A stretch of DNA of 64,000 nt from Anaerotruncus rubiinfantis (GTDB lineage: Bacteria > Bacillota > Clostridia > Oscillospirales > Ruminococcaceae). The stretch spans positions 310,001 to 374,000 of the forward strand of contig NZ_FKLA01000008.1 in NCBI RefSeq assembly GCF_900078395.1. The letters run 5' to 3'. The notes beneath the pieces were generated by a model. The model saw only the letters and a program-made list of their open reading frames with translations, did no database searches and was not told the DNA's origin. Both the position numbers and the translations under genes were made by a program. Positions 1 to 64,000 of the stretch are shown piece by piece. The first letter of the stretch is position 1. Every line of letters begins with the position of its first letter.

Positions 1-57
1 AGCTGCTTTTTAGTAGAAGGCAGTTCGGTATACAGATTATAAGGAGGAATAGACAGA

Positions 58-1089
58 ATGGAAAAGAAGAAATCATTGATTATCGTGATCGCGGTTGTCG
101 TGGTCGTGCTGATCGCAGGGCTCGTCGTCACCAACATGATGGGCAAAGAGGACAAGTATCCTTCCCGCGACATCAACATGGTTGTGCCGTGGAATCCGGG
201 CGGGTCCACCGACCTGACCGGCCGTGCGCTGGCTGACGCCATGGGCAAAAGCCTGGGCACCAACATCGTTGTCACCAACACCCCTGGTTCCGGCGGATCG
301 GTCGGATCGCTGACCGTCATGAAGGCGGAAAAGGACGGTTACAACGTCCTTGCCAACGGCATGCTGGCGCTGACCTCAATGCCCGTGCTCGGCTACACCG
401 AAACCACCCAGCGCGATTGGGACTACTACCTCGCAACCTTCACCCCGAACGTCCTGGCCGTCAAGGCCGACTCTCCGTATCAGACCGCGCAGGATCTGCT
501 TGACGCAATGAAAGCGAACCCGGGCGAGATCACCGACGGTACTGGCGGCATGGGATCCGGCGGACACATCGGAATCGAGGTGCTCTGCGCGGCAACCGGC
601 CTGACCTACAAGCATGTCCCGTATGAGGGCGGCGGTAAAGCTGTCACTGCGGCGCTCGCCGGCGAAGTGGACTTCACCAGCCAGCTGCTTGTCGAGATGC
701 AGGATATGTTCGTTTCCGGCGACATGCGCGCACTTGCGAATTTCACTGAAAACGACATCACTCTGGAAAATGGCACTGTTATCCCGTCGATTCTGAAATT
801 TGCCCCTGAACTGGCTGACCGTATGCCGATGGGCGAGACCACCGGTATCGCTGTCCCGAAGGGCCAGCCGGATTATGTCTACGAGGCGCTGGACAAAGCG
901 TTTGACGAGGCGGTCAAGAACGAGGACTTCCTGTCCTTCTGCAAGACCAAAGGCTTTATCGTCAACACAATGGGCCGCGCGGAGGCGGAGCCTTACATCG
1001 AGAAACTTGCCTCCACTGTCACCTGGACCCTGTACGACTGCGGCGTCGCGACGATTTCTCCGGAAGAGTTCGACATCCCGCGCGCATAA
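58..1089 (+). CDS. tctC: Tripartite tricarboxylate transporter substrate-binding protein (TctC family)
   Basis: Extracytoplasmic solute receptor of a TctCAB-type secondary transporter that presents an organic or sugar acid to the TctA permease. The 343-residue product has a charged start (MEKKK), one hydrophobic segment at about residues 6-28 acting as signal or membrane anchor (no lipobox cysteine), then the family motif VVPWNPGGSTD near residue 41 and a GSGGSVGS stretch near residue 75. The ATG is preceded by AAGGAGGAA at ideal spacing. tctB and tctA follow in the same direction, which makes the family call firm. The ligand cannot be read from sequence; the downstream YiaK/YiaL homologues make a sugar acid plausible. 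Confidence 0.93.
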   Translation: MEKKKSLIIVIAVVVVVLIAGLVVTNMMGKEDKYPSRDINMVVPWNPGGSTDLTGRALADAMGKSLGTNIVVTNTPGSGGSVGSLTVMKAEKDGYNVLANGMLALTSMPVLGYTETTQRDWDYYLATFTPNVLAVKADSPYQTAQDLLDAMKANPGEITDGTGGMGSGGHIGIEVLCAATGLTYKHVPYEGGGKAVTAALAGEVDFTSQLLVEMQDMFVSGDMRALANFTENDITLENGTVIPSILKFAPELADRMPMGETTGIAVPKGQPDYVYEALDKAFDEAVKNEDFLSFCKTKGFIVNTMGRAEAEPYIEKLASTVTWTLYDCGVATISPEEFDIPRA

Positions 1090-1098
1090 GAAGTTTGA

Positions 1099-1123
1099 CC
1101 GGGGCGCCTGACGGGCGCCCCGG
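1099..1123 (+). promoter_or_regulatory. Intercistronic GC-rich hairpin between tctC and tctB
   Basis: A 10-bp perfect stem (CCGGGGCGCC / GGCGCCCCGG) with a 5-base loop lies 10 nt after the tctC stop. It has no T-run, so it is more likely an mRNA 3'-end stabiliser than a terminator. It would leave the receptor message more abundant than the permease message. Confidence 0.5.
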
Positions 1124-1137
1124 ATGGAATGAAAATG

Positions 1138-1178
1138 AAGCGGTTAGATGTCTAAAAAGCTCTAGCCGCTTTTCTTTA
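1138..1178 (+). terminator. Possible partial terminator between tctC and tctB
   Basis: AAGCGGTTAGA at 1138 pairs with TCTAGCCGCTT at 1161 (one wobble) and is followed by TTCTTT. The hairpin plus short T-rich tail resembles a leaky intrinsic terminator between receptor and permease genes. Confidence 0.5.
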
Positions 1179-1200
1179 GACAGTTACAAGGAGTGAGATC

Positions 1201-1683
1201 GTGGAAAACGATAAAAAGCGATTGGATTTTGTCTCGTCGGTCGTGATGTTCCTGCTTTCGATCTATGTGATCTTTGAAGGGATTCACATCTATCACGAGG
1301 CTGGAAAAGTCTTTTATTTGTCCCCCGCGTTGGTTCCGACAATGCTGGGGTGCGTACTTTGCCTTCTGAGCGTGGTGCTCTTCGGCTACAGCCTGAAAGA
1401 TGGGGGAATCTCCGCGCGCATGGCGGAGGTCAAAACCTATTTCAGCGGGATTTTCAAGGACTCCAACACCATGCGCATGTTCATCGGGGTTGTCCTGATG
1501 GCTGTTTACACCTTCATCCTCATCGAGATCCTGCCGTTTTGGATTGCCACCTTCCTGTTCATGTTCCTGCTGATGTACTTTCTCGATGCGGGCTCTCTTG
1601 TCAAGATCCTGCTGGTATCGGCAGCTTCGGTTGCGTTGATCGTATTACTTTTCCAGGTATGCTTCCGCGTGCCGTTACCATAA
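1201..1683 (+). CDS. tctB: TctB-type small membrane subunit
   Basis: Small integral membrane subunit of the TctCAB transporter, required with TctA for uptake. The 160-residue product shows four hydrophobic helices (about residues 10-28, 40-62, 90-110 and 112-155, the last region holding two closely spaced spans), the usual TctB size and layout. GTG start at 1201 follows GGAGTGAGATC. It lies 17 nt upstream of tctA and after two hairpins that separate it from tctC. Sequence conservation in TctB is low, so the call leans on topology and position. Confidence 0.85.
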   Translation: MENDKKRLDFVSSVVMFLLSIYVIFEGIHIYHEAGKVFYLSPALVPTMLGCVLCLLSVVLFGYSLKDGGISARMAEVKTYFSGIFKDSNTMRMFIGVVLMAVYTFILIEILPFWIATFLFMFLLMYFLDAGSLVKILLVSAASVALIVLLFQVCFRVPLP

Positions 1684-1699
1684 AGGAGGATAACAACAA

Positions 1700-3199
1700 A
1701 TGGCATTACAGTATCTTGCGCAGTCGTTTGCGACTGTGCTCACGCCGATCAATATTGGCGTATTGCTGCTGAGCACCTTTGCAGGCCTGATTATGGGAAT
1801 GCTTCCGGGACTCAGCGCGACCATGGCGGTGGCGCTGCTGACCGGCCTTACATACAGCCTTTCCCCGACCAGCGCGATCATTTCGCTGATCGGCGTCTAT
1901 GTCGGCTCGATTTCCGGCGGCTGCCAGGCGGCCGTCCTTCTGAATATCCCGGGAACCCCGGCGAGCGCGGCGACCGCGCTGGACGGCTTTCCGCTCGCAA
2001 ACCAGGGCAAGGGCGGCCTTGCAATTTTCCTGTGTACGACCGCTTCCTGCATTGGTACGCTCATCAGCGTATTGTGCGTGCTCACCCTGACCCCGCTGCT
2101 CACCAAACTGTCCCTGCAGTTCGGCAGCTGGGAATTCTTCCTGCTGAGCCTGTTCGGCGTCATCATCTGCGGAAACCTCACCTCAAAGGGCAGCGCCATC
2201 AAGGGCTGGATTTCCGGCATCCTTGGCCTGCTCATCGCGCAGGTCGGGCTCGACCAGCTCGACGCATTCCCGCGCTTTTCCTATGGGAACGTCAACATCA
2301 TGGCGGGACTGGCGCTGATTCCGATTATGATCGGCCTGTTCGGTTTCCCGGAGATCATCAAAGCCTTTAAGAAAACCGAGGAACATGTCCTGAAAATGTC
2401 CCCCTTCAAGATGCGGGAGGGCTTCTCGATCATTAAAAACCATACGATGGCCCTGATCCGTTCTTCGCTTATCGGCGTGGGCGTCGGCATTATTCCGGGC
2501 GTCGGCGAAGACGTCGGCGGCTGGCTCTCCTACTGGGCGACCAAATCGAGCAGCAAGCATCCGGAAAACTTCGGAAAAGGCGAGATGGCGGGTATGGTTT
2601 CGGCAGAAGCGGGCAACAACTCCTGCATCGGCGGCGCGATCATCCCGATCCTTTCGCTGGCCGTCCCCGGAAGCGCCCCCGCGGCGGTTCTGCTGGCGGC
2701 GTTCATGATGCATGGCTACCGTCCTGGGCCGCTCCTGATGAACGAAAGCCCGGAATTCCTTTATCAGGTCTGTGTCGACCTGTTTCTCGCCGCGATCGCC
2801 ATGTGGCTGCTTGCCCAGATCGTTGCGAAATTCTCGGTTAAGATCCTCGGCGTCAAAAAAGAGCTGCTCATGCCGGTCATCTATGTCCTGTGCATCGTCG
2901 GTTCCTTTGTCATCAACCACATCACCTTCGATGTGAAGGTCATGTTCCTCTTCGGCATCGTCGGGTTCTTCCTGGCCTGGGCGGAATACCCGGCCGCGCC
3001 GTTCCTGCTCGGCGTTATTCTCGGCTCGATGACCGACTCGAATCTGCGCCGTGCGCTGACCATCTCGAACGGAAGCTTCATGCCGATGCTTCAGCGCCCG
3101 CTGAGCATCCTGTTTATCGTTGCGATCGTCTGCCTGATTCTGTCCCAGTTCGGTGTGTTCAACAAACTGAAACGGAAAAAGACGGCGAAAACAGCCTGA
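1700..3199 (+). CDS. tctA: TctA-type large permease subunit
   Basis: Large membrane subunit (499 aa, about 11-12 predicted helices) that forms the translocation path for the acid delivered by TctC. Both TctA signature loops are visible: GMLPGLSATMAVALL near residue 33 and its internal repeat GVGVGIIPGVGEDVGG near residue 259. Length is typical for the family. ATG at 1700 is preceded by AAAGGAGG. The C-terminus is short, basic and cytoplasmic. It is last of the transporter genes and runs directly into three dehydrogenase genes, so transport and catabolism appear co-transcribed. Confidence 0.95.
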   Translation: MALQYLAQSFATVLTPINIGVLLLSTFAGLIMGMLPGLSATMAVALLTGLTYSLSPTSAIISLIGVYVGSISGGCQAAVLLNIPGTPASAATALDGFPLANQGKGGLAIFLCTTASCIGTLISVLCVLTLTPLLTKLSLQFGSWEFFLLSLFGVIICGNLTSKGSAIKGWISGILGLLIAQVGLDQLDAFPRFSYGNVNIMAGLALIPIMIGLFGFPEIIKAFKKTEEHVLKMSPFKMREGFSIIKNHTMALIRSSLIGVGVGIIPGVGEDVGGWLSYWATKSSSKHPENFGKGEMAGMVSAEAGNNSCIGGAIIPILSLAVPGSAPAAVLLAAFMMHGYRPGPLLMNESPEFLYQVCVDLFLAAIAMWLLAQIVAKFSVKILGVKKELLMPVIYVLCIVGSFVINHITFDVKVMFLFGIVGFFLAWAEYPAAPFLLGVILGSMTDSNLRRALTISNGSFMPMLQRPLSILFIVAIVCLILSQFGVFNKLKRKKTAKTA

Positions 3200-3226
3200 A
3201 CATTTTAAGAAAGCGGGGAAAGCCAT

Positions 3227-4357
3227 ATGAAAACAATTCGGATTGGGCTTGTGGGCACCGGTTTTTCGGCCGCGCTGCACGCGGAGGCGTACCGCCTGGT
3301 ACATGGGTACGACGCGCGCATCTGCGCGGCGGCCTCCCCGGCGCCGGACGCGAAAGCTTTTGCAAAAAAATACGGGATACCGTCGGTTTATGGCAGTATG
3401 AAAGAGATGCTTGCGGCACAGGAGATCGACCTGGTTGATATCTGCACGCCGCCCTGCATGCACGTTTCGATGATCCGTGAAGCGCTCGCGGCAAAAAAAC
3501 ACGTGATCAGCGAAAAGCCGCTGACCGGCTGGTTTGGGAATCCACAGGACCCGCGAATGCTCGAACATGTGACCGAGGAGCTCGACAGCCTGCGCGAAGC
3601 GGTCAACGCGAGCGGGAAACATTTCTTTTACGCGGAGAATTTTGTCTATGCGCCGTCGGTGCAGAAGAGCCGCGGCCTGATTAAGGCGGCGGGAGACAAG
3701 GTGCTGTTTTTGCGCGGCGAGGAATCCCACAGCGGTTCGCACGCGCCGCACGCCGCGCTCTGGAGCGCGAACGGCGGCGGGTCGCTCATCCGGCAGGGCT
3801 GCCATCCGCTTTCGGCGCTTCTCTATCTCAAAGGGGCGCAGGCGGGAAACTGCGGCGTCGTAGATGTCATGGGCGACATGGGCTACCTTGTCCCCGCGCT
3901 CACCGAACAGGAGCGCCGCCATATCAGCGCGCGTCCGAAGGATGTGGAGGACCTTGCAAACGTGACCTTCACGTTTGCGGATGGGACCAAGGGAAGCGTG
4001 ACTGCGGGCGACATGGTGCTGGGCGGGGTGCGCAACACGGTGGAGGTTTTCACCACCGGCGGCGCCCATCGCTGCAACATCGCGCCGAATGACGCGATGC
4101 AGGTTTACCATGTGGAAGATGAAAAGCTGCAAAATGAATACTTTACCGAAAAGCTGGAGACCCGCAGGGGCTGGCAGTCGGTTTTTCTTGACGAGTCTTA
4201 CGCCCGCGGATACGTGGGTGAACTGCAGGATTTTCTCATGTGCGCTGCGGGCGACAAGGCAAACCCGGAATCAGGCTTCGCGCTCGCATATGAAACCACG
4301 CGAGTCATCTATGCGGCTTACCAGTCCGCACTTTTGGGGAAGCGGATTTCCCTGTAG
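3227..4357 (+). CDS. Gfo/Idh/MocA family oxidoreductase (1 of 3)
   Basis: NAD(P)-dependent dehydrogenase of the Gfo/Idh/MocA family, expected to oxidise or reduce a hydroxyl of a sugar, sugar acid or inositol-like substrate. The N-terminal Rossmann fold shows GLVGTGFSAALHAEAY (residues 7-22), then VDICTPP and the conserved EKPLTG lysine motif near residue 100. The C-terminal half forms the substrate domain (GGGSLIRQGCHPLSAL). Length is 376 aa. It lies 27 nt after tctA and 41 nt before a second family member. An insertion of about 15 residues follows EKPLTG, so it is probably not interchangeable with its two neighbours. Confidence 0.88.
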   Translation: MKTIRIGLVGTGFSAALHAEAYRLVHGYDARICAAASPAPDAKAFAKKYGIPSVYGSMKEMLAAQEIDLVDICTPPCMHVSMIREALAAKKHVISEKPLTGWFGNPQDPRMLEHVTEELDSLREAVNASGKHFFYAENFVYAPSVQKSRGLIKAAGDKVLFLRGEESHSGSHAPHAALWSANGGGSLIRQGCHPLSALLYLKGAQAGNCGVVDVMGDMGYLVPALTEQERRHISARPKDVEDLANVTFTFADGTKGSVTAGDMVLGGVRNTVEVFTTGGAHRCNIAPNDAMQVYHVEDEKLQNEYFTEKLETRRGWQSVFLDESYARGYVGELQDFLMCAAGDKANPESGFALAYETTRVIYAAYQSALLGKRISL

Positions 4358-4398
4358 CAGACGCCGGGGAACACCCCGGAAACGGAAGGAGAATCTCT

Positions 4399-5550
4399 AT
4401 GCTTGGAATTGCAATTTTGGGCGTCGGGGATATCGCGAACGTCCACATTGAAGCCTACCAGGCGCTTGCGGACCGCTGCGAGATCCGCGCGCTGGTGGAT
4501 ATTTTTCAGGATAAGGCGGAAGCAAAACGTCAAAAATACGGCCTTTCCTGTGACGTGGTCACCGATTATAAGACGCTGCTCGACCGCAAGGATATCGATC
4601 TGGTATCGATCTGCCTGCCGCCGTCCGCGCACTGCGATGTGGCGGTCGATTTTTTGCGGGCTGGCAAGCATGTCCTGTGCGAAAAGCCGATGGCGCCGTC
4701 GCTCGAACAGTGCGACCGGATGATCGCTGCGGCGAAGGAAGGCGGCGCGAAGCTCGGTGTGGTCGCGCAGAACCGCTTCAAACCGGACATCATGCGCACC
4801 AAGAAGCTGCTGGAGAGCGGCGTGCTCGGCCCGATTTATTTCACGCAGGCAAACTCGCTCTGGTGGCGCGGGGACAACTATTATGATCTGTGGTGGCGCG
4901 GCACCTGGGAGAAAGAGGGCGGCGGATGCACCTTCATCCATGCGGTGCATCATATCGACCTGTTTTTGTGGCTGATGGGCGACCTTCGGGAGATTTCCGC
5001 GATGGTTTCGAATCAGAATCACCAGAACAGCGAGGTCGAGGACGTTTCAATTTCAACCCTGCGTTTTCAAAACGGCGCGGTCGGCACGATGATCGCTTCA
5101 CTTTTACACCATGGCGAGGAGCAGAAGATCATCATCGACGGCGAAAACGGCTCAATCGAAATCCCGCACAAGGTCGCTTCCGACAAACAGCAGCCAAACG
5201 GCTATCCCGAGCCGAACGACCCGATGCGCGAGAAGATCGAGGAGACTTTCAGAAGCTTCCCCGACCTGCCGTATCAGGATCACTGCGGCCAGATTGAAAA
5301 TATGATCTCGGCCATCGAAAACGGGACCGAACCGCTGATTACCGGTGTGGATGGCCGCAAGACGGTGGAGTTCATCACGGCGGTCTATCAGTCCGCGTTC
5401 CTCGGGGAAAAAGTCACCTTCCCGATGAGTGAAAAGGACCCCTTCTACACAAAGGAAGGGCTCATGCAGAAGGCGGTCAGGTTCCATCAGAAAACCAAGA
5501 GCGTGGAAAACTATGCCGACATCGGCATCAAGGTTGGCGGTTCGCTCTAA
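4399..5550 (+). CDS. Gfo/Idh/MocA family oxidoreductase (2 of 3)
   Basis: Second dehydrogenase of the set (383 aa). The nucleotide-binding motif GVGDIANVHIEAY lies at residues 8-20, VSICLPPSAH near 70 and CEKPMAPS near 94. The substrate domain has GGGCTFIHAVHHIDLFLWLMGD near residue 175, the usual G-x-x-x-D/H-x-x-H-x-x-D pattern of active members. An AAGGAG site precedes the ATG at 4399. It probably acts on the same compound as its neighbours, either by sequential oxidation and reduction or by NAD-assisted isomerisation; sequence alone does not say which. Confidence 0.9.
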   Translation: MLGIAILGVGDIANVHIEAYQALADRCEIRALVDIFQDKAEAKRQKYGLSCDVVTDYKTLLDRKDIDLVSICLPPSAHCDVAVDFLRAGKHVLCEKPMAPSLEQCDRMIAAAKEGGAKLGVVAQNRFKPDIMRTKKLLESGVLGPIYFTQANSLWWRGDNYYDLWWRGTWEKEGGGCTFIHAVHHIDLFLWLMGDLREISAMVSNQNHQNSEVEDVSISTLRFQNGAVGTMIASLLHHGEEQKIIIDGENGSIEIPHKVASDKQQPNGYPEPNDPMREKIEETFRSFPDLPYQDHCGQIENMISAIENGTEPLITGVDGRKTVEFITAVYQSAFLGEKVTFPMSEKDPFYTKEGLMQKAVRFHQKTKSVENYADIGIKVGGSL

Positions 5551-5562
5551 AAGGAGATCATA

Positions 5563-6651
5563 ATGCAAAAATCCGACGGAATGAACTACGCTCCCGTTTC
5601 ACAGGGCAGGGTGGAGATGGCCTGCAGGCCGGGTGAATTCCCATTCGGGGTCATCGGGCTGGATCACGGGCACATCTATGCGATCTGCAACGGCCTTCTT
5701 GAGGCGGGAGCGACCCTCAATAAAGTCTGGGACCCGGACCCAGAGAAGGTCCGGGCTTTCCTTGCGCGTTACCCGCAGGCGCAGGCCGCCGAAAATGAAG
5801 CGCAGGTGCTTGACGATCCGGACGCCAGGCTGATTGCCAGCGCGATCCGCCCAAGCCGCCGCTGTGCCTTGGGGCTGCGGGTGATGGAACACGGCAAGGA
5901 CTATTTTGTCGATAAGCCCGGAATGCTCACAAAAGAGGAGCTTTCAGCGGCGCGGGAAGCCTGCGCGCGGACAGGGCAAAAATATGTGATCTATTATGGT
6001 GAACGCATCCACGTGGAGGGCGCGGTCTTTGCCGAGGAGCTGATCCGCTCCGGCGCGGTGGGAAAGGTGCGGCAGGTGACGATCCTGGCGCCCCACCGGC
6101 TCAACCGCCCGACCCGTCCGGACTGGTTTTTCGAGGAAAGCGAAAACGGCGGGATCATCACCGATCTCGGCAGCCACCAGATCGAACAGTTTTTGACCTA
6201 CTGCGGCGCAAAGACCGCGGCGGTACTACAAAGCGCAGTCGCCAATTACGCCAACCGTGACAAACCCCATTTCTGCGATTTCGGAGAAGGTGTGCTGCTC
6301 GCGGACAACGGCGCGACCTGTTTTTTTCGGGTGGACTGGTTCACCCCGGACGGAATGGGCGCCTGGGGGGACGGGCGCGTCTTTGTGATGGGCGAGAAGG
6401 GATCAATTGAAATCCGCAAATATATCGACGTGTCCGTTTCGCACGACGGCGACCATGTCATCTGGGTGGATGCCGAAGGCGAACACCGCGCCCAGGTGAC
6501 CGGAAAGACTGGGTTTGTCTTTTTCGGGCGGCTGATCCGAGACTGTCTGGATCGAACCGAAAACGCTATCACGCAGGAGCACACCTTTGAGGCGATGCGC
6601 CTGGCGATCGAAACCCAGGAGAAAGCGCTGCGGATCGATACAAAAGGATAA
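5563..6651 (+). CDS. Gfo/Idh/MocA family oxidoreductase (3 of 3)
   Basis: Third, more divergent dehydrogenase (362 aa), starting only 12 nt after the previous stop with AAAGGAGATC as ribosome binding site. Its first 25 residues are an extra N-terminal extension before the Rossmann motif GVIGLDHGHIYAI. The usual EKP is DKPG (FVDKPGMLT), and the active-site pattern is GGIITDLGSHQIEQFL. It ends inside a strong terminator, so it closes the transcript that began with tctC. The three paralogues share only family-level similarity, arguing against recent duplication. Confidence 0.88.
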   Translation: MQKSDGMNYAPVSQGRVEMACRPGEFPFGVIGLDHGHIYAICNGLLEAGATLNKVWDPDPEKVRAFLARYPQAQAAENEAQVLDDPDARLIASAIRPSRRCALGLRVMEHGKDYFVDKPGMLTKEELSAAREACARTGQKYVIYYGERIHVEGAVFAEELIRSGAVGKVRQVTILAPHRLNRPTRPDWFFEESENGGIITDLGSHQIEQFLTYCGAKTAAVLQSAVANYANRDKPHFCDFGEGVLLADNGATCFFRVDWFTPDGMGAWGDGRVFVMGEKGSIEIRKYIDVSVSHDGDHVIWVDAEGEHRAQVTGKTGFVFFGRLIRDCLDRTENAITQEHTFEAMRLAIETQEKALRIDTKG

Positions 6652-6694
6652 AACCGGCCGCGGCCACCCCACCGGGATGGCCGCGGCCGGTTTT
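6651..6694 (+). terminator. Strong intrinsic terminator
   Basis: A 16-bp perfect stem (AAACCGGCCGCGGCCA paired with its complement) with an 11-base loop and flanking T/A runs overlaps the last codons of the third dehydrogenase gene. Confidence 0.85.
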
Positions 6695-6747
6695 ACAGTT
6701 GCACATCAAACGGAATTGCGGTATCATTGAGGAGAAAGGCGGCAGAT

Positions 6748-7752
6748 ATGAGAATTCCGTTTGACGAAATGGTGAATGAATTCACCCGCATACTGATAAA
6801 ATACGGCTTTTCCGAGGAGCGTGCCCGCAAAAGCGCAACCCTGTTTGCGGAAAACAGCCTTGACGGCATCTACAGCCACGGTGTGAACCGCTTCCCCCGT
6901 GTGATCTCTTACATTGAAAAAGGGCTCATCGACGTGGACGCCGCGCCGACCTTTATGGAAAGCGTGGGCGCGGTTGAACGCTGGAATGGGAATCTCGGCA
7001 TGGGCAACCTGAACGCGCAGATCTGCATGACGCGCGCGGTCGAGTTGGCGCACCGGTATGGCATCGGATGCGTCGCGCTCCAGAATACCAGCCACTGGAT
7101 GCGCGGCGGCTCATATGGCTGGCAGGCCGCAAATGCGGGCTGTATCGGCATCTGCTGGACCAATACCCAGCCGAATATGCCCGCGTGGGGAGCGAAAGAC
7201 CGCCGGATCGGAAACAATCCCTTTGTCATTGCGGTCCCGCGCGCAAACGGGCGGCATGTCGTGGTTGACTGCGCGATGGCGCAGTATTCCTACGGGAAAA
7301 TCGAGGAATACAGGCGCAGCGGCGCATCGCTCCCGTTTCCGGGCGGGTTCGACGGGGAGGGCCGTCTCACCTGCGATCCAGCCGAGATCGAAAAGAGCCA
7401 GCGCGTCCTGCCGATGGGCTATTGGAAAGGCTCCGGTATTTCCATCGCTCTGGATCTGGTCGCGGCGATGCTTTCGGGCGGTCGCACGGTCACCGAAATC
7501 GGCAGGCAGGGGGAAGACGAATACGGCCTGTCCCAGTTTCTGCTGGCGATCGATCCGGGCAGATTCAACACCCCGGACATGACCGATGCGATGGTAGACG
7601 CGGTGGTGAATGACATTGCGGACAGTATGCCGGACCGGAAAGGCGGGCAGATCCGCTATCCGGGACAGAAGGATTACGAAACCCGGATGGACAACCTGGC
7701 AAATGGAATCCCGGTCATCGAGGAGATTTGGGAGAGGATCAAGCGGTTCTGA
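6748..7752 (+). CDS. yiaK: 2,3-diketo-L-gulonate reductase (YiaK-type LDH2 family)
   Basis: Reductase of the LDH2/malate dehydrogenase-like family; the E. coli homologue YiaK reduces 2,3-diketo-L-gulonate to 3-keto-L-gulonate with NADH in the cytoplasm. The 334-residue product retains the YiaK features SHGVNRFPR (near residue 44), HWMRGGSYGWQAA, GICWTN, WGAKDRRIGNNP and LPMGYWKGSG. I chose ATG at 6748, 9 nt after GGAGAAAGG, rather than a TTG 21 nt upstream that overlaps that site. A YiaL homologue follows, as in the E. coli yia operon. It supports a sugar-acid role for the transporter cluster; a related 2-keto acid as true substrate remains possible. Confidence 0.9.
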   Translation: MRIPFDEMVNEFTRILIKYGFSEERARKSATLFAENSLDGIYSHGVNRFPRVISYIEKGLIDVDAAPTFMESVGAVERWNGNLGMGNLNAQICMTRAVELAHRYGIGCVALQNTSHWMRGGSYGWQAANAGCIGICWTNTQPNMPAWGAKDRRIGNNPFVIAVPRANGRHVVVDCAMAQYSYGKIEEYRRSGASLPFPGGFDGEGRLTCDPAEIEKSQRVLPMGYWKGSGISIALDLVAAMLSGGRTVTEIGRQGEDEYGLSQFLLAIDPGRFNTPDMTDAMVDAVVNDIADSMPDRKGGQIRYPGQKDYETRMDNLANGIPVIEEIWERIKRF

Positions 7753-7785
7753 TCGGACCGCCTATTCAGAAAGGAGCAATTCACT

Positions 7786-8247
7786 ATGTTGACAACCCAG
7801 CTTGCACTTGCGGAAAAATACGACTTCTGCTCAGAAAGATTCCAGAAAGCCTATGCATTCCTGCGCCGTGAGGACCTCGCGTCGCTTGCGCCGGGAAAGT
7901 ATCCGATCGACGGAGAAACGGTTTTTGCCAGCGTGCAGGAATATGAGACTGCGCCGGCCAGCACCCTGCGCTTTGAGGCGCATGAGAAATATTTTGACAT
8001 CCAGTACATGGTCGCGGGTGAGGAGATTTTTGCCTATTGCCCAAGCGAGGTGCTGCAAGCGGATACTGCGTACGATGCGGAAAACGATATCGTATTTTTT
8101 AAAGAACCCGCTGCAAAGCAGGTTGCCAACGTCCTTTTAACGCCGGGCGAATTTGTCATCGTCGCGCCGGAGGACGCCCATAAGCCGCGCTGCGCTGTGG
8201 AAAATCCGGTTCCGGCCAAAAAGATCGTCATCAAGGTTCTGGTTTGA
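7786..8247 (+). CDS. yiaL: YhcH/YjgK/YiaL family protein
   Basis: Small cupin-fold protein (153 aa) of the YhcH/YjgK/YiaL family, found beside sugar-acid and sialic-acid catabolic genes and thought to assist sugar anomer or isomer handling; its reaction is not settled. Family residues are visible: EAHEKYFDIQYMVAGEE (residues 66-82), and near the C-terminus VAPEDAHKPRCA with the metal-type histidine and KKIVIKV. GAAAGGAGC precedes the ATG at 7786. It sits 33 nt after yiaK and ends just before a bidirectional terminator. Confidence 0.9.
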   Translation: MLTTQLALAEKYDFCSERFQKAYAFLRREDLASLAPGKYPIDGETVFASVQEYETAPASTLRFEAHEKYFDIQYMVAGEEIFAYCPSEVLQADTAYDAENDIVFFKEPAAKQVANVLLTPGEFVIVAPEDAHKPRCAVENPVPAKKIVIKVLV

Positions 8248-8258
8248 TCCCAACGATC

Positions 8259-8294
8259 AAAAGAGGCGTCCACCTTCCGGTGGACGCCTCTTTT
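8259..8294. terminator. Bidirectional terminator between convergent operons
   Basis: AAAAGAGGCGTCCACC pairs perfectly with its complement across a TTCC loop, with A and T runs on either side. It separates yiaL (plus) from the radical SAM gene (minus). Confidence 0.88.
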
Positions 8295-8305
8295 ACACAT
8301 CTATA

Positions 8306-8908
8306 TTATTCGGTGAAGTGCCTTACCCGCAGCGGAATTCCAATTTCCCGGGCGATTTTTTCGCAGCCCGCGATGTCGGCGGCGGGGATGACGTCCACCA
8401 CCGAGAACTTCACCTCCGGGACATACTGTTTGCAGTCCCGGGCAAACTGGAGCATTGCGCCGTAGGCCGTTTCCCCAAACGAAGGACGGCAGAGCCGCAG
8501 GTAATACTGTGGATCGGAGGTGTTGAGACTGATCGAAACAGTATCGATAAGTCCTTCCAGCAGCGGGGCAGTCGTTTTTTTGCAGATGAGGTCTCCGAGT
8601 CCATTCGTGTTGATGCGGATCTTTGCACGGCTCACACCGCGCAGGTACCGGCTGACTGCGAGGAGCCGGTCGAGCGCGCAGAAGGGTTCGCCGTAACCGC
8701 AGAAGATGATCTCATCAAAGTCCGCGGGATGATAGTGCGCGAAAGCAGCGATCACCTCGTCCGCGGACGGCTCATGCTCCAGCCAGAGGCTTTGGGCGGA
8801 ACCGAGCCCATCCATCTGCGAACGGATACAGAAAGTACAGCGGCAGGGGCATTTGTTGGTCAGATTGATATAAAGTTTGCCGTCATAGGTATATAACAAT
8901 TCTTCCAT
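8306..8908 (-). CDS. TatD-associated-type radical SAM protein
   Basis: Short radical SAM enzyme (200 aa) resembling the family often found next to TatD nuclease genes. The [4Fe-4S]/SAM motif C-x3-C-x2-C is seen in NKCPCRCTFC near residue 18, followed by the GYGEP glycine-rich SAM motif near residue 70 and INTNGLGD. It lacks any C-terminal auxiliary cluster domain. AAGGAGGAG precedes the ATG. It is last in a three-gene minus-strand operon with a pyridoxal-kinase-type gene and an ECF S component, but no TatD gene is present here. The substrate is unknown. Confidence 0.82.
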   Translation of the reverse strand: MEELLYTYDGKLYINLTNKCPCRCTFCIRSQMDGLGSAQSLWLEHEPSADEVIAAFAHYHPADFDEIIFCGYGEPFCALDRLLAVSRYLRGVSRAKIRINTNGLGDLICKKTTAPLLEGLIDTVSISLNTSDPQYYLRLCRPSFGETAYGAMLQFARDCKQYVPEVKFSVVDVIPAADIAGCEKIAREIGIPLRVRHFTE

Positions 8909-8923
8909 CCTGTATTCTCCTCC

Positions 8924-9457
8924 TTAAAAATGAAACCGCTTCTTAGCATCCAGCCGGTCGAGCGCGGCGGCGGCAATCACAAAGACGGCGGCACTGCCGC
9001 CTGACTGCAAGAGTCCGCCCCACTGGGTTGCCAACGGAGCAAGCCAGTTGCCCGAGAGGACTGCCTCGGCCAGGTAATAGCCCGCGTTCGAGACGATCCC
9101 AGCCGCCAGCAGAGCCAGCGCATTGCGCCGGCAGAGGATGCGGGAGGAACGGTTGGTGAACCAGATTGCGGTGAGTGGCTTGATGATCATGGTGGGCAGC
9201 ACCCAGACGGGCACGCCGGAAACGAGATCGGCAAGTCCGCCGCCAATCGAAGCCGCCGCGCAGGCATAAGGCAGGGGCAGAAGCGAAGCGGCCAGATAGA
9301 TAAACGCATCCCCAAAGTGCATATACCCGCCGTTTGAGCCGATGGGGATGTGGAACAGGTACGCGGTGGTCAGGGTGATCATCGCGGCGAACATCGCGCT
9401 TGCGGTGAGCGTACGGTAGGTCCGGCGGCTCCCGGCGGTCAAATTGACCGTATTCAA
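8924..9457 (-). CDS. ECF transporter S component, vitamin B6-type by context
   Basis: Membrane substrate-capture subunit of an energy-coupling-factor vitamin transporter (177 aa, about five or six helices). Characteristic S-component stretches are HIPIGSNGGYMHFGDAFIYLAASLL near residue 36 and GGGLADLVSGVPVWVLPTMIIKPL near residue 72. It starts with TTG at 9457; its GGAGG site lies inside the last codons of the pyridoxal kinase gene, so the two are translationally linked. That linkage suggests pyridoxine or a relative as substrate. The shared EcfA/EcfT module is not in this window. Confidence 0.8.
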   Translation of the reverse strand: MNTVNLTAGSRRTYRTLTASAMFAAMITLTTAYLFHIPIGSNGGYMHFGDAFIYLAASLLPLPYACAAASIGGGLADLVSGVPVWVLPTMIIKPLTAIWFTNRSSRILCRRNALALLAAGIVSNAGYYLAEAVLSGNWLAPLATQWGGLLQSGGSAAVFVIAAAALDRLDAKKRFHF

Positions 9458-9460
9458 ATC

Positions 9461-10297
9461 TTATTCCTCCTCGATTAAAAGATGCAGGTGGTGCTCGAAG
9501 GCAATCCCATCATTAGGATCGCTCCCGTCGGCACAGGTTTCTGCGGCAGCGGCCTCCAGAAGCGCCGCCGCCTTTAGCAGCGTTGGACCCAGCGGGTCGC
9601 CGCGTACGAGCCCGCCGCAGAGCACAGCGGCCAGGATGTCCCCCGTCCCGGAAAATCCGCCGCCGAACCGTCTGGTTTTGACAGTCAGACGCTGCCCGCT
9701 GTCCGCCTGGTAGCCGAGATTCAGAATGTAATCGCCCTGATGGACGCCGGTGATCACAACCGTTCGGGGTCCTGTTTCGGAAAGGCGGCGGGCGATTTCC
9801 CAGATAGGTTCCAGCGTCTGGGCCTGCGCGCCGGGATAATCACAGCCTGCAAGGATACAGGCTTCGGTGAGATTGGGGGTAATCACATCCGCCCGTGCGG
9901 TGAGCGTTTTCACCGCGTGGCACATCGCCTCATCAAAAACCGGATAGACCTTCCCGTTGTCGCCCAATACCGGGTCGACAAGGACCGGGGTGTGCACCCC
10001 TCCGAATGTATCAATAAAATCCTGCGCAAGGCGCACCTGACCCGGGCTGCATAAAAAGCCGGTGCAGATCCCGTCGAAGTGCGCCCCATGTTTTTTCCAT
10101 TCAGCGGCGAACGAAGCGAGGTGCCCGGTAAGGTCTACACAGTCGTAGCTCGAAAAGCCGGTTTGATTGCTGAGCACGGCTGTGGGAAGCGGGCAGGCCT
10201 GCACACCCATTGCGGCAAGAACCGGAATCGCCGCCGTGAGGGAACATTTTCCAAGGCCGGAAAGATCATTGATGACTGCTGCTTTCGGAACCGCCAA
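9461..10297 (-). CDS. pdxK: Pyridoxal/pyridoxamine kinase
   Basis: ATP-dependent kinase of vitamin B6 vitamers (PfkB/ribokinase superfamily, PdxK/PdxY-like), cytoplasmic. Seen: INDLSGLGKCSLTAAIPVL at the N-terminus, PTAVLSNQTGF, VLVDPVLGDNGK near residue 120, TPNLTEA, VVITGV and the catalytic-loop motif GGGFSGTGDILAAVL near residue 210. I place the start at TTG 10297, 7 nt after AAAGGAGG; the ATG 27 nt further upstream would lie ahead of that site. It is first in the operon with the ECF S component and radical SAM protein, and transcription would begin in the AT-rich stretch left of the tet(W) element. Confidence 0.88.
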   Translation of the reverse strand: MAVPKAAVINDLSGLGKCSLTAAIPVLAAMGVQACPLPTAVLSNQTGFSSYDCVDLTGHLASFAAEWKKHGAHFDGICTGFLCSPGQVRLAQDFIDTFGGVHTPVLVDPVLGDNGKVYPVFDEAMCHAVKTLTARADVITPNLTEACILAGCDYPGAQAQTLEPIWEIARRLSETGPRTVVITGVHQGDYILNLGYQADSGQRLTVKTRRFGGGFSGTGDILAAVLCGGLVRGDPLGPTLLKAAALLEAAAAETCADGSDPNDGIAFEHHLHLLIEEE

Positions 10298-10368
10298 GAG
10301 AAAAACCTCCTTTGCTGTTTCCATTTTATCCGGTACGGCTGAAAAAATAAAATGCGGGGAGTGATCAT

Positions 10369-10446
10369 ATGTTTCGATGGAAATATGTGCAATATGTTGT
10401 AGAATTTGTATATAAATACGGGCGAATAGTGCGTTTTGCTGATTAA
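10369..10446 (+). CDS. Possible 25-residue small protein
   Basis: A short frame encoding MFRWKYVQYVVEFVYKYGRI and five more residues, with GGGGAG seven nt before its ATG. It lies in the AT-rich chromosomal flank between the pdxK start and the left end of the mobile element. The product is basic and aromatic-rich. I know no homologue and chance cannot be excluded. The rest of 10298-10565 shows no gene. Confidence 0.2.
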   Translation: MFRWKYVQYVVEFVYKYGRIVRFAD

Positions 10447-10565
10447 TAAAAGAGCGCTTGAGTGATTATGCTTTTAGATGAAAAAGATACATAAAATCAG
10501 TGGAATTTGGAAGGAAGTAATTATATAATTTGTAGAAATTCCGGATTGAGGAAACGACCGGTGCA

Positions 10566-10586
10566 CCTAGAAAAGAAGCCGGCTGC
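10566..10586 (+). repeat. Left terminal inverted repeat of the tet(W) element
   Basis: CCTAGAAAAG...GCCGGCTGC, 21 bp, exact reverse complement of 21469-21489. It is preceded directly by the dinucleotide CA. Confidence 0.85.
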
Positions 10587-10677
10587 GAATGCTCATGTAC
10601 GGTAAGGAAGCAAGCAACCGAAAACAAGAGATAGACCGCCAGCACTACACTATTCCGAACCAAAGACCAAAAGATAA

Positions 10678-10719
10678 GCATTGTGGGAAAATCTAAACTT
10701 TTGGATTTTCCTACAATGC
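10678..10719. repeat. Long hairpin in the left end of the element
   Basis: GCATTGTGGGAAAATC pairs with GATTTTCCTACAATGC across a 10-base loop, a 16-bp stem with one wobble. A second hairpin, TTTGGTTGG / CCAACCAAA, lies at 10811-10834. No convincing gene lies between 10587 and 10980; the hairpins may be recombinase-binding or transcription-insulating sequences. Confidence 0.5.
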
Positions 10720-10923
10720 CAACTACGGCGGAATCCCTCCCACTCCTTATATCTTTCTGTATACATTGAATTTGTATTTAGTAAAATGCAGACAACACCA
10801 CGGATCGGCTTTTGGTTGGACAATTCCAACCAAACACCACAGCAGACAGCAGAAAACATTCTGAACGCTAGGAAGCCGGTATGATTGTTACATATAAGGG
10901 GAAGAAAAATTTCTTTTAGGTAC

Positions 10924-10952
10924 TTGCTTTCCTAAAACTGATGTGATACAAT
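10924..10952 (+). promoter_or_regulatory. Promoter of tet(W)
   Basis: TTGCTT (10924) and TACAAT (10947) with a 17-bp spacer lie about 30 nt upstream of the tet leader peptide, where tet(M)-type genes carry their promoter. Confidence 0.65.
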
Positions 10953-10980
10953 GATTTAAACCAGAAAAGGAGTAAAAAAT

Positions 10981-11004
10981 ATGCGGCAAGGTATTCTTAA
11001 ATAA
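10981..11004 (+). CDS. tet leader peptide MRQGILK
   Basis: Seven-codon frame with AAAAGGAG upstream. Its last codons (GTATTCTTAAAT) are the 5' arm of a long-range stem with ATTTAAGAATAC near 11079. The same peptide and stem occur in front of tet(M)-type ribosomal protection genes, where ribosome position on the leader governs read-through of a terminator. The regulatory role here is inferred from that resemblance. Confidence 0.75.
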   Translation: MRQGILK

Positions 11005-11171
11005 AACTATAATCAAATAGTGGGAACAAAGGATTATGATAGCTCCTTTTGTAGGGGCTTAGTTTTTTGTACCCAATTTAAGAATACTTTTGCCTTATCA
11101 ATTTTGACATATCCCCAAAAACAGCAATCACAAACAGGTGTATGCTGTATATGTGTATGTCCGCAACTTAT

Positions 11172-11211
11172 AATCCCCAGTGGTAAAAGTATTTTACTGC
11201 TGGGGATTTTT
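11172..11211 (+). terminator. Attenuator terminator upstream of tet(W)
   Basis: AATCCCCAG (11172) pairs with CTGGGGATT (11200), with further GTAAA/TTTAC pairing inside, followed by TTTTTAT. It lies 35 nt upstream of the tet(W) start and is the expected leader attenuator. Confidence 0.8.
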
Positions 11212-11245
11212 ATGCCCTTTGGGGCTGTAAAGGGAGGACAATCAC

Positions 11246-13165
11246 ATGAAAATAATCAATATTGGAATTCTTGCCCATGTAGACGCTGGAAAGACGACCT
11301 TGACGGAGAGCCTGCTATATGCCAGCGGAGCCATTTCAGAACCGGGGAGCGTCGAAAAAGGGACAACGAGGACGGACACCATGTTTTTGGAGCGGCAGCG
11401 TGGGATTACCATTCAAGCGGCAGTCACTTCCTTCCAGTGGCACAGATGTAAAGTTAACATTGTGGATACGCCCGGCCACATGGATTTTTTGGCGGAGGTG
11501 TACCGCTCTTTGGCTGTTTTAGATGGGGCCATCTTGGTGATCTCCGCTAAAGATGGCGTGCAGGCCCAGACCCGTATTCTGTTCCATGCCCTGCGGAAAA
11601 TGAACATTCCCACCGTTATCTTTATCAACAAGATCGACCAGGCTGGCGTTGATTTGCAGAGCGTGGTTCAGTCTGTTCGGGATAAGCTCTCCGCCGATAT
11701 TATCATCAAGCAGACGGTGTCGCTGTCCCCGGAAATAGTCCTGGAGGAAAATACCGACATAGAAGCATGGGATGCGGTCATCGAAAATAACGATGAATTA
11801 TTGGAAAAGTATATCGCAGGAGAACCAATCAGCCGGGAAAAACTTGCGCGGGAGGAACAGCAGCGGGTTCAAGACGCCTCCCTGTTCCCAGTCTATCATG
11901 GCAGCGCCAAAAATGGCCTTGGCATTCAACCGTTGATGGATGCGGTGACAGGGCTGTTCCAACCGATTGGGGAACAGGGGGGCGCCGCCCTATGCGGCAG
12001 CGTTTTCAAGGTTGAGTACACCGATTGCGGCCAGCGGCGTGTCTATCTACGGTTATACAGCGGAACGCTGCGCCTGCGGGATACGGTGGCCCTGGCCGGG
12101 AGAGAAAAGCTGAAAATCACAGAGATGCGTATTCCATCCAAAGGGGAAATTGTTCGGACAGACACCGCTTATCAGGGTGAAATTGTTATCCTTCCCAGCG
12201 ACAGCGTGAGGTTAAACGATGTATTAGGGGACCAAACCCGGCTCCCTCGTAAAAGGTGGCGCGAGGACCCCCTCCCCATGCTGCGGACGACGATTGCGCC
12301 GAAAACGGCAGCGCAAAGAGAACGGCTGCTGGACGCTCTTACGCAACTTGCGGATACTGACCCGCTTTTGCGTTGCGAAGTGGATTCCATCACCCATGAG
12401 ATCATTCTTTCTTTTTTGGGCCGGGTGCAGTTGGAGGTTGTTTCCGCTTTGCTGTCGGAAAAATACAAGCTTGAAACAGTGGTAAAGGAACCCTCCGTCA
12501 TTTATATGGAGCGGCCGCTCAAAGCAGCCAGCCACACCATCCATATCGAGGTGCCGCCCAACCCGTTTTGGGCATCCATAGGACTGTCTGTTACACCACT
12601 CTCGCTTGGCTCCGGTGTACAATACGAGAGCCGGGTTTCGCTGGGATACTTGAACCAGAGTTTTCAAAACGCTGTCAGGGATGGTATCCGTTACGGGCTG
12701 GAGCAGGGCTTGTTCGGCTGGAACGTAACGGACTGTAAGATTTGCTTTGAATACGGGCTTTATTACAGTCCGGTCAGCACGCCGGCGGACTTCCGCTCAT
12801 TGGCCCCGATTGTATTGGAACAGGCATTGAAGGAATCGGGGACGCAGCTGCTGGAACCTTATCTCTCCTTCATCCTCTATGCGCCCCAGGAATACCTTTC
12901 CAGGGCTTATCATGATGCACCGAAATACTGTGCCACCATCGAAACGGCCCAGGTAAAAAAGGATGAAGTTGTCTTTACTGGCGAGATTCCCGCCCGCTGT
13001 ATACAGGCATACCGTACTGATCTGGCCTTTTACACCAACGGGCGGAGCGTATGCCTTACAGAGCTGAAAGGATATCAGGCCGCTGTCGGTCAGCCGGTCA
13101 TCCAGCCCCGCCGTCCAAACAGCCGCCTGGACAAGGTGCGCCATATGTTTCAGAAGGTAATGTAA
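11246..13165 (+). CDS. tet(W): Tetracycline resistance ribosomal protection protein Tet(W)
   Basis: GTPase related to elongation factor G that removes tetracycline from the ribosomal A site. At 639 aa the length equals that of Tet(W), and the sequence matches my recollection of Tet(W) nearly throughout. G motifs are AHVDAGKTT (P-loop, residues 10-18), DTPGH (near 74) and NKID (near 128). C-terminal EF-G-like domains are intact, ending [12 protein letters not shown] follows GGGAGG. The preceding leader peptide and attenuator suggest tetracycline-responsive expression. It is cargo of the surrounding mobile element. Confidence 0.97.
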
Positions 13166-13278
13166 AGATACATAATCGTCAAGACGGCAACAATCAGAAG
13201 TTATGGAGGGTAACAATGGAATATAGTAAGGAAGATTTAATGGAAGCAAAAAAGCAAATTTGGGGAGTGGGAGAGAAC

Positions 13279-13983
13279 ATGGGAACAGAGGAAAGTAAAA
13301 AAATCTGGGAGGAGAACGCACAATTTTGGGATAATGCAATGGGTGACGAATCTAATGAATTTCACAGAGAGGTAGTGCGTCCCAAAGTAACGGAACTTCT
13401 ATCTCCTAATCCTGCGGATTACATTTTGGATATTGCGTGTGGCAATGGAAATTATTCTTCGTATCTTGCACAAAGAGGCGCTTCGGTTGTCGCTTTTGAT
13501 TACAGCAAAAAAATGATAGAATTGGCTAAAAGACGGCAATCACAATATGCAAAACAAATTGAATTTTGTGTGGCGGATGCGACCGATAGAAAAAGTATAT
13601 TAGAATTAAAAAGAAATCGAGCCTTTACGAAAGCAGTTTCTAATATGGCAATTATGGATATTACGGATATTGAACCACTTCTTATGGCTGTTTATGAACT
13701 GTTGCAGGAAAGCGGAATTTTTGTCTTTGCAACGCAACACCCTTGTTTTGTCACGTTGACTGAAAAATATATGACACCGCACAGTTACTATGATATAGCG
13801 ATTGAAGGGCAACCGAAAGAGCAGATTTATTATCATCGTTCCATACAAGATATTTTTAACCTTTGTTTTAGAGCTGGATTTGTCATTGATGGATTTTATG
13901 AAGAATGTTTTAAAACCAACAAAGAAATTCCTATGGTAATGATAGTAAGGCTTAAGAAGGTAAAACGTGATAGCTTAAAATAA
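13279..13983 (+). CDS. Class I SAM-dependent methyltransferase
   Basis: Rossmann-fold methyltransferase of about 234 aa. Motif I is LDIACGNGNYSSYLAQRGA, followed by VVAFDYSKKMIELAKRR (acidic ribose-binding residue) and CVADATD; the substrate is unknown. I favour ATG 13279 after GGGAGAGAAC. An in-frame ATG at 13216 with GGAGG would add MEYSKEDLMEAKKQIWGVGEN, and those first residues look like the start of an unrelated small protein usually found after tet genes, so the longer form would be a fusion. The gene is markedly AT-rich compared with tet(W) and the mob genes, indicating separate origin. Confidence 0.8.
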   Translation: MGTEESKKIWEENAQFWDNAMGDESNEFHREVVRPKVTELLSPNPADYILDIACGNGNYSSYLAQRGASVVAFDYSKKMIELAKRRQSQYAKQIEFCVADATDRKSILELKRNRAFTKAVSNMAIMDITDIEPLLMAVYELLQESGIFVFATQHPCFVTLTEKYMTPHSYYDIAIEGQPKEQIYYHRSIQDIFNLCFRAGFVIDGFYEECFKTNKEIPMVMIVRLKKVKRDSLK

Positions 13984-14023
13984 ATTCAAGTTTGTCGGGT
14001 AAATAGCAAACCCAGCCGAGCCA

Positions 14024-14065
14024 GTCAACGGTCAAGATGAACGGCGCATATGCGCAGCCGTTGAC
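14024..14065. repeat. Hairpin with nested palindrome upstream of the sigma-like gene
   Basis: GTCAACGG (14024) pairs with CCGTTGAC (14058), enclosing the perfect palindrome GCGCATATGCGC at 14044-14055. It lies in the 171-nt gap between the methyltransferase and sigma-like genes. A regulator or recombinase-accessory site is possible; function unknown. Confidence 0.5.
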
Positions 14066-14154
14066 AGCCCCGCCCGCCTTTGCTGGTAGGCAATCAAGGG
14101 GCGACAGCAAGAAGTGCCACCGCCCCGCACTATTATTCAGAAAGGGGAATTTCC

Positions 14155-14577
14155 ATGACCGACCAGATAGCCTATCAAGAATATATCCAGCGCAGGTACA
14201 ACGCCTTTTGCAAGACTGTTATCCGCTGTGCCGCCTTGGACAAGATTTTGAAGCTTAAACGGCAATGGGAACGGCAAGTTTCCCTTGACTATCTGATGAA
14301 CGAGAAGTTTGTCCAGTTTGCCGCGTCGGAGCCGGACGAGGAATACCCATTTACCGTCTGCGGTCAGACCGTCCTGCTCTGCAACGCCGCCCTTGCCGAC
14401 GCGATCTCTGTTTTGCCGGAGCAGACGCGGGAAGAAATCCTGCGCTATTACTTTCTGCGCCAGCCGCAGCGCGTGATCGGCGCGTGTATTGGCCGGTCAC
14501 GCAGCACAGCGGGGCGGCATATCCAGCTTGCCTTGCAGCGGCTACGCGAAGAAATGGGGGTGAGCCGGTATGAGTAG
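14155..14577 (+). CDS. Sigma-70-like (region 4) regulator of mobile elements
   Basis: 140-residue protein of the small sigma-factor-like group common in Firmicutes integrative elements. The C-terminal 60 residues resemble sigma region 4: SVLPEQTREEILRYYFLRQP followed by a helix-turn-helix GACIGRSRSTAGRHIQLALQRLREEM. There is no clear region 2, so it may work as an activator rather than a true sigma factor. ATG 14155 follows AAAGGGG. It overlaps the next HTH gene by 8 nt, so the two are translationally coupled. Likely controls element genes. Confidence 0.72.
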   Translation: MTDQIAYQEYIQRRYNAFCKTVIRCAALDKILKLKRQWERQVSLDYLMNEKFVQFAASEPDEEYPFTVCGQTVLLCNAALADAISVLPEQTREEILRYYFLRQPQRVIGACIGRSRSTAGRHIQLALQRLREEMGVSRYE

Positions 14578-14782
14578 ACTTCTCCCCTATGAAACAATCC
14601 TCAAAGCCCGTGAGGGCGACCCAGAAGCCGTGAACGCTGTCCTGCTCCACTACGCCGGATATATCCGCTATTTCTCAAAAGTGAACGGGCAGGTCAACGC
14701 CGAGGTGGAGGACTATGTAAAGCAGCGGTTAATTGACTGTCAATTCAAGTTCCGGCTTGACGAACCACCGGACAAGTCATAA
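14570..14782 (+). CDS. Small helix-turn-helix protein of conjugative elements
   Basis: 70-residue protein (MSRLLPYETILKAREGDPEAV..) of the helix-turn-helix group found beside sigma-like genes in Tn916-like and related elements. The pattern KAREGDPEAVNAVLLHYAGYIRYFS resembles sigma region 2-type helices, so together with the preceding gene it may act as a split sigma-like pair. It overlaps the upstream gene and ends 36 nt before a terminator. Specific role unknown. Confidence 0.7.
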   Translation: MSRLLPYETILKAREGDPEAVNAVLLHYAGYIRYFSKVNGQVNAEVEDYVKQRLIDCQFKFRLDEPPDKS

Positions 14783-14817
14783 AAACTGAATACCAGCCGC
14801 CACCGACGCGGCCAGCG

Positions 14818-14855
14818 AAAGCAGTAAGTCTTGAAAAAGATTTACTGCTTTTTTT
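14818..14855 (+). terminator. Intrinsic terminator after the HTH gene
   Basis: AAAGCAGTAAGTC pairs with GATTTACTGCTTT (one wobble) and ends in a run of seven T. Confidence 0.8.
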
Positions 14856-15365
14856 GTTGTCCGGCTCCGCTCCCGGCCATTTTGCCCCCTGCCGGTTGTA
14901 GTAGTAAGCGAGGAGGGAATTTTTCTGCCCTGGTGTTTGGCATTTGGAGCATTTACCCGTAGTAGAGGGCAAAGAGAAAGGATTTCTCCAACACCGGGTA
15001 GAAACCACTGCGTCCGGTGTCATTTTAGCGAAAGCGGGCAGGAATGCCCTTTACAGGATTAGTAGTAGCAGAAAAAGAGAAACAAACTTTTGTGGTTGCA
15101 GTTTTCCAAAAAAGTGGCGGACGGAAGTGAGAGAAAGTTTGCAGTCACGGAGAGCAAGTTTCTACCACGGTGCCAAAATCCGCAATTCTGCGGTTTTGCC
15201 CCTCGCGGGAAACTTGTTGGGGAGTGCCTTCCCCAAACCCTGCTATGGCGGCTTGCGCCGCAAAAATATTTCCGTCCGGCAGGCCATTTTTTTGCGAGAA
15301 CTGCCCCGGAAATACCTAACAGACCAGCCTATTTTTTGTGATAAGTGAAAGGAGGTTTACAGCCT
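14856..15365. other. Non-coding region upstream of mobC, candidate oriT
   Basis: 510 nt without a convincing gene, directly before mobC and the relaxase, where origins of transfer of mobilizable elements usually lie. It contains several short hairpins: CGCAATTCTGCG at 15181, TTGGGGA/TCCCCAA at 15217-15236, and GGCG/CGCC near 15250. An open frame crosses it at 14944-15348 but has no ribosome binding site and no protein-like composition. No nic site can be named. Confidence 0.4.
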
Positions 15366-15764
15366 ATGCCGAAGCGATACAACACACCCCACCGCAGCCG
15401 CGTTGTGAAAACCCGGCTGTCCGAAGAAGAATACGCCGACTTCACAGCGCGGCTTGCGCCCTATGGTATCAGCCAGTCCGAATTTCTCCGGCAGGCGATA
15501 CGGCGGGCGACTATACGCCCCGTAATCCATGTGTCGGCGGTCAATGATGAACTGCTCTCCGCTGTTGGAAAGCTGGCCGCCGAGTATGGCAAGATTGGCG
15601 GCAACCTCAACCAGATTGCCCGGTATCTGAACGAGTACGGCGTACCCTATAACGCGCTGTCCGGCGAGGTACGCGCCGCCATAGCCGACCTTGCCGCCCT
15701 CAAGTATGAAGTCCTCAAGAAAGTAGGTGACGCAGTTGGCAACACTCAAGCATATCAACTCTAA
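15366..15764 (+). CDS. mobC: MobC-type plasmid mobilization relaxosome protein
   Basis: Accessory DNA-binding protein (132 aa) that helps the relaxase open oriT. The N-terminal half is ribbon-helix-helix-like (RVVKTRLSEEEYADFTARLAPYGISQSEFLRQAIR) and the C-terminal half has the MobC signature GKIGGNLNQIARYLNE near residue 80. ATG 15366 is placed 8 nt after AAAGGAGG; an upstream GTG overlaps that site. Its 3' end overlaps the relaxase start by 29 nt, typical of MobC-relaxase pairs. Confidence 0.85.
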   Translation: MPKRYNTPHRSRVVKTRLSEEEYADFTARLAPYGISQSEFLRQAIRRATIRPVIHVSAVNDELLSAVGKLAAEYGKIGGNLNQIARYLNEYGVPYNALSGEVRAAIADLAALKYEVLKKVGDAVGNTQAYQL

Positions 15765-17362
15765 AAACGCCGACTACGGAGCCGCCGAACAATACCTGCT
15801 GTTTGAGCATGACGAGTTTACCATGAAGCCTGTCCTTGATGAAACCGGCAGGCTTATCCCCCGCGAGGGACTACCGGCTGTCCACGCTGAACTGCGGCGG
15901 GGAGGATTTTGCCGTTGCCTGTATGCGGGCAAATCTCCGCTATGAGAAGAACCAGCGGCGGGAAGATGTGAAAAGCCACCACTATATCATCAGCTTTGAC
16001 CCACGGGACGGCCCGGACAACGGCTTGACCGTAGACCGGGCGCAGGAGTTGGGCGAGAAGTTTTGCGCCGAGCATTTCCCCGGCCACCAAGCCCTTGTAT
16101 GCACCCACCCGGACGGGCATAACCACAGCGGAAATATCCATGTGCATATCGTCATTAACAGCCTGCGGATTGAGGAAGTGCCGTTCCTGCCCTACATGGA
16201 CAGGCCAGCCGACACGAAAGCCGGTTGCAAGCACCGCTGTACCGACGCGGCCTTGCGCTACTTCAAGTCCGAAGTCATGGAGATGTGCCACCGGGAGGGG
16301 CTTTACCAAATCGACCTCTTGAACGGCAGCAAGAACCGCGTCACAGACCGGGAGTATTGGGCGCAGAAAAAGGGACAGGCCGCACTGGACAGGCAGAACG
16401 CCCCCATGATTGCAGGCGGTATCACGCCCCGGCAGACCAAGTTTGAAACGAACAAGGAGAAGCTGCGGCAGACCATACGCGCCGCGCTGTCTACAGCGGC
16501 CTCATTCGAGGACTTTTCCTCTCTGCTGCTGCGGGAGGGCGTGGCCGTCAAGGAGAGCCGGGGGCGGCTTTCCTACCTTACGCCGGACAGGACAAAGCCC
16601 ATTACCGCCCGGAAGCTGGGTGACGACTTTGACCGCGCCGCTGTCCTTGCCGTTTTGGAGCAGAACGCCGCCAGAGCCACAGAAAAGGCCGCGGCCATAC
16701 TCGAATACCCCCGGCGTGGGAAAACCGGCATACAGCCCACAAAAGCCCCTCAAACCGCCCCGAAACAGGACGGTGTGCAGCGGCTTGTGGACATTGAGCA
16801 GAAGAAAGCCGAGGGCAAAGGCCGGGGCTATGAACGCTGGGCGACCATGCACAACCTCAAACAAATGGCCGCGACGCTGAATGTGTATCAGGAATACGGC
16901 TTCACTTCCCCGGAGCAGTTGGAAGCCGCCGTTGATACCGCCTATCAGGAAATGCGCCAGACCAGCGGCAAGCTGAAAGCACTGGAAACGAAGCTGCAAG
17001 GGAAAAAGGAGTTGCAGCGACAGGTACTTGCCTACGCCAAGACCAAGCCCGCCCGCGACGGCCTGAAAGCGCAGAAATCCCCCAAAGCCCGCGAAGCATA
17101 CCGGCAGGCGCATGAGAGCGATTTTATCATAGCCGATGCAGCCGCCCGGTATTTCAAGGCACATGGCATTACCAGGCTGCCCGCCCGGAAAGCGTTGCAG
17201 GACGAGATCGAGCAGCTTGTTTCCAAGAAATCCGGCCTGTATAACACCTACCACGAACAGAAGCAGCGGTATGCTGAGTTGCAGACCGTCAAGCGGAATA
17301 TCGACCAGATTTTGCGCCGGAGCGAGCCACAGCGCAGAAAGGAGCAGAGCCATGAGCGATAA
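15736..17362 (+). pseudogene. Relaxase (mobilization nuclease), frameshifted
   Basis: MobA/VirD2-type relaxase that would nick oriT. The reading frame starts at TTG 15736 (ATLKHINSKNADYGAAEQYL) but shifts at GGG 15867-15869: the upstream frame ends at 15945, and the family sequence (RDYRLSTLNCGGEDFAV) resumes one frame over and runs to 17362. The second part keeps the three-histidine motif HPDGHNHSGNIHVHIVINS and a long coiled-coil C-terminus ending at the next gene. One extra G would explain it. The N-terminal part with the presumed catalytic tyrosine region is cut off, so mobilization is probably lost unless frameshifting or a sequencing error is involved. Confidence 0.85.
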
Positions 17363-17738
17363 GCTGCCCCGCATGGACTACCGCCAGCACCGGCGGGCGC
17401 GGCGGCTGGTGCATGAGTGCTGTAACTATGACGAGGGAAACTGCCTGCTGTTGGACGACGGGGAGCCTTGCGTGTGCGTCCAGAGCATTTCCCTTTCCCT
17501 CATGTGCCGCTGGTTCCGTGTGGCTGTCCTGCCCCTTGACGGGGAGCTGGCCGCAGCCCTCCTGTACCGGGGGAGCCAGAAACGGTGCGCCGTCTGCGGC
17601 GCGGCCTTTGTCCCCAAATCCAACCGGGGAAAATACTGCCCCGACTGCGCCGGACGCATGAAGAAAATCAAAGCCGCCGAGCGAAAGCGGAAACAAAGGC
17701 ATAAATGTCACGCTTTAGAGCCTTTCAAACCCGCATAA
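17352..17738 (+). CDS. Cysteine-rich VLP-domain protein
   Basis: 128-residue protein of the cysteine-rich VLP group found after relaxase genes in Firmicutes mobile elements. The first half (MDYRQHRRARRLVHECCNYD..NCLLLDDGE..CVC) and the second (CAVCGAAFVPKSNRGKYCPDCAGR) each carry cysteine clusters; the latter is a classic zinc ribbon. The tail is strongly basic (KKIKAAERKRKQRHK), suggesting nucleic-acid binding. ATG 17352 overlaps the relaxase 3' end by 11 nt. Role in transfer or replication is unknown. Confidence 0.78.
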   Translation: MSDKLPRMDYRQHRRARRLVHECCNYDEGNCLLLDDGEPCVCVQSISLSLMCRWFRVAVLPLDGELAAALLYRGSQKRCAVCGAAFVPKSNRGKYCPDCAGRMKKIKAAERKRKQRHKCHALEPFKPA

Positions 17739-17858
17739 ACCAAGGCTTTTTTCGTGGGTGTCAAAGGGTGTGCGATACATTTATCCTTTTCCCCCGGAAA
17801 CGGCGTTCTAAATGCGTACAAACCGCCAAAATCAACCCGAACACAGGGAGGTGATCCT

Positions 17859-18605
17859 ATCGCTGATTATATCACGGCAGACACGAAGCTGCCCGCCTAT
17901 CTGCCTTACCCCCGTTTCCTGCTGAAAATGGAGATTTCCCAGACCGCCAAGCTGCTGTATGCGCTGCTGTTAGACCGCTCCACCCTCTCCCAAAAGAACA
18001 AGTGGCAGGACGACGAGGGCAGGATTTATATTATCTATCCCATCGCGGAGATAGCCGAAATACTGGATAAAGGCAGCACCACCATCAAGGGGGCGCTGAA
18101 TGAACTGGACGCGGCGGGGCTGCTGGAACGGGAACGGGGCGGCTTCTCCGCACCGAACCGGCTATATGTGAAAGTGCCGCGTGTGCCACAGGTACAGTTT
18201 TCCGACCAACTGATGGCCGGAAAACCGACCCTCATAGAGCCGGAAAACCGACCAACTGATGGTCAGAAAACCGACCTTATGATGGTCGGAAAACCGTCCC
18301 CTAACCAAACTACTATAAACAACCTTACAGAGAACCAAACAATGGGAGCGAGTGGGGAGCCGCCCGCAGCTTTTGGCAGATACCAGAATATTTTCCTGTC
18401 AGAAACAGAATACGCAGAACTGAAAGAGGACTACCCCGACAGGCTGGAACGGTTCATTGAGGAATTGAGCCAGTATATCGCCGCCACCGGGAAAGATTAC
18501 CGCAACTATGCCGCCGCTGTCCGTATGTGGGCAGACCGGGACAGAAAGGGAGCCGCAAAACAGGGCGTCCCCGATTACTCATTCAAGGAGGGAGAGAGCC
18601 TATGA
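17859..18605 (+). CDS. repA: RepA_N-type replication initiator, apparent ATC start
   Basis: Initiator protein (about 248 aa) of the RepA_N family used by Firmicutes plasmids and mobilizable elements. Seen: LPAYLPYPRFLL, the conserved AKLLYALLLDRSTLSQKN block, and a winged-helix stretch IYPIAEIAEILDKGSTTIKGALNELDAAGLL. Homologues begin at ADYITADTKLPAY; here the codon there is ATC at 17859, exactly 7 nt after GGAGG, and no ATG, GTG or TTG stands in place. The only in-frame upstream candidate (GTG 17754) has no ribosome binding site. Its last codons overlap the next gene (ATGA). Confidence 0.75.
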   Translation: MADYITADTKLPAYLPYPRFLLKMEISQTAKLLYALLLDRSTLSQKNKWQDDEGRIYIIYPIAEIAEILDKGSTTIKGALNELDAAGLLERERGGFSAPNRLYVKVPRVPQVQFSDQLMAGKPTLIEPENRPTDGQKTDLMMVGKPSPNQTTINNLTENQTMGASGEPPAAFGRYQNIFLSETEYAELKEDYPDRLERFIEELSQYIAATGKDYRNYAAAVRMWADRDRKGAAKQGVPDYSFKEGESL

Positions 18606-19444
18606 ACACCACATTTTCAGAAATGATTGACAGATTGACCGCCACCACCCCGGAGCCGGAGGACTACACCGGCGAGGACGGTTTACTGTACTGCGGCAAG
18701 TGCCATAAGCCGAAAGAAGCCTATTTTGCGCCGGACAAGGCCGCTGTCTTTGGCCGTGACCGCCACCCGGCAGAGTGCGACTGCCAGAGAGCCGCCCGTG
18801 AGGAACGGGAAGCCGCCGAGAAACGACAAAAGCACCTTGACACCGTAGAGGACTTGAAACGCCGGGGCTTTACCGACCCCGCCATGCGGGACTGGACTTT
18901 TGAGAACGACAACGGCCAGAACCCGCAGGCAATCCGGGCGCGCAACTATGTGAAGAACTGGGAACGGGCATACGCCGGGAATGTGGGCTGCCTGTTCTGG
19001 GGGAGCGTCGGCACCGGCAAGAGTTACCTTGCGGGCTGTATCGCAAACGCCCTCATGGAGAAAGAAATCCCCGTCTATATGACGAATTTTGCCCTTATCC
19101 TCAATGACCTTGCCGCCAGCTTTGAGGGCAGGAATGAATATATTTCCCGCCTTTGCCGCTATCCGCTGCTTATCCTTGACGACTTCGGCATGGAGCGCGG
19201 GACAGAATACGGGCTGGAACAGGTTTTCAATGTGATTGACAGCCGTTACCGCAGCCGCAAGCCGCTGATCGTCACGACCAACCTTACGCTTTCAGAGTTG
19301 CAGCACCCAAAAGACACCGCCCATTCCCGGATTTATGACCGGGTGCTGGAAATGTGTCCCCCGGTGTGCTGTACCGGCGGCAATTTCCGCAAAAAGGCCG
19401 CGCAGGACAAACTGGGGCTTTTGAAAGAACTGATGAACGAGTGA
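18602..19444 (+). CDS. DnaC/IstB-like ATP-binding helicase loader
   Basis: AAA+ protein (280 aa) related to DnaC and IstB, expected to load a replicative helicase for element replication with RepA. An N-terminal zinc-type cluster (YCGKCHKPKEAYF...AECDCQ) is followed by Walker A GSVGTGKSYLAG near residue 140 and Walker B LLILDDFGMER near 195, then sensor residues VTTNLTLSEL. Start ATG 18602 overlaps repA's stop by 4 nt and follows GGAGGGAGAG. Gene order repA-loader-tnpW-tnpX is characteristic of this class of element. Confidence 0.88.
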   Translation: MNTTFSEMIDRLTATTPEPEDYTGEDGLLYCGKCHKPKEAYFAPDKAAVFGRDRHPAECDCQRAAREEREAAEKRQKHLDTVEDLKRRGFTDPAMRDWTFENDNGQNPQAIRARNYVKNWERAYAGNVGCLFWGSVGTGKSYLAGCIANALMEKEIPVYMTNFALILNDLAASFEGRNEYISRLCRYPLLILDDFGMERGTEYGLEQVFNVIDSRYRSRKPLIVTTNLTLSELQHPKDTAHSRIYDRVLEMCPPVCCTGGNFRKKAAQDKLGLLKELMNE

Positions 19445-19458
19445 AAGGAGCATTGCCT

Positions 19459-19647
19459 ATGGCAGATAACAAGCAGCACGACACCCGCACCGCCCGCCGC
19501 CCCGACTGCGTGACGGAAATCCGCATGGGCAATTCCGTCCTTGTCGTGTCCGGCTATTTCAAAAAAGACACGACCACCACCGCCGCCGACAAAATGGCGC
19601 GGGTACTGGAAGCGGAAGCCGCTGCTACACAAAAACCGGCGATTTGA
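19459..19647 (+). CDS. tnpW: TnpW-family small protein
   Basis: 62-residue protein of the transposon-encoded TnpW family known from Tn4451-like elements: basic N-terminus, then CVTEIRMGNSVLVVSGYFKKDTTTTAADKM. ATG 19459 follows AAAGGAG. It lies directly between the helicase loader and the serine recombinase. Function is not established; position suggests an accessory role in excision or its control. Confidence 0.8.
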   Translation: MADNKQHDTRTARRPDCVTEIRMGNSVLVVSGYFKKDTTTTAADKMARVLEAEAAATQKPAI

Positions 19648-19690
19648 CAAGCTGTAAAGAAGCAGATTTGACACTTTTTCCGCTATACAA

Positions 19691-21375
<1,685 letters not shown>

Positions 21376-21383
21376 CCGCCCGA

Positions 21384-21416
21384 CCTATCCGGCACAATGG
21401 CCAAGTGCCGGATAGG
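21384..21416 (+). terminator. Terminator-like hairpin after the recombinase
   Basis: CCTATCCGGCAC pairs perfectly with GTGCCGGATAGG; a T-rich run (AATTTTTTAC) begins nine nt later. It lies 53 nt inside the right inverted repeat. Confidence 0.65.
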
Positions 21417-21468
21417 AACGGCAAAATTTTTTACACTTCTATTACTTCTTTATCGCACATCAGTAAAA

Positions 21469-21489
21469 GCAGCCGGCTTCTTTTCTAGG
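21469..21489 (-). repeat. Right terminal inverted repeat of the tet(W) element
   Basis: GCAGCCGGC...CTTTTCTAGG, 21 bp, exact reverse complement of 10566-10586, followed directly by CA. Confidence 0.85.
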
Positions 21490-21528
21490 CATGGAAGATA
21501 TCGAAATTTGAAGTCGATCGAAATGTTC

Positions 21529-22404
21529 TTATACGAAAAGCCCTTTGACAAAACGCAGCGAGTCGGCCGCATCTTCAGCGAGCTGTTCGTCGCTTGCCCC
21601 GTCGGAAAGGTCATGAAATAGATAGAGTGTATCGCCCACTTCACAGTTGCTCAGGACGAAGGGCTCCATCACAAGATCTCCCTGGTACCCGATCTCTTTG
21701 AGCGCGTCCGCGACCTCCCGCCACGGCAGGCGTCCTTTGCCCGGAAGCCTGCGGTTGGCCTCCCCAATGTGCATGTGCCCCAAGTGTTTTCCAGCGGTGC
21801 GGATTGCGCCGGCCAATGAATCCTCTTCGATGTTCATGTGGAAGGTGTCCAGCAGGATCTTAACGTTTGGACGGCCCACCTCCTGTACATAACGGACTGC
21901 TTCGGCGGCGGTGTTGAGGAGAAAGTGCTCGTAGCGGGTTACGACCTCGAGCATGAGCTCGATGCCGTATTGCGCGGCGGCATCAGCCATCTCGCGCATG
22001 CTTTTTACGCTTTGTGCCCATGCCGCAGGCTTGTTCACCGGTTGTGAATAGTCGTACATCCAGTAGCCGAAATAAACACCGCACATCTTTTTGACCCCTG
22101 CTTTCTGCATGGCGGGCAGGAAGCTTTTGAGGCGCTGGACGCCATTTTTCCGGATCGATTCGTCCTCTGAAGCGGCGTTATGCGCTTTTCCCATGCCGCC
22201 GCCGGCGGTGAGGGCAATCCCGTGTTCTTCGCACAGGCGGCGCAGGGTTTCGAGCTGATCATCCGACATGGCGGCAAGGTCGGTGGTGCCGACCTCGAGC
22301 GTCTCGAATCCGAGCCGGGCCACCTTGGGAATTGCGTCGCGATAGGTTTCAAAACCGCCGTCCCAGCTGTGCTGGAAATAAGAATAACAGATACCGAACT
22401 TCAT
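21529..22404 (-). CDS. D-tagatose 3-epimerase-type sugar isomerase (paralogue A)
   Basis: TIM-barrel sugar epimerase (291 aa) of the D-tagatose/D-allulose 3-epimerase group. Metal ligands line up with the known enzymes: Glu153 (LMLEVVTRYE), Asp186 (LLDTFHMNIEED), His212 (HMHIGEANRRLPGKG) and Glu247 (VMEPFV). Such enzymes interconvert free ketoses at C-3, sometimes phosphorylated or acidic forms. ATG follows GAGGAGG. It is downstream of a DeoR gene on the same strand and its stop is 39 nt from the mobile element, which has not truncated it. Close paralogues lie at 23516 and 29661. Confidence 0.85.
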   Translation of the reverse strand: MKFGICYSYFQHSWDGGFETYRDAIPKVARLGFETLEVGTTDLAAMSDDQLETLRRLCEEHGIALTAGGGMGKAHNAASEDESIRKNGVQRLKSFLPAMQKAGVKKMCGVYFGYWMYDYSQPVNKPAAWAQSVKSMREMADAAAQYGIELMLEVVTRYEHFLLNTAAEAVRYVQEVGRPNVKILLDTFHMNIEEDSLAGAIRTAGKHLGHMHIGEANRRLPGKGRLPWREVADALKEIGYQGDLVMEPFVLSNCEVGDTLYLFHDLSDGASDEQLAEDAADSLRFVKGLFV

Positions 22405-22530
22405 GACAGATACCTCCTCATTTATTATTTTGGGGCTTCATGGGCTTCATTTTGGACACATCTTATCAAAGCGGCGCCCGCTCAAGGCGTCACTTTTCAG
22501 TTGATTCTCATAATACCGTTTTAAAGATGG

Positions 22531-23301
22531 CTATTTGCAGCTTACAAAGGTGACGTGCTGCGCCTCCAGCGCATCCTGAAAATCCTGGTCAACCGGCCGG
22601 TCCACGATGACATAGTCGAGCAGGCCGAGTTCCCCCACCACATGGATCATGCTCTTTCCGACTTTGGTGGTGTCAGACATGAAAAAGCGCACGTCGGAGT
22701 TTAAAAGCATCTTCCTGCGGATGGCGGCGTTATTCTCGTTATAGTCGGTGAGCCCGCTTGCAGTGCTGATTCCCGAGCAGCTGATAAACGCTTTCTTGGC
22801 ATGAAATTGATCCAGGAACTTCTGCGTAACGGTGGAAGAAAAGTCCCTGGACGAATGGTTCATCGTGCCGCCCAGCAGGATCAGGTCGATTTGGGAACAG
22901 CCGGTCAATTCCTCTATGATGGCAAGGCAGTTGGTGATGACGGTTACACGCCTGTTGGATGACTTGAGCTCGGTTGCGAGATGGAGCACGGAAGTGCTGT
23001 TGTCCAGCATCAAAACGTCGTCGTCCTTGATGTAATCCATGCAGCGTTTGGCCACCCGGGTTTTTTCCTCGGTACACATATTTCTGCGGGTATCCACGGG
23101 GACGTCGCCGCCGTTGGTGGGGGTACGCAGATAGGCGCCGCCATGAACCCTCCAGATGACCTCCTGCGCTTCCAGCTTATCCAGGTCGCGGCGGATGGTC
23201 TCCTCTGTGACATCCAGTTCCCGGCTCAAATCACCTACCGTGACGACGTTCCGCTGATGGAGCGCATCGATGATGCATTGCTGGCGTTCTACAGCAATCA
23301 C
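22531..23301 (-). CDS. DeoR/GlpR-family repressor
   Basis: Sugar-responsive repressor (256 aa). The N-terminal winged helix is VERQQCIIDALHQRNVVTVGDLSRELDVTEETIRRDLDKLE; the C-terminal sugar-phosphate sensing domain has VLMLDNSTSVLHLA and LLGGTMNHSSRDFSS. GTG start at 23301 follows GGAGGAG. It faces the isomerase-aldolase-kinase operon at 23516 across a 214-nt divergent region with back-to-back promoters, so that operon is its likely target; the effector is probably a ketose phosphate. Confidence 0.9.
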   Translation of the reverse strand: MIAVERQQCIIDALHQRNVVTVGDLSRELDVTEETIRRDLDKLEAQEVIWRVHGGAYLRTPTNGGDVPVDTRRNMCTEEKTRVAKRCMDYIKDDDVLMLDNSTSVLHLATELKSSNRRVTVITNCLAIIEELTGCSQIDLILLGGTMNHSSRDFSSTVTQKFLDQFHAKKAFISCSGISTASGLTDYNENNAAIRRKMLLNSDVRFFMSDTTKVGKSMIHVVGELGLLDYVIVDRPVDQDFQDALEAQHVTFVSCK

Positions 23302-23377
23302 GGCAATCTCCTCCTGATCTTTGTAAGATTATTTTATTTTCTGTTTTATTTTTTGAAAAAACAGTTTCTTGAGACTA

Positions 23378-23406
23378 AGAATACGTCATAACAACCTATT
23401 TGTCAA
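23378..23406 (-). promoter_or_regulatory. Promoter of the DeoR gene
   Basis: On the minus strand TTGACA (23406-23401) and TATTCT (23383-23378) are separated by 17 bp, 77 nt upstream of the GTG start. Confidence 0.7.
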
Positions 23407-23456
23407 GCTGTATTTTGTGAATTTCTTTATTTATCTTTATTTTTTAAGTTTTTATA

Positions 23457-23485
23457 TTGACAAACAAATATTTTTGGTCTATATT
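23457..23485 (+). promoter_or_regulatory. Promoter of the isomerase-aldolase-kinase operon
   Basis: TTGACA (23457) and TATATT (23480) with a 17-bp spacer. The -35 and spacer sequence TTGACAAACAAATATTT recurs with one change at the promoter of paralogue C (30614-30598, minus strand), marking a likely shared operator. Confidence 0.8.
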
Positions 23486-23515
23486 AAAGAAAAAACAACA
23501 AAAAGGAGGAGCACA

Positions 23516-24406
23516 ATGAAGTTCGGTATTTACCACGTCTATTGGGGCAGGCAGTGGAACGATCCGTTTGAAGTGACCTGTGAAAAATGCAGGAAAGCTT
23601 CCCGGATGGGGTTTGACGTCCTGGAGGTTAACGCCGTCGACCTGGCTGCGCTCGATGCGGCAAAGCTCGCGGACCTTCGCTCGCTGGCATCCGACTGCGG
23701 CATCCGCCTGACCGCGGGCAGCGGCCTCACGCCGCAGCGCAATGTCGCTTCGGAAAATCCGGAGATCCGCCGCGCGGGCATCGAATATTTAAAGCGCACC
23801 TTTGAATGTCTCGACCGCGCGGGCGTCCATAAACTGGCTGGGATGATGTACAGCTGCTGGCCGGAGACGGCCGTGCGCAAGGGAACCACCAAAGAAGCTC
23901 ACCGGGAACGCAGCATCCTGAGCCTGCGGGAGATCGCGGACGCGGCCGCGGATCACGGCGTACAGCTGATGCTGGAGGTGGCGAACCGGTTCGAATGCTT
24001 CCTGCTCAACACCTCAGAAGAGGCTACCGCATATGTGAAGGAGGTCGGCAAGCAAAATGTCTTTGTCATGCTGGACTCCTTCCATATGAATATCGAAGAG
24101 GATCACATCGGAGACGCGATCCGCACGGCAGGCAGATATCTGGGCCATCTGCACATCGGTGAATCCAACCGAAAGGTGCCGGGCAAGGGCCACATCCCAT
24201 GGAAGGAAATCGGCCAGGGGCTGCGGGACATCGATTTTTCGGGCGATGTGGTCATGGAGCCGTTCGTGCTGCACAACTGCCCGGTGGGCGACGACATCGG
24301 CGTCTGGCGCGATCTTTCGGACGGCGCGGACGAGGCGCGGCTCGACAGCGACCTGGAAGAGTCACTGCGTTTTCTGAAAAAAGAGTTTGGCGTTTCATCC
24401 TTATAA
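23516..24406 (+). CDS. D-tagatose 3-epimerase-type sugar isomerase (paralogue B)
   Basis: TIM-barrel epimerase (296 aa) closely related to paralogues A and C. Metal ligands are Glu154 (LMLEVANRFE), Asp187 (MLDSFHMNIEED), His213 (HLHIGESNRKVPGKG) and Glu248 (VMEPFVLHNC). The N-terminal third differs most from A and C (YHVYWGRQWNDPFE), where substrate contacts lie, so its sugar may differ. ATG 23516 follows AAAGGAGG; a long in-frame extension upstream has no such site and crosses the promoter. First gene of an operon with an aldolase and an FGGY kinase. Confidence 0.86.
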   Translation: MKFGIYHVYWGRQWNDPFEVTCEKCRKASRMGFDVLEVNAVDLAALDAAKLADLRSLASDCGIRLTAGSGLTPQRNVASENPEIRRAGIEYLKRTFECLDRAGVHKLAGMMYSCWPETAVRKGTTKEAHRERSILSLREIADAAADHGVQLMLEVANRFECFLLNTSEEATAYVKEVGKQNVFVMLDSFHMNIEEDHIGDAIRTAGRYLGHLHIGESNRKVPGKGHIPWKEIGQGLRDIDFSGDVVMEPFVLHNCPVGDDIGVWRDLSDGADEARLDSDLEESLRFLKKEFGVSSL

Positions 24407-24439
24407 TAGGAAGCAATACATAGATTGGAGCGAAAAAAC

Positions 24440-25258
24440 ATGGAGCAGAAATATGTCAAACCGACTTTGAGCAGGATTTTAAAGCCCGATGGCAAGGTGG
24501 TCATGATCGCGCTGGATCACGCGCGGATGAACGGCCTTGTCAATGGGCTCCACGATCAGAAACGGGTCATTGAAGCGGTGATCGAAGGCGGCGCGGACGC
24601 CATCATGACCTCCTATGGAAACATCAAGAATTTTGGATACCTGATGAATGGGAAAGTGAGCAAAATCCTGCGGCTGGACACCGGCGCGAGCCGTTTCACC
24701 GAGCCGTGGGAGAGCTACACCGAATGGCACCAGGTATTCACAGTGGAGGATGCGCTGCGGCTTGGCGCGGACGGCGTGATCACCTATTCGTTCCCCGGCC
24801 TGCCGGTGGACGGCCCGACCCTGGCGGCCATCGGCCGCGTTGCGGCACAGGCCGATAAATACTGTATTCCCAGCATCGCGGAGATGCACGCCTGCAAGGC
24901 GGAGCATGTAGCGGATCCGTATTCAGCGGAGGTGGTCGCGTCCGAATCCCGGATCGCTTCGGAATTTGGCGCGGATATGGTCAAAACCGACTACACTGGG
25001 GATAAAGAGAGCTTTAAGCTGGTGACCTCCTGCTGCCCGGTCCCGGTCATCATCGCGGGCGGGGACAAAGCCGCAACGCCGCGCGATACGCTTCAGATCA
25101 TGCGCGACGCGATGGACGCGGGCGCGGCGGGCCCGGTTTTTGGCCGGCAGATCTGGCAGGATGAACACATCGTTGCAATGACCCGCGCGATCGTGGCCAT
25201 CGTCCATGGTGACGCCTCGGTCGATGAGGCGATGGAGGTCTACAGGCAGAATCAATAA
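24440..25258 (+). CDS. Class I aldolase of the DhnA/LsrF group
   Basis: Schiff-base aldolase or thiolase-like lyase (272 aa) of the DhnA/FbaB/LsrF family, probably cleaving a ketose phosphate made by the neighbouring epimerase and kinase. Seen: MIALDHARMNGL near residue 22, GADAIMTSYGNI, IPSIAEMH, and the active lysine in ADMVKTDYTGD (Lys182), followed by PVPVIIAGGDK, a phosphate-binding loop. ATG 24440 is 9 nt after GGAG. The exact substrate (fructose-, tagatose- or sulfo-sugar-phosphate type) cannot be told. Confidence 0.83.
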   Translation: MEQKYVKPTLSRILKPDGKVVMIALDHARMNGLVNGLHDQKRVIEAVIEGGADAIMTSYGNIKNFGYLMNGKVSKILRLDTGASRFTEPWESYTEWHQVFTVEDALRLGADGVITYSFPGLPVDGPTLAAIGRVAAQADKYCIPSIAEMHACKAEHVADPYSAEVVASESRIASEFGADMVKTDYTGDKESFKLVTSCCPVPVIIAGGDKAATPRDTLQIMRDAMDAGAAGPVFGRQIWQDEHIVAMTRAIVAIVHGDASVDEAMEVYRQNQ

Positions 25259-25273
25259 AGGAGGGGCAGTCAA

Positions 25274-26779
25274 ATGCGGACATTCATTAGCGTCGATGTC
25301 GGCACGACCAATACCAAGGCTTCCCTGGTGAATGAAGCAGGGAAAGTCCTGGCGCAGCATGCGGTCATGCATGTGATGAAGACAACGGTTTCAGGCTGGT
25401 CCGAGCACGATATGGAACAGAACTGGTGGGGAGACGGGGTGGAATGCATCCGCCGCGTGCTGGCCGAATCCGCCATCGATCCCGCCTCAGTCCAGTCGGT
25501 CATGCTGAGCGGCATGTCGCCGTCCATCGGGATCACCGACGAAAATGGAAAACCCCTGCGGATGGGGATTACCCAGTCGGACATCCGCAGACCGAAAGGC
25601 AGGCTCGAGGATTTTGGACTGACGCCGTGGGATCACGTGGGGGTCAACACCTATCTGCTGCCGCACCTTCTCTGGGTGAAAGAGAACGAACCGGAGGTGT
25701 TTGCAGGCATCCGTAAGGTGTTCTTTGCCCACAGCTATCTCTGCTACCGGCTGACCGGGCATTACTGCATCGACTTCAACACCTCCTGCTGGATGACCCC
25801 GCTCTTTGACCGGGAGAAACGCTGCTATGTGCGCGAGGCGTTCGATGCGATGGGACTTGACAAGTGCGAGATGCCGGAGGTGTACTCACCGCTTGAGATC
25901 GCGGGCAGCCTCACCGACGAGGCCGCCGCCGCCACCGGCCTTACCAAGGCGACCCGCGTGCTGGTCGGCACCGGCGACTTCTATCTCTCCCAGATGGCTT
26001 CCGGACTGCGCAACGCGGGCGACGCGGTGCTCTATTTCGGAACGGTCGGAACGCTGCTGGCCTGCGCGGAACCGGCGGTCAGCTTCCTTACGAAGCCCTC
26101 GCAGGTTGGCCGCAAGGGCGACCCGGTGCTCATGGGGCCGATCTTCCCGGTCAGCGGGGTGCTGCTCGAATGGTTCAGCGAAAACTTTGCCAAGTAGGAG
26201 TGCGAAGAAGCGAAAACCGCGGGCATGAGCCCGCTGCAGTATCTGGATAAGCAGGCGGAGAAAATCCCCATCGGGTCGAACAAGCTCATCTTCCTGCCGC
26301 ACCTGAACGGCGAACGCACCCCGGACAACGACCCTTTCGCACGCGGCGTGCTCTACGGGCTCGACCTCAACCACAAGGTGCCCCATGTCTACCGCGCCAT
26401 CATGGAGTCTTTCTGCCTGTCGGTGCGGCACGCGCTTGAGGGCATGGAGGCGGAGGGGAAAATGATTCCGGTCAAAAAGCTGGCTGTCGGCGGAGGAGGA
26501 GCCAAGAGCCCGCTCTGGCGCCAGATGACCAGCGACTGTCTGGGTGTGCCGCAATCCTACGTGTCGGGTGCGGACGAAACATTTGCGGGCGCATATGTGG
26601 CCGCTATGGCCGTGGGGATTTTTGAAAATGAGGAAGCCTTCTACCGGGACTGGCTCAGCAATGCGATTGAGACAACTCCGATCCCGGAAAACGTCGCGCA
26701 GTATAACCATGTCTACGAGGTATATAAGAACACTTATCACGCGCTCAAAGGCTCCTATTCCAAGCTGCAGTCGTTTTAA
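25274..26779 (+). pseudogene. FGGY-family sugar kinase with in-frame TAG
   Basis: Sugar kinase of the xylulokinase/FGGY family, normally about 500 aa, split by an in-frame amber codon at 26195-26197. The first part (307 aa) has the ATP-domain motif SVDVGTTNTKASLV and VLVGTGDFYLSQMASG; the second part in the same frame has FLPHLNGERTPDNDPFARG and VGGGGAKSPLWRQMTSD, so both domains are otherwise intact. A single base change would create the stop (for example CAG to TAG). TAG ends several other genes here, so recoding is unlikely. The short product lacks the C-terminal domain and should be inactive. Start ATG 25274 follows AGGAGGGG. Confidence 0.85.
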
Positions 26780-26817
26780 CAGTACGAAAGAAGAAAGAAA
26801 AGAGGAGGGCACTGATC

Positions 26818-27972
26818 ATGACAAAAGGTATGTCCTGGAAAAACTTCCACATTGGCAAGGTTCTGTTTCTGGGCGGCGCTTACTGTGCGCTTTCCGCGGG
26901 CTCCGGCTTCGGCAGCGGCCAGGAATTGACGCAGTATTTCGTCGTACACGGACCGTCCAGCCTGATTGGACTATGGATCACCCAGATCATCACACTGCTG
27001 TTCGGCGTGATGCTGATTATGGATACCCGCAAATATGGCCTCAAATCACTGGATGACGTTTACCAGCATTATTGCGGCAAGGTGATCGGCAAGATCGTCT
27101 GGGTATTCAACATCGCCTATCTGCTCGGTATGGCGGCGGTTATGATCGCCGGCGCCGGCGCGAACTTCGCCCAGTATTTTAATATGGACAGTACCATCCC
27201 GGGCCGCATCCTGATGAGCATTGTGGTCTTTATTACCTGTCTGCTTGGTCTCAAGAAGCTGCTCAACGTCAACGGTGTGCTTGGCCCGATCATCATCGCG
27301 TTCGTGCTGCTCATCTCGGTCCTGTCGCTGGTTTTCCCGTCGGACGGCATTGCCCTGGGCGCGGAGTTCATCAGCAAGGCCCACGGCCTGGCGGTCAGCG
27401 AGAATCCCTTCATCAGCAACCTGCTTTATACCACCATGTGTATCCTGTTCCAGGCGCCCTATTGGCACGGCTGCGCTGCCAATGACCCGAACACCACCGA
27501 GGACACAGTCGGCAGCTGCGTCATCGGCAGTCTGGTCTTTATCAGCGTGCAGACCGTTTCCGTGCTCGCCATGATCGCGAACGCCTCCACCCTCAACGGC
27601 GTGCAGGTTCCGAACCTTGCGCTCGGCCAGAGGTTCAGCCCGATCATTGCGGCATTGTTTGGCCTCATCCTGATGTTCGCGATCTACACCACAACCATTC
27701 CGATGGTCTGGTCGTTTACCAACGCGTTCGCGGAGGAAAAGACCAAGAAGTATAGCATCATAATCGCCGGCGTGGTTGTCGTCTCCTTTATCATCAGCGG
27801 TTTCGGTGCGTTCGACGCGCTGCTGAACATCGTGCTCGGCGCATGCGGCTACTTTGCGGTGCTGTATGTATTCCCGTTCCTCTATACCCGCTTCATCCGC
27901 AAACCGGTTGTGCCGGATGTGGTTCCGGAACTGGTTTCCGCAAAACTGATGAAGGAAAGCGCCAGCAAATAA
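26818..27972 (+). CDS. YkvI-type membrane transporter
   Basis: Integral membrane protein (384 aa, about 10 helices) of the YkvI group in the LeuT-fold amino-acid transporter superfamily. The unwound-helix motif GGAYCALSAGSGFGSGQELTQYF lies at residues 20-42; TTIPMVWSFTNAF appears later. The group is generally linked to amino-acid or related cation-coupled uptake. It sits after the broken kinase and before a ProC-type reductase and an Asp/Glu racemase, so the import of an amino-acid-like compound fits the context. AGGAGGG precedes the ATG. Confidence 0.82.
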   Translation: MTKGMSWKNFHIGKVLFLGGAYCALSAGSGFGSGQELTQYFVVHGPSSLIGLWITQIITLLFGVMLIMDTRKYGLKSLDDVYQHYCGKVIGKIVWVFNIAYLLGMAAVMIAGAGANFAQYFNMDSTIPGRILMSIVVFITCLLGLKKLLNVNGVLGPIIIAFVLLISVLSLVFPSDGIALGAEFISKAHGLAVSENPFISNLLYTTMCILFQAPYWHGCAANDPNTTEDTVGSCVIGSLVFISVQTVSVLAMIANASTLNGVQVPNLALGQRFSPIIAALFGLILMFAIYTTTIPMVWSFTNAFAEEKTKKYSIIIAGVVVVSFIISGFGAFDALLNIVLGACGYFAVLYVFPFLYTRFIRKPVVPDVVPELVSAKLMKESASK

Positions 27973-28014
27973 AGTGCTGGCGATACCAGATAGAATGAAT
28001 TAGGAGCGTTTATT

Positions 28015-28812
28015 GTGAAAAAGATTGGATTTATCGGCTGCGGCAACATGGGCGGCGCGATCTTGGGCGGCATCCTGAAGAGCGGCCTCTTCAAACCGGA
28101 GGAGGTCGCCGCCTCCGACGCCTTTGAAACTGCGGCAAACGCCGTCCGGGAACAGTTTTCGGTGGATGCCTGCACCGAAAACCGTGCTGTGGCGGAGAAT
28201 TCGGAAATTGTACTGCTTTCGGTCAAACCGCAGTTTTACGCTGCGGTAATCGCGGAGATCCGCGATCTCATCCGGGAGGATCAGGTCGTTGTGACCATCG
28301 CGCCGGGCTGGACGCTGAAACGTTTGGAGGAGGCTTTCGGCAGGCCTGTCAAGCTTGTCCGCTGCATGCCGAATACCCCGGCGCTGGTGGGCGTTGGTGT
28401 GACGGCCTACTGCCAAAATACACTGGTGGAAAAAGGGGAGCTAGACCGGGTTGTCAGGGTCCTTGAGAGCTTTGGTCAGGCGGAACCGATTCCGGAGAAC
28501 CTGTTCGATATGGAAGCCGCGCTGTGCGGCTCCTCCCCGGCGTATGTCTACATGATGATCGAAGCGATGGCCGACGCGGCAGTTCACGGCGGCATCGCCC
28601 GCGCGCAGGCCTACCGCATGGCAGCGCAGGCGCTCATCGGCAGTGCCAGGATGGTTCTGGAAACCGGACGGCATCCGGGAGACCTGAAGGATATGGTCTG
28701 CTCGCCGGGCGGCTCTACCATCGAAGCGGTGCGCGTGCTGGAGGAGAAAGGACTGCGCAGCAGCCTTTTCGAGGCGATGCTCGCCTGCGCGGACAAATGC
28801 AGCAGACTTTGA
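28015..28812 (+). CDS. proC: Pyrroline-5-carboxylate reductase family protein
   Basis: NAD(P)H-dependent imine reductase (265 aa). The Rossmann motif IGFIGCGNMGGAILGG, SVKPQF, RCMPNTPALVGVG and the C-terminal ProC signature KDMVCSPGGSTIEAVRVLEEKGLRS are all present. True ProC makes proline from pyrroline-5-carboxylate. Its place in a transporter-racemase catabolic unit leaves open action on another cyclic or secondary imine. GTG start at 28015 follows TAGGAG. Confidence 0.9.
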   Translation: MKKIGFIGCGNMGGAILGGILKSGLFKPEEVAASDAFETAANAVREQFSVDACTENRAVAENSEIVLLSVKPQFYAAVIAEIRDLIREDQVVVTIAPGWTLKRLEEAFGRPVKLVRCMPNTPALVGVGVTAYCQNTLVEKGELDRVVRVLESFGQAEPIPENLFDMEAALCGSSPAYVYMMIEAMADAAVHGGIARAQAYRMAAQALIGSARMVLETGRHPGDLKDMVCSPGGSTIEAVRVLEEKGLRSSLFEAMLACADKCSRL

Positions 28813-28859
28813 AACAGGAATTGTGAGACTGTCGTCCGGCAGCCTTGGGAGGAGTCTTT

Positions 28860-29591
28860 ATGAGCAACATCGTAACCGGAAAGAAGAATATCTACGGCTT
28901 CAAAATCGGCGTCATCATGCTGGATATGCAGTTTCCGCGTATCCCCGGCGACGTCGGCAATGCCCACACTTGGAATTATCCGGTGCTTTACCGGGTGGTG
29001 AAGGACGCGCTGCCCAACAAGATCGCGGAGGACATCACCGATGAAGACTTGGCGCCGTTCCTCAATGCGGCCAGGGAACTGGAAGCGCAGGGTGTTTCCG
29101 CCATTGCGCTCGGATGCGGGTTTCTGTCGATCTTCCATGCGCGTATCAAAACTGCTGTGAAAATTCCGGTGATCCCGTCGGCGCTCGCGCTGCTGCCGCT
29201 TATCTACCGAATGCTTCCGCCAGAGAAAATCGTGGGCGTCATGACCGCCGATGCCACAGGGCTGATGCCCGCACATTTCAAAGCGAGCGGCGCGCAGGAT
29301 GTCCCTGTGGCGATCATCGGGATGGAGGAGGAACGGGAGTTCTATACCTCGGTGATGCAGAATAAACCCCAGATGGATATCGATCTGTGCAGAGAGGAGC
29401 ATAAGCGGGTCGCGCAAAAACTGTTACGGAAGAATCCACAGGTGGGAGCAATCTTGTTGGAGTGCACCAACATGCCGGCCTATTCGCAGGCGATCCAGGA
29501 GGCGACCGGACTGCCCGTATTCGATATCACAGCGCTTATTGATTTTGTACATGGAGCTCTGGAGCGCAAATCATTCCCGCTCGCGCTGTAA
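28860..29591 (+). CDS. Aspartate/glutamate/hydantoin racemase superfamily protein
   Basis: Cofactor-independent racemase-like protein (243 aa). The two catalytic cysteines expected for the superfamily are in ALGCGFLSIFHARI (near residue 88) and LLECTNMPAYSQA (near residue 202), each closing one half of the pseudo-symmetric fold. It could racemise an amino acid or isomerise a related dicarboxylate. ATG 28860 lies 6 nt after GGGAGGAG; a frame extension of five codons upstream overlaps that site. It is last in the plus-strand operon before a strong terminator. Confidence 0.82.
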   Translation: MSNIVTGKKNIYGFKIGVIMLDMQFPRIPGDVGNAHTWNYPVLYRVVKDALPNKIAEDITDEDLAPFLNAARELEAQGVSAIALGCGFLSIFHARIKTAVKIPVIPSALALLPLIYRMLPPEKIVGVMTADATGLMPAHFKASGAQDVPVAIIGMEEEREFYTSVMQNKPQMDIDLCREEHKRVAQKLLRKNPQVGAILLECTNMPAYSQAIQEATGLPVFDITALIDFVHGALERKSFPLAL

Positions 29592-29601
29592 AAAGATTCA
29601 G

Positions 29602-29652
29602 AAAAAGGGAGCCCCGCGTTTGGCAAAGACCAAACGCGGGGCTCCCTTTTTT
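29602..29652. terminator. Bidirectional terminator
   Basis: A 22-bp perfect stem (from AAAAAGGGAGCCCCGCG onward) with a 6-base loop and A/T runs on both sides separates the racemase gene (plus) from paralogue C (minus). Confidence 0.9.
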
Positions 29653-29660
29653 ATAGGAAT

Positions 29661-30536
29661 TCAGGTGAACAGTGTTTTTACAAACCGCAGGGAATCCGCC
29701 GCATCCTTTGCAAGCTGCGCATCATCCGCGCCGCCGGATAAATCGTGGAACAGGTACATCGTATCCCCCACCTCGCAGCCGCACAGCACGAACGGTTCCA
29801 TGACAAAATCACCGCTATAACCGATTTCCCTGAGTGCCCGCGCCATCTCCCGCCACGGCAAAGCGCCGGTTCCAGGCAGTTTGCGGTTGCCTTCACAGAT
29901 GTGCATGTGGCCCAGGTGTGTTCCGGCTGTACGGATCGCTCCGCCCATTGAGTCCTCCTCGATGTTCATGTGACAGGTGTCAAGCTGGATCTTTACATTT
30001 GACCTGCCGACCTCCTCCACATATTGAACGGCCTCCGACGCGGTGTTGATAAGGAAATTCTCATAGCGGTTGACCGGTTCGAGCATAATTGTCACATCGC
30101 AATCCCGCGCGGCGTCCGCCATTTCACGCATACAGGCCGCGCTGCGCGACCAGGCCTGGGACTTCTGAACCGGCCTGGAATAATCGTACATCCAATAACT
30201 GTAAAGGAGCCCACAGATCTTTTGAATCCCCATTCGGTGCAGGGTCGGGAGGAAGCTCAAAAAGCGCCGTACGCCATTTTCCCGCACCGAAGCGTCGTCC
30301 GAGGAGATGTCGTAAGCTTGGCCCATGCCACCTCCGGCGGTCAGACATACGCCGTGATCCCGGCCTAGCTTCAAAAGCCGGTCCTGCTGGGATTCGTCCA
30401 TTCCCATGAGGTCGGTGGTGAGAATCTCCAACAGGTCGAAACCCAGCCCTGCGATTTTGGGGATAACCTTCTCATAAGTTTCAAAGCTGCCGTCCCAGCC
30501 GCGCTGAAAATACTGCGAATAGATACCGAATTTCAT
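29661..30536 (-). CDS. D-tagatose 3-epimerase-type sugar isomerase (paralogue C)
   Basis: TIM-barrel epimerase (291 aa), close to paralogue A along its whole length, including the C-terminus SLRFVKTLF. Metal ligands are Glu153 (IMLEPVNRYE), Asp186 (QLDTCHMNIEED), His212 (HMHICEGNRKLPG) and Glu247. Start is ATG 30536, the position shared by all three paralogues; 26 codons of open frame upstream are not conserved. It is a single-gene unit on the minus strand with its own promoter that resembles the promoter of paralogue B. Confidence 0.85.
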   Translation of the reverse strand: MKFGIYSQYFQRGWDGSFETYEKVIPKIAGLGFDLLEILTTDLMGMDESQQDRLLKLGRDHGVCLTAGGGMGQAYDISSDDASVRENGVRRFLSFLPTLHRMGIQKICGLLYSYWMYDYSRPVQKSQAWSRSAACMREMADAARDCDVTIMLEPVNRYENFLINTASEAVQYVEEVGRSNVKIQLDTCHMNIEEDSMGGAIRTAGTHLGHMHICEGNRKLPGTGALPWREMARALREIGYSGDFVMEPFVLCGCEVGDTMYLFHDLSGGADDAQLAKDAADSLRFVKTLFT

Positions 30537-30585
30537 AAATGTCCCGTCCCTTCCGGTTTTGATGCGCAAAAAACTTCCTGAATAA

Positions 30586-30614
30586 ATCGTAAGGGACAAA
30601 TATTGGTTTGTCAA
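30586..30614 (-). promoter_or_regulatory. Promoter of paralogue C
   Basis: Minus-strand TTGACA (30614-30609) and TACGAT (30591-30586), 17-bp spacer. It contains TTGACAAACCAATATTT, matching 16 of 17 bases of the promoter at 23457. The AT-rich stretch 30615-30846 beyond it shows no gene. Confidence 0.75.
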
Positions 30615-30846
30615 GTGAAATTCTGTTTTTTTCTTTATTATTTTTTATTTATATTGTTTTTAAAAAAGGCGCCTCGGATCTTTTGCAAAATCAGTTCCTG
30701 CTATAGAAACGCATTGATATTAGCCTGCCCGATCTCGCATCGTCGAAATAGACAAATTCAGGAAATTACATTTTTATAAGCAGCACAATGCAGAAATTAA
30801 TTAAGCAGGCAACAAATATTGTCTATCACCGTTACCATTGTCGCTA

Positions 30847-30875
30847 TTGACAAATGAAAAAGTTATTCCTATTAT
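30847..30875 (+). promoter_or_regulatory. Promoter upstream of the LacI gene
   Basis: TTGACA (30847) and TATTAT (30870), 17-bp spacer. Transcription from here would give a leader of about 165 nt containing the palindromic operator at 31011. Confidence 0.7.
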
Positions 30876-31010
30876 TTATCTTATAAAAATGCCGTGGCAG
30901 ATCCCTTGAGAACAGGCGGTATAAAAAACATTGCTGAAAAAACGTTCCTATTTTTGGGTAAGAATGCTATTGCATGTAAAAAAAGAAAATGATAACATAA
31001 ATGTAACAGG

Positions 31011-31028
31011 TGATAAACCGGTTGATCA
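31011..31028. promoter_or_regulatory. LacI-type operator 1
   Basis: TGATAAACCGGTTGATCA, an 18-bp near-perfect palindrome with the central CG typical of LacI-family sites, 20 nt before the regulator's start codon. It is the exact reverse complement of operator 2 at 32091, implying autoregulation. Confidence 0.8.
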
Positions 31029-31047
31029 CTCTGCGGGAGGTATACAT

Positions 31048-32052
31048 GTGCCGAAGGTGACACTACAGGACATTGCAGATGAGCTGCAGCTTTCAAAGTC
31101 CCTGATTTCCAAAATCATTAACAACAGGGACGTACGGGTCAGCGACGAAGTCCGTAAGAAGGTTCTTGATAAGATCAAAGAATACAACTACGTCCCAAAC
31201 CGGGTGGCTTCGGCATTGAGCTCCAAGAAGATGAATCTGATCGCCTGCATTGTCACCAACACCAATTACGACTTTTATACGGATCTGGTCTTTTATATTG
31301 AACAGGAGGCGTTTCGGCAGGGGTATAACATCATCCTGTGTAACATCGCGGAAAATACAGCGCGGGAAGCAAATTATCTCAAACTGTACCAGTCGGGTCT
31401 CATCGATGGGATTCTGGCGTCTTCAAGCGACGGAACCTCCAACAGGGAACTCTATGAACAGATCCATCACGACGGCTTTCCAATTGTGTTTGTGGACCGT
31501 TATATTCCGGACACCGGCATCAGCGTGGTGGCCACTGAAAATCGTCAGGGTGCTTACATCCTGACGCAGGAACTCATCCAGAAGGGGCATAAGCGGATCA
31601 GCTTTGTCGGATACGATTTTGCAACCAAAACGACCGTCCAGAAAAACCGTTACATGGGGTATGCGCGGGCGATGGAAGAAAACGGTCTGACGCAGCAGCT
31701 TCTATATGCGGCGGAGGAAGGCGAACGCTCACTGGAACGCGCGTTGCAGGAGGACCGGCCGACGGCGCTGGTAATGATTTCATCCTGGCAGATTCCGGAA
31801 ATCCTCAAACTCTGCCGGAAATACGGCATGAAGGTGCCGCGCGACCTCTCGATTGCGACGTTCGACGAATTTCGGCTGCCCTATAATTCCATGAACGACA
31901 TCCAGACGACCCGTGTGGTGGAAGAACCGTTGATCATCCTCAAGCAGGATGTCCAGGCGCTGGCGCGCGCGGCAGTGGATGTTCTGATCGATCAGATCAA
32001 TGGTGTTTCCAAAGAGGAGATCCATAAATTTATTCCTCCCTATTTTGAATAA
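31048..32052 (+). CDS. LacI-family transcriptional regulator
   Basis: Repressor of 334 aa: N-terminal helix-turn-helix and hinge (VTLQDIADELQLSKSLISKIINNRD...YVPNRVASALSSKK), then a periplasmic-binding-protein-like effector domain (LIACIVTNTNYDFY, GFPIVFVDRY, ATFDEFRLP). I place the start at GTG 31048, 7 nt after GGGAGG and giving the usual LacI N-terminus; 39 upstream codons in frame would cover the operator. Matching operators lie just before this gene and just after it, so it probably represses itself and the dehydrogenase-transporter operon that follows. Confidence 0.92.
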   Translation: MPKVTLQDIADELQLSKSLISKIINNRDVRVSDEVRKKVLDKIKEYNYVPNRVASALSSKKMNLIACIVTNTNYDFYTDLVFYIEQEAFRQGYNIILCNIAENTAREANYLKLYQSGLIDGILASSSDGTSNRELYEQIHHDGFPIVFVDRYIPDTGISVVATENRQGAYILTQELIQKGHKRISFVGYDFATKTTVQKNRYMGYARAMEENGLTQQLLYAAEEGERSLERALQEDRPTALVMISSWQIPEILKLCRKYGMKVPRDLSIATFDEFRLPYNSMNDIQTTRVVEEPLIILKQDVQALARAAVDVLIDQINGVSKEEIHKFIPPYFE

Positions 32053-32090
32053 AATCTTTCGCGTCCTTGTGGGCGCAAAATTTTTTTCGT

Positions 32091-32108
32091 TGATCAACCG
32101 GTTTATCA
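32091..32108. promoter_or_regulatory. LacI-type operator 2
   Basis: TGATCAACCGGTTTATCA, reverse complement of operator 1, lies between the regulator gene and the alcohol dehydrogenase gene, 25 nt before the latter's start. Confidence 0.8.
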
Positions 32109-32132
32109 TAGATCAAAAAAGGAGTGAAGGCC

Positions 32133-33164
32133 TTGAAGGCGATCGTATTGGAAGCGCCGCGCAGGAGCGTGGCCGTGGCAGACAAACCAATGCCGGAAAT
32201 TGGACCGGACGAGGTGCTGATCCAGGTGCAGGCATGCGGCATTTGTGCCACCGATTTGAAGATGTTCAAGGGGGAATACAGCGGATGCCTGCCGGTGACG
32301 CCGGGACATGAATTTACCGGCAGGGCGGTCAAAGTCGGAGACAAGGTCACAAGAATTAAAGCGGGTGACCGGGTTGTGGCGGACCCGAATGAAAGCTGCG
32401 GCACCTGCGGCGCCTGCCGAACCGCGCATTCCACTTTCTGTGAAACGATGGCGGGTTACGGTGTCTACACCGACGGCGGTCTGGCGGAATATGCGAAGGC
32501 CAAAGAGAAGGGGCTCTATCTGGTCCCGGAAAACCTTCCGCCGGAGATTGCCGCTTTTGTCGAACCAATTTCCTGTGCGCTGCACGGTATCGAGCAGGCA
32601 GGCATCCGGCAGGGTGACAATGTCGTGATCATTGGCGCTGGCACAATGGGGCAGCTGCTTTTGCAGATGGCACGCAACACCGGCGCGGCAAAGCTCATCC
32701 ACGTGGATCGCATCGCCTGGAAACTGGAAGTTTCCAAAGCCTACGGCGCCACCGACGTGGTGGATGGAAGCAAAGCGGACCCGATTGAAGCGGTTAAAGC
32801 GCTCACCGGCGGGAAGGGCGCGGACGTTGTGATTGAAGCGGTCGGACACCCGTCAGTGCTCGAAATGGCGATGGATATGGTCGCGCAGGGGGGCAGGATC
32901 GTGCAGTTTGGGTTCCCTGCGGAAGGCGTGAAGGCACAGATCGAGCCGTTCCAGATCCTGAAAAAGGAATTGACCCTCGTCGGGTCGTGGATCAACCCCT
33001 ACACCTACGAACGTGCGCTGCACATGCTTTCAAGCGGGAAGCTCAGGGTTGACCATCTGGTGACGCATCTGCTTAAACTTGAGGATTACGAAAAGGCGAT
33101 CCATCTGATCGAAACACAGCCGCAGGGCTTTATGAAATCGATCATCATGGTACATCCGGAATAG
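32133..33164 (+). CDS. Zinc-dependent alcohol/polyol dehydrogenase (MDR family)
   Basis: Medium-chain NAD(P)-dependent dehydrogenase (343 aa) like sorbitol or threonine dehydrogenase. The catalytic zinc site is CGICATDLKMFKG and PGHEFTG; the structural zinc loop has four cysteines in CGTCGACRTAHSTFC; the coenzyme fold is VVIIGAGTMGQLLLQMA. Start TTG 32133 is 7 nt after AAAGGAGTG; a GTG three codons earlier falls inside that site. First structural gene after the LacI operator, presumably oxidising a polyol or sugar-acid hydroxyl. Confidence 0.88.
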   Translation: MKAIVLEAPRRSVAVADKPMPEIGPDEVLIQVQACGICATDLKMFKGEYSGCLPVTPGHEFTGRAVKVGDKVTRIKAGDRVVADPNESCGTCGACRTAHSTFCETMAGYGVYTDGGLAEYAKAKEKGLYLVPENLPPEIAAFVEPISCALHGIEQAGIRQGDNVVIIGAGTMGQLLLQMARNTGAAKLIHVDRIAWKLEVSKAYGATDVVDGSKADPIEAVKALTGGKGADVVIEAVGHPSVLEMAMDMVAQGGRIVQFGFPAEGVKAQIEPFQILKKELTLVGSWINPYTYERALHMLSSGKLRVDHLVTHLLKLEDYEKAIHLIETQPQGFMKSIIMVHPE

Positions 33165-33182
33165 GGAAAAGCGGAGGCGGAA

Positions 33183-34268
33183 ATGAAGATCATGGACAGT
33201 TTGCGAGAGCTGATGCTGCTGCCGGCCCCGTCGGGCTATGAAAATGCCGTGGCGCAGAGGATGGCTGAGAGATTTTCTCCTTATGCAGACACCGTTTTTT
33301 TTGACCGCGCCGGGAATGTGATTGCGCGGTTCACGGGAAAAAGGACGGATCTGCCGTCGGTCATGGTCTATGCGCATATGGATCAGATCGGTTTTATCAT
33401 CCGGCAGATCACGGAGGACGGCTACCTGCGGCTGGAACGGCTCGGCGGCGTGCCGGAAAAAGTGCTTCCGGCGCTGCGCCTGCGTTTTTTTACCGATGCC
33501 GGGCGTTGGGTGCCGGGCGTGATGGGCAGCAAATCCCACCATGTCACCCCGGCGGAGGAAAAGTACCATGCCGATCCAATTGGGTCGCTTTATGCGGATG
33601 TCGGAGCCGCAAGCGCGCAAGAAGTTTTTGCAATGGGGCTTGGCGTCGGAAACCCGGGCATTTATGAACCGTCCTTCAGTGAGCTGGGAGGAGTCTGTTT
33701 TGGCACATCGGCCGATAACCGGGGCGGCTGCGCGGCACTTTTGCGGTTGGCCGAGCTGCTCGGCAAACAGCGGCCGGAACAGGAGGTTTTCCTGGTTGGC
33801 ACGGTACAGGAGGAATTCAACCTGCGCGGGGCTATGCTGGCGGCGCGGGTTCTGAAGCCCGATATTGCAATTGCGCTCGACGTGGCGCTGGCCGGGGACA
33901 CGCCGGATCTTTCCGGCCGCTTCCCGGTGAAGCTTGGCGGAGGTCCGGTGGTATCACTTTATAATTTTCATGGGCGGGGAACCCTCAACGGAACGATCGC
34001 GCACCGGGGATTGGCTGACCTTGCAATCCGAGCGGCGAAAGAAGCGGATATCCCGCTGCAGCGGTTCGCCTCAACTGGGATTCTCACGGATTCCGCCTAT
34101 GTGCAGCTCGAAAACGAGGGGATTGCCGCGCTCGACCTGGGATTTCCGGCACGGTATACCCATACGCCGGTCGAGGCCTGCAACCCCGAAGATATAGAAC
34201 AACTTGCGCGGCTCATCCGGGAAATGCTTGGCGGGATGGATGAAACCTTCCGGCTCACGCGTTATTAA
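33183..34268 (+). CDS. M42-family metallopeptidase/deacylase
   Basis: Binuclear zinc hydrolase (361 aa) of the M42 glutamyl aminopeptidase/endoglucanase-like group. Metal ligands and the catalytic pair are visible: YAHMDQIGF (His65, Asp67), SADNRGGCAAL, GTVQEEFNLRGA (Glu-Glu), ALDVALAG and the final RYTHTPVEA histidine. Its place inside a sugar catabolic operon is unusual for a peptidase; it may deacylate or cleave an amide-linked sugar derivative. GGAGGCGGAA precedes the ATG. Confidence 0.88.
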   Translation: MKIMDSLRELMLLPAPSGYENAVAQRMAERFSPYADTVFFDRAGNVIARFTGKRTDLPSVMVYAHMDQIGFIIRQITEDGYLRLERLGGVPEKVLPALRLRFFTDAGRWVPGVMGSKSHHVTPAEEKYHADPIGSLYADVGAASAQEVFAMGLGVGNPGIYEPSFSELGGVCFGTSADNRGGCAALLRLAELLGKQRPEQEVFLVGTVQEEFNLRGAMLAARVLKPDIAIALDVALAGDTPDLSGRFPVKLGGGPVVSLYNFHGRGTLNGTIAHRGLADLAIRAAKEADIPLQRFASTGILTDSAYVQLENEGIAALDLGFPARYTHTPVEACNPEDIEQLARLIREMLGGMDETFRLTRY

Positions 34269-34295
34269 CGACGAAGAGAAAGAAAGGATATCAGA

Positions 34296-35114
34296 ATGAT
34301 GCAGTGGATCAAAGAAACCTTCGGTACCGACAAACCGATTATTGCGATGTGCCATATCCGGGCGATGCCCGGCGACCCGTATTTCGATGCCGCGGGCGGT
34401 ATGGAACGGGTGGTGGAGCTTGCGCGGCAGGATCTTTTGAACCTGCAGGACGGCGGCGTGGACGCGGTGATGTTTTCGAACGAATTCAGCCTGCCGTACC
34501 TTCTGAAAGTAAAGACCGAAACGGTTGCCTGCATGGCGCGGATCATCGGCGAGCTCAAAAGCGAGATCAGAGTCCCTTACGGGGTGAACGTCCTGTGGGA
34601 TCCGATCGCTTCGATCGATCTTGCGACGGCCACCGGCGCAAGCTTCATCCGCGAGATCATGACCGGCGTCTACGCGAGCGACTATGGCCTGTGGAACACC
34701 CATGTGGGCGAAACGGTGCGTCACAAGATGGAGCTTGGCAACCCGAATCTCAAGCTGCTGTTCAATATTGTGCCGGAGGCGGCCAAATACCTCCAGGAGC
34801 GTGAGATCACCGAGGTCGCCCGCTCGACTGTTTTCAACAACCGCCCTGACGCGCTCTGCGTTTCCGGTCTCACAGCGGGTGAAGAGACCGACAGCCAGAT
34901 CCTTTCACGGGTGAAGAACGAGGTTCCGGACACTGCGGTTTTCTGCAACACCGGATGCCGTCTCGAAAACATCGAACGTCAGCTTTCCATCGCGGACGGC
35001 GCGGTGGTCGGCACCACCTTTAAAGTGGATGGGAAATTTGACAACCTCGTGGATCCGGAACGGGTGAAACCGTTCATGGATAAGGTGCGCGAAATCAGGA
35101 GCAGACGCGGTTAG
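34296..35114 (+). CDS. BtpA/SgcQ family TIM-barrel protein
   Basis: 272-residue protein of the BtpA/SgcQ family, whose biochemical function is unsettled; SgcQ-type members occur in enteric sugar operons. Typical stretches: PIIAMCHIRAMPGDPYFD at the start, GGVDAVMFSNEFSLPY, GVNVLWDPIASIDLATATGASFIRE, and the C-terminal phosphate-site-like DGAVVGTTFKVDGKFDN. The GTTFK loop resembles phosphate-binding TIM barrels, so a sugar-phosphate ligand is plausible. It lies 27 nt after the M42 gene. Confidence 0.85.
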   Translation: MMQWIKETFGTDKPIIAMCHIRAMPGDPYFDAAGGMERVVELARQDLLNLQDGGVDAVMFSNEFSLPYLLKVKTETVACMARIIGELKSEIRVPYGVNVLWDPIASIDLATATGASFIREIMTGVYASDYGLWNTHVGETVRHKMELGNPNLKLLFNIVPEAAKYLQEREITEVARSTVFNNRPDALCVSGLTAGEETDSQILSRVKNEVPDTAVFCNTGCRLENIERQLSIADGAVVGTTFKVDGKFDNLVDPERVKPFMDKVREIRSRRG

Positions 35115-35125
35115 GGGGCAATGTT

Positions 35126-36370
35126 ATGAAAAAGGTTCAGGCCGCGCTGATCGGCGCGGGGGACCGGGGCTTCCACTGCTACGCGCCCTATGCCGAAGAG
35201 AACCCGTGGAAGCTGGAATTCACGGCGGTGGCCGAGATGGACGACGAAAAACGCCGTCAGTTCGGGGATCGGTTCGGCATCCCGCAAGAGCGGCGCTTTA
35301 AAGATCTATGGGAGCTGCTCGCGCGGCCGAAGCTCGCGGACGCGCTGCTCATCTGCACGAGCGACAAGCTGCATTACGAACCGGCCATCAAGGCGATGGA
35401 ACAGGGTTATCATATCATGCTGGAAAAGCCGATGTCCACGACCCTTTCGGAATGTGTGGCGCTCGAACAGGCGGCACGCGGTTACGGCAGAATGTTCATC
35501 CTCTGCTTTGTGCTGCGGTACACCGAATTTTTCTCGACCATCCGTCAGGTGATCGATGAGGGGCGGATTGGCCGGGTGAACAGCATCGTGCATCTGGAAA
35601 ATATTCCATTGGTGGATCAGGTGCACGCCTTCACGCGCGGCATCTTCCGCAACGAGCAGGTTTCCTGCCCGATCATCCTGGCGCACTGCTGTCATGACCT
35701 TGATCTGATCAGCTGGTTCGCGGGCGCGAAATGCAGCAAGGTGGCATCTTTCGGCGGGCTCACCCATTTCAACGAAGAAAACGCCCCGGAAGGCGCTCCA
35801 AAGCGCTGCCTGGACGGCTGCCCGCACAGCACGGACTGTCCATACTACGCGCCGGACTACTATCTGACCGAGGACACTGGCTGGCCCACCTCCACCATCT
35901 GTACCGACATGTCTTACGAGGCGCGGATGAAGGAGCTGGAAAACGGTCCGTACGGACGATGCGTCTACCGCTGCGACAACACGGTGGCGGACAATCAGAC
36001 GGTGATCATGGAGTTTGAAAACAACGTGACCGCGTCGTTCATCCTGCAGCCATTTGCCAGCGCGAACGGCCGAACCCTGAAGATCACTGGCAGCAGAGGT
36101 GAAATTCGGGCCGACATGGACAAAAACGAGATCGAGCTTTTCGATCTTTTGACCGGACGCAAAGAAAAGCTTTTGCTGAAGCCATCCCGTTACAAATATG
36201 GCGGCGGCGATCATGGGATTATGGAATATTTTGTGGAGCAGATTGCGCGGGACGGCGCGGGTGGACTCACCTGTATGGAAAACGCGATTGAAAGCCACCT
36301 GATTGCCTTTGCGGCGGAAACATCCCGCAGGGAGGGGACAGTGGTGGATCTGGCGAAACTGAGGCGGTGA
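35126..36370 (+). CDS. Gfo/Idh/MocA family oxidoreductase
   Basis: NAD(P)-dependent dehydrogenase (414 aa). GAGDRGFHCYAPYAEE is the Rossmann loop, LLICTSDKLHYEPA the second strand, and LEKPMSTT the lysine motif near residue 98. PIILAHCCHDLDLISWF carries the active-site histidine and aspartate. A cysteine-rich insert (CLDGCPHSTDCPYYAPDYY, then CVYRCDN) near residues 230-290 is unlike the three copies at 3227-6651; its spacing suggests bound metal, as seen in some large family members. It ends 3 nt before the kinase gene. Confidence 0.88.
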   Translation: MKKVQAALIGAGDRGFHCYAPYAEENPWKLEFTAVAEMDDEKRRQFGDRFGIPQERRFKDLWELLARPKLADALLICTSDKLHYEPAIKAMEQGYHIMLEKPMSTTLSECVALEQAARGYGRMFILCFVLRYTEFFSTIRQVIDEGRIGRVNSIVHLENIPLVDQVHAFTRGIFRNEQVSCPIILAHCCHDLDLISWFAGAKCSKVASFGGLTHFNEENAPEGAPKRCLDGCPHSTDCPYYAPDYYLTEDTGWPTSTICTDMSYEARMKELENGPYGRCVYRCDNTVADNQTVIMEFENNVTASFILQPFASANGRTLKITGSRGEIRADMDKNEIELFDLLTGRKEKLLLKPSRYKYGGGDHGIMEYFVEQIARDGAGGLTCMENAIESHLIAFAAETSRREGTVVDLAKLRR

Positions 36371-36373
36371 ACG

Positions 36374-37915
36374 ATGAAACTGTTATTGGGTATTGACCTT
36401 GGCACCAGCGGGATCAAAACGGTTCTGCTGACGCCGGAAGGGCAGATCGCGGGCAGCGGTTCCTGTGAGCTGTGTCTTTCCACGCCGCGCCCGGGTTTTG
36501 CAGAACAAAACCCGGGCGAATGGTGGGAAGCCTGCTGCACCGCCGTGCGGCAGGCAGCCGCGTCGGTGACTGGCAGGTCGGAAGTGGTTGGGATCGGTAT
36601 CTCCGGGCAGATGCTCGGCAGCGTGCTGCTTGACCGGGCCGGAGCGGTTATCGAGGACTGCATCATCTGGATGGACCAGCGCGCGCAGGAGGAGCTTGCG
36701 TGGGTGGAAACGATAATTGGCAGGGAGGAGTTGCTGCGCCGGACGGCCAACTATCCGCTGGTCAGTTACTGGGCCCCAAAACTGCTCTGGCTGCGTAAAC
36801 ATCGCCCGGCAACTTATGCGAAGATCGACAAGGTGCTTTTCCCGAAGGATTACCTCAAATTTAAGTTGACAGGCGTCCATGACATCGATGTGACCGATGC
36901 GACCGGTTCCATGCTTTTCGATACCGCGCGCCGCGCCTGGGACTGGGAGCTTTTCGATCAGCTTTCGCTCCCGCGCAGCTTTGTTCCCAAAACGGCTTCT
37001 GAATCCACGGCCGTGATTGGGAGTCTGCGGGCGGACGCGGCGGAAAGATTGGGGCTTTTGCCGGGTATCCCGGTGGTTGCGGGCGGCGGAGATCAGATGT
37101 GCGGGGCGGTCGGGCTTGGTGTTGTGCGGGAAGGGGTGCTCTCCTCCACGATCGGCACCTCCGGATGTGTCTTTTCCTACAGCAGTTGCTGTATCACCGA
37201 CCAGAAGCCGCGGGCGGCGCTTTCCTACTGCCACAGCGTGCCGGATGCGTGGTGCGTCTACGGATGTACGCTGGCCGCGGGCGGCGCTTACAAATGGTTG
37301 CGGGATTGTTTTTTTGACAAAAAACATGTAACTTTGAATACAAGCGGACAGCCAGCCTACCGCGTGATGGACGAATTGGCCGTGCAGGCCCGTCCGGGAA
37401 GCGAAGGGCTTCTGTTCCTGCCGTACTTAAGCGGCGAGCGCACGCCCCATCCGGACCCGGCGGCGCGCGGGGTGTTTTTCGGGCTTTCCGCCCGGCATGG
37501 AATTTCGGAAATCTGCCGGTCGGTGCTGGAAGGCGTGGCCTACAGCCTGCGCGACACGGTGGAAATCCTGCGGGAATATCATGTCCCGGTTGATGAGGTG
37601 CGCGCGGCGGGCGGCGGCGCGGCGAGCCCGCTGTGGCTGCAGCTGCAGGCGGACATTTTCGATGCGCACATTGCCGTAACGAATGTGGCGGAAGCGCCGG
37701 CGGTCGGCGCGGCAATCCTGGCGGGGGTGGGCGCGGGTTTATTTGACAGCGTACCGCAGGCTGCCGACAAGATTGTTCGGGTGGTCCGAATGGTGGAACC
37801 GGAACGCAGAAACGTGCCGCTCTACGCCGACTACTATGAAACTTACCGGGCGCTTTATCCCGCGCTGCAGGACCTGTTTTCCAGCCAGGCGGGCAAGGTG
37901 GGGCGATGGACATGA
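36374..37915 (+). CDS. Xylulokinase-type FGGY carbohydrate kinase
   Basis: ATP-dependent sugar kinase (513 aa). Domain I has LLGIDLGTSGIKTVLL and GIGISGQMLGSVLLD; domain II has VVAGGGDQMCGAVGLG, LPYLSGERTPHPDPAARG and AAGGGAASPLWLQLQADIF with the ATP-binding glycines. It phosphorylates a ketopentose or related sugar, and its immediate neighbour is a pentulose-phosphate epimerase that overlaps its 3' end by 10 nt. Unlike the kinase at 25274 it is intact. Confidence 0.88.
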   Translation: MKLLLGIDLGTSGIKTVLLTPEGQIAGSGSCELCLSTPRPGFAEQNPGEWWEACCTAVRQAAASVTGRSEVVGIGISGQMLGSVLLDRAGAVIEDCIIWMDQRAQEELAWVETIIGREELLRRTANYPLVSYWAPKLLWLRKHRPATYAKIDKVLFPKDYLKFKLTGVHDIDVTDATGSMLFDTARRAWDWELFDQLSLPRSFVPKTASESTAVIGSLRADAAERLGLLPGIPVVAGGGDQMCGAVGLGVVREGVLSSTIGTSGCVFSYSSCCITDQKPRAALSYCHSVPDAWCVYGCTLAAGGAYKWLRDCFFDKKHVTLNTSGQPAYRVMDELAVQARPGSEGLLFLPYLSGERTPHPDPAARGVFFGLSARHGISEICRSVLEGVAYSLRDTVEILREYHVPVDEVRAAGGGAASPLWLQLQADIFDAHIAVTNVAEAPAVGAAILAGVGAGLFDSVPQAADKIVRVVRMVEPERRNVPLYADYYETYRALYPALQDLFSSQAGKVGRWT

Positions 37916-38568
37916 ACGGGGATTTCCGGATCCTGCCATCGATCGCATCGGCGGACCAAATGCGGATTGCCGGGGAAATCCAGCGATTGGGGGACTGGCC
38001 GTACCTGCATCTCGATATCGAGGATGGGAACTTTGTGCCGAACATCACCTTTGGGATGAAGACGGTCCGGCAGATTGCGTCCTATACGGAGAAAGAACTG
38101 GACGCGCATCTGATGGTGGCCGATCCGGGAGCATATCTTGAGGAGCTCGCGGGCTGCGGCGTCAAAAATGTGGCGGTTCATCTGGAGGCGCTGACCTATC
38201 CGCTTCAGACGCTGAGCGCTATCCATAAACTAGGCATGCGCGCGGGCCTGGCGCTGGGTTTTTCCTCTGGCGCCGAAGCGGTGATGCCATTTTTGTCCGG
38301 GGCCGATTACCTACTTGTCATGACGGCGGAGCCGGATGGGGAAGGGCAGATTTTTCGGGCACGGACTCTTGAAAAGATCCGGAATCTTTCCCGTCTGACG
38401 GCGCTTCCCATCTGGGTGGACGGCGGCGTTGGATCGGAGACAATCGTGCAGGCCGCCCGGGCGGGTGCGTCCGCTGCAGTGTTGGGAAGGGCGGTATTCT
38501 CGGCGGAAAATCCCGGAGAGAGAGCACGGGAACTTGCCGCAATGGTTTTGTATCAGAACAAGAAATGA
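37906..38568 (+). CDS. Ribulose-/allulose-phosphate 3-epimerase family
   Basis: TIM-barrel epimerase (220 aa) of the Rpe/AlsE family that inverts C-3 of a ketose phosphate. Active-site blocks: ILPSIASADQ, YLHLDIEDGNFVPNITFG (catalytic Asp and metal His), LDAHLMVADP, WVDGGVGSET (second Asp) and a C-terminal phosphate loop. It overlaps the kinase gene and is translated from AAGGTGGGG, so kinase and epimerase are probably coupled steps feeding the pentose phosphate pathway. Confidence 0.88.
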   Translation: MDMNGDFRILPSIASADQMRIAGEIQRLGDWPYLHLDIEDGNFVPNITFGMKTVRQIASYTEKELDAHLMVADPGAYLEELAGCGVKNVAVHLEALTYPLQTLSAIHKLGMRAGLALGFSSGAEAVMPFLSGADYLLVMTAEPDGEGQIFRARTLEKIRNLSRLTALPIWVDGGVGSETIVQAARAGASAAVLGRAVFSAENPGERARELAAMVLYQNKK

Positions 38569-38580
38569 AGGAGGAGTCCT

Positions 38581-39810
38581 ATGAGCAGAAACATCCGAAA
38601 GCTCGAAATGAAAGATCTGCCGGAGATTTGGCGGATTGCGAACCTTTCCTATCCGCCCTATGGGGATAAAAAGGCAAAACGGGAAAAATACCTGCGCCGG
38701 GCGCTTTCCGAGCGGACATCGGGCGAATTTTACGGCTGCTTTGAAGCGGAAGAAATGGTGGGCTTTCTGGAGCTCTACGACTTTCGGATGAATCTGCGCG
38801 GCTGCCAGATCCAGGTTGGCGGGGTCGGTTTCATTGCCGTGGACATTTTCCATAAACGCCAGGGGGTGGCCGGCGAAATGCTCGCTTTCTGCGAGCGGTA
38901 TTTCCGGGAACGGCAGATCCCGGTGCTGGTGCTCTATCCCTACAGCATCCGGTTTTATCACAAGCGTGGTTTCTGTTGCGCCACCCGGATGTATCAGTAC
39001 CGGATCCTGCCGGACATGTTCCCGTACGCCGGCCCACCCAAACATGTGCGGATGCTGGGGCAGGATGACCGGAAAAAGCTGACCGACTGTTTCGCGGCGT
39101 ATTTTGCCAATACGAACGGGATGCTCATGAAGCGGAGCGTTGACATCGACGCGCTGCTGGAGGATACTCTTATCGCCGCTTATGAACGGGACGGCGTGGT
39201 GGAAGGTTATGCCGCCTACCGCTATGAGAAGGTGGACCCAAACTGTGTCCATATGGACAACATGGTGGTTTCCGAATGGGTTTGGAACAGCCGGGAAGCG
39301 TTTTTGGAACTCTGTTCCTTTTTTCACGCGCAGTCCGACCAGATCACGCGGGTTATTCTGAACACACCGGAAGAAAATCTGTACCTGTCCCTGCTGGACC
39401 CGGCGAACGGGCTCAACGGTGCATTCCAGAACGAAACGCATGAGATGTATGTGGCGGCGGCCGACTCAATGTATAAGGTTCTCGACGCCAAAAATCTGTT
39501 TGCGCAGATTGGAGCGGTCAATTTTAACGGGGCGAACCTGCGCCTGTGGCTTACGCTTTTGGGACCGGACGGCTCCGAGGAGTTGGGGCTGAAAGTGGAG
39601 GACGGGACCGCCCGCATTTCGGAGGAAGGCCCCTGGGACGCGATGCTCCGGATGCCGGGGGACGTGTTCACGGCAATGGTCACCGGCGCGGCGGACTTTG
39701 CGGAGCTTCACGCGCTGGGGCTTGCGGAGATCGATCGGGCGGATCAGATTATGGAAGTAAGTAAACTGTTTGCATATCCAAGAAGACCCAAAACAATCAC
39801 TTATTTTTAA
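38581..39810 (+). CDS. GNAT acetyltransferase, Eis-like
   Basis: 409-residue Eis-type protein: N-terminal GNAT domain with acetyl-CoA loop IAVDIFHKRQGVAGEMLAFC (Q/R-x-x-G-x-G/A) and FYHKRGFCCATRMYQY, a second GNAT-like half (VEGYAAYRYEKVDPN), and a C-terminal sterol-carrier-like domain. The substrate could be an amino group on a sugar, drug or peptide. Ribosome site AAGGAGGAG precedes the ATG by 6 nt. It lies 12 nt after the epimerase gene and before a TRAP receptor gene, so it is within the catabolic operon. Confidence 0.82.
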   Translation: MSRNIRKLEMKDLPEIWRIANLSYPPYGDKKAKREKYLRRALSERTSGEFYGCFEAEEMVGFLELYDFRMNLRGCQIQVGGVGFIAVDIFHKRQGVAGEMLAFCERYFRERQIPVLVLYPYSIRFYHKRGFCCATRMYQYRILPDMFPYAGPPKHVRMLGQDDRKKLTDCFAAYFANTNGMLMKRSVDIDALLEDTLIAAYERDGVVEGYAAYRYEKVDPNCVHMDNMVVSEWVWNSREAFLELCSFFHAQSDQITRVILNTPEENLYLSLLDPANGLNGAFQNETHEMYVAAADSMYKVLDAKNLFAQIGAVNFNGANLRLWLTLLGPDGSEELGLKVEDGTARISEEGPWDAMLRMPGDVFTAMVTGAADFAELHALGLAEIDRADQIMEVSKLFAYPRRPKTITYF

Positions 39811-39828
39811 AGGAAAGAGGGAGAGAAC

Positions 39829-40929
39829 ATGATGAAAAAGAACAACATCCGCATTAAACTGACCGCATCCCTTGCCGCGTTGGCCCTGCTTGCCGGCCTG
39901 ATGGCCGGCTGCGGCTCCTCGTCCGCCCCGGCGTCCTCTGCGGCACCCGCCGCGGCCGCGCCGTCTCAGAGCCAGGCGCAGTCTGAACAGGCCGCGCCCG
40001 CGGAAAAGATCACGCTGGTGTTCACCACCGCCTCGCTGCCGGATGTTTCCTACACCAAGGTGCTTTACGATGTGATCAAACCGGAGCTTGAAAAGCTTTC
40101 GAACGGTCAGATCGAGCTCGAAGTCCACGATTCCGGATCACTTTTCAGCCAGGATGACGAGCTGCCCGCAACCATCAAAGGCAATGCTTCGATGTGCTAT
40201 ACCGACGCGACCTGGCTGGCTACCTATATGCCTTCAATGAATATGATTGCCGCTGGCTACATGTTCAAGGACAAGGACCATATGGATAAAGTGCTAAACG
40301 GCGAAATTGGGCAGCAGCTCTTTGAACAGACCGCGAAAGAAGTCGGCGTGCGCCCACTGTACGCCTATTACATCGGCGCGCGCGTGGTCGGCATGCGCGA
40401 TGGCCGCGCGATCATGAGCCCGGACGACCTCAAAGGGGTCAAACTGCGTATGCCGAACTCGGAATCCTGGCTCTTTCTTGGTAAGGCGCTGGGCAGCAAC
40501 CCGGTCCCGATTGCCTTTTCCGAGCTTTACACCGCGCTCCAGTCCGGCACGGTCGACGGCCTCGAAAACCCGATCTCCGGCTTGGAAGAGGGCAAGTTTT
40601 ACGAGGTCATCAAGTCGATCTCGCTGACCAACCATATGATCGGCGCGGTCTGGCCGTGCATCAATGAAGAAATCTGGCAGAGCCTCACGCCGGAGCTGCA
40701 GAAGAACGTGCTGGATGCGTTTAAAAAGGGTCTGGACGCAAACGACGAGCTGGCGCTGCAGGACGAAGAAGTCCTTCTGGAAAAATATAAGGAGCTGGGC
40801 GTCGAAGTGATGACCCCCGATGTGGAGGCATTCAAAAAACAGGTCAACGACTTTTATCTGAACGATTCGGAGATGGTGAAGGACTGGGATATGGACCTGT
40901 TCGAGCAGATCAAAGCGATGGGCGAATAA
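39829..40929 (+). CDS. dctP: TRAP transporter solute-binding lipoprotein (DctP family)
   Basis: Extracytoplasmic receptor of a TRAP transporter (366 aa). Signal peptide ends in a lipobox (LAGLMAGC) at about residue 28, then a Ser/Ala/Pro/Gln linker to about residue 60. The mature part has DctP features: EVHDSGSLFSQDDELP, LKGVKLRMPNSESW near residue 205 (substrate Arg motif) and the LYTALQSGTVDGLENP stretch. AGGAAAGAGGGAG precedes the start; ATG at 39829 or 39832 would both serve. A hairpin and the two permease genes follow. Confidence 0.92.
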   Translation: MMKKNNIRIKLTASLAALALLAGLMAGCGSSSAPASSAAPAAAAPSQSQAQSEQAAPAEKITLVFTTASLPDVSYTKVLYDVIKPELEKLSNGQIELEVHDSGSLFSQDDELPATIKGNASMCYTDATWLATYMPSMNMIAAGYMFKDKDHMDKVLNGEIGQQLFEQTAKEVGVRPLYAYYIGARVVGMRDGRAIMSPDDLKGVKLRMPNSESWLFLGKALGSNPVPIAFSELYTALQSGTVDGLENPISGLEEGKFYEVIKSISLTNHMIGAVWPCINEEIWQSLTPELQKNVLDAFKKGLDANDELALQDEEVLLEKYKELGVEVMTPDVEAFKKQVNDFYLNDSEMVKDWDMDLFEQIKAMGE

Positions 40930-40942
40930 ATCCTGTAAGACG

Positions 40943-40968
40943 GCGGGCCGGGGATGTCCCCGGCCCGC
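40943..40968 (+). promoter_or_regulatory. Hairpin between TRAP receptor and permease genes
   Basis: GCGGGCCGGGGA pairs perfectly with TCCCCGGCCCGC across two bases; no T-run. Probably stabilises or attenuates the upstream receptor mRNA. Confidence 0.6.
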
Positions 40969-41004
40969 GCAAAACCCGGCCCTGCCGACAGAGGAGGAAT
41001 CCGA

Positions 41005-41520
41005 TTGAAAATACTTCGCCGCATCTGGGAAGTGATCGAGAAAGTGATAGGGATCTATCTTCCGTGTGTGACCTTCCTGATCATGTTTGTGTCCTTTTGC
41101 ATCCAGATCATCTGCCGTTACCTGTTCAATTACCAGTTTGAGTGGACCTATGAGTTTACCGTCATCGGGTTCATGTGGACAGCTGTTTTCGGCGCCTGCT
41201 ACAGCAGCAAAATCCGGGATCATGTCTCCTTCAATCTGATCTATGACCGCCTGGGCAGCAAGGGCCAGGCGCTGATGTCCCTGGCGGGCAACCTGATTAT
41301 AATCGTGGCATTTTTTCTGCTGATCCCGTATGCGGTGGAATATATCTCTTTCATGGATATTAAGACCACGCCGGTGCTCAAACTTTCGTTTGGCGTGGCA
41401 TATGCACCGTTTCTGATTTTTCTGCTTTTTAGTATCATCTATATCATTCGGGACATCGTGCTGGCCATCCGCACGCTGTTCGGCCTGTACAGGCTGCCGA
41501 AGAAGGAGGATGCCGCATGA
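41005..41520 (+). CDS. dctQ: TRAP transporter small permease (DctQ family)
   Basis: Small membrane subunit (171 aa) with four helices: about residues 13-35, 48-68, 88-110 and 126-150. FLIMFVSFCIQIICRYLFNYQFEWTYEF carries the family pattern. TTG start at 41005 lies 7 nt after GAGGAGG, preferred over upstream in-frame codons inside the hairpin region. Its stop overlaps the DctM start (ATGA), as is usual. Confidence 0.88.
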   Translation: MKILRRIWEVIEKVIGIYLPCVTFLIMFVSFCIQIICRYLFNYQFEWTYEFTVIGFMWTAVFGACYSSKIRDHVSFNLIYDRLGSKGQALMSLAGNLIIIVAFFLLIPYAVEYISFMDIKTTPVLKLSFGVAYAPFLIFLLFSIIYIIRDIVLAIRTLFGLYRLPKKEDAA

Positions 41521-42800
41521 GCTTTTCCACCTGGATCCCGATCATTATGATGGTTCTGACCTTCGCGCTCAATATTCCCGTCACTTACGGTATGGTTGCG
41601 GCGGGCGCGTTTTATCTACTGTATACAAGCGCCGATCTCGGAATTGTAGTTGGGCAGGTCATGGGAACCATGTACACCGGCTATGTGCTCATGGCCATCC
41701 CGCTTTTCATCTTCACCGCCAACGTCATGAATTCCGGCAAGGTTACTGACGCCATGTTCGACTTCTCAAAAGCGGCGGTCGGCAAAAAACGAGGTGCGCT
41801 GGCATATGTAAACGTGCTGATCTCGCTGATTTTTTCCGGCATGACCGGTTCCGCGATCGCGGATGCGGCCGGCATGGGGCTCATGGAGATCAAAGCGATG
41901 GAAAAGGACGGCTATGACCTGCCGTTCAGCTGCGCCATCACGGCGGCTACCGCGACCATTGGCCCAATCTTCCCGCCGAGTATCCCGTTCGTCATCTATG
42001 CAATGCTTTCCGGCACCTCAGTGGGCGCGCTTTTCCTGGGCGGCGTGGTCCCCGCGATCCTGATTGCGGTGGCCCTGTCCCTCTATATTGCTTATGTTTC
42101 CCAAAAAAGAAAATACCCGGAAGGCATCAAGTTCTCCCCGCGGGAATTTTGGCGTTTCACCCTGCGGGCGCTGCCGGCGCTCCTGACGCCGGTTATTCTG
42201 CTGGCGGGCATCTATACCGGGGTCATGACCCCGACCGAAGCGGGTGCGATCGCCGCGCTTTATGCGCTCATCATTTCGGTTTTTGTTTACCGGATTCTGG
42301 GCTGGAAGGAATTTCAGCAGACGGTGAAAGACACGGCTTTCTCCACCGGCTCGATCACGATTCTCACAGCCGCGGCGGCGGTGTTCTCCTATATTGTGGC
42401 CAAAGAGAAAATTCCGGACATGGTTTCGGATTTCATGCTGGGCATCACCGACAACAAGATTGTTCTGCTGCTCATCATCAACGCGCTGTTTCTGGTGCTT
42501 GGGATGTTCCTGGATACAGCGGTGCTCCAGTATGTATTCCTGCCGATGGTGATTCCAATTGTGCGGGTGTTGGGGATCGATATGGTACATTTCGGCGTGC
42601 TCATCTGCCTGAACATGATGATCGGCCTCTCCACGCCTCCGTTTGGATTTTTGCTGTTTGTCACCGCGAACATTGCCAAAACGTCCCTCAGCGCGGTGGT
42701 GCGCGAGGTGCTGCCAATGGTTGGGGTTCTGTTGGTTGTGCTGATGCTGTTGACATTCGTCCCGCAGTTGGTGCTGTTTGTGCCCAGCCTGATGGGATAG
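41517..42800 (+). CDS. dctM: TRAP transporter large permease (DctM family)
   Basis: Ion-coupled transport subunit (427 aa, about 12 helices). Signature blocks are SLIFSGMTGSAIADAAGMG near residue 105, ATIGPIFPPSIPFVIYAML near 145, GVMTPTEAGAIAALYAL near 240 and GLSTPPFGFLLFV near 365. Complete, and coupled to dctQ by a 4-nt overlap. With the receptor at 39829 it forms a full transporter for an acid substrate of the surrounding pathway. Confidence 0.95.
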   Translation: MSFSTWIPIIMMVLTFALNIPVTYGMVAAGAFYLLYTSADLGIVVGQVMGTMYTGYVLMAIPLFIFTANVMNSGKVTDAMFDFSKAAVGKKRGALAYVNVLISLIFSGMTGSAIADAAGMGLMEIKAMEKDGYDLPFSCAITAATATIGPIFPPSIPFVIYAMLSGTSVGALFLGGVVPAILIAVALSLYIAYVSQKRKYPEGIKFSPREFWRFTLRALPALLTPVILLAGIYTGVMTPTEAGAIAALYALIISVFVYRILGWKEFQQTVKDTAFSTGSITILTAAAAVFSYIVAKEKIPDMVSDFMLGITDNKIVLLLIINALFLVLGMFLDTAVLQYVFLPMVIPIVRVLGIDMVHFGVLICLNMMIGLSTPPFGFLLFVTANIAKTSLSAVVREVLPMVGVLLVVLMLLTFVPQLVLFVPSLMG

Positions 42801-42816
42801 GGAGAGGTGTGTTCTT

Positions 42817-43734
42817 ATGAAAATGCAGATACCGGACGGCGTCTATCCGACGATGGTGACGCCTTTCACAGAGGATAACAGGATCGATTACGGCGCGGTG
42901 CTACGCCTGATCGAATGGTACGACAGACAGGAGGTAGAAGGGATCTTCGCTGTTTGCCAGTCGAGTGAGATCTTTTTTCTGTCGTTTGGGGAACGGCTGG
43001 AGCTTTTAAAATTTATCGTGAAGAATACGCCCAAACACATTTCGGTGGTGGCGTCAGGGCATACAGCTCCCGATCTGCCCACCCAAATTCGGGAAGCAGA
43101 AGCATTCATCGCCGCTGGGATCGACGCCTATGTTTTCATCTCCAACCGGTTTGCCAGTGAGACGGAGGGCGAGGAGACGCTGCTCCAGAACATCCATACG
43201 GTGATCGACGCCCTGCCGGGTACGCAATTCGGCATCTATGAATGCCCGTACCCATACAAGCGGGTGATGCGGCCCGAAACGCTCAGGGAGCTTGCAGAGA
43301 CCGGCCGGTTCGCCTTTTTGAAGGACACCTGCTGCGATTTGGAACTGATCCGGAAAAAACTTAAGGCGACGGAAGGGACCGGCCTTAAAATTTATAACGC
43401 AGTTTCCGCGACACTGCTGGAAAGCCTGCGCATGGGTTGCGCAGGTTATTCCGGGGTGATGGCCAACTTCCATCCCGAACTTTACGGATGGCTCTGCAAG
43501 AACTTTCAGAAGCAGCCGGAGAAGGCGCAGCGCCTGCAGGATATCCTGGGCGTCTTTTCGGTGATGGAGTCTCGGGTCTATCCGGTCTGTGCGAAATACT
43601 ACCTGAATGCACTCGGTGTTTCCATGGGGCTTCATTCCCGCGCGCGCAGCGCCGCCGAATTCACCCCCAACCTGCAGATGGAATTCGATCAGCTTTTGCG
43701 ACTCACCGAACGGGTCAAATCCGAGATCCTGTAA
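42817..43734 (+). CDS. Dihydrodipicolinate synthase/NAL-type lyase
   Basis: Class I lyase (305 aa) of the DapA/N-acetylneuraminate lyase superfamily. Catalytic lysine lies in FAFLKDTCCD (near residue 170) and the tyrosine in GIYECPYPYKR (near 143); the GxxGE-like loop is replaced by VCQSSEIFFLS. In catabolic operons such proteins usually cleave or dehydrate 2-keto-3-deoxy acids. It is the last gene before a bidirectional terminator. A biosynthetic lysine role is unlikely given the context. Confidence 0.86.
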   Translation: MKMQIPDGVYPTMVTPFTEDNRIDYGAVLRLIEWYDRQEVEGIFAVCQSSEIFFLSFGERLELLKFIVKNTPKHISVVASGHTAPDLPTQIREAEAFIAAGIDAYVFISNRFASETEGEETLLQNIHTVIDALPGTQFGIYECPYPYKRVMRPETLRELAETGRFAFLKDTCCDLELIRKKLKATEGTGLKIYNAVSATLLESLRMGCAGYSGVMANFHPELYGWLCKNFQKQPEKAQRLQDILGVFSVMESRVYPVCAKYYLNALGVSMGLHSRARSAAEFTPNLQMEFDQLLRLTERVKSEIL

Positions 43735-43740
43735 GCGTGA

Positions 43741-43776
43741 AAAAACGCCCCGTGGAAGTTTTCCACAGGGCGTTTA
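43741..43776. terminator. Bidirectional terminator
   Basis: AAACGCCCCGTGGAA pairs with TTCCACAGGGCGTTT (one mismatch), between convergent genes. Confidence 0.85.
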
Positions 43777-43795
43777 TAGAGTCCGTAAACAAAGG

Positions 43796-45160
43796 CTATT
43801 CTTTCGGCAGGTTTTCCGCGCCTTTTACAAAACGCGAACGTTTCCACTTGCCAGTGCGGTACTGCAAAAACGAGAGGACATAGTTGGCGCTCCAGCCAAC
43901 CGGCACCGCAACCCACACCATTGCGATCCCGAAACGCGGTGCAAACGCCACTGCAATAAAAACACGGATCGAGAGGTTGACCAGGTTTGCAACGGTGAAC
44001 ATCCGCATATCCCCAGCGCCGCGCAAAAGCCCGTCGGTGATCATCTTGAGCCCGATCATCACGAAAAACCATCCCATGAACCGCAGATAGCCGGTACCGG
44101 TCTGCAAAGCGGACAGGGTTCCGTCCGCGCCGAGGAAAGCGGCGATGATGGGCCGGTTGAAAAGTTCGAGCACGATGCAGATTATGAGCGCGAAGGAAAA
44201 GACAATCCCATAGCCCGCATGATACCCCCGGCGCACCCGGCCATATTCCGATGCGCCAATGTTCTGCGCGGTGAAGGAGGAGATCGCATTGCCCATGGCG
44301 GCCATCGGCACCACGCAGATGCTTTCCACGCGCATAGCGGCGGTGAAGCCCGCAAGTACCTCGGAGCCGAAGGAATTCACCACCGACTGCACCAGCAGCA
44401 TGCCGATCGAAACGGTGGATTGCTGCAGGATTGACGGCAGCGCAACCTTTGCCATATCGCAGAAAGCGGCGCCGTCGAAAAGTCCGGTGCCCTCGGTGGG
44501 ATAGCGGGAGAGCTCCCGCAGCAGGAGCGCGAAGGCGAGCACGGCGGAGATCCCCTGCGCGATGAGGGTCGCCCAGGCAACGCCCGCCACGCCAAGCCGG
44601 AGGCTGCGCACCATGTAAATATCCAGCACGATGTTAAAAAGGGAGGAAAAGATCAGCAGATAGAGCGGGATACGGGAGCGCCCAAGCGCGTTGAAGGTGG
44701 CGGAAACGACATTGTAAAGGAACAAAAACGGCAGCCCCAAAAAGTAGATGTTCAGATAGGTGACCGCCAGGCCGATGATGTTTTCCGGGGTGTTGAGCAG
44801 CCGCATCAGCGCGTGCCCCGCAAAAAGTCCGAACGCGCCCAGCAGCATGCTGAGCGCGAAAAAAGAGAGCAGGGAAGTGAAGATCGCACGTTTCATCTGG
44901 GTATAGCGGCGGGCCCCAAAATACTGGCTGGCGATCACCGAGGCTCCCACACCTCCGCCGATTGCCACAGAGATAAAGACGTTTGTAAGCGCGTATGACG
45001 CGCCGACCGCGGCGAGCGCCTCCTCGCTGACAAACTGGCCGACGACAATTGAATCGGCCATCGTGTAAAACTGCTGAAACAGGTTCCCGATGATCATCGG
45101 GATCGAGAAAACCAGCAGCGCTTTCATTGGACTTTCCGTAATCAGATAATCTTTTTTCAT
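43796..45160 (-). CDS. MATE-family efflux transporter
   Basis: Cation-coupled multidrug/metabolite exporter (454 aa, 12 helices). Typical MATE sequences: MKALLVFSIPMIIGNLFQQFYTMADSIVVGQFV at the start, YLNIYFLGLPFLFLYNV near residue 130 and the second-half repeat LPSILQQSTVSIGMLLVQSVVN. Start ATG 45160 follows GAGG; the longer frame would add a non-conserved 13 residues. It is not obviously tied to the flanking catabolic operons. Confidence 0.9.
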   Translation of the reverse strand: MKKDYLITESPMKALLVFSIPMIIGNLFQQFYTMADSIVVGQFVSEEALAAVGASYALTNVFISVAIGGGVGASVIASQYFGARRYTQMKRAIFTSLLSFFALSMLLGAFGLFAGHALMRLLNTPENIIGLAVTYLNIYFLGLPFLFLYNVVSATFNALGRSRIPLYLLIFSSLFNIVLDIYMVRSLRLGVAGVAWATLIAQGISAVLAFALLLRELSRYPTEGTGLFDGAAFCDMAKVALPSILQQSTVSIGMLLVQSVVNSFGSEVLAGFTAAMRVESICVVPMAAMGNAISSFTAQNIGASEYGRVRRGYHAGYGIVFSFALIICIVLELFNRPIIAAFLGADGTLSALQTGTGYLRFMGWFFVMIGLKMITDGLLRGAGDMRMFTVANLVNLSIRVFIAVAFAPRFGIAMVWVAVPVGWSANYVLSFLQYRTGKWKRSRFVKGAENLPKE

Positions 45161-45195
45161 TGCGACCTCAAAACCTCCCAGATGGCGGAACACTG

Positions 45196-45768
45196 TCAAT
45201 GCCGGTCATATTTGGAATGGCGGCGGGTGGCCTGGTAGTCCCGGGACAGGGTGCGCAGCGAAACCTGGGTGGCCTTTCGTTTGACAACCCATCCGAGTCC
45301 GGTCCGCTGTGTCAGCCGGGATTTGATTTGCTCAAAATCGCCGCTTTGTTCCAAAAGGTAAGCGGACTTGTCCCGCATCAGCACAAACAGGTAATCGCTG
45401 TCCTCCATCAGCCGATAGACGTCGCTGTAGAGCAGGTCCTGCCGACCCTGCCCGGTTCCGACATGAATTCCAGCCTCCCCGAAATCGTAGGACATCAATG
45501 GAAAATTTCCGCCAAACTGCCGGATCACCCGTTCAGCGACCATCTTAGCAGGCAGGTTGATGCTGGGGATGGGGATGCAGCCGAGCATCAAAAAAAAGAT
45601 GCGCCAGGAGGTGCTCAGGTTTCCAAGCACGCCAAGGGCGAGAAAAACACAACACGCCGTGATGACGGCGGTGCGGACTTTGGCGCCGAACACGCGGTAC
45701 TGGATGTTGGCAAGCGTGCGGATCGCCTGTTCGTTATATTGGATTTCGGCATGGTAAGATTCCGCCAA
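45196..45768 (-). CDS. YcxB-like membrane protein
   Basis: 190-residue protein resembling YcxB-like proteins: a short cytoplasmic N-terminus, two adjacent hydrophobic segments at about residues 30-50 and 55-75, then a soluble domain with YSDVYRLMEDSDYLFVLMRDKSAYLLEQSGD, the family's PH-like core. TTG start at 45768 follows GGGAGAGG. It precedes the MATE gene by 35 nt on the same strand. Function unknown. Confidence 0.65.
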   Translation of the reverse strand: MAESYHAEIQYNEQAIRTLANIQYRVFGAKVRTAVITACCVFLALGVLGNLSTSWRIFFLMLGCIPIPSINLPAKMVAERVIRQFGGNFPLMSYDFGEAGIHVGTGQGRQDLLYSDVYRLMEDSDYLFVLMRDKSAYLLEQSGDFEQIKSRLTQRTGLGWVVKRKATQVSLRTLSRDYQATRRHSKYDRH

Positions 45769-45861
45769 AACGACCTCTCCCGTCAAAATGGATTTCCCAT
45801 ATAGTATAGAAAATTTTTGTCCGTGTGTAAAGAGCGCGCGAAATTTTGTGTATTTTTGATC

Positions 45862-45890
45862 TTTACAACCGCGCTCGGAGCGGTTAAAAT
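45862..45890 (+). promoter_or_regulatory. Promoter upstream of the SDR gene
   Basis: TTTACA (45862) and TAAAAT (45885), 17-bp spacer. A GC-rich hairpin (GGCG/CGCC near 45911) and the operator at 45947 lie between it and the gene. Confidence 0.55.
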
Positions 45891-45946
45891 GAATCACATC
45901 AAATGAAAAGCGGCGCAGAAGACGCCGTACATTTTTTGCTGCTTTC

Positions 45947-45960
45947 TGAAAACGTTTTCA
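45947..45960. promoter_or_regulatory. LacI/CcpA-type operator site A
   Basis: TGAAAACGTTTTCA, a perfect 14-bp palindrome with central CG, 25 nt before the SDR start. The same core occurs at 47265, 48508 and 48581, all around the LacI-family gene at 47308. Confidence 0.85.
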
Positions 45961-45984
45961 TCATCGACGAAAGGAGCAAAGCTG

Positions 45985-46740
45985 ATGGACTTATTCTCAT
46001 TGGAAGGAAAAATTGCACTGGTCACCGGCTGTGCGGGCGGCATTGGAGCCGGACTCGCATCCGGGCTCGCCAAGGCGGGCGCGGATATTGTCGCGGTCGA
46101 CCGGGCGGATCTCTCCGAAACCGCCGAAAAAATCCATGCGCTCGGGCGGGCATGTCACTGTGTCGAGGCCGATCTATCGACGCAGGAGGGGGTAGGCAAG
46201 GCTTGGGAATCCGCTGTCGCGGCGGCCGGGAAGATCGATATCCTCTGCAACAATGCCGGCATGCAGCACCGGGAAAGCATCCTGACCTATCCTCAGGAGG
46301 TGCTCGACAAGGTGCTGGCGGTCAATTTAAAGGCACCGTACGATCTGGCACAGAAAGCCGCGCGGCATTTCATTGCGCGCGGATGCAGAGGCAAGATCAT
46401 CAACACCGCCTCGCTGTTTACCAGCTTCGGCGGCGTTGAAGTGAGCGGCTATACCTGTTCGAAACATGCGATCCTGGGACTCACCCGCGCGCTTTCAAAC
46501 GAACTGTCCGGCAAGGGCATTTGTGTCAATGCGATCGCACCCGGTTATGTTGAAACCGAACTCACCCGCGCGATCTGGAGCGACCCTGTGCGGCGCGCCC
46601 CAATGGATGAACGCCTGCCGATCGGGCGCTGGGGGCGCCCGGAGGATTTTGAAGGGGTCGCGGTCTTTCTGGCAAGCGCGGCTTCCGATTATATCACAGG
46701 TGTGATGATCCCGGTGGACGGCGGCTATTCCGCGCGGTGA
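45985..46740 (+). CDS. Short-chain dehydrogenase/reductase (SDR)
   Basis: Classical SDR (251 aa). NAD(P) loop TGCAGGIGAGLASGLA, NNAGM near residue 90, catalytic Ser in TASLFTSFGG, Tyr-Lys in YTCSKHA, and IAPGYVETEL all match. The aspartate after the second strand (VAVDRAD) favours NAD. It probably interconverts a ring or chain alcohol and ketone of the substrate handled by the operon. AAAGGAG precedes the ATG; operator A lies just upstream, so it is likely in the regulon of the LacI protein at 47308. Confidence 0.9.
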   Translation: MDLFSLEGKIALVTGCAGGIGAGLASGLAKAGADIVAVDRADLSETAEKIHALGRACHCVEADLSTQEGVGKAWESAVAAAGKIDILCNNAGMQHRESILTYPQEVLDKVLAVNLKAPYDLAQKAARHFIARGCRGKIINTASLFTSFGGVEVSGYTCSKHAILGLTRALSNELSGKGICVNAIAPGYVETELTRAIWSDPVRRAPMDERLPIGRWGRPEDFEGVAVFLASAASDYITGVMIPVDGGYSAR

Positions 46741-46787
46741 CCCGTCCTTTGGGATGATAAAAATTTTAGAAAAAGAGAGGTACGGAT

Positions 46788-47165
46788 ATGGAACTCTGCA
46801 ACATATTTGAAATTGAGGGAATGGAAATGCCGGCGGGCCGCAGGACGCGTGTGATGATCGGGCAGAATGGCGCGATCAAAGGAGACAAGTTCTGCCAGGG
46901 GTATGTCGTGGTATATCCGGGCGGCACGGTTCCGGCGCATGAGCACGAAACGGTGGAGTCCTACACTATCCTGAAAGGCGAAGGGGAACTGACTGTTGAT
47001 GGGGAAGTGCGCAAGGTCAAAGCGGGCGACTATACCTTCATCCCGCCGATGCTTTCTCATGCCCTCGCCAACACCGGTGAGGAGGATCTGCACATGATGT
47101 TCGTCTATGCGCCGAGCGTGGTGGTTGACCATTGGGCGCAGGAACAGTCCGGCGAATTAAAGTAA
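46788..47165 (+). CDS. Single-domain cupin protein
   Basis: 125-residue cupin. Motif 1 (PGGTVPAHEHETVESYTILKGEGELTVDG) supplies two histidines and a glutamate; motif 2 (AGDYTFIPPMLSHALANTG) supplies the third histidine, so a bound metal is expected. Such small cupins serve as isomerases or lyase partners in sugar-acid operons. It lies 47 nt after the SDR gene, probably on the same mRNA. Substrate unknown. Confidence 0.85.
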   Translation: MELCNIFEIEGMEMPAGRRTRVMIGQNGAIKGDKFCQGYVVVYPGGTVPAHEHETVESYTILKGEGELTVDGEVRKVKAGDYTFIPPMLSHALANTGEEDLHMMFVYAPSVVVDHWAQEQSGELK

Positions 47166-47227
47166 AATTGGACTTGAATTTTTCGATTCCGCTGAAATTT
47201 TTGACGATATTTTGGGGAATTTGACTA

Positions 47228-47278
47228 TTGAAAACAGGAAAACATTTTGTTATTATTATGTCGATGAAAACGTTTTCC
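47228..47278 (+). promoter_or_regulatory. Promoter and operator site B of the LacI gene
   Basis: TTGAAA (47228) and TATTAT (47251) with 17-bp spacing place transcription start near 47263, and TGAAAACGTTTTCC (47265-47278) covers that point. A repressor bound there would block its own gene. Confidence 0.75.
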
Positions 47279-47307
47279 TAAAATTTTGAAATGCAGAAGG
47301 GCATCCT

Positions 47308-48357
47308 ATGTCGACGATTCGAGATGTTGCGCGTCTGGCAAATGTATCGATCAGCACGGTTTCGCGCGTGATGAACAATACCGCCCCGGTGGAGGAAGAA
47401 ACCAGACAACGCGTGATGGATGCCGTACAGGTGACCGGGTACAAGGCGAGCGCAATTGCGAAAGCTTTGAAAAGTGGCCGTACCAATACGATCGCTTTTG
47501 TCATCCCAAATCTGGTCAATATGATTTACCCATCCCTTGCGATCACTGTGGAAAATGAAGCGCAGAAATACGGTTATTTCGTGCTGTTCTGCAATACGCA
47601 GGAGGAGCAAGCGAAGGAAAAGGGGTACGTTGAAAAGCTCAAAGGGGACTTTGTGGACGGATTCCTTTTTTCCACAGCGCTGGCCGGCGGCGAAAGCGCC
47701 GAGATCTATAAGCTTCGCCGGGAAGGCGTCCCGGTGGTCTGCCTGATGCGTGAAACCGGAGATCCACGGGATTCGGTTGTTTCGGACAATTTGGAGGGGG
47801 GATATCTCGCCGCCAAATATCTGTTGGACCGGGGATTTCGTGAGATTGCCGTCGTGTGCGGGCGTCAAAACCTGGCGCTGTATGGGCAGCGGCTTGCGGG
47901 TTACAAAAAGGCCCTTGCGGAATATGGGGTCCCATTCAATCCGTCCATCTGTCTGGAAGGCGTTAAGGACGGGCGGGAGAACGGTTCCGAATGCATCCTG
48001 TCCTACTACAAAAAATATAACCGGATTCCGGAAGCGATCTTCGCATCGAGCGACCCGCTCGCATTCGACGTGATGATCACCCTGAACCGGTTGGGCTGTT
48101 CCATCCCGCGGGATGTTTCGGTCATCGGATTCGATAATGTCCCATTTGCGGAGAATTATTACCTGACCACGGTGGAACAGAAACTCTATGAAATGGCGCG
48201 TGCCGCGACCAGGCAGCTGATCGCGATCATTGAAAAGCGTGAGCCGCCCGATCAGCCGCAGCAGGTTTTTCCCGTACGGGTGGTGGAGCGGCAGTCGGTT
48301 CGCGCTGCGGACGGCAGAGAAGAGAATAAGGAATTGCACATACCATGCGCGTTTTAG
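47308..48357 (+). CDS. LacI-family transcriptional regulator
   Basis: Repressor of 349 aa: HTH and hinge (STIRDVARLANVSISTVSRVMNNTAPVEEETRQRV...YKASAIAKALKSGRTNTIAFV) followed by a sugar-binding-protein-like domain (GVPVVCLMRE, VIGFDNVPFAENYYLTTVEQ). AGAAGGG lies before the ATG. Four TGAAAACGTTTTCN palindromes flank the gene and its neighbours, one on its own transcription start. It therefore likely controls the SDR-cupin and AroE-TRAP-reductase units, with the transported acid or a product as inducer. CcpA also recognises similar cores, so shared control is possible. Confidence 0.92.
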   Translation: MSTIRDVARLANVSISTVSRVMNNTAPVEEETRQRVMDAVQVTGYKASAIAKALKSGRTNTIAFVIPNLVNMIYPSLAITVENEAQKYGYFVLFCNTQEEQAKEKGYVEKLKGDFVDGFLFSTALAGGESAEIYKLRREGVPVVCLMRETGDPRDSVVSDNLEGGYLAAKYLLDRGFREIAVVCGRQNLALYGQRLAGYKKALAEYGVPFNPSICLEGVKDGRENGSECILSYYKKYNRIPEAIFASSDPLAFDVMITLNRLGCSIPRDVSVIGFDNVPFAENYYLTTVEQKLYEMARAATRQLIAIIEKREPPDQPQQVFPVRVVERQSVRAADGREENKELHIPCAF

Positions 48358-48371
48358 CGCGTGGTATGTGC
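48336..48371 (+). terminator. Hairpin overlapping the LacI stop codon
   Basis: GCACATACCATGCGC pairs perfectly with GCGCGTGGTATGTGC around a 6-base loop that includes the TAG stop. No strong T-run follows, so termination is uncertain; mRNA stabilisation is an alternative. Confidence 0.5.
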
Positions 48372-48507
48372 CGGACGATCTTTTAATAGGTGAAGGAGTA
48401 GTGTGGCCGGTTTGGGGCCGGCAAAGAAGGAACTGTTTTGGGACCGGATGACAACATACATTCTTCAAAATGCCTGAAAACAAAAGATCATTATTTTTTG
48501 CGAGTCA

Positions 48508-48594
48508 TGAAAACGTTTTCTTGAGACGCCTTGGTGTGTGAAAGGCGTATACGGGAAAAACAATATTTTTTTGCCGCACTTGAAAACGTTTTCA
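48508..48594. promoter_or_regulatory. Paired operator sites C and D before the AroE-TRAP operon
   Basis: TGAAAACGTTTTCT (48508-48521) and TGAAAACGTTTTCA (48581-48594) lie 73 bp apart, about seven helical turns, suiting looping by a tetramer or side-by-side dimers. Site D is 17 nt before the AroE start. Confidence 0.82.
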
Positions 48595-48611
48595 TAGGAG
48601 GTGATATATCC

Positions 48612-49511
48612 ATGGAACCATTCATTGTCAATGCCAAAACCGACCTTTATGCGATCCTCGGAGACCCCATTTCCCATTCGATGTCCCCGGTCATCCACAA
48701 TAACGCCTTCCGGCGTTTCGGGATGGATAAGGTTTTCCTGGCGGTCCGCTGCGATCCCGAACACGTCGATGAAATGATGCGTTCGCTCCGGTTCATGGAC
48801 CTGAAGGGATATGTTTTCACAATGCCGCTCAAGGAAATGGTCTTTTCCCATATGGATGAGGTCAAGGACGAGGCCGAAATCACCGGCGCGATCAACTGTG
48901 TGCAGAATGAGAATGGCAGGCTGATCGGCTACAACACCGACAGCCGCGGATTCTGGACGGCGGTTGCTTCCCGCAATGTCAAAAACCGGCCAATCAACCG
49001 GGTATTTATCCTTGGGATGGGCGGCTTTGCCAAAGCGGCTGCCGCACAGGCGGCGCTGCAGGGGGTAAAGGAGATCATTGCGGTCAACCGCATGGAAGAA
49101 ACCGCCTATGTGGACAGCTTCCGGGCTTTTGCCGGGCGCCTGCAGAAGAAAGCGCCGCACAGCACGGTGTGTCTTATGGACTGGGACCCGGCCGGGTGGA
49201 AAGAGGCGCTTGCCGGCGCCGACGTGGTGGCGAACGCCACGCCGAACGGCCTTAACTGCGACGGCGATCTGTATTTGCAGTTCCCGTACGAATATGCGGA
49301 CCCGGACGCGATCTTTTTCGACGCGATCTATACCCCGCTCAAGACCAAATTTCTGGAAAAAGCCGAGCAGCTCGGGCATCCGATTGTGGACGGGCTGGAT
49401 CTGCTTTCGCATCAGGGCGTCTGTTCGTTCAAGATTTGGACCGGTATGGACGTGGAGCCTGAGCAGATGCGGCAGGATGGGCTGCGTTTCATCCAGGAAT
49501 CCGCACATTGA
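48612..49511 (+). CDS. Shikimate/quinate dehydrogenase family (AroE/YdiB-like)
   Basis: NAD(P)-dependent dehydrogenase (299 aa). Substrate residues of AroE are retained: Ser23 and Ser25 in ISHSMSP, Thr70 and Lys74 in FTMPLKE, Asn95 in GAINCV, Asp110 in YNTDSRGF, and Gln in LLSHQGVC. The residue matching E. coli AroE Asn59 is Val68, as YdiB-like catabolic enzymes also vary there. The cofactor loop is ILGMGGFAKAAAAQAAL. ATG 48612 follows AGGAGGTGAT. Inside an operon with TRAP transport and flavoproteins, a catabolic role on quinate, shikimate or a relative is more likely than aromatic biosynthesis. Confidence 0.85.
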   Translation: MEPFIVNAKTDLYAILGDPISHSMSPVIHNNAFRRFGMDKVFLAVRCDPEHVDEMMRSLRFMDLKGYVFTMPLKEMVFSHMDEVKDEAEITGAINCVQNENGRLIGYNTDSRGFWTAVASRNVKNRPINRVFILGMGGFAKAAAAQAALQGVKEIIAVNRMEETAYVDSFRAFAGRLQKKAPHSTVCLMDWDPAGWKEALAGADVVANATPNGLNCDGDLYLQFPYEYADPDAIFFDAIYTPLKTKFLEKAEQLGHPIVDGLDLLSHQGVCSFKIWTGMDVEPEQMRQDGLRFIQESAH

Positions 49512-49573
49512 TTTGTCATTTATGAGGATTCCCTCATAAAAATAAAAAACAGCAAAAGAAAAGGAGAAAAGAT

Positions 49574-50644
49574 ATGAAAAAACTACTTGCTCTTACTCTG
49601 GCGCTTGCAATGGTCCTCTCGTTTGCAGCTTGCGGCGGTTCTTCCGCTCCCGCGTCCTCCGCGGCCCCTGCAGCGTCCACACCCGCGGCTTCCACTGCTC
49701 CGGCGGATTCCTCCGCTGCTCCCGCAGATTCCGGTGAAGCTGAATATGTCCTGAAGCTGGGCGATGTTCTGGCTGAAGACCACCCGCATTCCCAGTCCTA
49801 CTACTGGTTTGCAGACCGTGTCGCGGAACTGACGGGCGGCAAGGTCAAGGTGGAAGTGTATGTCAACTCCTCGCTGGGCAACCAGTCCGACCTGGTGGAA
49901 GGACTGAGCCTTGGCACCGTCCAGATCGCAAAATCGATGACCACCGGCCTGTCGGTTTACTGCCCTGAGATCCAGATCTTCGACCTGCCTTACATGTTCC
50001 AGAACACGGATCAGTTCTTCAAAGTCATCGACGGCGAAATCGGCGAGTACTATGCGAAAGACGTTCTGGGCACCCAGGATATGATCGGCATCGCTTACTT
50101 CTATGCCGGCTCCCGCAGCTTCTACACCAACAAACCGATCAACGCCCTGAGCGACATCAAGGGCTGGAAGATCCGCGTTCCGGAGTCCCCGATCTTCATG
50201 GGCCTGTGCGATTCGTTTGGCTGCGCGGGCACCCCGATGAGCGTTGGCGAGCTGTACACCGCTCTGCAGACCGGCGTTGTTGACGGCGCTGAGAACGCTC
50301 CGATCTTCTACTATCAGCAGAAACACTTTGAGGCGGCTCCGTACCTGACCATGACCGAGCACATCATGACTCCGGATATCGTTGTCATGAGCAAAAGCTA
50401 CCTCGAATCCCTGCCGCAGGAATACCAGGATGCGATCATCCAGGCTGGTAAGGATATGATGCAGTACGAGCGCGAACTGTGGTTCTCCCAGGAAGAGGAC
50501 GCCATGACCGCGCTGAAAGACGCCGGCGTGACTGTCACCGAGGTCGACAAGGCCGAGTGGATCGCTGCCGCGCAGAAAGTTTGGGACAACTTCCGTGACG
50601 TTGTCGGCCAGGAGAACATCGATAAGATCCAGGCTCTGGCATAA
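49574..50644 (+). CDS. dctP: TRAP transporter solute-binding lipoprotein (DctP family)
   Basis: Receptor of the second TRAP system (356 aa). Signal peptide with lipobox LSFAAC at about residue 21, then a Ser/Ala/Pro linker to about residue 55. DctP features: GKVKVEVYVNSSLGNQSDLVEGL, IKGWKIRVPESPIFMGL (substrate Arg) and GELYTALQTGVVDGAENAP. AAGGAGAAAAG precedes the ATG. Base composition and codon use are strongly biased, consistent with high expression. The substrate is probably the acid processed by the adjacent dehydrogenases and flavoproteins. Confidence 0.93.
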   Translation: MKKLLALTLALAMVLSFAACGGSSAPASSAAPAASTPAASTAPADSSAAPADSGEAEYVLKLGDVLAEDHPHSQSYYWFADRVAELTGGKVKVEVYVNSSLGNQSDLVEGLSLGTVQIAKSMTTGLSVYCPEIQIFDLPYMFQNTDQFFKVIDGEIGEYYAKDVLGTQDMIGIAYFYAGSRSFYTNKPINALSDIKGWKIRVPESPIFMGLCDSFGCAGTPMSVGELYTALQTGVVDGAENAPIFYYQQKHFEAAPYLTMTEHIMTPDIVVMSKSYLESLPQEYQDAIIQAGKDMMQYERELWFSQEEDAMTALKDAGVTVTEVDKAEWIAAAQKVWDNFRDVVGQENIDKIQALA

Positions 50645-50688
50645 GTTCAGAAGATTCCGGCTTTCCTGTTTGTTGTATGGTCAAACAT

Positions 50689-50715
50689 GCGCCCAGTGGG
50701 AACTCCACTGGGCGC
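50689..50715 (+). promoter_or_regulatory. Hairpin between TRAP receptor and permease genes
   Basis: GCGCCCAGTGG pairs perfectly with CCACTGGGCGC around GAACT; no T-run. Same position as the hairpins at 1099, 40943 and 63715. Confidence 0.6.
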
Positions 50716-50744
50716 AAATACAATAACACGCTTTGGAGGCAAGT

Positions 50745-51218
50745 ATGAAAACTTTCTTTTCCGGCTTGCGGAAAGTGGAAACGGCCCTGGCGGTTATCTC
50801 GATGGTGGCTTTCACCGCGGTCGCTTTTCTGCAGGTTACCTTCCGTGTATTTTTACATAACCCATTGGGCTGGTCGGAGGAATTGTGCAAATTCCTTTTC
50901 ATCTGGTGTACCTTTATCGGCGCGATCCTGGTTTCCGCCGACAACGGACACTTCTGTGTGGATTTCTTTGTGACCAAATGCTCCCCGGTTGTGCAGAAGA
51001 TTCTCAAATACCTGAGCTTTGTGCTGGTGGCCCTTTTCAGCGTCATTCTGATCTATTTCGGTGTGAAACTGATGATGTCCAATACCAACCGTATCTCGCC
51101 CGCGCTGGGGATCCAAATGAGCTATATCTACACGATTTTCCCAATCAACGGCGTGCTGGTGATCCTGCACCTGATCGAATCGATCTGGAAAGACGCCAAA
51201 GCAAGAAAGGAGGCCTGA
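50745..51218 (+). CDS. dctQ: TRAP transporter small permease (DctQ family)
   Basis: Small membrane subunit (157 aa) with four helices; FLQVTFRVFLHNPLGWSEELCKFLFIWCTFIGA near residue 28 is the DctQ signature. ATG 50745 is placed 7 nt after TTGGAGG, which itself contains an in-frame TTG four codons earlier. Followed 6 nt later by dctM. Confidence 0.9.
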   Translation: MKTFFSGLRKVETALAVISMVAFTAVAFLQVTFRVFLHNPLGWSEELCKFLFIWCTFIGAILVSADNGHFCVDFFVTKCSPVVQKILKYLSFVLVALFSVILIYFGVKLMMSNTNRISPALGIQMSYIYTIFPINGVLVILHLIESIWKDAKARKEA

Positions 51219-51224
51219 CGCAAT

Positions 51225-52490
51225 ATGGCAATGGTATTTATTATTTTGATCATCATGTTGGTTCTCGGAATCCCGATTGCGTATGCGATCGGCCTGGCGG
51301 CGACCTGGGGATTGCTTTTTGTGGGCAACGTCCCGCTGACGGTTGTGCCGCAGCGCATGTATACCATGCTCGACACCTTTTCGCTTTTGGCAATCCCGTT
51401 CTTCATCCTGGCGGGCAACCTGATGGAAAAGGGCGGCATCTCAAGAAAGCTGATCACCTTTGCAAACAGCATCGTCGGCCATATCCGCGGCGGGTTGGGC
51501 ATGGTGGACATCCTCAGCTGCATGCTTTTTGGCGCGATCTCCGGTTCCGGTTCGGCCGCGAGCGCGGCGATCGGAGGCATCTGCATCCCTTCGATGCGCG
51601 AACAGGGCTACGACAAGGAATTCTCCGGTGCTATCACCGCGGTTTCCGGCCCGCTCGGCATCATCATCCCGCCAAGCGTCGTCATGGTCATCTATGCGAC
51701 CACCGCCAATGTTTCGGTCGGTTCGATGTTCCTGGCCGGCTACCTGCCCGGCTGCTTCCTCGGCATCGCCATGATGGCCTGCGTCTATGTCATTGCGCAT
51801 AAGAAAGGCTATCCGGCTGGGCGGCGCGCAACGGTCAAGGAATTTTTTATCGCGCTCAGGGACGCGGTATGGGCGCTCTTCATGATCTTCATCATCATCG
51901 GAGGCATCTTCTCGGGCTATTTCACCGCGACCGAAGCGGCCTGTGTGTCAGTGGTCTATGCACTGATCGTCGGCTTTTTCATCTACCGGGAACTGCACCT
52001 GTCCGATCTCACTGACATTTTCGTCAAGAGCGCGATGACCTCTTCGGGTATCATGTTCTGCGTTGCGACCACCAACATCCTCGCATGGCTGATGACCAGC
52101 CAGAATGTTGCCGCGAAAGTTGCCGCGTCGATGAGCTCGGTTATTTCGAGCAAAATTGTGATGCTGCTTGCGATCAACGTCATCTTCCTGATCCTCGGCA
52201 CATTCCTCGATTCCACGCCTGCAATTATCCTCGCTGTCCCGATCCTGCTCCCGCTGGTGACCCAGTTCGGCGTTGACCCGGTGCACTTCGGCATTATCGT
52301 CACCGTCAACCTGGCAATCGGTATGAGCACGCCTCCGGTCGGCATCACCCTGTTTGTTTCCTCCCGCATTTCGGAGACTTCGCTGACAGATATGATCAGG
52401 CCGATGCTGCCGTTGTGGGCGGTTATGATTGTGGCGCTGCTGGTAATTACCTTCTTCCCGCCGCTGAGCATGCTGCTGGTCAATATGTAA
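51225..52490 (+). CDS. dctM: TRAP transporter large permease (DctM family)
   Basis: Transport subunit (421 aa, about 12 helices). Signature blocks: LLAIPFFILAGNLMEKGGIS near residue 58, MLFGAISGSGSAASAAIGG near 100, GPLGIIIPPSVVMVIYA near 143, GYFTATEAACVSVVYAL and GMSTPPVGITLFVSS near the end. Complete and intact. Together with the receptor and DctQ it forms the import system of the reductase operon. Confidence 0.95.
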   Translation: MAMVFIILIIMLVLGIPIAYAIGLAATWGLLFVGNVPLTVVPQRMYTMLDTFSLLAIPFFILAGNLMEKGGISRKLITFANSIVGHIRGGLGMVDILSCMLFGAISGSGSAASAAIGGICIPSMREQGYDKEFSGAITAVSGPLGIIIPPSVVMVIYATTANVSVGSMFLAGYLPGCFLGIAMMACVYVIAHKKGYPAGRRATVKEFFIALRDAVWALFMIFIIIGGIFSGYFTATEAACVSVVYALIVGFFIYRELHLSDLTDIFVKSAMTSSGIMFCVATTNILAWLMTSQNVAAKVAASMSSVISSKIVMLLAINVIFLILGTFLDSTPAIILAVPILLPLVTQFGVDPVHFGIIVTVNLAIGMSTPPVGITLFVSSRISETSLTDMIRPMLPLWAVMIVALLVITFFPPLSMLLVNM

Positions 52491-52531
52491 AGTTGGGCGG
52501 CCCAGAAATCAGAGAGGAGAGCGTTCCCCCC

Positions 52532-54538
52532 ATGCAAGAGAATACGAAAATCGCCATATCGGGCGTGGAAATCCCCGTCCATTTTTACAATACCATTGTA
52601 ATCGGTTCGGGGGCAGCGGCTTTCAACGCCGCCGACAGTCTTTACGATTTCGGCCAGAAAGACGTTGCGATCGTGACCGAAGGGGTCAATATGGGCACCT
52701 CGCGCAATACGGGTTCGGATAAACAGACCTACTACAAGCTTTCCCTGGCCTCCGGGACTCCGGATTCGGTTTATGATATGGCAAAGGTGCTGTATGGGGG
52801 ACAGTCGGTCCATGGCGACACCGCTCTGGTGGAAGCCGCCCTTTCGGCCAGATGCTTTTACAAACTGGTCAATTTGGGAGTGCCGTTCCCACATGACCGT
52901 TACGGCCAGTATGTGGGTTATAAGACCGACCATGACCCCTCCCAGCGCGCGACCTCCTGCGGGCCGCTGACTTCCCGGTACATGACCGAGCATCTCGAAC
53001 GCTCGGTCCGGCAGAAGGGGATTGCGGTTTTTGACGCTTTGCGGATTGTCAGCCTGCTGACCCGGGAAGAAAACGGCGAAACCAGCGTTGTCGGCGCGCT
53101 TGCCATCAATAAACGCAGCCCGTCCGCCAAGGAAGGGCTCACCCTGTTCGGCTGTACCAACGTCGTCTACGCGACCGGCGGCCCGAGCGGGCTTTACTAC
53201 CGCAGCGTTTTCCCACAGAGCCAGACCTGCGCCCACGGCGCGGCGTTTTTGTGCGGGGCGAAGGGCAGCAATGTGGGCGAATGGCAGTACGGCATCGCGT
53301 CCACCGATTTTAGGTGGAATCTTTCGGGCACCTACCAGCAGGTCATCCCGCGCTACCTCTCAACCGCGCCCGATGGGTCGGACGCGCGGGAGTTTCTGCT
53401 GGACTATTTCGAGGACCCGCAGGCGATGCTGAACGCGGTGTTCCTCAAGGGATACCAGTGGCCGTTTGACCCGCGCAAGGTACAAAAGGGCGGCTCGTCC
53501 CTTGTGGACATCGCTGTTTATCACGAAATCAACCGCAAGGGGCGCAGAGTGTTCCTCGACTTTACAAAGAACCCCTCCTGCGCGGGAAAAGACGGGACGT
53601 TTGACTTCTCGCTGCTTTCCCAGGAAGCCTATCAATACCTGGAAAAATCGGGCGTGCTGTTCGGCACACCAATTGAACGTCTGCTGGCGATGAACCGGCC
53701 GGCCTATCAGCTCTATGCCGATCATGGGATCGACCTCACAAGGGACCTTTTGGAGATCGCCGTCTGTGCGCAGCACAATAACGGCGGCCTGCAGGCGGAT
53801 ATGTGGTGGCAGTCGAATGTGAAGCATCTGTTCCCGGTGGGGGAGGCCTGCGGCAACTTCGGCGTTTACCGGCCGGGCGGCAGCGCGCTCAACGCGGGGC
53901 AGGTGGGTTCGCTGCGCGCCGCGCAGTATATCGCTGCGCGGGCGGCCGAGCCGCCGCTTTCCCCAGAGGCGCTGCAAGCTGCTGCTGAAGTGGAGGTTTC
54001 CCGTATTTTGTCTTTCTGCGACGAACTGGCCAAGCCCGGAGAGGAAAAATTGCCGCCCAAACAGGTTCGGGAGAAATACCAGCGTGAGATGGATGTCTGC
54101 GCGGCGTTCCTGCGCCGCAGCCAGGAAATCGAACAACAGATCGAACGGTGCAGGGGCTATCTCAGGGACTTCACCCGCCAGACGCTTGCGGACAGCACCG
54201 GCCGCGTGGTTGACGCGTTGATCAACCGGGATATCCTGGTCACGCAGATTGTCTACCTCAGCGGCATGAAGGCATACATTTCGGACGGCGGCGGAAGCCG
54301 CGGTTCCTATCTGGTCGACCGCGGCGATATCAGCTATGACGACTGCCGCGCGAATGGCGTTGCGTCGGTTCTGGATGATGGCCGCCATGCCGGATCCGTC
54401 CAGGAAGTGACGCTGGAGCCGGACGGCCGGGTCGTGGTGGAGAATATCCCCCGCAGGCCGCTTCCGGAGGACAACTGCTGGTTTGAGGTCACCTACAACG
54501 ATTATCTGAACGACCGTGTGGTCGGTGCAAAGGGATAG
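52532..54538 (+). CDS. FAD-dependent fumarate reductase/aspartate oxidase-like flavoprotein
   Basis: Soluble flavoprotein (668 aa) of the SdhA/FrdA/NadB/AprA superfamily. FAD loop NTIVIGSGAAAFNAADSL near residue 19, a second FAD strand TNVVYATGGPSGLYY near 210, and the C-terminal FAD motif HNNGGLQADMWWQSNVKHLFPVGEACG near 420 with SALNAGQVGSLRAAQYIA. No signal peptide, flavin-transfer domain, haem site or iron-sulfur partner gene is present, unlike respiratory fumarate reductases. It is followed after 11 nt by an Fe-S OYE protein, a probable electron partner or next step. GAGGAG lies 13 nt before the ATG. Substrate unknown. Confidence 0.85.
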   Translation: MQENTKIAISGVEIPVHFYNTIVIGSGAAAFNAADSLYDFGQKDVAIVTEGVNMGTSRNTGSDKQTYYKLSLASGTPDSVYDMAKVLYGGQSVHGDTALVEAALSARCFYKLVNLGVPFPHDRYGQYVGYKTDHDPSQRATSCGPLTSRYMTEHLERSVRQKGIAVFDALRIVSLLTREENGETSVVGALAINKRSPSAKEGLTLFGCTNVVYATGGPSGLYYRSVFPQSQTCAHGAAFLCGAKGSNVGEWQYGIASTDFRWNLSGTYQQVIPRYLSTAPDGSDAREFLLDYFEDPQAMLNAVFLKGYQWPFDPRKVQKGGSSLVDIAVYHEINRKGRRVFLDFTKNPSCAGKDGTFDFSLLSQEAYQYLEKSGVLFGTPIERLLAMNRPAYQLYADHGIDLTRDLLEIAVCAQHNNGGLQADMWWQSNVKHLFPVGEACGNFGVYRPGGSALNAGQVGSLRAAQYIAARAAEPPLSPEALQAAAEVEVSRILSFCDELAKPGEEKLPPKQVREKYQREMDVCAAFLRRSQEIEQQIERCRGYLRDFTRQTLADSTGRVVDALINRDILVTQIVYLSGMKAYISDGGGSRGSYLVDRGDISYDDCRANGVASVLDDGRHAGSVQEVTLEPDGRVVVENIPRRPLPEDNCWFEVTYNDYLNDRVVGAKG

Positions 54539-54549
54539 AGAGGAATACC

Positions 54550-55872
54550 ATGGAGCATACAAAATTTCACTATCATTCACTGGATGAAATCAGGGCGGAA
54601 CAGCAGCGGGTGGGAGTTTCTTTTCCGCTGAGCGCGGACACCGCGGTTCTGAATACGCCGTTTAACTTCGGCAAGGTGGAGATCCGTAACCGTCTGGGCA
54701 TCGCGCCAATGGAAGGAGCGGATTCCAATCCGGACGGTTCGCCTTCCGAAAAGACTTTTGAACGTTATATCCGCCTTGCGAAAGGCGGCGCGGGCGTCAT
54801 CTGGCTGGAAGCGGTCGCGATTGTGCCAGAGGGCCGGTCCAGCCCGCATCAGCTTTTGCTCAGTCGGGAGACGCTGCCGGCTTTCCAGCGGCTGACCGCG
54901 CAGGTCAAGGAGGCGGGTATGCGGGCAAACGGCTTTGCCCCCTATCTGATCATGCAGGCCAATCACAGTGGACGTTATGCCAAACCGGACGGCGTGCCCA
55001 AGCCGATCATCGCTTACCGGCACCCAATTTATGAACAGCGCCGTCCCGCGGACGACAGCTGCATCGCGAGCGATGATTACCTGAAGGGCCTGGAGGAGAA
55101 ATTCGGTCAGGCGGCGGTACTCTGCCGGGAAGCAGGGTTCGACGCGGCCGACATCAAGAGCTGCCACGGCTACCTGCTCGCGGAACTCGCGTCAGCCTAT
55201 ACCCGGCCGGGCCCGTATGGCGGCAGTTTTGAAAACCGGTTCCGTCTCTTTATCAACGCGTTTAAAAACGCAAAGCAGGCGGAGACCGACGATTTCCAGG
55301 TGGTGGCGCGGGTTGGCATCTATGACGGTTACGCTTATCCCTATGGGTTTGGCGTACGGCCGGAAGGCGGACTTGCGCCGGACTATACGGAAGGCGTCCG
55401 GCTGATGAAAATCCTGTATGAGGAATGCGGTCTGCAATTTGCCAATATCACGATGGGAAACCCTTATGAGGATACCCACGTCACCCGCCCGTATGATCTG
55501 GGCAACTATCCGCCGCCGGAGCATCCGTTTGAGGGTATCGCGCGGATGTACGAGGGATGCAAAGCGGTGAAAGAAGCGTTGCCGGATCTGATGGTTTCGG
55601 CGTCGGCGCCCAGCTATCTGCGTGCTTATTCACCGAACCTGGCAGCGGGAGCGATTCTGGACGGCTGCTGCGATGAAGTGCTGTTTGGACGGCTGTCCTT
55701 TGCCGATCCGGAGTTCCCCAATGAAATTGCGGCGACCGGGACGATCGATCCCAAAAAGGTCTGTGTGACCTGCGGCAAATGCGGGGTTCTGATCCGCGCC
55801 GGCAAGCTGACCGGATGTGTGGTGCGTATGCCGCACCCCTATCTGGACATCTTGCGCAGTATGAATACATAA
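54550..55872 (+). CDS. Old-yellow-enzyme family reductase with C-terminal [4Fe-4S] motif
   Basis: FMN TIM-barrel oxidoreductase (440 aa) resembling the first half of 2,4-dienoyl-CoA/enoate reductases. Barrel motifs: RNRLGIAPMEGADSNPDG, the active-site SCHGYLLAELASAYTR and the GPYGGSFENRFR loop. A cluster motif, Cys405, Cys408, Cys411 and Cys423 (CVTCGKCG..GC), follows, but the protein ends there without the FAD/NAD(P)H half found in full-length enzymes. It must receive electrons from another protein; the flavoprotein encoded just upstream is the obvious candidate. Likely reduces or oxidises a C=C next to a carbonyl or carboxyl. Confidence 0.86.
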   Translation: MEHTKFHYHSLDEIRAEQQRVGVSFPLSADTAVLNTPFNFGKVEIRNRLGIAPMEGADSNPDGSPSEKTFERYIRLAKGGAGVIWLEAVAIVPEGRSSPHQLLLSRETLPAFQRLTAQVKEAGMRANGFAPYLIMQANHSGRYAKPDGVPKPIIAYRHPIYEQRRPADDSCIASDDYLKGLEEKFGQAAVLCREAGFDAADIKSCHGYLLAELASAYTRPGPYGGSFENRFRLFINAFKNAKQAETDDFQVVARVGIYDGYAYPYGFGVRPEGGLAPDYTEGVRLMKILYEECGLQFANITMGNPYEDTHVTRPYDLGNYPPPEHPFEGIARMYEGCKAVKEALPDLMVSASAPSYLRAYSPNLAAGAILDGCCDEVLFGRLSFADPEFPNEIAATGTIDPKKVCVTCGKCGVLIRAGKLTGCVVRMPHPYLDILRSMNT

Positions 55873-55889
55873 AAGGGGATAATGTCAAA

Positions 55890-56669
55890 ATGATGAAAAA
55901 AGTTGCTGTTGTCACCGGCGCCCGCAGGGGGATCGGCCTCGGCATTGCGAAAGAGCTGGGCCTGGCCGGCTGTTATGTGGTCATGTCCGCGTTTTCCGCC
56001 GACGCGCAGGATGCGCTGGAAGAGATGAAAGCGCTGGGCCTGCAGGACAGCTGTGAATATATGCAATGCGATATTTCAGACGCGCCCTCCCGCGAGGCCC
56101 TGCTCGGTGCGGTCTGTCAAAAGTTCGGCCGACTCGATATTCTGGTGAACTGTGCGGGTGTCGCGCCCAAGAGCCGGTTGGATTTGCTGGAAACCACCGA
56201 GGAAAGCTACGACTATGTGGTGAATACCAACGCCCGTTCAACCTTCTTTATGTGCCAGCTTGCGGCCAACAAGATGATTGCCTTCAAGGAAGCGGGAGAC
56301 ATCGCGGAATATTCCCCGCGTATCATCAATATTTCTTCGATTTCCGCCTATACTTCCTCGACCAACCGTGCCGAATACTGTATCTCCAAAGCAGCAATCT
56401 CGATGACCACCCAGCTGTTTGCAGACCGTCTGGCCGATTACGGTATTCCGGTCTTTGAGGTCCGCCCGGGGATTATCATGACCGACATGACCGCGAAAGT
56501 GGCTGAAAAATACGAAAAACTTATCTCGGAAGGCGTTACGCCGATCCGGCGCTTCGGCCAGCCGAAGGATGTCGCCAACTGTGTTGTCGCTGCCTGCAGC
56601 GGCCGGTTGGACTTTGCCACCGGCCAGGTGCTGAATGCGGATGGAGGTTTCTCCATTCGCCGTCTGTGA
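55890..56669 (+). CDS. Short-chain dehydrogenase/reductase (SDR)
   Basis: SDR of 259 aa, last gene of the operon. NAD(P) loop TGARRGIGLGIAKELG (the two arginines favour NADP), NCAGVAPKS, catalytic Ser in NISSISAYTSS, Tyr-Lys in YCISKAA, and RPGIIMTDMT. ATG 55890 is chosen after AAAAGGGG; the next codon is also ATG. It differs from the SDR at 45985 in cofactor region and substrate loop, suggesting a different step of the same route. Confidence 0.9.
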   Translation: MMKKVAVVTGARRGIGLGIAKELGLAGCYVVMSAFSADAQDALEEMKALGLQDSCEYMQCDISDAPSREALLGAVCQKFGRLDILVNCAGVAPKSRLDLLETTEESYDYVVNTNARSTFFMCQLAANKMIAFKEAGDIAEYSPRIINISSISAYTSSTNRAEYCISKAAISMTTQLFADRLADYGIPVFEVRPGIIMTDMTAKVAEKYEKLISEGVTPIRRFGQPKDVANCVVAACSGRLDFATGQVLNADGGFSIRRL

Positions 56670-56696
56670 GTTGTCCGGCAGGCATCCTCTAAAAGC

Positions 56697-56740
56697 AAAA
56701 AATCCGCCCGTCCATTTTTAAATGGACGGGCGGATTTTTT
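56697..56740. terminator. Strong bidirectional terminator
   Basis: AAAAAATCCGCCCGTCCAT and its complement form a stem of about 20 bp with flanking A and T runs, between the SDR (plus) and DeoR (minus) genes. Confidence 0.9.
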
Positions 56741-56786
56741 GTAATGTTCCTTTAGGCGGAGGAATCCCGTGGACGGCATCGGCCTG

Positions 56787-57548
56787 TCAGGGGCTGATGA
56801 TGTGCAGGCCTTTATCCCTGAATTTTTGAAGCTCGGTCTCATTGGTGACGTCCGTAACCAGGTGGGAGATCTTGTCCAGTTCCGCAGCCTGATAAAAAGC
56901 GCGGATGCCGAATTTGCTCGAGTCCATCATGACATACCATTCTTCAGACAGCTGCGGGATGGTGCGGGTGACGTGGGCGCTTAGCATATTGTTAACGGTC
57001 AAACCGATCTCGCTGTCAATGCCAACGCCGCCGGAAAAAGCCTTATTGACAAACAAGCCGCTGACCAGCTTGCTGAAATTGGCGTCATAGGCTGAAAAGA
57101 GGCCGTCCGGGGTCATGACAATTTCCCCGCCGAGAAGCACGATGTTCTCCACATGAGGCTTGAGGATGCTCAGTGCGGAGACATTGTTGGTGATTACGGA
57201 AATGCCTTTTACTTCCTTGATTTTTTCCGCAAGGGAGATGCAGGTGCGGCCAGAGCCCAAATAGATGAAATCGCCGGGGCAGACGTAATCTTTTGCAAGA
57301 TCAGTGACGATATCAATCCTGTCGGGAATCAACAGCGGAGGCTGAGAAGGCTTGGAGTTTGCCGAAGCGTCAACCAGGATGGCGCCGCCATGCGTGCGGG
57401 TAACGATACCTGCATCCTCCATCATGTCAAGATCCTTTCGGATGGTAACAATGCTGACCCCCAAATATTCAGCCAGACTCTTGGTAGAAGCGGCCTGATT
57501 TTCTTTAAGGTACGCTTGTATTTTTATAAGTCTGTCATGCTGCAACAA
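56787..57548 (-). CDS. DeoR/GlpR-family repressor
   Basis: Sugar-responsive repressor (253 aa). Winged helix: RLIKIQAYLKENQAASTKSLAEYLGVSIVTIRKDLDMMEDAG; effector domain: FIYLGSGRTCISLAEKI and NIVLLGGEIVMTPDGLFS. Start TTG 57548 lies 8 nt after AGGGGG. It is 98 nt downstream of the UlaE-type gene on the same strand and probably governs that unit and the divergent NagB-like operon. Confidence 0.9.
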   Translation of the reverse strand: MLQHDRLIKIQAYLKENQAASTKSLAEYLGVSIVTIRKDLDMMEDAGIVTRTHGGAILVDASANSKPSQPPLLIPDRIDIVTDLAKDYVCPGDFIYLGSGRTCISLAEKIKEVKGISVITNNVSALSILKPHVENIVLLGGEIVMTPDGLFSAYDANFSKLVSGLFVNKAFSGGVGIDSEIGLTVNNMLSAHVTRTIPQLSEEWYVMMDSSKFGIRAFYQAAELDKISHLVTDVTNETELQKFRDKGLHIISP

Positions 57549-57645
57549 AGAATTTGCCCCCTAAATACGATTTCTTTCATATTATTTCATTATATTCACT
57601 TTGGTAAAAAAAGCAAGTAAAAAACAAAAAGGTTGCTTTGGGATC

Positions 57646-58527
57646 TCATGGATTCCGCACGGCGCCGTAAAACTGCCTTTCAATGAAAGCTTTGGCTTCT
57701 TTTATCTGCATTTTTGCATCGCCGCCCTCCCTGTGCCACATCTCCATGGTATAGGGTCCACTGTACCCCAAACCTTCCAGATAAGCGAAAATTCCCTGAA
57801 AATTTACACAGCCTGTGCCAAAGGGAACGCGCTTGAAGCAGCCGGGTCCTTTTTCACTTTCTTTTTGCGTTTCTTTGATGTGTATGGCGACCATTTCGTG
57901 TTTCCCGAGACTGAGCTCATAAAACACATCGTTTTCCTGCCACGCCGAGAGGTTGCCCACATCGGGATAAACCGTAAACCAAGGGGAGGGGAGTTGCTTT
58001 TTGTACTCCATATAGCGGCCGATACTGCTCATGAGCTTGGTGTCCATGATCTCCATGGCGAGCATGACCTGATACCTTGCGGCCATGGCACAGGCATCTC
58101 TGAGCCCCTGGAGAAAAGCTGCCAGGCTTTCCGGGGTGGAAGGCTCATAATACACATCGTAGCCCGCCAGCTGAATGACGCGGATGCCTAGCCTGTGAGC
58201 GAAGCGGATGGCGCGTTCCATGATATCATAAGCCCTTTGACGGACCGTTTCATCGGCGCTGCCGAAAGGAAAGCGCCGATGGGCACTGAGGCATAGGGAC
58301 TGCGGGCGCAGACCGGCGGAGGTTATCCTGTCCAAAAGCGTGTCCTGTTCTTTATCGGTCATATAAAGCCTTGCGATTCGTTCATCCGTTTCATCGACCG
58401 ATATTTCAACATAATCAAATCCCAATTCCTTTGCCAAGGAAAATTTTTCCCAGAGCGCGATCCTGTCCGGCATCGCCTTTTCATAAAGCCCCAAAAGATG
58501 TCCGCCCAGCACAGAAAATCCCTCCAT
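57646..58527 (-). CDS. ulaE: L-ribulose-5-phosphate 3-epimerase (UlaE/SgbU type)
   Basis: TIM-barrel epimerase (293 aa) that in E. coli converts L-ribulose 5-phosphate to L-xylulose 5-phosphate or the reverse in ascorbate/gulonate use. The match to UlaE is clear: GLYEKAMP, FDYVEISVDETDERIARL, SLCLSAHRRFPFGS, IRVIQLAGYDVYYEP, AMEIMDTKLMSSI, VYPDVGNLSAW and GPYTMEMWH. The metal ligands of the family lie in these blocks. Its start codon directly abuts the stop of the EamA transporter gene upstream, so the two are co-translated. ulaA-D partners are absent. Confidence 0.9.
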   Translation of the reverse strand: MEGFSVLGGHLLGLYEKAMPDRIALWEKFSLAKELGFDYVEISVDETDERIARLYMTDKEQDTLLDRITSAGLRPQSLCLSAHRRFPFGSADETVRQRAYDIMERAIRFAHRLGIRVIQLAGYDVYYEPSTPESLAAFLQGLRDACAMAARYQVMLAMEIMDTKLMSSIGRYMEYKKQLPSPWFTVYPDVGNLSAWQENDVFYELSLGKHEMVAIHIKETQKESEKGPGCFKRVPFGTGCVNFQGIFAYLEGLGYSGPYTMEMWHREGGDAKMQIKEAKAFIERQFYGAVRNP

Positions 58528-59424
58528 TCATACGCGTTTTTCCACCTGCATCCGCGCGTCGGCCTGCCTGCCGGCGTTGCATTCCATGACGACAATACAA
58601 AAGAGCAGCAGTGCGGTCCCGATCCAGGCGCGGGAGGAAAAGTACTCATGAAACACGAGCTTCCCGCCGATCAGGGTAAAGACGGGAATGCTGGCAAAAA
58701 TGATGCCGGTATGCACAGCGCTGGTATAGCGCTGTGCATAGGCCTGGATGTAGGTCGCAAAGGCAGTGCTTATAATGCCCGTCCACACGATGCAAAGCCA
58801 GCCGGAGGCAGTGCTTGGCAGGCGGATACCGGAAATGGGCAGAGCGGTTAGGATACCACACAGGGCCATGACGGCGAGGGGGCCGACGGTCAATGCGACG
58901 GGATCATCCCCCATCGCAAGATATCTTTCGACGAGCAGGATCTGAAGTCCCGCCAGGGCGGAACTTGCCAAACAGATCCACATGCCGGTGCCATATTCCA
59001 TATGATTGCCGATGGTGATCAGGCAGATGCTGATAAAGGCGCCGGTGATGCAGAGAAGCGTCTTGCGTTCAAAGCGGCGGTGCATGAAAAGAAAGGCGAT
59101 GATGGGAATCGCGATGGTCTGCAAGCTTGTCAGAAAGCCCGCGACACTGACCGGGGTCATCGAGATGCCGCCCGTGCAGGTCACATGGGCGAGGTAGGTG
59201 ACAACACCCACGATGAGGACATGCTTTCTGGCATCTTTTGAAAAGACGCCCCCGCACCTTTTTCGAAAAATGATAAAGGACACAAGGAAAGCCAGCAGAA
59301 AGCGCAGGGCGATAAAATTGAAGACGGCAAGTTCTTGGGTGGCAATTTTCAGAACAACACTGGTAACCCCCATAATGACCGCGTAGAGCAGCAATAATAG
59401 ATCCGCGGAGAACTGTTTGTTCAT
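58528..59424 (-). CDS. EamA-family DMT permease
   Basis: Drug/metabolite-transporter superfamily protein (298 aa) with ten helices in two EamA repeats: LLLLYAVIMGVTSVVLKIATQELAVFNFIALRFLLAF, and the second repeat ALAGLQILLVERYLAMGDDPVALTVGPLAVMAL. Direction of transport and substrate are unknown; pairing with the UlaE-type epimerase suggests sugar or sugar-acid movement. AGGTGC precedes the ATG. Confidence 0.87.
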   Translation of the reverse strand: MNKQFSADLLLLLYAVIMGVTSVVLKIATQELAVFNFIALRFLLAFLVSFIIFRKRCGGVFSKDARKHVLIVGVVTYLAHVTCTGGISMTPVSVAGFLTSLQTIAIPIIAFLFMHRRFERKTLLCITGAFISICLITIGNHMEYGTGMWICLASSALAGLQILLVERYLAMGDDPVALTVGPLAVMALCGILTALPISGIRLPSTASGWLCIVWTGIISTAFATYIQAYAQRYTSAVHTGIIFASIPVFTLIGGKLVFHEYFSSRAWIGTALLLFCIVVMECNAGRQADARMQVEKRV

Positions 59425-59576
59425 AAAGCACCTCCCGAACGACGCAACGAAAGCAATGTAATAAATACGATAGCAGACAGGAAACTAAATGTCAACAAAA
59501 GAAAACAACAATTGGAGATAACGCACAAGAATAAATAATTTGCTTTATAAAAAAGAGAGAAAAAGAAAATATTAAG

Positions 59577-59606
59577 TTGACTTTTTATGAATAACAGAGG
59601 TAAAAT
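59577..59606 (+). promoter_or_regulatory. Promoter of the NagB-like operon
   Basis: TTGACT (59577) and TAAAAT (59601) with an 18-bp spacer, inside the 242-nt AT-rich region between the divergent EamA and NagB-like genes. No other gene is visible there. Confidence 0.7.
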
Positions 59607-59666
59607 AAGGGCAATCACAAATCTAATTGTTTTATAAAAGAAATAAAACGAAAGGAAAAGATAAAA

Positions 59667-60587
59667 ATGAAAGAGTACGTCATTGAGAAAGAGGAGCTTT
59701 TCAAATGGTGTTCCATCCCGGTCGATCAGCTTGAAAATCATCCGGATAGCAAAGTCAAGCTTACGATTAAGGATACAAGACAGGAGGCCATGCGCCTGGC
59801 CGGCAATATGATGGCCGACGAAGTCATCAAAAATAACGCAGCCGGCAAACCCACCAGCTGGGTCCTGCCATCCGGCCCTGCGGATCAGTTTGATACCTTT
59901 ATTGACCGGGTCAACAAGGAAAGAATCAGCCTCAAGAACCTCACGATTTTCCACATGGACTACGTCCTTGACTATAACTCCCGGGTTTACCCGCTGGGTA
60001 ATTACTACGAAAGCGCGCACGGCAGGATGCTCTATCGTTTCTACAATAAAATTGATCCTGAACTGAATGTTCCCGAGAGCCAAAGGATCTGGCCCCGCAT
60101 CGAGGATCTGGACGAGATGGACCGGATGATCGAAGCCATCGGCGGCGTTGACACCGTCTGGGCGGGCGTTGGTTACAAAGGCCTGGTGGCGTTCTGCGAA
60201 TCCCCGCACGATTCCTACCAGCGCATCACGCTGGAGGACTATGAAAACATGAAAACCAGGATCGTTGAGCTCAACTACGACACCACTATCGCAACCAGCC
60301 AGCGCAGCTTCGGCGGCTGTTATGACCGGGCTCCGTTCCAGGCGGTCACCATTGGATTTAAGTCGATGCTCTCCGCGAAGCGCTGCGTCGCGATGATCTG
60401 CACCGGCGAGTGGAAACAGACGGTTCTCAGGGTCCTGATGTTCAGCGAGCCCACCTTAGAGTATCCCGTAACCCTGTTCCCGAAGCATGTTCCCGAGGTC
60501 ATCATTCTGGCCGACCGCTTCACCGCGACGCACCCCATGTCCAAGGGCGAAATCGTCCTCTCCGCGGAGAACACTGAGAAGCACTGA
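59667..60587 (+). CDS. NagB-like sugar-phosphate isomerase/deaminase homologue, copy 1
   Basis: 306-residue relative of glucosamine-6-phosphate deaminase. The fold signature is clear (IFHMDYVLDYNSRVYPLGNYYES; VDTVWAGVGYKGLVAFCESP), but NagB's catalytic Asp141 and His143 align with Lys171 and Leu173, while Asp72 (here Asp98) and Glu148 (here Glu178) are kept. The phosphate loop is SGPADQF rather than the usual TGGTP. It is also about 40 residues longer than NagB. A deamination reaction by the known mechanism is therefore doubtful; sugar-phosphate binding or isomerisation is more likely. AAAGGAAAAG precedes the ATG. Confidence 0.75.
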   Translation: MKEYVIEKEELFKWCSIPVDQLENHPDSKVKLTIKDTRQEAMRLAGNMMADEVIKNNAAGKPTSWVLPSGPADQFDTFIDRVNKERISLKNLTIFHMDYVLDYNSRVYPLGNYYESAHGRMLYRFYNKIDPELNVPESQRIWPRIEDLDEMDRMIEAIGGVDTVWAGVGYKGLVAFCESPHDSYQRITLEDYENMKTRIVELNYDTTIATSQRSFGGCYDRAPFQAVTIGFKSMLSAKRCVAMICTGEWKQTVLRVLMFSEPTLEYPVTLFPKHVPEVIILADRFTATHPMSKGEIVLSAENTEKH

Positions 60588-60628
60588 ATCGGCTTCGCTT
60601 TCACACTAATATTAAAGGAGAATCAGCC

Positions 60629-61543
60629 ATGGAAGTTTATAAAATTTCTCATGAAGATATGCTTAAATGGTGCTCTATCCCGCAGGAAGAGCTGGTAAAC
60701 CACCCCGACAGCAAGGTGGATCTGAAAATCTTTGAAAACCGCAGGGCGACCATGGAAATGGCCGGCAACATGATGGCCGACGAAGTTGCTAAAAACAATG
60801 CGGAAGGCAAGATCACCAAGTGGATCCTCGGTTCCGGGCCGGAAGACCAGTTCAAAACCTTTATCGACAGAGTCAATAAAGAAAGGATCAGCCTCAAAAA
60901 CCTCTACATATTCCACATGGACTACGGCATTGACTGGAACTCCCGGGTCTATCCGGAAGGCAATAACTACAACAGCCCGCAGGGACGGATGAAGGTCCGT
61001 TTCTACGGCAAGATCGATCCCGAGCTCAATGTGCCGGAAGAACAGCGCATCTGGCCCATGCTCCAGGATCTCGATTATGTGGATAACAAGATCGAAGAGC
61101 TGGGCGGTGTTGACACGCTGTGGGCGGGTATCGGCTACAAGGGCCTGGTCGCGTTCTGCGAATCCCCATCGAACCCTTATCAGCGTGTAACCGAGGAAAT
61201 GTACGTCAACATGAAGACCAAGGTCGTCCACATCAGCAATGAAAAAATTGTTGAGGCCAGCCAGCGCGTTTTCGGCGGCTGCTACGACATGATCCCGCAT
61301 CAGGCGGTCACCATCGGTATGAAATCGATGCTCACCGCAAAGCGCGCGGTCTGCATGATCCCAACCGGCGAGTGGAAACAGACGGTTCTCAGGGTCCTGA
61401 TGTTCAGCGACGCAACGCTCGAGTATCCCTGCACGCTGCTGCCCAAGTACATCCCGGAAGTCGTGGTGCTTACCGATCAGTTTACCGCAACGCATCCGCT
61501 GAGCTTGGACGAAGTCCCTCTGTCCGTCGAAAACCAGAGATAA
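60629..61543 (+). CDS. NagB-like sugar-phosphate isomerase/deaminase homologue, copy 2
   Basis: 304-residue tandem paralogue of copy 1, collinear over its full length, with the same substitutions (Lys171 and Leu173 in GIGYKGLVAFCESP; SGPEDQF loop). Differences cluster in residues 99-120 and at the C-terminus. A 47-nt stretch (61363-61409) is identical to 60402-60448 in copy 1, suggesting gene conversion or strong constraint. It lies 41 nt after copy 1 with AAAGGAG before the ATG; a heteromeric enzyme of the two copies is possible. Confidence 0.75.
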   Translation: MEVYKISHEDMLKWCSIPQEELVNHPDSKVDLKIFENRRATMEMAGNMMADEVAKNNAEGKITKWILGSGPEDQFKTFIDRVNKERISLKNLYIFHMDYGIDWNSRVYPEGNNYNSPQGRMKVRFYGKIDPELNVPEEQRIWPMLQDLDYVDNKIEELGGVDTLWAGIGYKGLVAFCESPSNPYQRVTEEMYVNMKTKVVHISNEKIVEASQRVFGGCYDMIPHQAVTIGMKSMLTAKRAVCMIPTGEWKQTVLRVLMFSDATLEYPCTLLPKYIPEVVVLTDQFTATHPLSLDEVPLSVENQR

Positions 61544-61561
61544 ATCTTTGGAGGAAAGAGC

Positions 61562-62512
61562 ATGAATAAAAACGGCGCAATCGTTCTGAACAATATTGGC
61601 GGCGGGATCAACATCTGGGTCGACCACCTTCCCTCGGTGGGCGAGTCGGTCATGGGATACGGGTTCGAAGTGGGCGAAGACCTGGCGAAAGGCGGCAACG
61701 TTGCGGTTGCCATCCAGCGGCTGGGCATCCCGACCGCTATCATCGGCAAGCTCGGTTGTGACGAAGCGGGCGACCGCGATGCCAACTGGCTGCGCGAAAG
61801 CGGCGTCAACTGCGAATGCCTGATCCAGTCCCCCGAGGCAAAGACCGGTCAGGGGCTGGGGATCAACGAGCGCGAAACCGGGCGCAACCTCATTGTCACC
61901 GGCGAGAGCAGCAGCAAATGGCTGACCAGGGAAGAGGTTGACAGCGCCTTGGAGAAACTTTCTCCCGCCGCATTCTTTATAACCGGTTTTGAAATCAAGG
62001 AAGAACTTGTTCTGCCTGCGGCAAAAAAGGCAAAGGAACTGGGGATGAAGGTCGTCCTCAACCCCAGCCCCCTGCCCCGGCTTACCATGGGGGAACTGCC
62101 TTACGTCGACTACTTCGTGGTAAACGATATTGAAGCCAAGAAACTTCTAGGAATGCCTGAAGAGGGGCCTCTCGACGCAAAACAGGCCTGCCTTGACCTG
62201 CAAAAGAAGTACAAGTCCCCCAATATTATCATCACCCTCGGCGGCGACGGCTATGCCGGCCTGGCGGAGGATCACTTCTTCTGCGGCGAACAGATCCCCG
62301 TTTCGCCCATCATCGACACCAGCGGCGCCGGCGATGGATTCCTCTCTGCAATGGTTGCAAATCTTTATTGGGGTAAAAATCTTGAGGACGCCTGCAGATG
62401 GGCGAACAAATACGCGGCACGGGTTGTCCTGGTGGATGGTACGCTGAAGGGCTACTCCACCGTGGCGGAACTCGAAGCGTTCTACAAACAGCGCGGCGAA
62501 AGCCTTGACTAG
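61562..62512 (+). CDS. PfkB-family carbohydrate kinase
   Basis: Ribokinase-type sugar kinase (316 aa). N-terminal GGGINIWVDHLPSVGESV and GGNVAVAIQRLGIPTAIIGKLGCDEAGD match the PfkB first signature; IDTSGAGDGFLSAMVANLYWG is the second signature with the catalytic Asp. NPSPLPRL and VVNDIEAKKL are typical. It follows the NagB-like genes by 18 nt and presumably phosphorylates the sugar or sugar acid taken up by the TRAP system that follows. Confidence 0.9.
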   Translation: MNKNGAIVLNNIGGGINIWVDHLPSVGESVMGYGFEVGEDLAKGGNVAVAIQRLGIPTAIIGKLGCDEAGDRDANWLRESGVNCECLIQSPEAKTGQGLGINERETGRNLIVTGESSSKWLTREEVDSALEKLSPAAFFITGFEIKEELVLPAAKKAKELGMKVVLNPSPLPRLTMGELPYVDYFVVNDIEAKKLLGMPEEGPLDAKQACLDLQKKYKSPNIIITLGGDGYAGLAEDHFFCGEQIPVSPIIDTSGAGDGFLSAMVANLYWGKNLEDACRWANKYAARVVLVDGTLKGYSTVAELEAFYKQRGESLD

Positions 62513-62553
62513 TCCCTTAACCTTACGGTTAAAAATAAAGGAGGAAAATGGAA

Positions 62554-63681
62554 ATGACAAAACGTATCCTGACAGTCGCTCTTTGCCTTATTATGGCACT
62601 GTCTGCCGTGGGCTGCGGCCAGCAGCAGGCGGCGCCGTCCAGCAGCGCGGCCCCCACAGCCAGCACGGCGCCGGCTGACACGTCCGCTCGCACGGCGCCG
62701 GCTGACACGTCCGCTCCCGATGCGGCAGCTCCCAGCGCGGATGCCCGCGTACTGAAATGGTCCGCGAACTCCCCTGAAGGCTATCCCGACTATGAATCCG
62801 CAATGCGCATCAAGGCCTATGTCGAAGAAAAAACCAACGGCGAGATCATCCTCGAGGTTTATCCGGACAACATCCTCGGTGACTGGACCGTTGTTTTCGA
62901 CGAAATTATGGCGGGCGGCATTGACTTCACCGCGACTTCCGTTCCCGACTACTACGATCCTCGTATCGCAGCCTGCACCCTGCCGTACCTGACCGCCACC
63001 TATGATGAGGTCGCGACTGTGTTCCGTAAGGGCGGTTACTACGACAAAGTTCTGGAAGAGTGCTATGAAGAACTGAATGTCAAGTACTTCGGCGTTTATG
63101 CCGACGGCTACTGCGGCATCGGCGTGCAGGGCGCGCTCGAAAACGCGAACACCTCCGGCACTCCGAAGGGCAAATCCATCATCCGCGTACCACCCAACAA
63201 CTCGATGCTTCTCGCGGTTGAGAATCTGGGCTTCAACGTGTCCTCCATCCCGTATTCCGACACCTACACCTCCCTGCAGACCGGTGTTGTCCAGGGTTGG
63301 TGCGGCGGCCCGGTTTCCCAGCACTACGGACAGTGGCTCGATGTCGAAGACCACTATTATGACTATGACATCTGGCAGGAATCCCGCCACTACATCGCAA
63401 GCATGAAAACCTGGGAATCGCTGACTCCGGAACAGCAGCAGATCTTCACCGACATCATTCTCCAGGAAGCGGAGCTCTCGGTCAAGAATGCAGAAGAAAA
63501 CGATGCGAAGTACAAAAAACTGTACGAGGAAAAAGAAGGCTATGAAATGGTCTACTTCACCGATGAGGAGAAGAAAGCATTTGCAGCCGACTGCCGCGCC
63601 AAGGTATGGCCGCAGCTCAATGAACTGTACGGCGAGGAATTCCTCACCGAACTGCTTGCTGATATCGAGGCAAACACCTGA
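62554..63681 (+). CDS. dctP: TRAP transporter solute-binding lipoprotein (DctP family)
   Basis: Receptor of the third TRAP system (375 aa). Lipobox LSAVGC at about residue 21, then a long Ala/Pro/Thr/Ser linker that includes a duplicated TAPADTSA unit. The mature part has DctP features: IILEVYPDNILGDWTVVFDEI, GKSIIRVPPNNSMLLAV and YTSLQTGVVQGWCGGP. I choose ATG 62554, 9 nt after AAAGGAGG, over ATG 62548, which is too close. The sequence is more divergent from the other two receptors than they are from each other. Confidence 0.9.
   Translation: MTKRILTVALCLIMALSAVGCGQQQAAPSSSAAPTASTAPADTSARTAPADTSAPDAAAPSADARVLKWSANSPEGYPDYESAMRIKAYVEEKTNGEIILEVYPDNILGDWTVVFDEIMAGGIDFTATSVPDYYDPRIAACTLPYLTATYDEVATVFRKGGYYDKVLEECYEELNVKYFGVYADGYCGIGVQGALENANTSGTPKGKSIIRVPPNNSMLLAVENLGFNVSSIPYSDTYTSLQTGVVQGWCGGPVSQHYGQWLDVEDHYYDYDIWQESRHYIASMKTWESLTPEQQQIFTDIILQEAELSVKNAEENDAKYKKLYEEKEGYEMVYFTDEEKKAFAADCRAKVWPQLNELYGEEFLTELLADIEANT
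62663..62716 (+). repeat. Perfect 27-bp tandem duplication in a lipoprotein linker
   Basis: Two identical 27-nt units beginning GCACGGCGCCGGCTGACA (62663-62689 and 62690-62716) extend the flexible linker of the TRAP receptor by nine residues, in frame. Confidence 0.9.
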
Positions 63682-63714
63682 TCCAAACGCAGTATAATCG
63701 AACGAATCTGACTG

Positions 63715-63741
63715 GTATGGGACTCTTTATGGGTCCCATAC
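63715..63741 (+). promoter_or_regulatory. Hairpin between TRAP receptor and permease genes
   Basis: GTATGGGAC pairs perfectly with GTCCCATAC around a 9-base loop, 31 nt before the DctQ start; no T-run. Confidence 0.55.
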
Positions 63742-63772
63742 TTAGTAAAACCACCTGTTAGGGATGTGCGAA

Positions 63773-64000
63773 ATGAAAACTCTGAAAAAAATAAATGATA
63801 TGTTTATCAGGGTAAGCGAATATATTGCGTTTATACTCAGCGCTGTAATTTGCGCCCTGATCATTTGGTGGGCCGCTAAGAGATATCTCTTCAATGGTGA
63901 CTTCAGAGGGGCGGAGGAGCTCATCCTTGCGATCGCCTTCTGGATGTATTTTATTGGCGCCTATATTGCCACCCATGAGGACTCGCATATAAGCGCGGAT
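63773..64000 (+). CDS. dctQ: TRAP transporter small permease (DctQ family), cut by window end
   Basis: First 76 codons of a small TRAP permease running off the window. Two helices are visible (FILSAVICALIIWWAA and LAIAFWMYFIGAYIA) with YLFNGDFRGAEELILAIAFWMYFIGAYIATHEDSHIS matching the DctQ pattern. GGGATGTG is a weak ribosome site before the ATG. A DctM gene should follow outside the window. Confidence 0.85.
   Translation, partial: MKTLKKINDMFIRVSEYIAFILSAVICALIIWWAAKRYLFNGDFRGAEELILAIAFWMYFIGAYIATHEDSHISAD

What the first reader, a model, noticed from the sequence alone, without database searches (positions are those of the whole stretch)
45947..56669. Candidate undescribed hydroaromatic or sugar-acid pathway: AroE + TRAP + FrdA-like flavoprotein + half-size Fe-S OYE + two SDRs under one LacI regulator
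Seen: ten genes with shared palindromes. The OYE protein ends right after its four-Cys cluster motif and lacks the NAD(P)H/FAD half, while the FrdA-like flavoprotein lacks any Fe-S or haem partner; encoded 11 nt apart, they may form an electron-transfer pair. The AroE-like enzyme keeps most shikimate-binding residues. Inference: an imported quinate/shikimate-like acid is oxidised or dehydroxylated by dehydrogenases and reduced by flavoproteins, possibly as an anaerobic electron sink. I know of no described pathway with this exact set.
Basis: partly seen in the sequence, partly recalled or inferred. Interest (0 to 1): 0.8.

Follow-up and report, generated by a model that had tools for sequence, protein, structure and literature searches.

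The report
Uronate-type operon with paired flavoproteins
A clostridial bacterium, to judge by its relatives, carries a switchable gene set that probably imports a uronic-acid-like sugar acid and breaks it down with two unusual, uncharacterised flavin enzymes and a dehydrogenase, a trio that turns up in quite different bacteria.

Summary
In detail: ten genes (45985-56669), four palindromes, and a short OYE 11 nt from a FrdA-like flavoprotein (FAD). The set is not a one-off. LacI-AroE-DctPQM-FAD-OYE-SDR2-SDR1 recurs at 49-71% identity in a genome matching Caproiciproducens sp. NJN-50. The core is wider: of 100 FAD loci, OYE is near in 68, SDR2 in 74, both in 58. In one family OYE is in 39 of 40 FAD+ and 0 of 40 FAD- genomes.

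Context favours sugar acids over hydroaromatics. The TRAP receptor is closest to glucuronate/galacturonate receptors; SDR1 is KduD-like; uronate isomerase UxaC is in 38 of 40 FAD+ against 17 of 40 FAD- genomes. AroE is in 3 of 101 loci, window included, and the NJN-50-like genome has a separate quinate/shikimate-type cluster.

The electron-transfer pair is only partly supported: of 20 genomes with FAD but no OYE in the fetched locus, 11 have no OYE found anywhere (mostly drafts). Substrate and reaction remain unproven.

The parts
45947..45960 (.). operator-like palindrome TGAAAACGTTTTCA upstream of SDR1
45985..46740 (+). SDR1, KduD-like short-chain dehydrogenase
   Evidence: TIGR01832 kduD 297 bits, below its 338.85 cut-off; best solved relative 4z9y, 2-deoxy-D-gluconate 3-dehydrogenase, E 6e-69
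46788..47165 (+). small cupin (Cupin_2), possibly a sugar-acid isomerase (inference); similar cupins lie near FAD in 6 other loci at 48-67% identity
   Evidence: (L029, L042, L059, L071, L073, L079)
47265..47278 (.). operator-like palindrome upstream of lacI
47308..48357 (+). LacI-family regulator
48508..48521 (.). operator-like palindrome upstream of aroE
48581..48594 (.). second operator-like palindrome upstream of aroE, 73 nt from the first
48612..49511 (+). AroE-like dehydrogenase; keeps Lys74, Asp110, Asn95, Gln268; Val where canonical AroE has an Asn
49574..50644 (+). DctP, TRAP solute receptor of the hexuronate-binding type
50745..51218 (+). DctQ, TRAP small permease
51225..52490 (+). 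DctM, TRAP large permease
52532..54538 (+). FAD: FrdA/SdhA-fold flavoprotein, member of a widespread uncharacterised family
54550..55872 (+). OYE: short Old Yellow Enzyme-type flavoprotein with four-Cys [4Fe-4S]-type motif, no NAD(P)H/FAD half
55893..56669 (+). SDR2, third member of the conserved core
   Evidence: NF009386 301 bits, over its cut-off of 250
56695..56742 (+). strong intrinsic terminator-like hairpin after SDR2
   Evidence: 20-pair stem followed by T-rich stretch

Best explanation
A LacI-type-regulated operon for uptake and breakdown of a uronic-acid-like sugar acid. Shown by sequence: a TRAP importer of the hexuronate-receptor type; a conserved three-enzyme core (SDR2, the FrdA-fold FAD flavoprotein and the short Fe-S OYE) found in several phyla; and peripheral dehydrogenases and isomerases (AroE-like, KduD-like SDR1, cupin) that differ between lineages. 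Inferred: the acid enters through TRAP. The AroE-like enzyme and the SDRs oxidise or reduce hydroxyl groups. The FAD enzyme makes or removes a C-C double bond, or the equivalent beta-keto group, next to the carboxylate. OYE, acting downstream on the FAD product, reduces a conjugated C=C. The carbon leaves as a 2-keto-3-deoxy acid (KDG type) through KDG kinase and KDPG aldolase. The exact substrate, direction and electron donor are not known.
For: Same operon in a second genome, with LacI-type palindromes before lacI and before aroE there too. Triad: OYE in 68, SDR2 in 74, both in 58 of 100 FAD loci; 57 of the 58 on one strand; 45 as OYE-SDR2-FAD within 5.5 kb. OYE in 39 of 40 FAD+ and 0 of 40 FAD- genomes of one family. 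UxaC 38/40 v 17/40 (p 4e-7), KDPG aldolase 37/40 v 17/40 (p 2e-6), UxuA 31/40 v 15/40 (p 6e-4); altronate-dehydratase family 20/40 v 4/40. DctP's best solved relatives include receptors bound to glucuronate (4X8R) and galacturonate (4N8Y) and a D-glucuronate/D-galacturonate binder, 4MHF; 7BBR, bound to KDG, is also a hit (E 2e-44). Neighbours in other loci, by profile on one member each: UxaE, KDG-type kinase, IlvD/Edd, KduI/IolB, heparinase II/III-like; KDPG aldolase by profile 1.1-1.4 kb after FAD in G043 and G167; by eye UxaC, UxaA, GH28.
Against: No UxaC, KdgK or KdgA lies in the operon itself. The 80 genomes are one family and not independent, and an unrelated control (AraA) also leans to FAD+ (16 v 7, p 0.047). 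GH88 does not track FAD (16 v 9, p 0.15). Most loci lack uronate genes nearby (KDG kinase in 12, UxaC in 5 of 98). DctP reads AENA where 5 of 5 solved relatives shown read AENN. In 5 of 98 loci CoA-transferase and enoyl-CoA hydratase genes lie near FAD, which fits a sugar-acid pathway poorly.
Confidence: 0.55

Rival explanations
1. Hydroaromatic pathway: imported quinate/shikimate is oxidised by AroE to dehydroshikimate, whose enone or unsaturated acid is reduced by OYE and FAD, as an electron sink.
For: AroE-like enzyme keeps the catalytic Lys and Asp and several other contact residues (roles recalled); AroE sits inside a TRAP/FAD locus again in Faecalibacterium at 30% identity; dehydroshikimate is a plausible ene-reductase substrate (inference).
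Against: AroE in 2 of 100 other FAD loci; AroE scores below NCBIfam equivalog cut-offs (213 v 252 for NF001319, 191 v 200 for TIGR00507); Asn of the binding loop replaced by Val/Val/Ala in the three TRAP-linked AroEs but kept in the biosynthetic AroE and both quinate-cluster AroEs of G291; a separate AroE-AroD-AroE cluster in that genome; receptor of uronate type.
Confidence: 0.15
2. Unsaturated-uronate pathway: the substrate is a 4,5-unsaturated hexuronate (a near-isostere of shikimate: ring, carboxylate on the C=C, allylic OH), oxidised at C3 by the AroE-like enzyme and reduced at C=C by OYE/FAD; cupin and KduD-like SDR1 act as in pectin-lyase-product catabolism.
For: KduD-like SDR1 and small cupin in the operon; KduI/IolB-family protein in the Faecalibacterium TRAP-AroE-FAD locus and heparinase II/III-like protein in the L028 triad locus. 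The isostere argument is inference.
Against: GH88 unsaturated-uronyl hydrolases do not track FAD (16/40 v 9/40, p 0.15) and none was found in the genome that shares the operon (G291).
Confidence: 0.12
3. Cyclitol or keto-sugar pathway: the core acts on inositol-like or 5-keto-acid intermediates.
For: A TIM-barrel protein with psicose-epimerase/IolO-type hits sits in the L111 operon; a Zn dehydrogenase of other loci also hits IolM; a KduI/IolB protein hits IolB best.
Against: All these scores are below the NCBIfam cut-offs; the kinase scored only slightly better with KDG kinase than with IolC (185 v 180 bits, both below cut-off); uronate genes co-occur.
Confidence: 0.08
4. FAD is a soluble respiratory-type reductase using an unsaturated acid as electron sink, with OYE as its redox partner.
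Against: 11 of 20 sampled genomes have FAD and no OYE found, with the same invariant residues; the aligned FrdA catalytic His and Arg positions differ (low confidence).
Confidence: 0.1

Closest known systems
Fumarate reductase / succinate dehydrogenase flavoprotein subunit (FrdA/SdhA) and L-aspartate oxidase
   Different: 13-21% identity (FrdA 16-17%); no FrdB-like Fe-S partner; FrdA HYTMGG is QHNNGG; FrdA catalytic Arg aligned near a Gln (low-confidence alignment; residue roles recalled); own family, whose 120 best listed members are 54% or more identical.
Fe-S Old Yellow Enzymes: 2,4-dienoyl-CoA reductase, 2-naphthoyl-CoA reductase, BaiCD, bilirubin reductase
   Different: 440 aa, no NAD(P)H/FAD half; Lys203 in KxxHGY where OYE has His or Asn (OYE motif recalled; 19 of 19 aligned); 20-22% identity to those two.
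TRAP receptors for D-glucuronate/D-galacturonate (4X8R, 4N8Y, 4MHF)
   Same: Best solved relatives; both ligand Arg and the Asn of the EN motif aligned (placed by motif).
   Different: AENAP instead of AENN; ligand not tested.
Shikimate / quinate dehydrogenases (AroE, YdiB)
   Same: Shikimate_dh_N and SDH_C domains, Lys74, Asp110, Asn95, Gln268.
   Different: Below the equivalog cut-offs; binding-loop Asn replaced by Val (YdiB lacks it too).
Anaerobic reduction of quinate/shikimate by lactobacilli (recalled, no paper seen)
   Same: Idea of a hydroaromatic acid as electron sink.
   Different: No gene-level comparison made here.

Membership tests
Complex II-type flavoprotein (FrdA/SdhA) | Fold over the whole flavoprotein | tested here: met
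Complex II-type flavoprotein (FrdA/SdhA) | Dedicated Fe-S partner subunit (FrdB type) encoded with it | tested here: not met
   No Fe-S subunit family among the ten genes
Complex II-type flavoprotein (FrdA/SdhA) | Catalytic His and Arg of fumarate reduction | tested here: inconclusive
   Aligned to Gln414 and about Gln270, but hhalign probability 83% with gaps
Fe-S Old Yellow Enzyme | OYE barrel with four-Cys cluster motif | tested here: met
Fe-S Old Yellow Enzyme | HxxH/HxxN carbonyl-binding pair | tested here: not met
   Lys203-x-x-His206 in 19 of 19 aligned members; the canonical motif is recalled
Fe-S Old Yellow Enzyme | C-terminal FAD/NAD(P)H domain of the long forms | tested here: not met
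   440 aa; the 120 listed homologs are 440-494 aa
Shikimate dehydrogenase (AroE) | Catalytic Lys and Asp | tested here: met
   K74, D110 invariant in the 6 AroEs aligned
Shikimate dehydrogenase (AroE) | Score over NCBIfam equivalog cut-off | tested here: not met
   213.3 v 252; 191 v 200.2
Quinate/shikimate dissimilation operon | 3-Dehydroquinate or dehydroshikimate dehydratase in the cluster | tested here: not met
   None among the ten genes; AroD-like gene present in the separate L143 cluster (by eye)
Hexuronate TRAP receptor | Two Arg and one Asn that hold D-glucuronate | tested here: met
   GSRSFY, KIRVPES and GAEN aligned with the solved receptors; assignment of the residues is by motif
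Hexuronate TRAP receptor | Binds a hexuronate | not testable with these tools
   Needs a binding assay
KduD | Score over TIGR01832 cut-off | tested here: not met
   297.1 v 338.85

The most novel reading that the evidence does not exclude
SDR2, FAD and OYE form an undescribed, widely spread sugar-acid transformation module. FAD oxidises a hexuronate-type acid next to the carboxylate, water is lost, and OYE gives the electrons back to the resulting C=C (directly from FAD in OYE-bearing lineages, through other carriers elsewhere). This is a two-flavoprotein, redox-neutral dehydration that reaches KDG without the classical mannonate/altronate dehydratase route.
Probability: 0.12. Interest if true: 0.75.

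Novelty: new variant of a known kind. Interest (0 to 1): 0.5.

Why it matters
The FAD family is large (7998 relatives at E 0.001 or better, a capped count), and the triad with its short OYE recurs from Clostridia to Halanaerobium, Aminicenantes, KSB1, Acidobacteria and Bacteroidetes by record title, yet the proteins shown bear only generic names. Within one family, near-perfect co-occurrence of the two flavoproteins and a strong link to uronate isomerase give a concrete, testable substrate class. If right, it adds a flavin-based branch to uronic-acid catabolism, an important carbon source from pectin and host glycans in the gut, and it warns that AroE-like genes next to TRAP transporters should not be read as shikimate genes by default.

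Tried and rejected
Hydroaromatic reading as the main one: kept as a rival only (reasons above). Idea that the triad serves polysaccharide-lyase products: GH88 did not track FAD, so it is demoted. Idea that OYE is a truncated gene: rejected, the short form is usual in the family. Idea that FAD of OYE-less genomes has changed: no alignment column separates 68 FADs with OYE in the locus (window included; one, L073, counted on a weak 24% OYE match) from 11 OYE-less ones by the rule 95% or more v 50% or less. Own-genome search for the operator or regulon: impossible, no genome held. Literature: nine searches of the held library, of which eight sought the pathway or its chemistry, gave no paper describing this set as far as the listings show. 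Subscription papers and preprint servers are mostly not held, so absence in print is not shown. Passages of two papers were read; the others were seen as listings only.

Limits: the gene caller in my scripts is a longest-ORF rule and sometimes called the wrong strand. Several neighbour names (UxaC, UxaA, GH28, Gfo/Idh in part, the L143 genes, the L149 biosynthetic cluster) are by eye; others rest on a profile hit of one representative. 36 of the 100 loci have less than 4 kb on one side of FAD, so absences there mean little; in the other 64, OYE is in 51, SDR2 in 55, both in 48. The 40 FAD- genomes were taken: 20 with no match and 20 with only weak matches (E 1e-8 or worse). The FAD+ set is the 40 strongest down to E 2e-150, with two of that range (G298, G304) left out. 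OYE presence was judged at E 1e-30. Most genomes are draft assemblies, so single absences may be gaps.
Full report
Observation. FAD (52532-54538) and OYE (54550-55872) are separated by 11 nt. The four palindromes TGAAAACGTTTTC(A/C/T) stand before SDR1, before lacI and twice before aroE, and nowhere else in the 64-kb window (with up to 1 mismatch, 8 strand matches against 0.11 expected). They also satisfy the CcpA cre consensus (recalled; 2 of 4 exactly), so a catabolite-repression role is a live alternative to the local LacI. A strong terminator-like hairpin follows SDR2 (56695-56742). AroE, DctP, DctQ, DctM, FAD, OYE and SDR2 look like one transcript; SDR1-cupin and lacI are separate units (inference from spacing and operators).

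Conservation of the whole set. In L111 (handle G291, contig of 3,308,050 bp, the same length as the contig of protein P0018, named Caproiciproducens sp. NJN-50) the order is LacI (49%), AroE (61%), DctP (58%), DctQ (56%), DctM (71%), FAD (60%), OYE (62%), SDR2 (67%), a TIM-barrel epimerase-like gene, SDR1 (71%). TGCAAACGTTATCA lies twice before aroE there, and a related palindrome lies before lacI. The cupin was not found in that locus. In the genome titled Faecalibacterium sp. I4-3-84 (L079/L147), AroE (30%) lies between DctP and DctQ, with DctM, a KduI/IolB-family protein, SDR2, FAD and LacI following.

The core. With 20 longer loci from one family this makes 100. OYE is in 68, SDR2 in 74 (44-70% identity) and both in 58; of the 58, 57 are on one strand and 45 in the order OYE-SDR2-FAD within 5.5 kb. 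Loci with all three include, by record title, Clostridia, Halanaerobium (L021), Aminicenantes (L033), KSB1 (L035), Acidobacteria (L048) and Bacteroidetes (L077). In 40 FAD+ and 40 FAD- genomes of the family of the Faecalispora jeddahensis genome, OYE was found in 39 and 0 respectively. The reverse dependence fails outside that sample. Of 23 FAD+ genomes searched, 3 have OYE beside FAD; of the other 20, 9 have OYE elsewhere and 11 have none found, including the Faecalibacterium genome titled complete. FAD active-site candidates (D133, Q252, W262, Q270, K306, Y308, W310, Q414, R447, N454) are identical in all 109 aligned FADs, and no column separates OYE-bearing from OYE-less lineages. I read this as OYE acting on, or taking electrons from, what FAD produces, with FAD able to work alone (inference).

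Substrate evidence. DctP's ten best solved relatives (E 6e-58 to 2e-51) include 4X8R (glucuronate), 4N8Y (galacturonate) and 4MHF (D-glucuronate and D-galacturonate); 7BBR (KDG) is also a hit (ligands read in passages of PMC11668362 and PMC7660916; the ligands of the other seven were not checked). The two Arg and the Asn described for D-glucuronate receptors are present by motif, but window, L111 and L042 read AENA where the 5 solved receptors shown read AENN, so the ligand may differ from plain hexuronates. SDR1 is KduD-like. Across 98 loci with a usable FAD, KDG kinase was found in 12, KDPG aldolase in 10, IlvD/Edd in 9, TRAP in 8, UxaC, UxaE and UxaA in 5 each, and AroE in 2 (similarity to representatives; UxaE, the kinase and IlvD/Edd checked by profile on one member each). 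At genome level, FAD+ against FAD-: UxaC 38/40 v 17/40 (p 4e-7), KDPG aldolase 37/40 v 17/40 (p 2e-6), UxuA 31/40 v 15/40 (p 6e-4), altronate-dehydratase family 20/40 v 4/40, AraA as control 16/40 v 7/40 (p 0.047), GH88 16/40 v 9/40 (p 0.15). Among genomes of 1.7 Mb or more, UxaC is in 34 of 34 v 14 of 28, AraA in 15 of 34 v 7 of 28. These genomes share ancestry, so the p values are too optimistic.

Hydroaromatic reading. The AroE-like enzyme keeps the catalytic Lys and Asp, but it scores under the NCBIfam equivalog cut-offs. In the binding loop it has Val (window), Val (L111) and Ala (L079) where the biosynthetic AroE of G291 (beside DAHP-synthase-like and AroB-like genes, by eye) and the two quinate-cluster AroEs of the same genome have Asn. 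E. coli YdiB, in the alignment, also lacks that Asn, so the change alone does not exclude quinate or shikimate. The separate cluster L143 in G291 (AroE-AroD-AroE with transporter, CoA-transferase, acyl-CoA dehydrogenases, CoA ligase and a full-length OYE; by eye) looks like the hydroaromatic locus of that genome. Similar clusters are in G131 and G312.

Mechanism. Shown: import gene set, conserved triad, co-occurrence with uronate isomerase. Inferred: sugar acid in; dehydrogenation or hydrogenation next to the carboxylate at FAD; C=C reduction at OYE; ketone chemistry at SDR2, SDR1 and AroE; exit as a 2-keto-3-deoxy acid. My confidence in the sugar-acid frame is 0.55; for any specific reaction it is below 0.15. 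Against it: CoA-transferase and enoyl-CoA hydratase genes lie near FAD in 5 of 98 loci (next to FAD in L029 and L049, near it in L006 and L051; enoyl-CoA hydratase by profile), which suggests CoA-linked chemistry in those branches; and most loci carry no uronate gene in the stretch fetched.

Verdict. A real, conserved and uncharacterised metabolic module; each part belongs to a known fold; the combination was not found in the held literature by the searches named. New variant of a known kind, interest 0.5.

Noticed in passing
L143 1-19901 (G291), L144 (G131), L145 (G312): Conserved cluster AroE-AroD-AroE, MFS transporter, CaiB-type CoA transferase, acyl-CoA dehydrogenases, full-length OYE of about 670 aa, CoA ligase, LysR: looks like an anaerobic CoA-dependent quinate/shikimate pathway (names by eye).
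   Followed up: partly
window 11246-21375: By eye, a Tet(M/W)-like ribosomal-protection GTPase followed by a mobilisable element with relaxase-like, replication-like and serine-recombinase-like genes, inserted in a sugar-metabolism region.
   Followed up: no
window 1-10000 and 21500-63681: Island rich in sugar/sugar-acid genes: TctC/TctB-like, Gfo/Idh, several xylose-isomerase-like TIM barrels, FGGY kinase, ribulose-phosphate epimerase, a second TRAP (39829-42800), a NanA-like aldolase, DeoR regulators (by eye).
   Followed up: no
L114 (G268): Two FAD genes in tandem (48% and 37% identity to the window FAD) next to SDR2 and OYE.
   Followed up: no
L028 14963-16819: Heparinase II/III-like protein in a triad locus with PTS genes and KDG kinase and KDPG aldolase genes (the last three by eye).
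   Followed up: partly
L008, L050, L053, L065: A uroporphyrinogen-decarboxylase-superfamily protein recurs near FAD (clustered; profile on the L008 member).
   Followed up: no
L079 14842-16209: Three MaoC-like dehydratase genes in a row between the FAD/LacI/SDR genes and the cupin of Faecalibacterium (profile on the first; others by eye).
   Followed up: no
window OYE (54550-55872), residues 203-208: Lys in place of the first OYE substrate-binding His, in 19 of 19 members aligned; could bind a carboxylate or form a Schiff base (speculation).
   Followed up: partly
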